Shown here: positions 1 through 32,220 of the stretch, piece by piece
How positions within the stretch are numbered: the first letter of the stretch is position 1
Layout of the letters: the number at the start of each line of letters is the position of its first letter
Origin: a virus
Virus record (IMG/VR): IMGVR_UViG_3300034190_001701
Coordinates: 1-32,220 of that record
Strand: one strand, 5' to 3'
Length of the DNA: 32,220 nt
Notes under the pieces: generated by a model
The model's database searches: none
What the model was told of the DNA's origin: nothing
Seen by the model: the letters and a program-made list of their open reading frames with translations, nothing else
Program-made: the position numbers and the translations under genes

Positions 1-511
1 CAGTAGTCTTCTCAATGCTGAAAGCCATCTGATTCAAAGTAACTGAGTCACCAAAATCTTCTGCTGAGCTTGTAGCAACACCAGTACCAGTAGTGTAAGA
101 ACCATCAACAGGGTTAGAACCTGCGTGAGTACCTCCACCTGAAAAATCAGTGTCAGCTTCGTTAAATAATGCTTCAGTGCCAGTTTGACTAGTGTAGTGT
201 GACTTCATAGCGAAGATCAAACCAGTAGGTCCAGTCATAGGCTGTACACCAGCTACGTCATATGCCATCAAGTTTGGAAGAGCTCGTCTTACCAGGCTGA
301 TTAGAATAGGATCATAGTTGTCTACAGAAGCTCCAGTTTGGTTAGCGTGAGGTGCTTCAAAAAGAGCAGACCGCTCTTCACGCAACGCTTTTTCTTGGTT
401 TTCGAGAACTACAGCAGTTACCGCTCTTTTGTACGAATCTTCAATCTTAGGAAGATTATCGTGGTTAAGAACAGGCTCCCACTTTTTCTCAACTTGTTCT
501 GATAAAAACAT
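1..511 (-). CDS. 23: Major capsid protein gp23, N-terminal 170 residues (cut by window edge)
   Basis: This is the precursor of the T4-type major head protein, which forms the hexameric shell around the gp22 scaffold. The minus-strand frame opens at ATG 511, preceded by AAGGAGA, and stays open to base 1, so only the N-terminal third is present. Recognisable T4 gp23 features are ENQEK near residue 37, RRALPNLMAYDVAGVQPM near 75-92 and the PTG motif just after. ALFE/APHAN at residues 49-56 fits the gp21 cleavage rule (L/I-x-E) and lies where T4 gp23 loses its propeptide, so mature capsid protein would start at Ala53. A perfect late-promoter octamer lies 44 bases upstream. Identification is firm; the C-terminus is outside the window. 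Confidence 0.95.
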   Translation of the reverse strand, partial: MFLSEQVEKKWEPVLNHDNLPKIEDSYKRAVTAVVLENQEKALREERSALFEAPHANQTGASVDNYDPILISLVRRALPNLMAYDVAGVQPMTGPTGLIFAMKSHYTSQTGTEALFNEADTDFSGGGTHAGSNPVDGSYTTGTGVATSSAEDFGDSVTLNQMAFSIEKTT

Positions 512-554
512 TTAAATGTCTCCTTGTTTCAGTTATTTTCGTTCTAACTTATTA

Positions 555-562
555 TATTTATA
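555..562 (-). promoter_or_regulatory. T4-type late promoter for gene 23
   Basis: The minus strand reads TATAAATA, the exact T4 late-promoter -10 octamer recognised by the phage sigma factor gp55. It sits 44 bases upstream of the gp23 ATG, in the gap after the gp22 stop. Position and perfect match support it; no transcription start is visible from sequence. Confidence 0.7.
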
Positions 563-581
563 AAAAAAGTGTTTTTGGTAA

Positions 582-1706
582 TTAAAACTTAGTCGATTTA
601 GAAATTGCAGTAGCATACTTAGACATAATTGAATTAGTGTTTTCATCAATTTCGTCTACTGTATCTTCTAGAACACTATCAGCTTCTACTGTATCTTTAG
701 GGAAATAGTTTTCCTTAATGATTTTAAGTTTTGCTTCATATGAATCTGCACTAGTGTAAGCAACATCTTCAACTAGAGTAATAAATCGCTCTGCCTCTGT
801 ATCTGCTAGGTCCTCTGAAACAACACCTATAATGTTTTGCTTCTTGAGTGATACGGATTCGGTAGTCAAATCCATGTTAGTCTGAACCTGCTCATCCAGT
901 TTAGTTTGCAGTTCGTCAATCTTCTTTTGCATCTCACCAAGAACTTCATACTTTTCTTCTGGAACTTCAATATAGTTCTCAGTGAAAACTTGCTGTAGTC
1001 CTTTGATGAAAGACTCAGTAACTTCAGTTCTTAGACCACTTTCAACGGCAAGCTCGTTTTGAGCCATCCACTGTTCAGTTACATAAGAAAGATACTTGTC
1101 GATGTTTTCAACCATTTGCTCAAGCTCTGATTCAAACGCTTCATTTGCTTGCTCAACAAGGTCGTTTTCGATTGCCTCTACTTCGCTCGCTACACGGGAA
1201 GTAACAACAGCCTCAAAAATTTCAGCTGCTTTAGTTTTAAATTCTTCAGTGAGGTTTTCATCACCTTCAAAAAGGGCTCTGAGGTCTTCTTCGTAAATTA
1301 CTTCGTCAACCGCAACTTCCTCTTCTTCAACAATTTCTTCCTCTGACTCTACAACTTCTTCTTCTGCAACAACATCTTCAACATCAGCTTCTGCCTCTTC
1401 ACGTACACCAGCTGAGTTAGCCTGATTTACGACAGATTCAGAGTCTTCTTTGTTTTCCATGTTAGCAACGGCTTCTTTAGCACCGTTACCTGCAGGAAGA
1501 GTAGCGTCTTTCTTGGCTTTAGCCGCCGCTGCTTTGCCGATCTCAGAAGTTAAACCACCTGTAGCGTCAGCACCTGCTAGGTCCTGCGTTTCAGGGTTGG
1601 CATCAGAACTTCCTTGAGCTGGCATAGAAGCGTCACCTTGAGACTTATCAGCAGGACGATTTGCACCGCCCTCCATCAACTCTCTTATTTTTGACTCTAC
1701 ACCCAT
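582..1706 (-). CDS. 22: Prohead scaffold (core) protein gp22
   Basis: This is the main internal scaffold of the prohead, on which gp23 assembles and which gp21 later degrades. The start ATG 1706 has AAGGAGAG upstream. At 374 aa it is longer than T4 gp22 (269 aa). Residues 1-95 are Ala/Gly/Asn-rich, about 96-140 are very acidic (runs of Glu and Val), and about 140-310 are predicted helical with a Lys/Glu/Gln heptad-like stretch at 255-295, as expected of a rod-like scaffold. Several L-x-E or I-x-E sites (ALFE, NLTE, EIFE around residues 145-165) suit cleavage by gp21. Its place between the protease and gp23 matches T4. Sequence conservation is low in this family, so the call leans on order and composition. 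Confidence 0.88.
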   Translation of the reverse strand: MGVESKIRELMEGGANRPADKSQGDASMPAQGSSDANPETQDLAGADATGGLTSEIGKAAAAKAKKDATLPAGNGAKEAVANMENKEDSESVVNQANSAGVREEAEADVEDVVAEEEVVESEEEIVEEEEVAVDEVIYEEDLRALFEGDENLTEEFKTKAAEIFEAVVTSRVASEVEAIENDLVEQANEAFESELEQMVENIDKYLSYVTEQWMAQNELAVESGLRTEVTESFIKGLQQVFTENYIEVPEEKYEVLGEMQKKIDELQTKLDEQVQTNMDLTTESVSLKKQNIIGVVSEDLADTEAERFITLVEDVAYTSADSYEAKLKIIKENYFPKDTVEADSVLEDTVDEIDENTNSIMSKYATAISKSTKF

Positions 1707-1748
1707 TGTTTCTCTCCTTTCGGTTTGATATATTAATAGTGTCTTTTA

Positions 1749-1756
1749 TATTTATA
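1749..1756 (-). promoter_or_regulatory. T4-type late promoter for gene 22
   Basis: A perfect TATAAATA on the minus strand lies 43 bases upstream of the gp22 start, in the gap between the gp21 stop and gp22. This nearly repeats the spacing before gp23. Confidence 0.7.
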
Positions 1757-1762
1757 AAAAAA

Positions 1763-2425
1763 CTATATTTTAGATAGTTTACCTAAAAATGTTTGGAAAG
1801 CCTGCATTTTAGCCTCAGCGAGGTCTTTACTACTTGCTTTCTTAATAAACTGTTGTGTTTCTTCAATTTCTCTTTCTTGCCAAACGCCTTTGACATATAC
1901 CCAATCTCTGCCTTCCATGATACCTGCAACATAAGCATCAGGTGCTGATGGGTCAGCAACAATATCTGCTGCTGTAGCAAGCATGAAGTCATCTTGTACT
2001 TCGTTAATGCCTTCGCTATTTTCTTTAAGTGAGCCAAGACCACGTGATGACACGCCTAGTCCTGCTCCTTCTTTGATAAGGCTTTGAGCAATATTACCCA
2101 TAGGAGTGTCAAGGATTTTTGCTTTACCTATCCAATTATTACCATCCTCTTTAAGAGAGGTAATCATATGTGAAACACGGTCCAAGTTAATACTAGGACC
2201 TTCGGGATGACCGAGTTCACCATACGCTCTTTTGGTTGCAACTTGTTCTTTCATATAACGATCAACTTCCCTTTGCATAATTTCTCTGGGATATACTCGA
2301 CCGTTTCTGTTCTGCAAGTTAGACTGAAGGAAAACGCCTTCAATATACAGGTTCTTTTTACCTGTTTCCTCGTTTACTTCTACAATATATTGCAGATCTT
2401 CGTTAAGTTCTTTTATTAGTTTCAT
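1763..2425 (-). CDS. 21: Prohead core protease gp21
   Basis: Serine protease of the T4 prohead (peptidase family S77, herpesvirus-assemblin-like fold). It cleaves gp23, gp22 and core proteins after L/I-x-E during head maturation. Visible landmarks are LYIEGVF (residues 26-32), NRNGRVYP (39-46), the catalytic His in GELGHP (His73), and the catalytic Ser in GVSSRGLGSL (Ser126/127), all matching T4 gp21, plus DPSAPDAYV near 158-166. Length 220 aa is close to T4 (212 aa). Start ATG 2425 overlaps the preceding gene's stop (TAATG), with GGAGA upstream, implying coupled translation. High confidence. Confidence 0.95.
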   Translation of the reverse strand: MKLIKELNEDLQYIVEVNEETGKKNLYIEGVFLQSNLQNRNGRVYPREIMQREVDRYMKEQVATKRAYGELGHPEGPSINLDRVSHMITSLKEDGNNWIGKAKILDTPMGNIAQSLIKEGAGLGVSSRGLGSLKENSEGINEVQDDFMLATAADIVADPSAPDAYVAGIMEGRDWVYVKGVWQEREIEETQQFIKKASSKDLAEAKMQAFQTFLGKLSKI

Positions 2426-2814
2426 TAGCCTAAGTCTCCGTCAGCGCCCTGATGCTGTTGTGAACCGTAACCAGACACTTTAGCACATTCTACAATAACT
2501 GTGCCGCCATTACCGCCTGAAATAACCACTTCGATATCTTGGTCATTCTCATCTGTGTCTGTCCAACCGTAAAAGTCTATGCTTCCTGAATCAACACACT
2601 CGTAAAGAATTTTAGAGTTGCGTTGAACATAAGCACGTGCTGAAGTAGACAATGCCCACTGTAACCCTTTAATATTAGCTAGAGGACTAGACTGTGTTTC
2701 TGTCCCTTTTTTTAATGTTGTTGCTAAAGCGATAGTGCCGGTGGCTGCTGTGCCTCTGACGGCCACAACACCATGGACCTGTGTCAACTTTAGTACGTCT
2801 ACCGTGACCGCCAT
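2425..2814 (-). CDS. Unrecognised 129-aa protein between core genes and protease
   Basis: I do not recognise this protein. It is 129 aa, begins MAVTVDVLKLTQ, has a preceding GGGGA ribosome site, and its stop overlaps the gp21 start by one base. The sequence alternates short hydrophobic strands (VHGVVAVRG, TGTIALATT, DIEVVISGG, GTVIVECAK) with polar turns, suggesting an all-beta fold, and ends in a Gly/Gln-rich tail. There is no signal peptide or membrane segment. Canonical T4 has no gene here, since 68 is followed by 21. Its place in the head cluster suggests a minor capsid, decoration or core protein, but that is inference from location only. Confidence 0.75.
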   Translation of the reverse strand: MAVTVDVLKLTQVHGVVAVRGTAATGTIALATTLKKGTETQSSPLANIKGLQWALSTSARAYVQRNSKILYECVDSGSIDFYGWTDTDENDQDIEVVISGGNGGTVIVECAKVSGYGSQQHQGADGDLG

Positions 2815-2831
2815 TTAGATTCCCCTTACTT

Positions 2832-3134
2832 TTAATACTTTTTCTTTTTATGATTGGTGTGAGAGCCTTCCTCTAATACTTCAACTCCCTCTTCAGCAAC
2901 TTCTATTGTTTCAATGCCATGCTCAAACATAACTTTATACCATGAAACATTACCGTCTGCATCAGGCACAGAGTGTTCGCCAAAAATAGGAGTGCCTTCA
3001 CCGAAACCTTCTTTAAAGATTTTAGTTGCACACATATGTTGGTCATCGGGTAGTGATCCTTTAGCTACACCATCAACAGGTGCTTCCTGAATATCTACCT
3101 CTACTCCTTCTCTAAACTGCTTAAACGTCTTCAT
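2832..3134 (-). CDS. Probable prohead core / internal head protein (gp68 position)
   Basis: Small 100-aa protein in the place of T4 gene 68. It starts at ATG 3134 behind GGGAGAAG, overlapping the previous gene by 14 bases. The N-terminus MKTFKQFREG resembles the capsid-targeting sequence of T4 internal proteins (IPI-IPIII begin MKTYQEF). It is followed by DIQE/APVDG, a good gp21 cleavage site after Glu17. That suggests a protein packed with the core and trimmed on maturation. The middle has a CATKIF...HGIETIEV stretch, and the C-terminus is basic (KKKK), compatible with DNA contact inside the head. Identity with gp68 is positional; an internal head protein is the alternative. Confidence 0.78.
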   Translation of the reverse strand: MKTFKQFREGVEVDIQEAPVDGVAKGSLPDDQHMCATKIFKEGFGEGTPIFGEHSVPDADGNVSWYKVMFEHGIETIEVAEEGVEVLEEGSHTNHKKKKY

Positions 3135-3390
3135 TTTCTTCTCCCGTTTCGATAGTTTCGGGCTCTGTGGCAGGGTCTACTTCTAGTATATGATCTTCGC
3201 CGTCTGCCAAACCCATTGCTTCTAAATCTGGATTTTTAAAAACTGATTTTGATAATTCTACTTTGTAATCGTTTACTGCATCATTAGCTCTTTGTTGCAT
3301 GAGATTGTCAAAAGTATCCTGAACCTCACTGGCTTTACCTTGTGCCATACTACTCATCATATCTCTGATAGCTGCTTGTTGATCCATCAT
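3121..3390 (-). CDS. 67: Small acidic prohead core protein (gp67-like)
   Basis: An 89-aa protein immediately after the portal gene, the slot held by core protein gp67 in T4. Its ATG overlaps the gp20 stop (ATGATG), with AGGAGAA upstream inside gp20, so translation is likely coupled. Residues 1-45 look helical (MMSSMAQGKASEVQDTFDNL and the following Gln/Asn-rich part), and residues 60-89 are strongly acidic, like the C-terminus of T4 gp67 (80 aa). Assignment rests on order, size and acidity because similarity is too weak to read by eye. Confidence 0.72.
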   Translation of the reverse strand: MMDQQAAIRDMMSSMAQGKASEVQDTFDNLMQQRANDAVNDYKVELSKSVFKNPDLEAMGLADGEDHILEVDPATEPETIETGEENEDV

Positions 3391-4886
3391 TGTTCTCCTG
3401 TTTCTTCACTTTGGTCTAAAGGTTGTTCCATTTTTAGTTCCATATCTATTTGTTCTACTTCTTCGTCAGTGAGCATTAACACTTGTTTTTGTATATAAGA
3501 CTTACTAAATAAAGTTCCCATGTACGCTGACATACCGTTCAATACTTCTACTCGACTTCTAAGTATTTCTTGATTCTTAGATTCTGCATAGTAAGCATCT
3601 TGTGCAAACTCATAGTACAAATCATCCTTAATACTTTTCCAATCTTCTTCAGTTATAATATTTTTAAGAACTAATTGCGTTCTAAGTAAATCATCAAACA
3701 TTGTTCCAAACTTTCTTCTTAGTTTGGCAATGAATTTTGTAAACTTTAATTCATCTCTATTTATTTCAGCCGATCTACCAAAGTTTAGTCCGGCTTGTTG
3801 TTCTAATCTACTTACAGGTACATTTAAAGACTGGTATAATTTCTTCTGAAAATACTCTACGTCTTCAATCTGCCCTAAGTTCTGTCCTCCTGGCAGCGTA
3901 TCAATTGCAGTACCCTGACTGCCTTCTCTACGTGGAAGCCAAAAGTCCTCCAACATAGACATAAACTTTTTATCATCACGCACCTCACCTGTACTAGCAT
4001 CATATACTAGTTTATTGCGATAACGGTCCATGATGTCTTTTAGATATTGTTCAGCACGTCCACTTGGCAAGTTACCAACGTCAACGTAAAAAATTCTGCG
4101 TTCAGGAGCTCTCGTAATCCTATAAATGACTACGGCATTCTCCATCATTCTTAACTGATTGGCGGGTCTAATAGCCTTATGTAAGTATGACAAAGGAACA
4201 TTTTTATCTTGATCTACTACACCTGATGGACAGAATGTAATAGCATCTTTTGTAATTTTCAAAGCATTGTCATTAGTTGGAGCTTGATACTGACCCGCTT
4301 TTCTGGTTAATCCTTTCTCATTAAAAATAAAGAATTCGTCTACTGATTTAATAAACTGAATACCTTGTTGATTCTTTTCTTTCTTTACTTCTTTGACCTT
4401 TGTAATTTTACGTGGGTCAATATATCTAATATCTTTTATACCGTCTTGAGGTTTGTCAGTGTCAATGACTTTGTGAAAATACATTCTGCCGTCAACATAC
4501 CAACGCCTAAAGTAATCCTGTGCCCTATTTTTGAAATCCAATATTTCAATTATATTTTCAAACTCATCCCGTATCTTATTTTTAATACTTGCAGATACTT
4601 TTAGTTTGTCCATATTCAATTTAACTGGATCTTCATTATCTAAATAAGCAATTGCATCATCAACAATATCTTGTATTGCTGTGTCTACATCTGCCATCAA
4701 AGATATATCTCTATATCTTTTAATTAACTCGGCTTCATTGTTGGCAACACCTTCTAAGTCTAAATACGTGCCATAGTAACCTCCAGCACGTATTGACTCA
4801 ATACCGCCCTCATCAGAAGGAGCCACGAAAGACTTTTCAGTCTTAGGTGGCTTTCCTCGAGTTATTTCAAACCCAAAAATATTCAT
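3387..4886 (-). CDS. 20: Portal vertex protein gp20
   Basis: Portal protein: the dodecameric ring at the special head vertex through which gp17 pumps DNA and to which the neck attaches. At 499 aa it is near T4 gp20 (524 aa). Typical family stretches are the N-terminal MADVDTAIQDIVDDAI near residue 63, RYIDPRKITKVKEV near 155-168, RIFYVDVGNLPSGRAEQYL near 260-280, and the block FWLPRREGSQGTAIDTLPGG near 315-335, followed by VEYFQKKLYQSLNVP. Start ATG 4886 has TAGGA upstream. The gene ends in TGA overlapping the next start. High confidence. Confidence 0.95.
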   Translation of the reverse strand: MNIFGFEITRGKPPKTEKSFVAPSDEGGIESIRAGGYYGTYLDLEGVANNEAELIKRYRDISLMADVDTAIQDIVDDAIAYLDNEDPVKLNMDKLKVSASIKNKIRDEFENIIEILDFKNRAQDYFRRWYVDGRMYFHKVIDTDKPQDGIKDIRYIDPRKITKVKEVKKEKNQQGIQFIKSVDEFFIFNEKGLTRKAGQYQAPTNDNALKITKDAITFCPSGVVDQDKNVPLSYLHKAIRPANQLRMMENAVVIYRITRAPERRIFYVDVGNLPSGRAEQYLKDIMDRYRNKLVYDASTGEVRDDKKFMSMLEDFWLPRREGSQGTAIDTLPGGQNLGQIEDVEYFQKKLYQSLNVPVSRLEQQAGLNFGRSAEINRDELKFTKFIAKLRRKFGTMFDDLLRTQLVLKNIITEEDWKSIKDDLYYEFAQDAYYAESKNQEILRSRVEVLNGMSAYMGTLFSKSYIQKQVLMLTDEEVEQIDMELKMEQPLDQSEETGEQ

Positions 4887-4907
4887 ATTATATTATCCTA
4901 ATTACGA

Positions 4908-5423
4908 TTATACGTTATCGTAATGTTGATATTGGAATGTTACAGTAAATTCTTCCAATATATCATTTTGTGCATACTGTAATGCAATCTCACTCATTTG
5001 TATTGGGTAAGCATTTCTTAATGTGTATGTACCGCCAGGCAGTACATCATCATTTCTGTCCAAATGTTGAATAACAACGTCTGCTTGATAATCTGCTGGA
5101 ACCAAAGCGCCGGTATTTTCAGATTTGCTGTTCATACCTTCCATCCACGCTTCAAAAGCTCTACGTAGTTGTTGTTCTGTGTCATTTACAATAGTAACTG
5201 TCCACGGATCAAAAATACGCTCGCCTGCTAGTTTAACTTCACGACCTCTGTACTGAATAATCGCTGGGTTAACTGTTGATGCTGGAATTGCAGCTCCTGA
5301 TACCAATATACTGTACGATGTATCTACATTAGGAACATAACTAGGAAACCCAAGTAGAACCCTAAACTGATTAGGACGGGCTCCACCTGCACCTAAACGA
5401 GCTTTAAACTCTGTAATATTCAT
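4908..5423 (-). CDS. 19: Tail tube protein gp19
   Basis: Inner tail tube subunit; stacked hexamers form the channel inside the sheath. Its 171 aa are close to T4 gp19 (163 aa). The N-terminus NITEFKARLGAGGARPNQF and the middle PAIIQYRGREVKLAGERIF...PWTVTIVND are typical of T4-like tube proteins, and the C-terminal FTVTFQYQHY matches the last beta strand of the fold. Start ATG 5423 has AGGAGAG upstream and a perfect late promoter 21 bases before it. It lies between sheath and portal as in T4. Confidence 0.94.
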   Translation of the reverse strand: MNITEFKARLGAGGARPNQFRVLLGFPSYVPNVDTSYSILVSGAAIPASTVNPAIIQYRGREVKLAGERIFDPWTVTIVNDTEQQLRRAFEAWMEGMNSKSENTGALVPADYQADVVIQHLDRNDDVLPGGTYTLRNAYPIQMSEIALQYAQNDILEEFTVTFQYQHYDNV

Positions 5424-5443
5424 TTATCTCTCCTGTTTACTTT

Positions 5444-5451
5444 TATTTATA
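5444..5451 (-). promoter_or_regulatory. T4-type late promoter for gene 19
   Basis: Perfect minus-strand TATAAATA in the 31-base gap between gp18 and gp19. It would give a very short leader that still holds the AGGAGAG ribosome site. Confidence 0.65.
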
Positions 5452-5454
5452 CAG

Positions 5455-7143
5455 TTAACCTATAAGCTCTTCAAACGAGATACCTGTTCTAGTAGCGATA
5501 AAGTTCAGTTGGATAAAGTTAATTGACTTAGCGGGCTTGATGAAAATATCTGCAACAAAACCATTTGTATCAATAACTTGATCTGTGTTATTTGTTTCAT
5601 CACAAATAACTCTGAAATCGTAAATACCCCTACGACCTTGAACATCTCTCAGGAAAGGTTCTACTAAGTTTTTAAACTGTGATCTTGTGAAAACATCGTT
5701 AAATTCAAACAACTGAAATTTAGCTGCCGTTGCAATTGCCTTTTCAAGTACAATGAAAAGTCTACGTACATTGATTCTATCAAATGCACTAGGCTTGTCC
5801 AACATTGTTCTATCACCAAACAATGTAATACCCGAACCTTGACCTGCAACAATTGGATTCACACCCTTAGTGTACAATGTGTCTCTATCTGCTTTATCAG
5901 GAGAGTATGCCAATCTAATAGCATTTTTGATTTTACCTCTGTTGAAACCTGCAGGGGAGAACCAAGGATCTGCTACAAAGTCTGTGTTTGCACAAAGACC
6001 TGCTGTGTCTCCGTTACAAGGAACATACACGTAACGATCATAGTAACGGTCGTACATATACTTCCATCCTGAATCGTATACCATGTAAGAACTTCTAGTG
6101 AAAGTATTTGCGTCAGTTACAACGGATGTTGCCTCTGAGCCAACATTGTTAAGAACTGCTGTTGAAGGCGGTGATACAAAACCGATACAATCTTTTCTTG
6201 TATCACAAGTTGTTTGTACCTTAGTTCTTGCTGCACCAGTATTGTTTCCGTTAAAAATTAAATTAACGTCATGTAGTTCATCGTTATCCAACAAGTCAAG
6301 AGCAGTTACAATATCCGCTACAGCTGTAGTGCCATTAGCACCGCCGGCTAGTGAAACAACTGCTTCTGCTTGAGTATGACCCGCTGCAAAAGTAGTTCCG
6401 CCTAGTGTATTACTACCCCAGGTTGATGCTGATGATGGATGATCCAACCACCAAATATACTGTGAGCGATTGTTGATAACTGTTTTATAATAATTAGATC
6501 TGCCTAGTGAGTCCTTTGCATTTGATGCCTTAGAAACGCCTGCGAATCTTTCTAGTACAGTACCAGCAGTTCCTGAAAAATAACCATCTTCGTCAATTAC
6601 AATGATGTGAAATTCATCTTGAGATGCCCCATCAGCAGCAGCGTATGCTGATGTGCCGGGTGTAAAATCAAATTGACTAACATATGCCCAATTGTCATAA
6701 GTAACAGTACCGTCACCTGTACTGTCGGCAAATGAAACCTTTAGGTTTCCGCCAGTTGTGCCAGGCCACTTAGCTGCCCACATACCCTTTGAATTTGAAC
6801 CAGCCTCATGGTTGTTTTCGTAATCATCTTCGTTAGTGATTAGAATACCTGTTCCATCAGAAGTTGCATTTAATGCAGCACTTGTATCAATAGCTCTGAT
6901 AACTTTACAGTTATCTGTATAAGCTAAAAAAGAGGCTACTGAGAACCAACCCTCAAAACCAGTTGCAGGTGGCTTGCCAAATGTTGTTACTAAATTATTT
7001 TCTGACGTAATAGTCCTTACTTCATTACAAGGACCCCAGGCAAAATCACCTGCATATCCACCTATAGATGTTCCTACTGCAGGAACTACTGAGGTAAGAT
7101 CTTTTTCTGTTACCTGTACTCCAGGTGATAGCTGAAAAGCCAT
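5455..7143 (-). CDS. 18: Contractile tail sheath protein gp18
   Basis: Tail sheath subunit that contracts to drive the tube through the host envelope. It is 562 aa against 659 in T4. The N-terminus MAFQLSPGVQVTEKDLT is the classic sheath opening. The C-terminal domain carries GVNPIVAGQGSGITLFGDRT (about 427-446), then NVRRLFIVLEKAI, the F-x-F-N-D-x-FTR motif and VEPFLRDVQGRRG. These correspond to the conserved sheath core that binds the tube and neighbouring arms. The central portion (about 100-350) is variable and surface-facing in this family. GAGGAGA precedes ATG 7143, and a late promoter lies 57 bases upstream. Confidence 0.95.
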   Translation of the reverse strand: MAFQLSPGVQVTEKDLTSVVPAVGTSIGGYAGDFAWGPCNEVRTITSENNLVTTFGKPPATGFEGWFSVASFLAYTDNCKVIRAIDTSAALNATSDGTGILITNEDDYENNHEAGSNSKGMWAAKWPGTTGGNLKVSFADSTGDGTVTYDNWAYVSQFDFTPGTSAYAAADGASQDEFHIIVIDEDGYFSGTAGTVLERFAGVSKASNAKDSLGRSNYYKTVINNRSQYIWWLDHPSSASTWGSNTLGGTTFAAGHTQAEAVVSLAGGANGTTAVADIVTALDLLDNDELHDVNLIFNGNNTGAARTKVQTTCDTRKDCIGFVSPPSTAVLNNVGSEATSVVTDANTFTRSSYMVYDSGWKYMYDRYYDRYVYVPCNGDTAGLCANTDFVADPWFSPAGFNRGKIKNAIRLAYSPDKADRDTLYTKGVNPIVAGQGSGITLFGDRTMLDKPSAFDRINVRRLFIVLEKAIATAAKFQLFEFNDVFTRSQFKNLVEPFLRDVQGRRGIYDFRVICDETNNTDQVIDTNGFVADIFIKPAKSINFIQLNFIATRTGISFEELIG

Positions 7144-7199
7144 ATCTTTTCTCCTCGTTTGTAAAATAATTTTACATTGTTTTCATTAATTACTCAGAT

Positions 7200-7207
7200 T
7201 ATTTATA
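7200..7207 (-). promoter_or_regulatory. T4-type late promoter for gene 18
   Basis: Perfect minus-strand TATAAATA 57 bases upstream of the gp18 ATG, in the 76-base gap after the oxygenase gene. It would let sheath be expressed independently of gp17 and the oxygenase. A plus-strand TATAAATA overlaps it (7204-7211), but nothing reads rightward from there. Confidence 0.65.
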
Positions 7208-7219
7208 AATATTGAAAAT

Positions 7220-7813
7220 TCAACGTAAACATAAAACCAAATGTATCCTATCCTCCCAGCTACCATTAAAAACAAAATGATTTCTGGTAGTATCTACTTT
7301 ATATACTGAACCGTCAGCCGGAATATTATAACATTTCGCACAAATCTCATCACCCGTATACTCTCCAAAAAGAACTGTTGGTTGAGTTTTTATAGCTATG
7401 TGATACCTTTGTTCTAAATCGTAGTGTATACTAAGTCCTCTTTTTGCAGGCATGAGCATATATCTAGCCCGACCTATTTTTACATTTTCTTCTTTTTCTA
7501 TAGACTCTATAACACTCTTAGTGTACTCACCAATACCATCTACATAATTAACAAAGTCTTTTTCTTCTGCTTCAAACTGTTTTGTTTCTTGATTGTACAA
7601 ACTACCTATACCATCTAAATACTGATTCTCAACATTGCTCCTACACTTTAAGCTGAGTTGATTATATGCTCGCCATTCTCCTAAAACAAATTCTTCCATA
7701 GAACTTATGAAATCATAATACTCAGACACAATCTGATCTAAATCAACATTTAATTTTGTATTTTGTATGAATTTAGAATTTAAAGTCTTTGATTCTTTTA
7801 GAATATTCTTCAT
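7220..7813 (-). CDS. Aspartyl/asparaginyl beta-hydroxylase-like 2OG-Fe(II) oxygenase
   Basis: A 197-aa protein inserted between terminase gp17 and sheath gp18. I place the start at ATG 7813 (MKNILKES), overlapping the gp17 end by 41 bases; an upstream alternative start at 7861 would add 16 residues. The C-terminal half fits the Asp/Asn beta-hydroxylase cupin fold: IHYDLEQRYHIAI (His130, Asp132, Arg136, His138), then about 40 residues later TRNHFVFN (His179) and EDRIHLVLC (Arg189). In this family the two separated histidines bind iron and the late Arg holds 2-oxoglutarate. The N-terminal 110 residues are helical and unassigned. The substrate is unknown; a structural protein, a host protein or a small molecule are all possible. 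No own late promoter is visible. Confidence 0.8.
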   Translation of the reverse strand: MKNILKESKTLNSKFIQNTKLNVDLDQIVSEYYDFISSMEEFVLGEWRAYNQLSLKCRSNVENQYLDGIGSLYNQETKQFEAEEKDFVNYVDGIGEYTKSVIESIEKEENVKIGRARYMLMPAKRGLSIHYDLEQRYHIAIKTQPTVLFGEYTGDEICAKCYNIPADGSVYKVDTTRNHFVFNGSWEDRIHLVLCLR

Positions 7814-9419
7814 CAACAATCCAATAATCACCTGAAGCAACCCACGGTTTTGGACCGTCATTGCTTTTTGTATGTATAAAAGGTGTGAGATCCTGTGATA
7901 TTGACTTCATTTCTTTATTATACAGCCCTTCTCTAGTGTTTACATCTACTAGCTCTTTGAAGAACGGCATAGTAGATAACCAACCAAACAAAACCATACA
8001 CATAACTAAATCGTCATGGTAACCTTCGTCTGCCTGATAACCTTGACCCTTTTCAATAAATGTAGATATTTCATGTATGATCTCAGCATCAAATATTAAT
8101 AGTTTCTTTTCTTCCATCAAAGACTTGAATGTAAAGCAACCTTGCCTTTTCACTTGTTTTGATGTATTCACACCCAACCTAGTAGATCTGCCAAAGCCTG
8201 GCGTTACGTATTGTCTACTTTTCTCTGTTACTGTAGTAAAAATATTTTCATATTCTATTTCCTCATGTAATATTTCTACTACCTGCCCGCCTATATCATT
8301 GTTTTCTATTAGTATGTAGGCGTTGTTATAATCTCTTCCTAGTTTGTTTATAATTTCAGGATATAAAAGAGGTGCTACTTTGTTATTACGATATGTTGCA
8401 ACAACTTTGTAAGGCATCTCAGTAATATCGGTCACAACAAATGCAGAATAGTCTCCGCCTATACCTCTGGCAGTGTCTACTGTAATACAATAATAATGAT
8501 CCTCTTGTGGGTTTTCGTAAAGTGACAAACCATCTTCATTATAAAATATAGGTTCCTTAGAACTTAACTGTGCTATAGTTCTTGCATTGATAAGCGTGTT
8601 GGACGAACCTAAGAATTCACACAGAACCTCTTGGTTATATTTTAACTCACCAAGAAGTTTAAATTGTTCTTCAGCCCATTTTTCATCTCTTCCTGGAATC
8701 TCTGTATAAGGTATAAAGTGATGCTTAAAGCCGTTTGCACCCTTCTCTGCTTCGTTCCAAAACTTCCAAAAGTGATTGTAACCCAATGGAGTGGATGTAA
8801 GTAGAATCTTTGTAGTTTCGCCCGCAGAAATAGTAGGATATACAGAAGCAAAGAACTCATCCGCAACATTGTTTGGGATGATTGCCGCCTCGTCAATGTA
8901 TAGCCAGTTCACAGACTTACCTCGAATGCCTGAAGTAGTTGTAGCTGCTGTGAATATTCTACAGTTATTTTCTAACTCAACGTCACCTTTGTTCCATGTC
9001 TTTACACCCTGCTGCATCCATACAGGCAGGTTTTCATACATGGTTTGATAACGTGCCAACACCTCTCTTGCTGATGCTGTTTTGTTACCCATAATGGCAA
9101 CTGTTTTGTCACTACTGAAAATAGTATAATGAAGTATACAAGCTGCGGCAGTTACTGTCTTTCCTTGCTGTCTGCCTTCCATCAAAATAACTTTACGATT
9201 ATTCAGTATGAGATCTACTTTTTTCTTTTGACATTCGTAAAGTTTAAATAATTGCAAACCCTTATCTAGTGTGATAATCTGACAATAGTTTTCTATAAAA
9301 TAGATAGGATCCTTCTGACACTTAACATACTCTTGGAGTTGCTCCTTAGTGAAAGAGTGTTCGTACCCTATATTTTTTAGATTAGGGTTACCGTGATAGG
9401 AGGTTCGTTCTTCACTCAT
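7773..9419 (-). CDS. 17: Terminase large subunit gp17 (packaging ATPase-nuclease)
   Basis: DNA-packaging motor: the N-terminal ATPase drives DNA through gp20 and the C-terminal RNase H-like nuclease cuts concatemers. At 548 aa it is a little shorter than T4 (610 aa). Motifs in order are Walker A EGRQQGKT (81-88), Walker B WLYIDEA (172-178, Asp176/Glu177), coupling motif LLTSTP (206-211), and nuclease acidic residues in TVDTARG (Asp315), LIENND (Glu372) and YHDDLVM (Asp469/470). These are the same layout as T4 Asp401/Glu458/Asp542. Start ATG 9419 overlaps the gp16 stop. High confidence. Confidence 0.96.
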   Translation of the reverse strand: MSEERTSYHGNPNLKNIGYEHSFTKEQLQEYVKCQKDPIYFIENYCQIITLDKGLQLFKLYECQKKKVDLILNNRKVILMEGRQQGKTVTAAACILHYTIFSSDKTVAIMGNKTASAREVLARYQTMYENLPVWMQQGVKTWNKGDVELENNCRIFTAATTTSGIRGKSVNWLYIDEAAIIPNNVADEFFASVYPTISAGETTKILLTSTPLGYNHFWKFWNEAEKGANGFKHHFIPYTEIPGRDEKWAEEQFKLLGELKYNQEVLCEFLGSSNTLINARTIAQLSSKEPIFYNEDGLSLYENPQEDHYYCITVDTARGIGGDYSAFVVTDITEMPYKVVATYRNNKVAPLLYPEIINKLGRDYNNAYILIENNDIGGQVVEILHEEIEYENIFTTVTEKSRQYVTPGFGRSTRLGVNTSKQVKRQGCFTFKSLMEEKKLLIFDAEIIHEISTFIEKGQGYQADEGYHDDLVMCMVLFGWLSTMPFFKELVDVNTREGLYNKEMKSISQDLTPFIHTKSNDGPKPWVASGDYWIVDEEYSKRIKDFKF

Positions 9420-9849
9420 TGTCTATAACGTCTTCTTTATTTAATGCTCTCAATAAGTCTTTGGTACTTCCTACAAACAAATTATTATTGGTAACTTTAT
9501 TATTAGACGCTGTAGTTTCACCCTCAGTTTTTTTCTTTTGTTCTTGTACTGCCATCATATCTTTTGCGTTGTCCTGAAGTGTTTTTATCAATTGCCCTGC
9601 TACTTCATACGCTCTTGGTTGGTCGCTATTTTTTGCAATGTGTAAAATACCTTTAACTGCTTCCTCTGAATAATCAGCAGTTCTTTTCAAAATTTCTCTG
9701 GCTTCTTGATAGTCATCCTCTAACTCTTTTTCTGGAGTAGATGCAGGAGCAGGCAAGTTATTCTTTTCCCTTACTTCTTTCAAATTAGAGGAGAGAGCCT
9801 TTGTCTTATCCGTTTTAAACGTATCGTCTAAATTGTCGAATGTACTCAT
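9412..9849 (-). CDS. 16: Terminase small subunit gp16
   Basis: Small terminase: a ring-forming regulator that recognises DNA ends and stimulates gp17. It is 145 aa (T4: 164). Residues about 45-105 are helical and heptad-like (YQEAREILKRTADYSEEAVK and following), matching the central coiled coil. It lies directly before gp17, and its last eight bases overlap the gp17 start; gp15 ends just upstream. A strong ribosome site is not evident at ATG 9849, suggesting coupling to gp15 translation. Order makes the call secure despite low conservation. Confidence 0.85.
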   Translation of the reverse strand: MSTFDNLDDTFKTDKTKALSSNLKEVREKNNLPAPASTPEKELEDDYQEAREILKRTADYSEEAVKGILHIAKNSDQPRAYEVAGQLIKTLQDNAKDMMAVQEQKKKTEGETTASNNKVTNNNLFVGSTKDLLRALNKEDVIDNE

Positions 9850-9854
9850 ATTTT

Positions 9855-10886
9855 TTACTCATCGTATATGTTTTCAAATTGCAAAACAAATCTAAACGGA
9901 TCTGCAGGAGAAGGATCAGCTACAGTGTCAGGTGGATTTTCAATTGTTACTGTTGGGGTTGAAGTATAACCTGATCCTCCGGCAGTAACATCTATAGTTT
10001 TAATTGTCCCATCAGTATTTAGTGTTGCTTCGGCTGTAGCATTAGAACCACCGCCACCAGAAATTGTAATAGTAGGAGGATTTAAATACCCAGCGCCGGC
10101 GTAGTCTATTTGTATTTCGCTTACTGCACCACTTGAAATTACTGCGGTGGCTGTTGCTACTTGTGTAGTGATACTGGCTGTTATCTTTGAATACGTTTTA
10201 GAGTTTGCTATGTTTTGTAAGTTAGATTCTGTATAAGCATTTGCTATAGCTTCTCTAATGATACCTTGATCTGAAACATATCCATAAAAATTCAAACGCA
10301 TAGTAAAATTCAGCGTCCAGATAATGCTTTGTCTATCTGCAAAAGCCCCTTCATAAGAATCGTCATAATCAATACTGTCAAGAGTAATTTTTATATCTCT
10401 TTTTATTCCTAACTCAGGCAATTCATTTACAGTGACATTAAAGTCTGGATTAAAAAATGGTAGTACTTGTTCTACTACTTGTAATCCATCTTCCTGATTT
10501 TTTGCAAAAATGTACAACGATAAGGTCATATTGTAAGGAGTTGAAACATATGATCTACTTACAGCCGTAGTTGTATTACCTGAAACAATAGCTTTATTTT
10601 TTTGTATAGGAGATATTTTTCTTGCAGGATCATACTCAAACTGTTGTATTTCAAATCCCATTCTAGGTAACACCAGAGCAACTTCACCTCTAGACTCTGT
10701 AGTAGGTATTTGTGATATTCTGGATATAAATTTCTGTTTAGTGGAATATGCTAAAGGCACACGTATCACTTGTTGTGTCACATTACTACCATCCACACGA
10801 TTGATGTTGATATTATTAAATATCATACCAAAAGCTACTATAGCTCTTTTAATGTGTTCGTGATAAAATTGTCTGTTTCTAAACAT
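9855..10886 (-). CDS. 15: Tail sheath stabiliser / tail completion protein gp15
   Basis: gp15 caps the sheath at the neck end and joins the tail to the head. The N-terminus QFYHEHIKRAIVAFGMIFNN is characteristic of marine and T4 gp15 proteins, as is VALVLPRMGFEI near 69-80 and WTLNFTMRLNFYGY near 190-203. At 343 aa it exceeds T4 gp15 (272 aa). The excess is a Gly-rich beta insert at about residues 245-318 holding two G-x-G-Y-x-x-x-P-T-x-T-I units (GAGYLNPPTITI, GSGYTSTPTVTI), close to the C-terminal end DPFRFVLQFENIYDE. Similar units occur in the large virion protein at the right edge. Start and order are clear. Confidence 0.9.
   Translation of the reverse strand: MFRNRQFYHEHIKRAIVAFGMIFNNININRVDGSNVTQQVIRVPLAYSTKQKFISRISQIPTTESRGEVALVLPRMGFEIQQFEYDPARKISPIQKNKAIVSGNTTTAVSRSYVSTPYNMTLSLYIFAKNQEDGLQVVEQVLPFFNPDFNVTVNELPELGIKRDIKITLDSIDYDDSYEGAFADRQSIIWTLNFTMRLNFYGYVSDQGIIREAIANAYTESNLQNIANSKTYSKITASITTQVATATAVISSGAVSEIQIDYAGAGYLNPPTITISGGGGSNATAEATLNTDGTIKTIDVTAGGSGYTSTPTVTIENPPDTVADPSPADPFRFVLQFENIYDE
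9933..10154 (-). repeat. G-x-G-Y beta module inserted in gp15
   Basis: This encodes about residues 245-318 of gp15, two successive units of the pattern Gly-x-Gly-Tyr-x3-Pro-Thr-x-Thr-Ile separated by an Ala/Thr-rich stretch. The same pattern appears twice in the structural protein at 29712-32220. Confidence 0.65.
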
Positions 10887-10888
10887 AC

Positions 10889-11638
10889 CTAACTACCTAT
10901 TTCACCAAAAGGATTTATTTCGGTGAAGTCTAAAATGTCACCTGCAGATTCTTGAGTAATAAAGTTTGTATTATCAGTATTTGCAGTTGATTTTTGTGCT
11001 GCATAATCTTCGTTAATTAAACTACTACCGTCCTCAAGTAAGAACAAATCTCCAGTTTCAAGTTCAATTTGATGAACCAACATATCAATATTTTGTTCTT
11101 CATATACGTCATCAAGTGCGTCAATTCCAGTTTTAATGAGTTCAGAGCTGTATTCAAATAGTTCACATTCTAATTTAAATGTGTATATTTTTCCTAACTG
11201 ATAAAAAGGGTTTTGAAATTCTACGTATCTAATCTCAAACAAAGATCCTGTCTTCTCAAAAAATAGTAAATCACCTTCAGCTGGTCTTGCAGCTAGTTGA
11301 AAAGTACCGCTAGATGTAAATACCAAATCTTCCCATCTGCGTTTTGCTAAAACAAAAGTTGCTTTATCTCGTATTTCAATACCAAACTTACTAAACAGCT
11401 CACCCTCTCCTTCGTATCCATCTACATTTTCAAGATACATTTCCAATGGATATGCCTGAGTAAATTTACTCAGCGTATCTTCGTCAAATATAGTGTCTTG
11501 ATCTACAAGAGTGCGAGGTAGATAATATACGTCATGCCCGTATATTTTGAGGCTTTCGATAACAAGGTCTTCTACTAGACGTTGTTCGCCCGTAGTGCCG
11601 CTTGTGTTACCGCTTTGAAAATAGAAATTAGTGGGCAT
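10889..11638 (-). CDS. 14: Neck protein gp14
   Basis: Head completion/neck protein that, with gp13, closes the filled head and provides the tail-joining surface. It is 249 aa (T4: 256). The N-terminus MPTNFYFQSGN, then EQRLVEDLVIESLKIYGHDV, YYLPR and DTIFDEDTLSKF (about 18-60), is the conserved gp14 signature. YEGEGELFSKFGIEI (74-88) and the YQLGKIYTFKLECELFEYS segment near 145-165 also fit. It is flanked by gp15 (2 bases apart) and gp13 (4 bases), as in T4. Confidence 0.92.
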   Translation of the reverse strand: MPTNFYFQSGNTSGTTGEQRLVEDLVIESLKIYGHDVYYLPRTLVDQDTIFDEDTLSKFTQAYPLEMYLENVDGYEGEGELFSKFGIEIRDKATFVLAKRRWEDLVFTSSGTFQLAARPAEGDLLFFEKTGSLFEIRYVEFQNPFYQLGKIYTFKLECELFEYSSELIKTGIDALDDVYEEQNIDMLVHQIELETGDLFLLEDGSSLINEDYAAQKSTANTDNTNFITQESAGDILDFTEINPFGEIGS

Positions 11639-11642
11639 CTAA

Positions 11643-12617
11643 CTACCCTATCATAAAAGTGGGAGGCAGTTCATACTTCATTTGCATATCTTCCTCGATT
11701 TGCTGTATTTCCGTTGTTGCCTCTTCATATATTTTGTCTCCGTTTAGTGTAACACCACCTGGAAGCTGTATGCCGCCAAACTTTTTCATGTTCTCACCCC
11801 ACTGTCTTTTGATAAGAGCAGTTGCGTATTTTTTTAAGAACATATCGTCATACACTTCGGAAAACTCAGACGGGTCTACAATGCTGTATGCTTCAAAAAC
11901 TACATAGTCTCCTGGATTAAAAGTTTTATCCCAATCAGTATCTATGTGAACACGATTCATTTTTCTGTTGAAACGTATTTGTCTTTGATTAACTAATAGT
12001 TGTTCTAATGTTGATAAGTGAGACTGAACAATAGCGTAGTATGTCATGTCTGCACCCAATAAATTGTACAGATCATTTTGACGGAACTGATACATTACAT
12101 CAAATAATTCGCTACCACTTCTGGTAGAATTAGTTGCACCACCAAAGTTAAACATTCTAGTGATGTACAAAACACCGTCACCTACTGTGACATATTTGTT
12201 TCCCATGTCTCCAGCAGTGTAATGATCTGATGAAGCTAGTGCTGCCGTGTAACCGGATTGAGAACCAGTGACATTTTCTCCTGCCTGAAAAGTTCCTTGA
12301 ACATTCTCAACTGTAAAATTGTTTGCTGTAGCAAGTGCCTTAACTGTGGCTGTTGCACCTGAAGTAGCTCCTGTCAATTTTTCACCAACAGTATAGTTGC
12401 TAGTTAAAATAGATGCCAGTCTTAGAGTGTCACCTGTGATTTTATGGGATATAAAAATTTTCTGGCGACCATCAAAGTGATACTCGTACCAGTATTGAAG
12501 CGCATCATCAATGCGGTCAGAAATTTGATCGTCATCTACATTAATTTCAATGACAGGAAACCCTAGCCTGCGTAAACAGTAATCAATTAATTCTTGTCTT
12601 GTAGTAGGAGCTGCCAT
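11643..12617 (-). CDS. 13: Neck protein gp13
   Basis: Neck protein partner of gp14, bound to the portal after packaging. It is 324 aa (T4: 309). The opening TTRQELIDYCLRRLG, then PVIEINVDDDQISDRIDDAL (about 5-40) and YWYEYHFDG, is typical of marine T4-like gp13, as are RFNRKMNRVHIDTDW and the acidic C-terminal helix IQQIEEDMQ. Residues about 72-133 contain two units of the pattern V/A-G-E-x-L/V-T-G-x-x-S-G-x-x-A, which looks like an inserted small beta module. A late promoter lies 24 bases upstream of ATG 12617. Confidence 0.92.
   Translation of the reverse strand: MAAPTTRQELIDYCLRRLGFPVIEINVDDDQISDRIDDALQYWYEYHFDGRQKIFISHKITGDTLRLASILTSNYTVGEKLTGATSGATATVKALATANNFTVENVQGTFQAGENVTGSQSGYTAALASSDHYTAGDMGNKYVTVGDGVLYITRMFNFGGATNSTRSGSELFDVMYQFRQNDLYNLLGADMTYYAIVQSHLSTLEQLLVNQRQIRFNRKMNRVHIDTDWDKTFNPGDYVVFEAYSIVDPSEFSEVYDDMFLKKYATALIKRQWGENMKKFGGIQLPGGVTLNGDKIYEEATTEIQQIEEDMQMKYELPPTFMIG
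12219..12404 (-). repeat. Duplicated small beta module inside gp13
   Basis: This encodes gp13 residues about 72-133. It holds two related segments, VGEKLTGATSGATATV and AGENVTGSQSGYTAAL, about 34 residues apart. It looks like an inserted surface module between the conserved N-terminal and central parts. Confidence 0.5.
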
Positions 12618-12640
12618 TTAATTTTCCAGACTTTTATCTT

Positions 12641-12648
12641 TATTTATA
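12641..12648 (-). promoter_or_regulatory. T4-type late promoter for gene 13 and downstream neck/packaging genes
   Basis: Perfect minus-strand TATAAATA in the 34-base gap between the 61-aa gene and gp13. No other octamer lies before 7200, so it probably serves 13-14-15-16-17 and the oxygenase as one transcript. Confidence 0.65.
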
Positions 12649-12651
12649 TTT

Positions 12652-12837
12652 TTATTCCGAATCTTCAGCATCTCTTTGTGCTATTAGATCTTCAGTAGAA
12701 ACTAAGTTGCCCTCTACATCATAATAAGGCACCCCATCATATATAGTGGGAGAAGCGTTACAAATTGGGCATTGATCCCATTGTGGTAAATTTTTTGTTG
12801 TTCCATCCCAAGAACATTCATGTGTCCATGTACTCAT
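12652..12837 (-). CDS. 61-aa protein with possible zinc site
   Basis: Small unrecognised protein between the large fibre gene and gp13. AGGAGAT lies just before ATG 12837. Candidate metal ligands are His6, Cys8, Cys23 and Cys26 (H-E-C ... C-P-I-C), a treble-clef or rubredoxin-like spacing. The C-terminal third is acidic (AQRDAEDSE). Trp4, Trp10 and Trp20 give it an unusual aromatic content. Tail-associated or regulatory roles are possible, but nothing in the sequence decides. The ribosome site, codon use and tight packing support it as a real gene. Confidence 0.7.
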   Translation of the reverse strand: MSTWTHECSWDGTTKNLPQWDQCPICNASPTIYDGVPYYDVEGNLVSTEDLIAQRDAEDSE

Positions 12838-12847
12838 TTATAATCTC

Positions 12848-15800
12848 CTATGAAAACCCTTTCATCATTATTTCAGTTGTTGATAAAGAATATCCAAACT
12901 TAACATTATTATCATCAGCAGTGGTGCTTAATGTTCCGTCTGCAACTAAATAATAAGTTTGATTTGCAGTCAAACCACTTTGATTATCATCAACTCCGCC
13001 TATAATATTTATAGAACCTGTTGCACCATTTGATATGGCTTCTGTTGCTACTCCTATGACTTGATTAGTAATATTTGTAGTAGTCAGTGTGTTTTGCCAA
13101 GAATAACTTTTGCTAACATTAGAACTAGCACCAGTAAAACAAAGCAGAGTGTATTTTTGATCTGCACTATATGTTAATGCTGTTATACTAGATCCAGCAT
13201 TAGAATAATAATACAACTGAGTTCCACCGGCTGTTATTGCTCCATCAGATGCTTGTTTAAAAGTTTGCATCGACATATAATAGGATTGGCTGTAATTTCC
13301 ATAAACTGCATGGTTAACGGTTCCTGATGCTGAATCAAAAACTGACCATCCTGAATTTCCATCAGATCTAGAGTTACCTCCAAAACTAGTGTTTACTCCA
13401 GAGTCACTTAAACTTACTGTGCCATTTTCATTTATCACTGCTGTGTGATAACCAGTAGGCCAAGATCGTTGATTATATCCGTCATTAAAGGAATATCCAT
13501 ATAAAAACACAAATTTACCTGTGACTGAATTATAATGACACATAGCAGGATATGTTGGGTATTTAGGACTATACGAACCGTAGCCGCTATTACTGATTGA
13601 AGTTTGAGTACCAACAGTAATAGTGCCACTTGAACAAGACCATTTTCTATAATTTACGTAGGGGCTTGAAGTGTCTGCGTAACATACTAGTCCTGCGCTT
13701 CTATTAGGATCAAAATCTAATCCGCCTGAGTATAAGTAGCCATCTTCAATTTCAACAGCAGTGCCTGCTGTCAAAGCTAAGGTACTACTATTATAGCTAA
13801 TAGCTCGTAGCATTCCGTTATTAGAAGCATCTCTGTATAGAACAATCCATTTGTCATCGTTGCTGTCGTATACTAATTGTGAACCACCATTAGAAGCAGC
13901 AGTGTTCCATGTATCACTAGATGATAATGTTTGATTTGATCCTTCCCAAGATATTGCCCCAGTTGAAAGATTTATATCTCCGACATTTGCAATCATATTG
14001 GTACCATCAGACCAAATTAAAGCTATTTTATCATTTGCAGGTTGAAATAAAAATTTTGGAAATATACTGTCAGAAGGTAGTGAAGCTGCACTTGAAAAAG
14101 AAACACTATAATCACTGTTCATAGTAACCCATCTATATTTTCTTGCGCTGGACTCATAAGTAATTATGAATCCTTTATCATATCCGGTGTGATAAAGACC
14201 ATTACCTGTAGGACCGTTTATTTGATTAATGCTTGTAGATCTAAAACCTGATCCATTAAATCCTACTGCTGAAGGAGTGACACTTGCACTTATAGTTACG
14301 TTTCCTGCCGCCTCATACTGCGAACCTGAAGAATTGTAAACGATAATGTCTCCTGCCGAAACTCCTCCCGCTACTGTTAATGTTGCCGTAGGAGTTCCCC
14401 CACCGCTTGAAAGTGTAGTAAATGACAGAGTTCCTGATCCGTCAGTCTTTAATACTTGATCGGCTGATCCGTCACTTGTAGGTAAAGTAAGCGCACTGAC
14501 AAAGCTAGTGAGGTTTGAATCATACGCTTGTACAGAACTTCCAATTGCCGATGATGTTAAGTAATTTGCATTGTAAGCCTGAACCGCAGATCCTATGTCA
14601 GAATCTTTTACTATTGAAGAATCATGCACACCTATCAATAGAGTATCAGCCGCAGTTGCTTTACCTGCAAAAACCTCAGCAGTGGATGAAACTGTAGTTC
14701 CTACCGAACCATCATCTTGCACATAATACGTAGAACCTATTGTCAAACTAGACTGTGAGGTAGTTGTGCCTCCTGTCAAATCTACAGTAACAGTACCTGC
14801 GTCTGAAACTGTTTCGCTTGCAAATCCTATAAAAGACCCCTCTGCTATATTACTTGCAGTGTATTTCGAGTAACCATACTTTAATATAACACCTGGGTCA
14901 CCGAATTCTGCAACAGCAATTTGCTTATCTTTACAATCTATAGCATAAACACCGTGTCTTTTAGAACTTGTGTATTCAGTAATACTAGGTGTAGTGTCGC
15001 TTACTTCTATAGCACACACGTAAAAATAATCACTGCCGCTAGATTCGTGTTGTTTTACTGACCAAAATTGATTAGCTGCTCCTGGTTGTGCAATAACTTC
15101 ACAGGGTATGTTGGAAGAACCATTATCTCCGCCATTAGTAGGAAATGCTACCTGTGACGCTGAAAAAGAAACTGCATTTGAACCTGACGAGTAGGTGCCA
15201 ACTCTGGCTTGAACCTTTCTTTGACCGAGAGTCCAATCAGTATCATATGATACAACAACCTTTCCTGAATTGAAAGGATCCCAATCTGCTCCTAACTGTG
15301 AAGCACCTGATCCTGGAGTAACCGATGATCCGCAAGTAGCAGTATTCGCAGTATAATTAATTACCCCAGTTCTTATATGTGTTTGGTTGCTTCCTTCAAT
15401 AAGAAGATATCTTCCTTCTACTTTTGGATCTAATTTAAATTGATAAAAATTATAAGCAGTGCTAGAAATTAAAGTTATTTTAGTTCCATATGATATTGTA
15501 CCATTTGAATTTGTTAGAACTTTAATTGTATAATAATTACTATTATTACTATCTCTGTAAGCAACCACGTATCTATCTGATTGATGCGGATCTTCTACTA
15601 CTTTAAATACTGATTGTCCTGTAACATCTACATCAAAATCTACTTCAGATCCTAATGTAATTGTAGTACCAGAATATGTAAGAGTCCTATATTTAGTATA
15701 TGCTGTCCCACCGCCGGAGCCGTCTGAGTCTAAGTGAGTGTAGAATATTAAAAAAGTTCCAGACGTACTAGTGGAAACAATACTTGAGTTATAAAATTGG

Positions 15801-17002
15801 TTATAGTTGGTAGTATCACCTGATATATTAATACGGGTTCCTAAAGTATAATTAGTGCCATCGTATGCAATAACTCTGATATTAGCTCCTTTAGAGTAAC
15901 CGCTGCTATCACCGTCATTAAACATATGAATCATTTTCTTGGTGCTACCACTATGTTCGGCTATATACAATGAGGAGACGCCTCGAGCGTAGCTAGCACT
16001 CATAACATAGTTACCAGTACCGTAACTAGTTTGAGTTGATGAAGTTTCTGGGTAATTTCTAGCTGTTGTTGATTCTCCGACTTGAGCTACAGTTCCCGCA
16101 GTTTCTAATATAACAGCTTTTCCTGAAGTTATTGCACCGTTAGCAGTAAAATCTTGCTGTAAACCAGATCCTCCACCACCTGAAATAGTAGAGAATGATA
16201 GTGTACCCGATCCGTCTGTTATTATAGCTTGACCGTTAGAACCGTCAGACGTTGGAAGAGTGAATGTGCTTACAAAAGAACTGAGGTTAGCATCATGTGC
16301 CAATACGTCTGTGCCTATAGTAAGTCCTAAAGACGTTCTTGCTGTAGCTCCGTTTTCTGTTACAAAATTACTACCATCGCCTACAATTATATATCCATCT
16401 GTTGGATTCAGTCCCGCTATGTCTGCTAGTTGTGCATCATATGCTTGTACATCTGTGCCTATAGCAACACCTAAATTAGTTCTAGCTGTGCTTGCACTTG
16501 CTAAATCAGACAAGTTATTTGCTGTAGCAGCGTAATCACTTGTAGCTGCTGTTGCTATTGTTCCTAGTCCGAGAGATGTTCTAGCAGTAGCACCAGATTC
16601 TAAAACAAAATTGCTACCATCACCAACAATAAAATTACCGTCGGTGGGATTCAACCCTGCTATGTCTGCTAGTTGTGCATCATATGCTTGTACATCAGTT
16701 CCTATAGTTAAACCAAGAGAAGCTCTAACAGTAACACCCGATTCTGTTACAAAGTTACTACCATCACCAACAATAAAATTACCGTCGGTTGGTGTAAGTC
16801 CTGCAATGTCAGTCAGTTGAGCATCTGATGATTGATAACCCTGACTATGAAAATAACTAAGAGAGTTCCAAGCAGCAGAACCGTCTCCCACTTTCATTTT
16901 ATTAGTGTCAGATTCCCAACCCTGTTCTCCCGCTGCAAGTGTAGGATTATTACTAGACCAGTTGCTAGCAGTGTCTCGTCTTATTTGTATCTGATCAGCC
17001 AC
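12848..17002 (-). CDS. Large tail-fibre-like protein with duplicated propeller-like modules
   Basis: Largest gene in the window, 1384 aa. I choose GTG 17002 because GGAGGAA lies six bases before it; in-frame ATGs at 17020 and 17032 have no comparable site. In order: an N-terminal fibre attachment domain (about 1-50, QIQIRRDTASNW...VGDGSAAWNSL), three 48-to-80-residue repeats (60-237) containing LADIAGLNPTDG and IVGDGSNF, then two long modules. Each begins TLPTSDGS...DGSGTLSF (about 248 and 839), continues with strand-rich blades such as RYVVAYRDSNN and KWIVLYRDASNN, and ends in a TYYV/TYYL-x-x-DG segment (758-775, 1349-1360). The blades suggest beta-propellers that could bind host glycans. 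It is probably a receptor-binding fibre. No catalytic motif was recognised. Confidence 0.85.
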   Translation of the reverse strand: MADQIQIRRDTASNWSSNNPTLAAGEQGWESDTNKMKVGDGSAAWNSLSYFHSQGYQSSDAQLTDIAGLTPTDGNFIVGDGSNFVTESGVTVRASLGLTIGTDVQAYDAQLADIAGLNPTDGNFIVGDGSNFVLESGATARTSLGLGTIATAATSDYAATANNLSDLASASTARTNLGVAIGTDVQAYDAQLADIAGLNPTDGYIIVGDGSNFVTENGATARTSLGLTIGTDVLAHDANLSSFVSTFTLPTSDGSNGQAIITDGSGTLSFSTISGGGGSGLQQDFTANGAITSGKAVILETAGTVAQVGESTTARNYPETSSTQTSYGTGNYVMSASYARGVSSLYIAEHSGSTKKMIHMFNDGDSSGYSKGANIRVIAYDGTNYTLGTRINISGDTTNYNQFYNSSIVSTSTSGTFLIFYTHLDSDGSGGGTAYTKYRTLTYSGTTITLGSEVDFDVDVTGQSVFKVVEDPHQSDRYVVAYRDSNNSNYYTIKVLTNSNGTISYGTKITLISSTAYNFYQFKLDPKVEGRYLLIEGSNQTHIRTGVINYTANTATCGSSVTPGSGASQLGADWDPFNSGKVVVSYDTDWTLGQRKVQARVGTYSSGSNAVSFSASQVAFPTNGGDNGSSNIPCEVIAQPGAANQFWSVKQHESSGSDYFYVCAIEVSDTTPSITEYTSSKRHGVYAIDCKDKQIAVAEFGDPGVILKYGYSKYTASNIAEGSFIGFASETVSDAGTVTVDLTGGTTTSQSSLTIGSTYYVQDDGSVGTTVSSTAEVFAGKATAADTLLIGVHDSSIVKDSDIGSAVQAYNANYLTSSAIGSSVQAYDSNLTSFVSALTLPTSDGSADQVLKTDGSGTLSFTTLSSGGGTPTATLTVAGGVSAGDIIVYNSSGSQYEAAGNVTISASVTPSAVGFNGSGFRSTSINQINGPTGNGLYHTGYDKGFIITYESSARKYRWVTMNSDYSVSFSSAASLPSDSIFPKFLFQPANDKIALIWSDGTNMIANVGDINLSTGAISWEGSNQTLSSSDTWNTAASNGGSQLVYDSNDDKWIVLYRDASNNGMLRAISYNSSTLALTAGTAVEIEDGYLYSGGLDFDPNRSAGLVCYADTSSPYVNYRKWSCSSGTITVGTQTSISNSGYGSYSPKYPTYPAMCHYNSVTGKFVFLYGYSFNDGYNQRSWPTGYHTAVINENGTVSLSDSGVNTSFGGNSRSDGNSGWSVFDSASGTVNHAVYGNYSQSYYMSMQTFKQASDGAITAGGTQLYYYSNAGSSITALTYSADQKYTLLCFTGASSNVSKSYSWQNTLTTTNITNQVIGVATEAISNGATGSINIIGGVDDNQSGLTANQTYYLVADGTLSTTADDNNVKFGYSLSTTEIMMKGFS
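12857..14542 (-). repeat. Second copy of duplicated propeller-like module in the large fibre
   Basis: Encodes the C-terminal module. Its linker (GSSVQAYDSNLTSFVSALTL, then PTSDGS) and its closing segment (SGLTANQTYYLVADGTLSTT) are clear counterparts of the module at 14630-16312. The central blades have diverged much further than the two ends. Confidence 0.7.
14630..16312 (-). repeat. First copy of duplicated propeller-like module in the large fibre
   Basis: Encodes the linker GTDVLAHDANLSSFVSTFTL followed by PTSDGS, a set of strand-rich blades, and the closing segment SSLTIGSTYYVQDDGSVGTT. It pairs with 12857-14542. Confidence 0.7.
16292..16825 (-). repeat. Three tandem repeats near the N-terminus of the large fibre
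   Basis: Three copies of a unit containing D-AQL-T/A-DIAGL-x-PTDG, then IVGDGSNFV, then T-A-R-T/A-SLGL and GTDV-x-AYD. The middle copy carries an extra 30-residue insert (GTIATAATSDYAATANNLSD and after). DNA similarity remains obvious, for instance the almost identical stretches near 16600-16700 and 16740-16830, so the duplication is recent or gene-converted. Confidence 0.8.
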
Positions 17003-17219
17003 GTGAGCTTCCTCCGTCATAAACCGCTTCAAAAGAGGTTGTTGTTGCTAATGAGTTTCCAATTACATTAAAAAAACGTGTGGTTGCAGATGATATTGCC
17101 TCACCTATTTTTCTATCCATCTGACCTCTTAGTTCTGTTCTCAAACTACTAAGGTCAGCCTCTTTTCGGAAACCCGCTCCTCTAATACTTTTATATTTTA
17201 CTGTTGAATAAAGTGCCAT
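16995..17219 (-). CDS. 74-aa protein overlapping the large fibre start
   Basis: Small protein of unknown function, ATG 17219, three bases after the stop of the interrupted fibre gene. The N-terminal half is basic (KYKSIRGAGFRKE), and a helical stretch follows (LSSLRTELRGQMDRKIGEAI). Its last codons contain the ribosome site of the next gene: the GGAGGA of its Gly-Gly codons (17009-17015) lies before GTG 17002, and the two genes overlap by eight bases. That arrangement argues it is translated and coupled to the large fibre. A structural linker or fibre chaperone role would be guesswork. Confidence 0.65.
   Translation of the reverse strand: MALYSTVKYKSIRGAGFRKEADLSSLRTELRGQMDRKIGEAISSATTRFFNVIGNSLATTTSFEAVYDGGSSRG
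17009..17015 (-). promoter_or_regulatory. Ribosome binding site that sets the large fibre start (GTG 17002)
   Basis: The minus strand reads GGAGGAA, then six bases, then GTG. It is the strongest Shine-Dalgarno match near this gene and lies downstream of both upstream in-frame ATGs (17020, 17032), so the GTG is the likely start. Confidence 0.7.
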
Positions 17220-17222
17220 TTA

Positions 17223-17936
17223 TTATCTCTCAGAGAATATCCATCCATATGTTGAATTATAATACACTAAATTTGTAGCCGCACCATCAACATCTATAGT
17301 TAAATCTGCAGCCGCGCCGTCTATATTTGACCCATTTCTTGCTATTGTTATATTGTTTGTTGCTGCATTACTAGCACCATCAATAATAGCAACCTCATCT
17401 CCCAAACCGGGCGATGCAGGAAGAGTGATTGTTACTGTTGAAGAACTTACATCTACTATCAATCTATCTCCGGCTGAAGCTGTATATGCTGATGATTTTT
17501 CTGTCCATGCAGACAAACCACCTCCACTTCCCCCTGATTGATTACTCCAGGATAATACTCCGCTACCATTTGTTGTTATTACTTGTCCGTTGTTTCCATC
17601 TGATGCAGGAAACTGCTGTGTACCTATTTTAAATGTAGATGTTTCTATGTCACTTGCTACTAAATTATTAAATGTTGCACTAATATCAGTGCCAGAATCA
17701 GCTATTGCTCCTAAATCAAAATTTTCTGTAATAGTATCTGTAACCGCACCTAAGTCACCATTCAGTCAATAAGACTGTGTGGTTTCTTGTGCTAATGTTA
17801 CAATAGTGCCATCAGTTTTTTTAGAGTACAGTTTAGCGTCTGCTAAGTTTACCGCCAGTTCACCAACAGCAAGGTCACTTGCTCCGGGCGCTGAAGAAGC
17901 AGTCTCACTTCTTTTTAACTGTATTACTGTTGACAT
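17223..17936 (-). pseudogene. Tail-fibre gene interrupted by an in-frame TGA at codon 57
   Basis: One continuous reading frame of 237 sense-length codons runs from ATG 17936 to the stop at 17223, broken only by TGA at 17768-17766. Before it: MSTVIQLKRSETASSAPG...KLYSKKTDGTIVTL, the fibre N-terminal module also found at 19786 and 21506. After it: LNGDLGAVTDTITENFDLG, then FPASDGNNGQ, a Gly-rich linker, and a C-terminal beta domain (GDRLIVDVSSSTVTITLPAS ... YYNSTYGWIFSER). There is no shift of frame and no decay elsewhere. The start overlaps the 616-aa gene's stop (TAATG). A TTG at 17516 after a Gly-codon GGAGG run could restart a 97-aa C-terminal product. It could be a true nonsense mutation, a split gene, readthrough or a base error. 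Confidence 0.8.
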
Positions 17937-19786
17937 TAGTTCAGCCTAGTACCTGATGAATCATAAACTACTATATCTACTAGTGTATCCCAATCTGTAG
18001 ATGAAGCTCCAATTAACCTAGTAGTAGATCCTGCAGGACAATCAATCGCTGCATTTGCACTACCGCCGTTAATAGTTCCACTTGTATTAGGATAAATTTT
18101 TATGTTTACACTAGTATCATTCTTAACTGTATAAGTCACACCTGCTGAAGCAGTGGGAAGTTTTACTCCCTGATTGGCTGATGCAGTTGTGACAACATTA
18201 AATGTTTTACTTAGAGCAGTTGCTCCTGACTGATCTGAACCCGCTGCTGTTATAGAAGTATTATTTCCAACAGTCATGTCGTTTGTTAATACTAAGGAAT
18301 CAAGAGCAAGTCCCGATCCTGAAGCTGATATTGAAGCTCCTCCGAGTTCTATAGAGCTACCACTCAAATACAAATCTCTCCATTTTGCACCCGATGAACC
18401 TAAGTCATAAGTTACGTCAGCGCCAGGTAAAACGTGTCCTGTTACTGTAACATCGCCACCTGCTGTAATTGTGCTAGAAGCAGAAATTGTAGTAAATGAA
18501 CCTGCAGCTGCTGTGGTACCTCCAATTACTGTATTATCAATCGTACCGCCATCAATGTCAGGAGTATCAATATCTGGTGACGTTAGTGTTTTGTTTGTTA
18601 AAGTATCTGTTGTTGCTCTACCAACCAACGTATCTGTAGACGTTGGCATAGTAAGTGTTACATTACCGCTATAGGCAGAGTGCGCTGCTGATTGTAGTTG
18701 TGTATAGTGAGCATTAGACGATTCACAATAAAATTTGATATTAGAAACAGAACCACTATTTTTAAGAACAATCTCACCTGATTGAATGTCAACATTACCA
18801 TCTAGTCTTACAAGTCCGGCGCCGTTTGGAGTAATAGCAATATTACCGTTGGAAGTGCTGACAATGGCATTGCCATTTACGTCTAGATCACCTCCTAACT
18901 GTGGTGTAGTATCCTCAGAAACATTTGCTAAAAATGTTGAACCAGAATCATTTTCAGTTACAATATCGTAATAGTTACTACCATCTTCAGTAACTTGCCA
19001 TTTATCATCTGTTTCATTCCATCGTAAAGCTACGTTTGTAGATGTTCCTCTTTCTACTTCTATACCTGCATTTTGACTAGGTGTGCCTGACTCATTATTG
19101 TTAAGCACAATAATATTGTCATCTATTGTAAGTGTCTCTGAATTTACAGTAGTGGTTGTACCTGAAACTGTCAAGTTTCCTGTTACTGTTAAGTTGCCTG
19201 TTGCAGATATGTTTGTTGAAGTAATATCATCTGAAGTCAGAGTACCATCGACTTGAACATTATTAAATTGAACATTCGAGGCAGTGCCTACTGCTTGACC
19301 TATACTAATTACACCAGAAGAAAATGTTACACCAGTTCCGCCTGAAAGATAACTTTCTACATCCGAATCTGCATACTGTGTAATTGTTGTAGCTATTGTA
19401 CCACTTGAAATTGTAATACCGGTGCCTGCACTAAAATGCGCTCGCACTTCTGAAGCACTTGAACCTGTGTATGTTATTACACCTGTTGAATTATCATATG
19501 CTAAAGAACCATCGCCACCTGAATCTGTTACACTTACAGCTGCTCTAGATCTAGCATCAGTGTAGTATAAATTGCTACTACCTTCTGAAACATTATCAGT
19601 ATCTAGTCCTGATGCACCTGATAAATTACTACCGCTTGCAAGCGCTAGTTCAAAACCACCTGCTGTAGATCCATCGTGTACAACCAGAGTATCCTTTGTT
19701 GTATTAACGGTAACTTCGCCTAAAGCACCCGTAAAAGACGAGTGCTCGGCTGTAGTTCCCCTTCTAAGTTGTAATACTGTAGGCAT
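17936..19786 (-). CDS. Tail-fibre-like structural protein, 616 aa
   Basis: A Thr/Ser/Gly/Asn-rich fibre protein. The N-terminal module MPTVLQLRRGTTAEHSSFTG...GEVTVNTTKDTLVVHDGST (1-45) is the head domain shared by fibres in this cluster. The middle (about 190-270) holds ATGNLTVTGNLTVSGTTTTV...IDDNIIVLNN and GIEVERG, also found in the 502-aa fibre. TLTNKTLTSPDIDTPDIDGG is a common fibre shaft segment. Residues 511-616 form a C-terminal module nearly shared with the 192-aa protein at 28854, both ending SSGTRLN. It probably forms a trimeric fibre. Its stop overlaps the next start (TAATG). Confidence 0.85.
   Translation of the reverse strand: MPTVLQLRRGTTAEHSSFTGALGEVTVNTTKDTLVVHDGSTAGGFELALASGSNLSGASGLDTDNVSEGSSNLYYTDARSRAAVSVTDSGGDGSLAYDNSTGVITYTGSSASEVRAHFSAGTGITISSGTIATTITQYADSDVESYLSGGTGVTFSSGVISIGQAVGTASNVQFNNVQVDGTLTSDDITSTNISATGNLTVTGNLTVSGTTTTVNSETLTIDDNIIVLNNNESGTPSQNAGIEVERGTSTNVALRWNETDDKWQVTEDGSNYYDIVTENDSGSTFLANVSEDTTPQLGGDLDVNGNAIVSTSNGNIAITPNGAGLVRLDGNVDIQSGEIVLKNSGSVSNIKFYCESSNAHYTQLQSAAHSAYSGNVTLTMPTSTDTLVGRATTDTLTNKTLTSPDIDTPDIDGGTIDNTVIGGTTAAAGSFTTISASSTITAGGDVTVTGHVLPGADVTYDLGSSGAKWRDLYLSGSSIELGGASISASGSGLALDSLVLTNDMTVGNNTSITAAGSDQSGATALSKTFNVVTTASANQGVKLPTASAGVTYTVKNDTSVNIKIYPNTSGTINGGSANAAIDCPAGSTTRLIGASSTDWDTLVDIVVYDSSGTRLN
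17939..18256 (-). repeat. Fibre C-terminal module, copy 1 (616-aa protein)
   Basis: Encodes the last 106 residues, from SITAAGSDQSGATALS to SSGTRLN. By eye roughly three quarters of residues are identical to the end of the 192-aa protein (28857-29174). The two copies lie about 11 kb apart on either side of the glycosyltransferase island. Confidence 0.8.
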
Positions 19787-19796
19787 TTATTAAGTC

Positions 19797-19976
19797 CTAT
19801 TCAAAGTCCAAAGGCTCTTCAGTTTTTTGTAATTCTTCAAGTTTCGCTTTCAAACTTTCTATTTCCTTGTTTGCTACATTGAGTTTAGACTGAGCTAAAA
19901 CTAGCTCCATAGTTCTATCATTCAAGTTACTAGCCAAACGATTAATGTATTCATTAACTAAATCATTATTTTCCAT
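19797..19976 (-). CDS. 59-aa coiled-coil protein
   Basis: Short gene filling the gap between the 616- and 502-aa fibre genes. ATG 19976 reads MENNDLVNEYINRLASNLND, continuing to KLNVANKEIESLKAKLEELQ and ending EEPLDFE with TAG at 19797. Hydrophobic residues recur at heptad spacing from about Leu27 to Leu49, giving a predicted coiled coil. GAGG lies a few bases before the ATG. The next gene starts ten bases after its stop. Its role is unknown; a coiled coil between two fibre genes would suit a fibre oligomerisation or assembly factor, which is inference. Confidence 0.72.
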   Translation of the reverse strand: MENNDLVNEYINRLASNLNDRTMELVLAQSKLNVANKEIESLKAKLEELQKTEEPLDFE

Positions 19977-19997
19977 AATTTACCTCATAGTTTATAT

Positions 19998-21506
19998 TTA
20001 GAATGTTCCGCAATCAATGTCAGCAAATACAGGAACTCCGCTTGCATTTGCAACTAGTAGTTGCCCCTCAGTACCCGCTGCCGTTACGTTCAATGCACTT
20101 GCACCGTTACCGTAAAGAACACCATTGCTCGTAAAAGTGCTTACACCTGTACCACCATCAGCGACTGCAAGATCAGTGATACCCGTGATAGAACCACCTG
20201 TGATTGCGGTATTATTATCTTCTAAGTTAGCAACAAGAGTTCCTGTTGTAATAGTAAGATTACCTGTGCTTGCACCTGTAAATGATCCAGTACCTACAAT
20301 AAATTTGTCAGCACTTTCGTCAAAACCGATAAAGGCGTTATCACTATCACCTCTTTCAAGTACAATACCTGTGTCATTAGCAGGTGCACCTGTAGTTCCA
20401 TTACCCAATTCAATAAGTGTATCAGAAATAACAGAATTGGTAGTTGAAAGTGTGGTAGTTGTGCCATTTACTGTTAAGTTACCTGTTACAGTAGCATTAC
20501 CACTTACAGCCAAATCATTAAAGGTAACATTATCTGTTGTTGCTACTGCTTGTCCTAATGAAAATGTAACAGTGTTATTTGTTACCGCAGTAGTAACACC
20601 CGTACCGCCCGCAAAAGTCAGTGTTTCGCCGTTGTTAAAAGTATCTGTAACAGGAGTGCCAGCGTTATCAGAAATCGTAAATGATGTAGCAATAGAAGCT
20701 GTGCTAGCTGATGTTAAACGACCTTGTTGGTCTACTGTAATTACAGGAACAGAGGTAGTTGAACCATACGAACCAGGTGTTACCGCTGTATCATCTAGAT
20801 CAATTGATAATCCGTTTCCTGACGCTGCTGTTGTAATACCTGTAGCACCAGTAATAGCCAAAGTTTCAGCTTGTTCAATGACACCTGTGCCTGAATCACC
20901 ACTAAAATCTAGGTCATACGCTGCAGCTGCTACTGAATCAACATATGCTTTAACAGATTGTTGAGTTGGAATAAGCGTTGCACTATCAGACACCATATTA
21001 TCTTCATCGACAAATGCGGTAACTGTGATAGTTCCGTCTGATATTGAACCGAATTGTACTGTGCCAGAAGCAGTTATGTTTGTTGCTCCTGTGATAGCAC
21101 CTGATGCTGCACTTAAAGTTCCATCTGTAAGTGTAGCCCCTGTAACTGTGCCAGAAGCAGTTATGTTTGTTGCTCCTGTGATAGCACCTGATGCTGCACT
21201 TAAAGTTCCATCTGTAAGTGTAGACCCTGTAATAGTACCACCGTTAAAGTTACCAGAACCATCTCTTTTTACTAGAGTGTTTGCAGTATTAGAATCAGTA
21301 GCAGCATTAATAATATCGGTAAAATATTTACCGCCTACCTCATGTATGACTGCTGATGCACCTGAATCTACACTTTCTATATACAGTTTAGCACTTGCGC
21401 CGTTATTACTAGCATCTTGAGTATATGCTAGTTCTGCTTCGGACAACTGTGAAGTTGTCGGTGCAGTAGATCCAGAAGATCTTTTTATTTGTATTACTGT
21501 TGCCAT
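19998..21506 (-). CDS. Tail-fibre-like structural protein, 502 aa
   Basis: Fibre protein with the shared head module MATVIQIKRSSGSTAPTTSQ (1-20) and GASAKLYIESVDSG. Residues about 90-150 contain a 29-residue tandem repeat (TGATLTDGTLSAASGAITGA). Then follow FVDEDNMVSDSATLIPTQQS with VKAYVDSV, the VSGNATVTGNLTVNGTTTTL module, GIVLERGDSDNAFIGF, and a C-terminal VADGGTGVSTFTSNGVLYGN segment seen in many phage fibres. It ends ADIDCGTF, echoing DGGTF at the end of the neighbouring 88-aa protein. It is probably a trimeric fibre shaft. Confidence 0.85.
   Translation of the reverse strand: MATVIQIKRSSGSTAPTTSQLSEAELAYTQDASNNGASAKLYIESVDSGASAVIHEVGGKYFTDIINAATDSNTANTLVKRDGSGNFNGGTITGSTLTDGTLSAASGAITGATNITASGTVTGATLTDGTLSAASGAITGATNITASGTVQFGSISDGTITVTAFVDEDNMVSDSATLIPTQQSVKAYVDSVAAAAYDLDFSGDSGTGVIEQAETLAITGATGITTAASGNGLSIDLDDTAVTPGSYGSTTSVPVITVDQQGRLTSASTASIATSFTISDNAGTPVTDTFNNGETLTFAGGTGVTTAVTNNTVTFSLGQAVATTDNVTFNDLAVSGNATVTGNLTVNGTTTTLSTTNSVISDTLIELGNGTTGAPANDTGIVLERGDSDNAFIGFDESADKFIVGTGSFTGASTGNLTITTGTLVANLEDNNTAITGGSITGITDLAVADGGTGVSTFTSNGVLYGNGASALNVTAAGTEGQLLVANASGVPVFADIDCGTF
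21058..21223 (-). repeat. 79-bp exact direct repeat (87-bp period) in the 502-aa fibre gene
   Basis: Bases 21058-21136 and 21145-21223 are identical over 79 bases, an 87-base period (29 codons). The match ends at 21137/21224 (c versus a). The repeat keeps the frame and adds one shaft unit. Perfect identity implies a very recent duplication, and copy number could vary by slippage or recombination. Confidence 0.9.
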
Positions 21507-21530
21507 TTAACTATCCTCGTTTAAACCTCT

Positions 21531-21797
21531 TTAAAAGGTTCCGCCATCTAAATTTGTGATATTTCCTTGAATCTCAGCTGCGGGTTGGGCTTCCCAGTTA
21601 CCACTAGTGCCATCATAGACTAGGGTATATCCATTTTGTACTCCTGTAACATCTACACCGGTCAGTCCTTCAAATTTTGTAGAGGTTTGCGTTACTGACT
21701 GTGCGGTTACTATTGTACTTACCCTACTAGCTGGACTTGTACTAGAAACTTTTGTTGTTGTAGTTGAGCTTTGCGGTAAAGTAACGCTGAGTGCCAT
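21531..21797 (-). CDS. 88-aa fibre-associated protein
   Basis: Small Ser/Thr/Val-rich protein; ATG 21797 overlaps the stop of the 108-aa gene (TAATG). Residues 1-40 are a low-complexity Thr/Ser run. The C-terminal half has VDVTGVQNGYTLVYDGTSGN followed by WEAQ, a small fibre motif (NGYxLVYDxxxxxWxA) found in phage structural proteins. It ends NLDGGTF, resembling the 502-aa fibre's CGTF end. It is likely a short structural subunit or a connector for the neighbouring fibres; the exact role is unknown. Confidence 0.7.
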   Translation of the reverse strand: MALSVTLPQSSTTTTKVSSTSPASRVSTIVTAQSVTQTSTKFEGLTGVDVTGVQNGYTLVYDGTSGNWEAQPAAEIQGNITNLDGGTF

Positions 21798-22123
21798 TAC
21801 TTAGTTACCTCCGGAGTTACAGATACTATTCCTTCTAAAATTCGTAATGTCTCTACACTTGAAGCTATCTCTACATCATATACATATCTTCCCGCCTTTA
21901 TAGCAGACGTTTGTGTCGCAGATAATGAAATAGTTATTTCTCCAGTTAAATCAACTTTAGCTGTTGTAAAGTTTGTAGCAGTTGAAGTATAATAACTTTT
22001 TCTCATCTGAGATGTTACTGTATAATCAGACAAATCTTTAGCAGTACCGTCAGTATTACTGAGAGTAAGGGAAAAAGAAAAAGTTTGTCCCTGGTCTATT
22101 ACTATGTTTTCTATAGTAGCCAT
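21797..22123 (-). CDS. 108-aa beta-sandwich virion protein
   Basis: Small protein of a type seen in phage structural clusters. The IDQGQTFSFSLTLSNTDGTA opening (about 9-28), LSDYTVTSQMRKSY, GEITISLSATQTSAIKAGRY and VYDVEIASS give regular beta strands, as in Ig-like baseplate or fibre adaptors. There are no cysteines and no membrane segment. It is the first leftward gene after the divergent promoter region, with a perfect late promoter 32 bases upstream. Its ribosome site is weak. Function as an adaptor or connector is inference. Confidence 0.72.
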   Translation of the reverse strand: MATIENIVIDQGQTFSFSLTLSNTDGTAKDLSDYTVTSQMRKSYYTSTATNFTTAKVDLTGEITISLSATQTSAIKAGRYVYDVEIASSVETLRILEGIVSVTPEVTK

Positions 22124-22133
22124 ATTAGATCTT

Positions 22134-22141
22134 TATAAGTA
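22134..22141 (+). promoter_or_regulatory. Candidate late promoter for the rightward glycosyltransferase block
   Basis: The plus strand reads TATAAGTA, one base from the TATAAATA octamer, 38 bases upstream of ATG 22179. It is the only promoter-like sequence in the 55-base divergent gap that faces right. A single mismatch makes it uncertain. Confidence 0.4.
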
Positions 22142-22154
22142 TTATTGTTCTTTT

Positions 22155-22162
22155 TATTTATA
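22155..22162 (-). promoter_or_regulatory. T4-type late promoter for the tail-fibre bank
   Basis: Perfect minus-strand TATAAATA 32 bases before the 108-aa gene, in the gap between divergent genes. It probably drives 108-aa, 88-aa and 502-aa genes and onward to the large fibre as a long late transcript. Confidence 0.68.
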
Positions 22163-22178
22163 ACATTTTAAAACTGCA

Positions 22179-22868
22179 ATGAAAACTATTTTGACCTTGA
22201 AATACGGTGATAAGTACAGTTCTGATGATGTGAACCGTATTTTTATAGATACATCAGGTAAGTATAATTATGTTTGTGTGACCGACAATCCTGAGGGATT
22301 ATTTTCAAATATTTATACAATACCTATTGAAGGCGAACCTGATGGTCATTGGGAAAAAGTAAAACTTTTTCAATACTATTTTGGCAAGACTCTTTACTTA
22401 GATTTAGATGTTGCAATACAAAATGATATAGAGCATTTATTTTCTTATCTTGACAAAACACCTGTGATCTGTTATACTTATTGGAAAGATAGAGGTGAAA
22501 AACATGGTATGTCTATACATGATTTTCCGTATCATAAAGATGAAAAGTGGGCGTACAATTATCTAAGCAACTTTAACTCAAGCGTAATGATGTGGGAAGA
22601 TGCAAGACATATATATGATTATTGGAAAAAAGATCAAGACTACTATATGGTAAAGTATGCAGGTGACGATAGATTCTTATACCATGAAAATTTTACATTT
22701 GAACATTGGCCAAGAGGTGAAATATACTCATTTAAATTTGACGGAGCAAAGTATCAACCTGATGCTACTATAGCACTGCTGAACGGACAATCAGACTTCC
22801 CAAATTTAGTTGAAGAATATTATGATGAACTTCGTATGTATAAAATGGGGCGAAAAGTACACGCCTGA
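22179..22868 (+). CDS. Glycosyltransferase-like protein, paralogue 1 of 4
   Basis: First gene of the rightward block, 229 aa from ATG 22179. It has the family opening (TLKYGDKYSSDDVNRIF), a Rossmann-like start with CVTDNPEGL near 33-41, and the DxD motif in TLYLDLDVAIQND (Asp75/Asp77), which binds the metal and sugar-nucleotide in GT-A enzymes. Then come a predicted acceptor region and FKFDGAKYQPDATIALLNGQ near the end. It is somewhat diverged from the other three: the opening lacks Trp and Cys. It ends in TGA, overlapping the next gene by 44 bases. Donor and acceptor are unknown. Confidence 0.75.
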   Translation: MKTILTLKYGDKYSSDDVNRIFIDTSGKYNYVCVTDNPEGLFSNIYTIPIEGEPDGHWEKVKLFQYYFGKTLYLDLDVAIQNDIEHLFSYLDKTPVICYTYWKDRGEKHGMSIHDFPYHKDEKWAYNYLSNFNSSVMMWEDARHIYDYWKKDQDYYMVKYAGDDRFLYHENFTFEHWPRGEIYSFKFDGAKYQPDATIALLNGQSDFPNLVEEYYDELRMYKMGRKVHA

Positions 22869-23577
22869 CTATGTGAATAATTTGTATCGTATGGTAGAAA
22901 GAAACTATACGAAACCCTTTACTTTCACTTGCTACACAGATGACACTGACGGATTAGAGTGTGATACACACCCTATACCTGATGACGGTGTTCTGCACCC
23001 TAAACATTGGTTCGGTAAAGAAGCATATTGTTGGGATAGAGCAAAGTTTCTTGTTTTTAATTCACAAGAATGGTTAGGGTATGAAGGAAAGTGGTGTTAT
23101 TTTGACCTTGATGTTATAATTCAAAACAATATAAACGAAATAGACATACTCGCAAATAAACCTAGACTAGTGCATTGTCGTTGGCAAGATCCCAAATTAA
23201 ATCATAACAGACTGTTTATAGAAATAAGAGGCACCTTCTATAATTCTAGTATGATGTTATGGAACGGTGAACAGTTAAAACATATATACCATGATGTGTT
23301 AATTAACGACAAAATGGTTTTTACAACCTTTTTTAAAGGTTCAGACAACTATCACTATTGGAGACAACGAAACATTTGGAAAAATATACCTTATGATTGG
23401 GTGTATTCTTATAATAGAGGAATGACTTTTCCTGATGATTTAGATGAAAAGTTATATAGACCTAATGCAAAAGTTTGTATATTCAATAAGGATTTGACAC
23501 CTGACCCTAAAGCAAAGAAACAAATTAAACTTGAAGATTTAAAAGACGAGGTATTGCTTTCATTATGGGAGGGATAA
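22825..23577 (+). CDS. Glycosyltransferase-like protein, paralogue 2 of 4
   Basis: About 250 aa. I choose ATG 22825 (MNFVCIKWGEKYTPDYVNNL) because this opening aligns with the other paralogues; an ATG at 22822 and a TTG at 22810 are alternatives. Motifs are FTCYTDDTDGLE (35-45), HPKHWFGKEAYCWDRAKFLV (58-77), and the DxD in YFDLDVIIQNN (Asp94/Asp96). SDNYHYWRQRNIW and WVYSYNRGM (C-terminal third) are shared with paralogue 3. These indicate a GT-A-fold transferase using a nucleotide sugar. The start lies inside paralogue 1 and the end overlaps paralogue 3 by 13 bases. Confidence 0.78.
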   Translation: MNFVCIKWGEKYTPDYVNNLYRMVERNYTKPFTFTCYTDDTDGLECDTHPIPDDGVLHPKHWFGKEAYCWDRAKFLVFNSQEWLGYEGKWCYFDLDVIIQNNINEIDILANKPRLVHCRWQDPKLNHNRLFIEIRGTFYNSSMMLWNGEQLKHIYHDVLINDKMVFTTFFKGSDNYHYWRQRNIWKNIPYDWVYSYNRGMTFPDDLDEKLYRPNAKVCIFNKDLTPDPKAKKQIKLEDLKDEVLLSLWEG

Positions 23578-24392
23578 GAGTAAATTACGTCTGTTGTAAA
23601 TGGGGTACTAAATATGGACCACACTTTGTTAATAAACTTTATAACATGGCCAAACGAAATACCGATAGCAGTAAATTTGATTTTCACTTTTATTGTTATA
23701 CTGATATTATTGAAGGTCTTGAGCCTGACATTAAGGTTATTGAGTTTCCTGATATTCCCAATATTCATCCTAAGTATTGGTTTGGTGATGATAAGTTCAA
23801 GTACGGTATGGCTAGGTGTTGGGATCGTCCTAAAACTTTTGTTTTTAATACTCATAATTTTGCTAGTGACAGTCCAACTGGTCGCTTCGTTTTTTTAGAT
23901 TTAGATGTAATCATACAGGGTGACATGGAACCTATCATTATGTATGATTTAGAGCGTCCTACTAAACTTAGAAGTTGGTGGCAGGACCCTCGACCAATGA
24001 AAACTAGACAATTTAGATTAGCTCACGGTGCATACACTAATGGTTCTTGTCAGGTTTGGGGTGACGATCAAACAGAAATCATTTGGCAAGATGTGTTACA
24101 ACACCAAGAACGTATTTGGTATACTTTTACAGATGGTACTGACAATTACCATAGTTGGCGTTGGGGTATGTTTAGTAAAAATCCACTTTGGGGACACTTT
24201 CCAAGTTGGATGGCATACTCATATAACAGAGGCAGAGATTGGGAAGCCGGAGACTTAGAAGTAGATAAATATCGCCCAGATTCTATACTATGTGTTTTTA
24301 ATATTGACCTACTTCCTTTTGAAGATTCAAGTAGAGGCAAAACAAAACAAGATCAATTAGCAGATCCAAATCTATTGGAGCATTGGAAATGA
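23565..24392 (+). CDS. Glycosyltransferase-like protein, paralogue 3 of 4
   Basis: A 275-aa protein from ATG 23565. The opening VNYVCCKWGTKYGPHFVNKL, FYCYTDIIEGLEPD (42-55), IHPKYWFG (67-74), CWDRPKTFVFN (85-95) and the DxD in FLDLDVIIQGD (Asp112/Asp114) run in the same order as paralogue 2, its closest relative. LRSWWQDPRP and TDNYHSWRWG follow, then WMAYSYNRG. It ends in TGA with the next ATG overlapping (ATGA). It is a GT-A-type glycosyltransferase by motif and paralogy; the sugar is unknown. Confidence 0.78.
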   Translation: MGGIRVNYVCCKWGTKYGPHFVNKLYNMAKRNTDSSKFDFHFYCYTDIIEGLEPDIKVIEFPDIPNIHPKYWFGDDKFKYGMARCWDRPKTFVFNTHNFASDSPTGRFVFLDLDVIIQGDMEPIIMYDLERPTKLRSWWQDPRPMKTRQFRLAHGAYTNGSCQVWGDDQTEIIWQDVLQHQERIWYTFTDGTDNYHSWRWGMFSKNPLWGHFPSWMAYSYNRGRDWEAGDLEVDKYRPDSILCVFNIDLLPFEDSSRGKTKQDQLADPNLLEHWK

Positions 24393-25072
24393 TTAACATT
24401 TATACTGTGAAATGGGGTTTGAAATATAATTCAGATCACGTTAATAAGATACACGAAATGTGTAAAAAATATATTACTGAGGAGTTTGACTTTTATTGTC
24501 TAACTGATTGGCCTCATGGATTAAATCCAGACATATTAACTATAGATTTTCCTGAAGATAACTATTATGAAAAATGGTGGAATAAACTATATTTGTTTGA
24601 TCGTTCTATTGTATCACAAAAGGGTGAAAAATTATTTTTAGATTTAGATGTTGAGATACAAAATAATATTGACTGTATTGTAAACTATGATCCAGGTGAT
24701 AGTTTAACTTTTATCAGAACTTGTTGGCACAATCTTAAAAAAATGAAACGTGATGTTGTTGACATTCCTTGGGCATATACTGAATTAAACTCATCTGTGT
24801 TACGTTGGAACGACCGACTAAATATTGATAAGATTACTAAGTTTGTGCGTGACTATCCTTCGCAAATCTTTTTTTATTACCGTGGATTAGATAATTTATT
24901 TGGACACCAGCGTGAAAGATTATTAAAAATAGAACACTTTCCTGACGGTTGGGTATACAGTTATAATAACGGTTATATATGGCCTACTGACATTGACCAA
25001 CATAAGATAAGAGATAACCTACTTATATGTTTATATGATTCTATGGAGCGACCAGAAGATGTTAAATTATAA
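24389..25072 (+). CDS. Glycosyltransferase-like protein, paralogue 4 of 4
   Basis: A 227-aa protein. I use ATG 24389 (MINIYTVKWGLKYNSDHVNK), which overlaps the stop of paralogue 3 (ATGA), rather than TTG 24383. It has FDFYCLTDWPHGLNPD (33-48), WWNKLYLFD (63-71), the DxD in LFLDLDVEIQNN (Asp85/Asp87), and GWVYSYNNGYIWP at the end, matching WVYSYNRG of the others. It is a GT-A-type transferase by motif. It overlaps the next gene by 14 bases, so all five rightward genes form one translationally linked unit. Confidence 0.78.
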   Translation: MINIYTVKWGLKYNSDHVNKIHEMCKKYITEEFDFYCLTDWPHGLNPDILTIDFPEDNYYEKWWNKLYLFDRSIVSQKGEKLFLDLDVEIQNNIDCIVNYDPGDSLTFIRTCWHNLKKMKRDVVDIPWAYTELNSSVLRWNDRLNIDKITKFVRDYPSQIFFYYRGLDNLFGHQRERLLKIEHFPDGWVYSYNNGYIWPTDIDQHKIRDNLLICLYDSMERPEDVKL

Positions 25073-25712
25073 TTTTTTGAATAACTATAAAAATTGGGGT
25101 GATGGTTTAGACAAAATGAACCATGAAATGCCTTATAAAATGGAAGATTTTCGTAAATCATTGAATCCAAATAGTATGGAAGCCAGTATTTGGCTTGTAG
25201 AAGAATTACAAAAACACGTTGAAAAAGACGATTTAAATATTACTGTTCTTAATTCCTGGCTAGGATTTCCTCTTGTTCCGTTACTATGTGAAAATTTATC
25301 TGTCGAAAAAATAAATCTTATTGATGTAGACAATGATGCTTTAGAATTGTCTAAAGTATTCAATAAGTATTATGCTGACACAGGTATTGATTTGAATCAT
25401 ATTAACTGGGACATTCCTTTTGCTTTCCATGATATAAATGCCCTGAACACAGATGTAGTTATATCGTTATCAGCAGAAACAATGTATCCATTAGAAGAAA
25501 TGACTACCGCAAACCCTGATTGTATTTTTGCTGTACAATCATCTAATATTTTTAAAGAAATGTATGGTATTAACTGTGTTGACACTATTGACAATCATAT
25601 AAAAAATGTTGGCATCAAAAAGACTTTATATAAGGACTCAATCAAACAAAAATACTGGACCTTTGATGGACAGAACGAATTTGATAGGTTTATGGTTATT
25701 GGAAAGAAGTAG
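25059..25712 (+). CDS. Methyltransferase-like protein (class I Rossmann, degenerate)
   Basis: A 217-aa protein from ATG 25059, inside the end of paralogue 4. The strand-loop-helix series NITVLNSWLGFPLVPLLCEN (about 60-80), INLIDVDNDALELSKVFN (85-102) and TDVVISLSAETMYPLEEM (about 130-147) resembles a class I SAM-dependent methyltransferase, with Asp-Val-Asp in the place of the ribose-binding acidic residue. The Gly-rich loop is unusual: Asn-Ser-Trp-Leu-Gly instead of Gly-x-Gly-x-Gly. It could methylate a sugar or protein made or altered by its neighbours, or be inactive. Its end overlaps the convergent oxygenase gene by 17 bases. Confidence 0.55.
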   Translation: MLNYNFLNNYKNWGDGLDKMNHEMPYKMEDFRKSLNPNSMEASIWLVEELQKHVEKDDLNITVLNSWLGFPLVPLLCENLSVEKINLIDVDNDALELSKVFNKYYADTGIDLNHINWDIPFAFHDINALNTDVVISLSAETMYPLEEMTTANPDCIFAVQSSNIFKEMYGINCVDTIDNHIKNVGIKKTLYKDSIKQKYWTFDGQNEFDRFMVIGKK

Positions 25713-26352
25713 CGTCTTCTTCAGAAATATCCTCAATCATACTACGCCAAATCTCTAGATGTGGTACAACAAACCCTAAAGTGATACGAGGCTCATACGA
25801 ACCAGCACAATGATAGTAAACTTTATCAGGCTCTCTGCCTCTACCATAATATCCTACTTTACAAGTCCATCCAGGCTTGTCTTTCATTGTGACTATTTCT
25901 TTTGTCAAAGGATCCCTATATCTAAAAAATCCATTTCCTTCTTTAGAGTATGACAAAAGAATATTATATCCATTGGCATTCCAGTTGTTATGCCAACCCA
26001 TGAAACCATTGGCAGGGTAAAATACATTTACTGCTTGATTACGAGCACCTAAGTACGCACATAATTCTTCTGCTAATTTATTTCTTTTTTCTTTATGTTC
26101 TTGCGGTGAATTTTCAGATGTGTTTATATCTACAGACAAGACTCTCTCAGGAAATCCTATGTGTTGTCCATCTTTATCAACTATCTCTTTCAAATACTCT
26201 TCACCGCAAGCCTCTTCTAACAGCATACCCTGATGCCTATCTTCACTATGGGCTATTTCTACGAGTTTAGTCAAGTCAGACTGAAAAAACCAATCACTAT
26301 AATCAGTGAGTATTTTTATTACTTCTTCATTTTTTATATCTATCCATCTCAT
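25696..26352 (-). CDS. 2OG-Fe(II) oxygenase-like protein
   Basis: A 218-aa protein, ATG 26352 overlapping the stop of the glycosyltransferase upstream (ATGA). The C-terminal half fits a double-stranded beta-helix oxygenase: MGWHNNWN (His121, Asn123), NILLSYSKEGNGFFRYRDP, GWTCKVGYYG, then VYYHCAGSYEPRITLGFVVP (His181, Arg189). The spacing suits His-x-Asp/Glu...His plus a 2OG-binding Arg, but the middle ligand is Asn, not Asp. Similar H-x-N proteins occur in marine phages as I recall. The target may be a protein side chain or a sugar. The start-stop overlap says it is made with the glycosyltransferase. Confidence 0.65.
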   Translation of the reverse strand: MRWIDIKNEEVIKILTDYSDWFFQSDLTKLVEIAHSEDRHQGMLLEEACGEEYLKEIVDKDGQHIGFPERVLSVDINTSENSPQEHKEKRNKLAEELCAYLGARNQAVNVFYPANGFMGWHNNWNANGYNILLSYSKEGNGFFRYRDPLTKEIVTMKDKPGWTCKVGYYGRGREPDKVYYHCAGSYEPRITLGFVVPHLEIWRSMIEDISEEDATSFQ

Positions 26353-27059
26353 GGATTCAATTCACCTTTAGGTATCGTGTGATGATATAATACTATCTCT
26401 TGTCCCTGTAGTTCTTCATAGTGATAACCATTAATAAAATTCCAACGTGCATCAGGTTCTTCTACATAACCCCATTTGACATCATGTCCCCCGTATGTTA
26501 GTAACCTCCACATAGTAAACGTATCCCATTTTACACAATCAGGAGGATAGTGCATAACATCAAAATCAGGTTTGCGTTGTTCTAAGTATTCAGTCCACCA
26601 TGCTCCCATCAAATCCATTACAGCAGGCGTTTTACGATAAACAAAAAAGCCACAATGACAAGTCATTTCCTCTGTGTCAGACAGCTTAGTTAGTTTAGCA
26701 TTATATGGTCTGTTTTTTGTAAATACTATGTCTTTATCATCGGGAAGTATGTCGAAAATATTTTTTATATCTTCGTGTTCACACATCATATCTGCGTCAA
26801 GATAAGCTGTAATATCATATGGTGTTTTTTCAAGAGCCCAAAGTTTTGCTCTGATATGATCCGGTATACCCTCAGTAATTACATTATTGAATAACTTAAA
26901 ATCTTCGGGTTGTACCCATTCTTCATGGGTAAAAAAAGTAATATTAGCGTCAGACCAAAAGTCTCTTATTGATTCTGCTAACAGTTTAGCATACTTATAA
27001 AAGCCTTTTTGTTTTGAGGCTACAATTACAAAACCTTTAGTTAGATTCTTCTTCGGCAT
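26349..27059 (-). CDS. Glycosyltransferase (GT8-like, minus strand)
   Basis: A 236-aa protein from ATG 27059 (MPKKNLTKGFVIVASKQKGF); a TTG at 27065 would add two residues. GFVIVASKQKGFYKYAKLLA and FFTHEEW are the first Rossmann strands. AYLDADMMCEHEDI holds the DxD (Asp88/Asp90), and HCGFFVYRKTPAVMDLM and the late LYHHT histidines resemble GT8/GT-A families that use UDP sugars. It is only distantly like the four rightward paralogues. Its start lies in the end of the 161-aa gene, and its stop overlaps the oxygenase, linking these genes. Confidence 0.75.
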   Translation of the reverse strand: MPKKNLTKGFVIVASKQKGFYKYAKLLAESIRDFWSDANITFFTHEEWVQPEDFKLFNNVITEGIPDHIRAKLWALEKTPYDITAYLDADMMCEHEDIKNIFDILPDDKDIVFTKNRPYNAKLTKLSDTEEMTCHCGFFVYRKTPAVMDLMGAWWTEYLEQRKPDFDVMHYPPDCVKWDTFTMWRLLTYGGHDVKWGYVEEPDARWNFINGYHYEELQGQEIVLYHHTIPKGELNP

Positions 27060-27522
27060 TTTCAATTTCCTGCATCAATAATATAGAACAATATGCTTGA
27101 ACTTCCATTATACTTTTAGATTTTCTCATAAGTCTTTTTAATTTAGTATTTTTTGATTCTTTTACAGCATCAATTTCAAATGCAGATAATTTTGCTGCAA
27201 ATAATGCTTCTTGTTTTGCTCTAGATTGTTGAGCTTCTCTTCGTTCAGCTTGTTGTTTTATTCTTGTATTTCTTCTGTCCAAACCTCTTTGAGTGTTTTC
27301 ATCTATTTCTTCTTCGGTAAATTGTTGTAAAACAGCAATCATGTCAGGATTAGTGCCATCCTTATCCTGAATAGATGCCATAGACTCCTTACCATTAGGA
27401 AATTTTATAGTAACAATTAAATGCTTATTTTCCTTATTAGACCAATAAGGATTAAGATATTGTTTTGCCGGAGGGATGTCTTGTATCGTTGTGACTTCAG
27501 AATCAACAGATATCTCTGTCAT
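27037..27522 (-). CDS. 161-aa coiled-coil protein of unknown function
   Basis: I do not recognise this protein. The N-terminal third has PPAKQYLNPYWSNKENKHL and a strand pair (LIVTIKFPNGKESMASIQD). The rest is charged and helical: FTEEEIDENTQRGLDRRNTR, a Gln/Arg/Ala-rich stretch, and NTKLKRLMRKSKSIMEVQAY near 125-145. There are no signal or membrane segments. GGAG lies before ATG 27522. It sits between the YTG-repeat fibre and the glycosyltransferase. A fibre assembly factor is conceivable from place and coiled-coil character, but not shown. Confidence 0.7.
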   Translation of the reverse strand: MTEISVDSEVTTIQDIPPAKQYLNPYWSNKENKHLIVTIKFPNGKESMASIQDKDGTNPDMIAVLQQFTEEEIDENTQRGLDRRNTRIKQQAERREAQQSRAKQEALFAAKLSAFEIDAVKESKNTKLKRLMRKSKSIMEVQAYCSILLMQEIENAEEESN

Positions 27523-27536
27523 AATTTAACTCCATA

Positions 27537-27565
27537 ATTAAAATAGTGTAATACTATATAGTCAA
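27537..27565 (-). promoter_or_regulatory. Sigma70-like promoter candidate before the 161-aa/GT/oxygenase operon
   Basis: The minus strand reads TTGACT (27565-27560), a 17-base spacer, and TTTAAT (27542-27537): five of six matches to each host -35/-10 hexamer at ideal spacing. It has no late octamer, unlike the structural operons. The predicted start (about 27530) falls within the first gene's ribosome site, so either initiation is slightly upstream or the main benefit is to the downstream glycosyltransferase and oxygenase. Confidence 0.4.
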
Positions 27566-27568
27566 GTT

Positions 27569-28843
27569 TTAAGCAGTCCTCACCCACAGTTTGATCGTAG
27601 AAACATTTTCTGTTGTAGCTTGAATAGTTGCTGCTGTATATGCACCGGTGTACGCACCTGTAAATGTTCCTGTGTATGCACCTGTGTAAGTTCCAGAGTA
27701 TGCAGAAGTTCCTACAAAATTTCCAGTAAAAGCTCCTCCAAACTCGTTTGTATACACACCAGTATATGTTTTAGCACCTGTGAAAAATCCTGTGAAATTT
27801 CCAGTAAAAGAACCAGTGTAAGAGGTTGGGCCGGCAAATCCCGCAAAAAACGGTGTAAAGGCTTGTGAATAAACGCCTGTGTAAATTCCAGAGTAATTAT
27901 CAGTTCCTACAAAATTTCCTGTAAATTCTCCTGAGTAGGACCCCGTATAACTACCAGTGTACGTTTTTGCTCCAGTAAAACTGCCAGCAAAGTCAGCACT
28001 AAAAGTATTGTCGAAATTACCTGTAAAACTACCCGCATAATCTGAATCTGCCAATTCGTGTCTTGTATCAGTGAATCCAGCAGTGTCACCCATTTGTGTC
28101 CAAGTGCCTGTTTCTGATGGGGTGCCTGACTGTACAAGATAACAACCCACACCAGGTGTGGTTGCGTAATCTTCAACAATTCTATTTCTAAAATTCGGAA
28201 CCATTTGTTCAATTTGAGCTGCGGTCATCATTTTGACACCGCTATCATAAGTCAAAGATGCTAAATCACTATTTGCTGATGTAGTCGGAGCAGTTTTTTG
28301 CCAAAGGTATATAGTGTTTGTATCACCATCTACTTGAGTATCTGTAATAGTGTAGCGAGATGTCCAAGTACCACCAGAGGGTGAAGAGGCTGCTAAGTGA
28401 AATTGTCCTACAGTGTAGTCAGTTTCAGTAACCATATCAGTGACAACTTTATCTAATATGTCTGTGTCTAACTCAGCGTCTGTAAACTCATTTAGTGAAT
28501 TAGTATCATATCCTAAAGCTCTATTAGTAATACTTTCCGAGGCAGCTGAAGTAACTTGTTTGAAATAGTAGGTAGTAGTCGATAAAGTTCCTGCTGCTGG
28601 GTGTGTACCGATAGCCTCTGTTCTTTTAGTATCAGCAAAAGTTCCTATCGCTGAACCACTAAGAGCATTTGCAGTGTCCACATTGAGATCCCCTGTTAAG
28701 GTTCCATCCCAATCGTCTGCATATTTGTTTGTTATCACATAGGAAAGATACTGATTAATTTCAGTATCAGTCATTTCCTGCAAGCCCTGAAAATTTGAAG
28801 AGCTAGGAGGACTTCCTGATGCTTTTACTCTTAATGGTCGCAT
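27569..28843 (-). CDS. Fibre protein with [YF]-x-G-x tetrapeptide array
   Basis: A 424-aa protein, ATG 28843. Residues 1-60 include SPPSSSNFQGLQEMTDTEIN and QYLSYVITNKY, an opening I associate with marine T4-like structural proteins. Residues 60-265 are a beta-rich region. Residues 268-404 are almost wholly tetrapeptides of the form Tyr/Phe-Thr/Ser-Gly-x (for example FTGN, YTGS, YSGE, FVGT). The array contains a 66-residue super-repeat (TGAKTYTG at 289 and 355). It ends with a short cap (TIKLWVRTA). It is probably an extended tail or whisker fibre. The Thr/Ser/Tyr-rich array is a conceivable glycan acceptor. Confidence 0.8.
   Translation of the reverse strand: MRPLRVKASGSPPSSSNFQGLQEMTDTEINQYLSYVITNKYADDWDGTLTGDLNVDTANALSGSAIGTFADTKRTEAIGTHPAAGTLSTTTYYFKQVTSAASESITNRALGYDTNSLNEFTDAELDTDILDKVVTDMVTETDYTVGQFHLAASSPSGGTWTSRYTITDTQVDGDTNTIYLWQKTAPTTSANSDLASLTYDSGVKMMTAAQIEQMVPNFRNRIVEDYATTPGVGCYLVQSGTPSETGTWTQMGDTAGFTDTRHELADSDYAGSFTGNFDNTFSADFAGSFTGAKTYTGSYTGSYSGEFTGNFVGTDNYSGIYTGVYSQAFTPFFAGFAGPTSYTGSFTGNFTGFFTGAKTYTGVYTNEFGGAFTGNFVGTSAYSGTYTGAYTGTFTGAYTGAYTAATIQATTENVSTIKLWVRTA
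27632..28042 (-). repeat. Tetrapeptide array, residues 268-404 of the 424-aa fibre
   Basis: A 12-base-period coding repeat giving aromatic-x-Gly-x units (about 34), with imperfect units and two approximately 66-residue super-repeats. Period four with Tyr/Phe at position 1 and Gly at 3 differs from collagen's Gly-x-y. Confidence 0.8.
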
Positions 28844-28853
28844 TTACTTATCC

Positions 28854-29432
28854 TTAATTCAATCTTGTTCCGGACGAATCATAAATCACTGTTTCTACCA
28901 TAGTGTTCCAATTTGTAGAAGTAGTACCGATTAGTTGTGCTGTAGCTCCTGCAGGAAGATCTATTGCAGCATTAGCCGTTCCGCTGTTTATTGTTCCTGA
29001 GGTATTAGGATATATTTTTACATTGACAGATGTTCCATTGACTACATTATACCACAGGCCTGCCGCTGCTGTAGGAAGTTTTACACCTTGGTCTGCTGTT
29101 GCAGTTGTAACAGCATTGAAAGTTTTAGTCAATGCTGTTGCTCCTGATTGGTCAGTACCTGCCGCTGTCACCGCCGCAGTTATAGATGCTGTGTGGTCTC
29201 CAGTTGATGTTAAATTCACCGTAGCTGTATTACCTGAAGTATCTACAGTAAATAACGAACCATTTACATCAATACCTGCATCTAAAGAGGCGAGTCCAGA
29301 AGCATCCAAAGTACCAAAAGCAGCATTGTTACCTGATTCATATTTATCGGTATTTAAATTGGTAAAGTTAGTATCCACCTCATTATTTGTGAGAGGACTA
29401 CCTTTTGTTGATCTTAATGTTATTGTTGACAT
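28854..29432 (-). CDS. Short tail-fibre-like protein, 192 aa
   Basis: Fibre-type protein with the opening MSTITLRSTKGSPLTNNEVD and TNFTNLNTDKY (1-30), a structural-protein N-terminus common in marine T4-like phages. Residues 30-80 are a Gly/Ala/Ser-rich shaft. Residues 87-192 form a C-terminal module nearly identical in plan to that of the 616-aa fibre, with the same SSGTRLN end. It is therefore a short fibre using a shared tip or trimerisation domain. A late octamer lies 79 bases upstream, inside the preceding gene. Confidence 0.82.
   Translation of the reverse strand: MSTITLRSTKGSPLTNNEVDTNFTNLNTDKYESGNNAAFGTLDASGLASLDAGIDVNGSLFTVDTSGNTATVNLTSTGDHTASITAAVTAAGTDQSGATALTKTFNAVTTATADQGVKLPTAAAGLWYNVVNGTSVNVKIYPNTSGTINSGTANAAIDLPAGATAQLIGTTSTNWNTMVETVIYDSSGTRLN
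28857..29174 (-). repeat. Fibre C-terminal module, copy 2 (192-aa protein)
   Basis: Encodes residues 87-192, from AVTAAGTDQSGATALT to SSGTRLN, paired with 17939-18256. The central VKIYPNTSGTIN block matches the KIYPNTSGTIN of copy 1. Confidence 0.8.
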
Positions 29433-29436
29433 TTAA

Positions 29437-29709
29437 CTATCCTTTGGAATTTATAGCATCTAAAATTTGTTTCAAAGAATCCTTTATCTCAGTTACTTCG
29501 TTCTTAAGATTATTTATATCCTTAGAATACTGTTCTATTTCTTTTCTATTGTCTCTTCTAATTTCTCTAGCACGTTTATACTCAGTGAGGGCTTGATTAT
29601 CTGTGTTTAACAACGCTTTAGAATGAACACTTCTGAGATAACCTTTTTCCTCAGTTTTCACCCAAGCATCACCGTGCTTCAAAGTTTTTGATATTTCTCC
29701 TAAATTCAT
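29437..29709 (-). CDS. 90-aa helical/coiled-coil protein
   Basis: Small protein of unknown function, starting at ATG 29709 two bases after the large structural gene. Residues 1-35 carry HGDAWVKTEEKGYLRSVHSK. Residues 45-88 are charged and heptad-like (REIRRDNRKEIEQYSKDINN, then LKNEVTEIKDSLKQILDAI), a predicted coiled coil. A late octamer occurs inside the upstream gene at 29800. It may be a virion connector or assembly protein; the sequence does not decide. Tight packing in the structural operon supports it as a real gene. Confidence 0.72.
   Translation of the reverse strand: MNLGEISKTLKHGDAWVKTEEKGYLRSVHSKALLNTDNQALTEYKRAREIRRDNRKEIEQYSKDINNLKNEVTEIKDSLKQILDAINSKG
29511..29518 (-). promoter_or_regulatory. 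Candidate late promoter inside the 90-aa gene
   Basis: Perfect minus-strand TATAAATA 79 bases upstream of the 192-aa fibre start. It is within coding sequence, so a chance match is possible. It faces the right way. Confidence 0.4.
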
Positions 29710-29711
29710 AA

Positions 29712-32220
29712 TTATGCCTGTAGCGCAAATGCCCTCAGTCCTGCTGATTTTGGTATCTTAACACTAGTAGAATTAGTGTGTACAATTTTAATTGCAAAGT
29801 ATTTATATGACGCAAAAGTAACTGTTGTAGTTGCAGGAGTTCCTAAAGTAGCCGCCACACTAGGCGAACCGCCTGTCAATGTCGCAGTGATAGTTCCTCC
29901 AGTGTAACCTCTACCTGGGTTAGTTATCTTAATTTCTGATACTGCTCCTCCACTCAATATAGCTTCTGCTGTTGCTCCATATCCATCACCAGTGTGTGTT
30001 ATAGTTACTGTAGGAGCTGAACTATATCCTGAACCACCAGATGAAACTGCAATAGATGAAATTCTATCTACATCATATTCAAATATACCAGAACCATTTA
30101 GTCCAGAAGTAGTAGATCCTTTCGCAGGTAGTTTGTAAACATATTCTGCAAATGTTTCTGTGGACACTAGAGGTGATGCTTCAAGTTCTAGTTGTTTCCA
30201 ATAAATATCATTATTCATTTCACCGTCATCTTCTTTAGACATAAACTTGCCGTAAACACGAACACCGCCTGTTGATGGTATTGCGCTATCTAAATAAACT
30301 TTCATGTCCTCTGCATCTTGTCCGTCAGCTAAAACTATAGTCTTAGAAATATATTTCATAGTAGCACTGCCGCCAAATCTTACTTCCTCGTTTGACGCAT
30401 CATTGTTAATAATATTTTTGTATACACCCATTGCCATACTAGACATATCTATCATAGGTGAAATATTGTTATTCTCTGATCTCAAAACGAATTTAGCTGT
30501 TGCTGATTTGTTTCCAGAATAACTAGCAGCTTCATTTGAATAACTGTAAATTGTTTTTTCTGTATTCAATTCTACTGTTTTGTTGATTGGCATATCTACA
30601 TATGTGGAGCCCACTGAACCCGCTCCTGTATCAGTCAAAGCAATAGTTCTAGTAATTGTTCCTTTACCGCTAGGATTAATTTCAGATACTTTATTAACAT
30701 AAGCACTCACAACACGATCTTCTATAGAACTTATTGTTCCATACGTATTAGTAGTGCCTACCAGTGTTTGTGCAGGATTAGATACAGTATTTGATGAGTA
30801 AAATCTACCATCAGTAACTTGTACTTTAAAAGTTTTGTACTTTGCTTCAATGAATTTTACAACACCTCTATTCAGTGTAGCAGTAACCACAGCCGCCGTT
30901 GTCGGAGAACCACCTGAAAGTGTAACTGTAATACTAGATTCTGAAGTAAATCCTGAACCTGGGTCAGTCAAAGTTATTGCTGTAACTGCTCCTGCTGTGA
31001 GTGTAGCTGTTGCAGTTGCACCTGTTCCTAATCCATTGGCATCTGCTATAGTTACTGTTGGAGCAGATCCGTATCCTGCTCCTGCATTGCTGATAGTAAA
31101 AGTAAACCCGTTTATAGCATCTCCTAAACTGAAACCAGATTTTGCTCCTGTTTCCCATCCACTATCAGAAAATTTCAACCAATCGTAATTTTTAGGTTGT
31201 ACTGTAAGCGTTTGATCTTCGCCTGTCTTAAACGCACACCTAGTGACAACAAACATTAGATCCTCGTCTTGATGAGGCGTCCAAGTTTTATTATTTGCTG
31301 AAGTAAAGAATACACCACCATGAGCTTGTTTTGTGATTGTCTGAGTGGTTCCAAAAACAGTTTCACCGAGCTTACCTGTGTATGCTACATAGTTTGGATC
31401 ATCAGCATCTGGTACTAACACAATTGCATATTCTTTATCATTTTCTAAATGCACCAAGTTTCTGAATTTGAAAGTAGTTGCAATAAAATTATGAGTGCCG
31501 TCAGCATTAGTGTTAGAACAAAATACTTCACTTCTTCTTAAATGTCTACTACCATTTGGCACAACTGTAGTGCTAGGTGAACCATTTACAACTTCTCTTA
31601 TTTGTAATGTAACACCGTTATTGTTTCCTTCAGCAGGAACGTGTCTAAAGTAAACTTTAATGTTAGGAACAAACATACCACCTGTCAATCCGGTTACAAA
31701 GAAAGTTTGTGCTATAGGATCTGCTCTACCACAGTTTTCATCAATAAAAAAGTCTCCATATTCCAAATTTATATCAAAGTCGTAATTAATTGTTCCTGAT
31801 GCTATTGTAGTACCTACTTGTGCAGCAGTTGTTGCTATAGATGTTAAATTAGGATCTGTTGAAGCATTGCTTAATGTAGCTATGTATGGATCATATCCTC
31901 TATCTGAAGATACTAACAATTCAATAATAGATTCAGTTGCCCCTTCAGTGTCAGTATCAAAATCACCTTGGTGACCGAATCTTTGACCCTGAGTTTGATC
32001 TATAAATGTAGTAAGGACGTCTGTATCAAATCTTGCCACAATTGTATTTTGAGACCCTGACAATGCGTTTTGTAAAGTAACTGAGTCGTGAACAACTACA
32101 TCGGTTACAGCCGCTTCTTCTTTTACACAAATACCTAATGTGGAATTGTAATAGTATCCTTCCTCACATATAGGATCTGCTGCAGGCACACAACTTGCAT
32201 CTTGCACCGTAACAGTATAA
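29712..32220 (-). CDS. Large virion structural protein, C-terminal part (cut by window edge)
   Basis: The frame is open to the right edge, so the true start is beyond 32220; the GTG at 32207 (831 aa from there) is not necessarily the start. From GTG-based numbering: a Cys-containing segment (Cys6, Cys14, Cys27), [19 protein letters not shown] near 153-171 with a following GG[13 protein letters not shown], an approximately 200-residue beta domain, and G-x-G-Y-x3-P-T-V-T-I modules at about 365-445 and 715-790. The DP-x-AQTF motif is common in large structural proteins of marine T4-like phages (DUF4815-type, by recollection). It is probably a tail or baseplate-fibre protein. Confidence 0.78.
29800..29807 (-). 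promoter_or_regulatory. Candidate late promoter inside the large structural gene
   Basis: Perfect minus-strand TATAAATA 91 bases upstream of the 90-aa gene start, in coding sequence and facing the right way. Moderate chance of coincidence in AT-rich DNA. Confidence 0.35.
29838..30065 (-). repeat. G-x-G-Y beta module, distal copy in the large structural protein
   Basis: Encodes about residues 715-790, containing [13 protein letters not shown] and [13 protein letters not shown]. It pairs with 30873-31115 and the insert in gp15. Confidence 0.7.
30873..31115 (-). repeat. G-x-G-Y beta module, proximal copy in the large structural protein
   Basis: Encodes about residues 365-445, containing [12 protein letters not shown] and [14 protein letters not shown]. 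It closely resembles 29838-30065; each module ends with SGGSP or TGGSP and an Ala-rich step. Confidence 0.7.

Follow-up and report, generated by a model that had tools for sequence, protein, structure and literature searches.

A conserved glycosyltransferase and oxygenase-like gene pair in a tail-fibre operon of uncultured aquatic T4-like viruses, and its probable role in virion modification

The locus described here lies in a window of 32,220 nt (the whole stretch of viral DNA that was analysed) and consists of two parts: a conserved pair belonging to a tail-fibre operon, namely a GT8-like glycosyltransferase and an oxygenase-like protein (OX), and an independent cassette that occupies a defined slot and comprises four glycosyltransferases and a methyltransferase-like protein (GT1-GT4-MT). 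The pair is shared by a group of T4-like viruses, uncultured and aquatic, to which the cassette is added in the present lineage. We consider it probable that the locus serves virion modification, i.e. that the adjacent fibre with [Tyr/Phe]-[Thr/Ser]-Gly-X repeats is hydroxylated and glycosylated step by step, late in infection and by soluble enzymes. This reading builds on the genes, the OX and GT3 folds, the motifs, the gene order, the selection and the promoter motifs presented below, from which we infer activity, order of steps, acceptor and purpose.

Gene order and the slot between OX and LtfC

ORF finding located all seven genes at the positions and on the strands originally predicted, and the expected overlaps were seen between neighbours of both blocks. 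GT1 (22179-22868, 229 aa), GT2 (22822-23577, 251 aa; its ATG start is common to relatives), GT3 (23565-24392, 275 aa), GT4 (24389-25072, 227 aa) and MT (25035-25712, 225 aa) are on the plus strand, and OX (25696-26352, 218 aa) and the GT8-like gene (26349-27059, 236 aa) on the minus strand. Fibre genes stand on either side, as had also been claimed. On one side, at the far edge of the slot, is an LtfC-like fibre-assembly gene (21797-22123, minus strand; phrog_3304 'L-shaped tail fiber protein assembly', E 4e-21; phrog_1084, E 1e-25), and on the other is the repeat fibre (27569-28843, minus strand). Always between the repeat fibre and GT8 is a gene for a small charged protein of 161 aa (27037-27522, minus strand), possibly a fibre chaperone. 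No tRNA was found in the window. Strong purifying selection acts on all seven genes (dN/dS ~0.05-0.07) and their order is fixed among relatives from many samples, indicating that the arrangement is not due to chance.

Of the 80 non-redundant relatives that could be tested, 78-79 have the core order of repeat fibre, small charged protein, GT8-like enzyme, OX and LtfC-like protein, all on one strand. Upstream of OX, the 161-aa gene and GT8 were each present in 79/80 loci, and comparison with relatives, which had been suggested as a check, showed the GT8-OX core in the company of the repeat fibre in 78/80. LtfC lay downstream of OX on the same strand in all 72 loci for which LtfC and the slot were counted. 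The core unit is old. Among 50,697 phage records, only C48C1 matched the repeat fibre, the 161-aa gene and GT8 (as well as full-length OX), and these matches are adjacent to one another.

The slot between OX and LtfC was empty in 34 of the 72 loci. In 4 it held one or two glycosyltransferases running in the direction of the fibre operon, and in 34 it contained the inverted GT1-GT4 and methyltransferase block, the type of the present window. The GT8-OX pair thus occurs without the other five genes in 34/72 loci, and the original prediction of a single seven-gene island had to be given up. In oceanic relatives, further unrelated genes (ThyX-like, ligase-like) were observed within the slot. A recent insertion of GT1-GT4-MT in the present phage was rejected, as the block is fixed in 34/72 loci and its four glycosyltransferases form separate old clades. 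A tentative alternative is that function is split, with GT8-OX acting on the fibre and GT1-GT4-MT being an independent cassette with another target (host glycans or another virion protein); the block is inverted, it is missing from half of the loci, and unrelated genes enter the same slot, whereas its constant order and place in 34 diverse loci, and the relatives of its glycosyltransferases inside the fibre operon itself in the 4 other loci, speak against such a division.

Folds and active-site motifs of the predicted enzymes

The predicted DxD motif (YLDLDV in GT1, YFDLDV in GT2, FLDLDV in GT3 and GT4) was invariant as D112-L-D114 in all 47 aligned GT1-GT4 sequences, and the DAD of the YLDAD motif was likewise invariant in 30/30 GT8-like sequences. 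GT1, a paralogue of GT2-4, and GT4 both matched phrog_1962 (glycosyltransferase; E 8e-11 and 2.5e-9, respectively), GT2 is 38% identical to GT3, and PF01501 (GT8) gave weak matches to 6 of the 47 members (best 3.5e-5), with no match to GT3 itself. Structures were modelled from alignments with rows from the window and viral contigs only. The AlphaFold2 model of GT3, the best-conserved gene of the block, has a pLDDT of 86 and matched GlyE (VIA Z 16.7, rmsd 3.2, 211 aligned) and LgtC (VIA Z 16.4), with further fold matches to UGGT, glycogenin, LARGE1 and WbbM; the GT3 profile had no matches in the PDB. The proposed GT-A fold therefore has a high-confidence model for GT3 and extends to GT1, GT2 and GT4 by paralogy. 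In the tree, GT1-GT4 form four separate orthologous lineages (clade values 100/100 for GT1, 99/97 for GT2 and 100/100 for GT4), and since these are maintained side by side, they suggest four different jobs.

The GT8-like protein is called no more than GT8-like because its profile scores lie under the gathering cut-offs (weak matches to PF00535, PF01501 and PF03407 over 30 members; 17.8 bits against a cut-off of 23.3 for PF00535). MT is probably a Rossmann protein resembling class I SAM methyltransferases: its profile weakly matches spermidine synthases (E 0.004), members of its family weakly match Methyltransf_12/31 and Spermine_synth, and it shows 26% identity to the 'putative methyltransferase' of Mosig.

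Glycosyltransferases in a T4-like phage could also be taken to glucosylate DNA bases in the T-even manner. However, the T4 alpha- and beta-glucosyltransferases are GT-B enzymes, whereas the GT3 model shows a GT-A fold, and the genes stand in a fibre context; we consider this function highly improbable, and fold and context both agree with the earlier preference for virion decoration. In T4-like cyanophages, evidence that the DNA is modified or glycosylated is lacking (PMC2984593).

With regard to OX, the AlphaFold2 model (pLDDT 93.7) matched PiuC (VIA Z 10.8, rmsd 2.9, 144 aligned) and PHD2 (VIA Z 10.2); the fold matches include prolyl hydroxylases and the AspH and P4H families and, with Foldseek, the mimivirus lysyl hydroxylase 6ax7. 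Fold comparison alone gave matches, as sequence searches (profile against PDB, Pfam, NCBIfam and PHROGs) returned nothing credible. The predicted 2OG-Fe(II) oxygenase thus stands as far as its double-stranded beta-helix (DSBH) fold is concerned, but the canonical HxD/E...H metal triad is absent and replaced by H121-x-N123...H181...R189. His-X-Asn was found in 125/125 unique homologues (115 HNN, 10 HTN), and H181 and R189 were invariant in 39 diverse sequences; in the model these two residues open consecutive strands, and R189, as the Arg after the distal His, is a candidate for binding the 2OG carboxylate. Owing to the missing HxD/E, 2OG-Fe(II)-type chemistry is deduced from the fold, and OX, lacking the Asp/Glu metal ligand, may be inactive or perform other chemistry. 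In AspH and halogenases the metal-site acid is dispensable (PMC10947486). The OX family, which also occurs in bacteria, is uncharacterised and has an unusual invariant metal-site residue.

Late-promoter motifs, the proposed acceptor and the host-surface alternative

Motif scan and conservation identified a T4-type late promoter TATAAATA (22155-22162, minus strand) for LtfC and the downstream fibre genes, and a late-promoter-like TATAAGTA (22134-22141, plus strand) for GT1-GT4-MT, so that the motifs diverge from the slot edge, one each way. The minus-strand motif occurred in 32/36 non-redundant regions versus 1.2 in shuffles, and the plus-strand TATAARTW in 21/36 versus 2.4 (max 7), being absent in 15/36. 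A further TATAAATA (29511-29518, minus strand) is located ahead of 28854-29432, the repeat fibre, the 161-aa gene, GT8 and OX, and by its position would be the operon promoter. Sigma-70 promoter-like sites in the window scan (53 versus 39 in shuffles) gave no basis for conclusions, and the terminator scan remained at chance level. None of the seven proteins contains a transmembrane-like stretch (maximum 19-residue hydropathy 1.47).

These features bear on the possibility that, during infection, the enzymes change the surface glycans of the host, such as its lipopolysaccharide, and thereby block superinfection or help progeny to escape. The glycosyltransferases of the pelagimyophage host-recognition cluster have been interpreted in this way in the literature (PMC7029224), the GT3 fold neighbours LgtC and WbbM are lipopolysaccharide enzymes, and Mosig's cluster contains sugar-biosynthesis-like genes. 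Here, however, the genes are probably expressed late, run in the direction of the fibre genes and overlap with them, the core pair is hardly ever apart from the repeat fibre, and neither a flippase nor a sugar-nucleotide gene was found among the window proteins searched. The membrane flippase and polytopic glycosyltransferase that are the hallmark of Gtr-type O-antigen conversion have no counterpart among the seven proteins, which are without transmembrane-like segments. An oxygenase is not known as a component of the usual O-antigen conversion. We judge a host-surface target rather unlikely, although it is the chief alternative to fibre modification.

The proposed acceptor, the repeat fibre, is built of the tetrapeptide [YF]-[TS]-G-x, and 25 of its 33 aromatics have another aromatic at +4. 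Thr and Ser make up ~25% of the repeats. Across 117 fibres, Lys accounts for 1.0% and Pro for 1.6% of the residues in the repeats, which disfavours collagen-style Lys or Pro hydroxylation. Tyr as the sole, glycogenin-like acceptor is a weak candidate because some relatives (L278) carry Phe there while Thr/Ser persist.

In the fibre-modification scheme, the GT8-like enzyme and OX would be produced late in infection along with the repeat fibre and the small charged protein; in the cytoplasm, OX would oxidise (probably hydroxylate) a residue, either in the fibre itself or in its glycan, and the first sugar would be attached to the fibre by GT8, most likely at the Thr/Ser-rich repeats. In the present lineage, GT1-GT4, expressed from the divergent late promoter, would add further specific sugars one after another, and MT would methylate the product. 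The glycan would change fibre stability, folding or receptor contact. Fibre modification is supported by the near-constant synteny from repeat fibre to LtfC, the adjacency in C48C1 and the co-directional extra glycosyltransferases; the two-way promoter motifs, the lack of transmembrane-like stretches in the proteins and the GT3 and OX folds also support it, as do the four kept glycosyltransferase lineages and the Thr/Ser content of the repeats. On the other side, adjoining genes need not have a common substrate, and the inverted block, whose plus-strand motif is not universal, could have a separate function.

Comparison with known systems

In the Skp1 pathway of Dictyostelium and Toxoplasma, an oxygenase acts first and soluble glycosyltransferases then build the glycan stepwise. 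It combines a cytosolic prolyl-hydroxylase-like oxygenase with soluble glycosyltransferases, as proposed here (PMC3515798, PMC11570480), and differs in being eukaryotic and directed at a single Skp1 proline; its likeness to the present glycosyltransferases is by description. Mimivirus L230, a lysyl hydroxylase and glucosyltransferase for viral collagen-like proteins (PMC9614988), likewise links a viral DSBH hydroxylase and a glycosyltransferase with a repetitive viral structural protein, which is predicted from genes in our case. L230 is, however, one fused protein with canonical Fe ligands and a Lys target in Gly-X-Y repeats, whereas here the genes are separate, the motif is His-X-Asn and the acceptor repeats are poor in Lys and Pro.

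Glycosyltransferases of the mycobacteriophages Che8, Corndog and Myrna glycosylate the phages' own capsid and tail proteins (Freeman 2023, cited in PMC12363180), which by description resembles the decoration proposed here; the targets given in that citing account are capsid and tail tube, and its lines on these phages mention neither a linked oxygenase nor a repeat-fibre linkage. Glycosyltransferases, including GT8-type enzymes, were already reported in the matching genome region of pelagimyophages, the host recognition cluster between VrlC and the neck gene (PMC7029224), which in our window are at 29712-32207 (39% to Mosig VrlC) and 10889-11638. That cluster is described as variable, non-syntenic and serving host O-chain changes, whereas the module reported here is of fixed order and includes an oxygenase.

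A more far-reaching proposal, which we put forward as speculative, is that an unrecognised His-X-Asn DSBH oxygenase family primes the repeat fibres or the first sugar, and that five specialised glycosyltransferases and a methyltransferase build a defined, multi-sugar methylated glycan at many tail-fibre sites in aquatic T4-like phages. If the fibre-modification reading is true, these phages would glycosylate their own adhesins via a dedicated line of oxygenase and glycosyltransferases, similar to the modification of collagen-like proteins by some giant viruses. The glycosyltransferases that marine phages carry in their host-recognition clusters, currently regarded as modifiers of host lipopolysaccharide, would then need a new reading. 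The fibre gene beside its presumed enzymes offers a ready test system.

A core unit and one slot in the fibre region

The 32,220-base window, an IMG/VR virus record, comes from a T4-like phage whose minus strand carries all of the genes for scaffold, protease, portal, sheath, terminase and neck. Its portal shares about 53% identity with the portals of Methylophilales phage Melnitz and Pelagibacter phages Mosig and HTVC008M, which places the phage in a lineage with no closely related isolate in the collection compared. The putative modification genes sit between a VrlC homologue (29712-32207, 39% identical to Mosig VrlC) and the neck gene (10889-11638, minus strand), the interval that Zaragoza-Solas et al. 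named the "host recognition cluster" and in which they reported variability and many GT8-type enzymes (PMC7029224). Fibre genes at 17936-19786 and 28854-29432 have a C-terminal domain in common (69% identity over 119 aa), possibly a duplicated or exchanged fibre tip.

As originally predicted, ORF calls place seven genes here: the glycosyltransferase genes GT1-GT4 (22179-25072) and the methyltransferase-like MT (25035-25712) on the plus strand, and the oxygenase-like OX (25696-26352) and GT8-like GT8 (26349-27059) on the minus strand. Each has a dN/dS of roughly 0.05-0.07 against relatives, rough values with synonymous sites near saturation, and the genes are therefore maintained.

We compared 95 non-redundant OX loci, 80 of which had enough upstream sequence for scoring. 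GT8 and the gene for a charged 161-aa protein (27037-27522, minus strand in the window) each lay upstream of OX on the same strand in 79 of the 80, and a repeat fibre gene in 78. Downstream, the fibre-assembly gene LtfC (21797-22123) was on the strand of OX in all 72 loci where it was detectable. The slot between OX and LtfC held no glycosyltransferase in 34 loci (a gap of only 49-171 bases among the loci listed), one on the same strand in three, two in one, and the inverted GT1-GT4-MT block in 34. The cluster is thus two units and one slot. Among 50,697 phage records, C48C1 alone had homologues of the fibre, the 161-aa gene and GT8 plus a full-length OX homologue, all adjoining one another. 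That these enzymes modify the host surface, the main rival reading, agrees with the published view but does not fit an association so strictly limited to a single type of fibre, and we regard it as rather improbable.

In C48C1, L001:1-6709 (OQ984149.1 141011-151054) encodes a giant protein made up of NYTG/NYSR/RTST repeats, about 3,350 aa long to judge by its coordinates, immediately before the 161-aa gene, GT8 and OX. Two oceanic relatives encode proteins of about 495 aa between GT3 and GT2 (L047:12039-13538 and L051:13689-15182, minus strand), with an N-terminus like GT1-GT4 and, by eye, a radical-SAM/SPASM type barrel-like C-terminus. Unrelated genes inserted at the block edges (L018:8628-9917, L106:10267-11556, L051:9191-10297 and 12824-13495) encode a protein of 429 aa that looks secreted, together with ATP-dependent ligase-like and ThyX-like proteins recognised by eye. 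The locus also occurs in two contigs (L198, L199) assigned to Bifidobacterium breve and Muricauda MAGs; these contigs are probably misbinned phage sequence.

Predicted enzymes

GT1-GT4 are paralogous to one another (BLAST E 3e-8 to 4e-55), share an invariant DLD motif and belong to the GT-A class; in the GT8-like protein a DAD motif is invariant, and its profile matches all fell below cut-offs. The expected GT-A fold was borne out by the predicted GT3 structure (pLDDT 86), which matched GlyE (Z 16.7), UGGT (16.4), LgtC (16.4), LARGE1 (16.2) and glycogenin (16.0), scores within 1 of each other counting as tied. In a tree of 56 glycosyltransferases GT1, GT2, GT3 and GT4 each formed one supported group, GT2 and GT3 being sisters; they are thus four diverged enzymes inherited together, a pattern to be expected if each were to attach its own distinct sugar. 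Weak profile matches to spermidine synthases and methyltransferases, and 26% identity to a Mosig protein annotated as methyltransferase, hint that MT may be a methyltransferase.

The OX model (pLDDT 93.7) matched PiuC (Z 10.8, rmsd 2.9, 144 aligned); for prolyl hydroxylases Z was about 9.5-10.2. These matches had good coverage but were remote, with about 12% identity. The original assignment to the 2OG-Fe(II) type thus holds for the predicted fold but not for the HxD/E motif, in which Asn replaces the acidic ligand; hence our term oxygenase-like. The motif read HNN in 115 and HTN in 10 of 125 unique OX proteins. A caveat is that some search patterns included this motif, which biases towards keeping it, above all among the bacterial proteins; in other patterns it was absent. 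Only eight columns (Y112, P113, G116, W120, H121, N123, H181 and R189) were invariant in 39 proteins including bacterial relatives. The model puts H121 at the end of a strand, with H181 opening another and R189 the next, the layout expected for a proximal His, a distal His and a 2OG-binding Arg. Because AspH functions with two His only and halogenases without the acid (PMC10947486), catalytic activity despite His-X-Asn is plausible.

Distant OX relatives in bacterial and phage genomes (L200-L207, e.g. L204:5148-5810 and L203:5776-6471) carry GYMGWHTN...FFRYRDP...WHxVYSxTxR; their OX region matched nothing in Pfam, and they constitute an unrecognised protein family; in L205 and L206 the gene comes after a fibre-like gene.

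The repeat fibre and probable late expression

The repeat fibre (27569-28843, minus strand), the candidate acceptor, is built on the tetrapeptide [YF]-[TS]-G-x, 25 of its 33 aromatics having another four residues on. When scored for this motif against control ORFs, the first ORF upstream of the trio came out above the 99th percentile in 99 of 110 loci. The repeat part of 117 such fibres comprises 25% Thr+Ser, 22% Tyr+Phe, 1.0% Lys and 1.6% Pro, so that these fibres offer few of the classical targets for Lys/Pro hydroxylation.

The T4 late motif TATAAATA occurs 11 times in the window against 3.7 expected (none of 100 shuffles reached 11), ten of them on the minus strand, that of the structural genes. 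One (22155-22162, minus strand) faces LtfC, and another (29511-29518, minus strand) stands ahead of the operon in which the repeat fibre is followed by GT8 and OX. Among 36 non-redundant relatives, 32 had a minus-strand late motif (1.2 in shuffles) and 21 a plus-strand TATAARTW facing GT1 (2.4 in shuffles). Such recurring motifs facing both ways make late expression of both units, core and GT1-GT4-MT, likely.

DNA glucosylation is very unlikely. That only GT8 and OX act on the fibre, a split reading that overlaps with our own, is a tentative possibility.

Glycosyltransferases in this genome region and phage virion glycosylation are already known; for the fixed fibre-glycosyltransferase-oxygenase unit, the glycosyltransferase slot and the His-X-Asn oxygenase family, family libraries and a partial literature search gave no precedent. 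On balance we favour the reading that the repeat fibre would be modified in the cytoplasm, late in infection; mimivirus L230, the Skp1 pathway and mycobacteriophage virion glycosylation are its nearest functional parallels.
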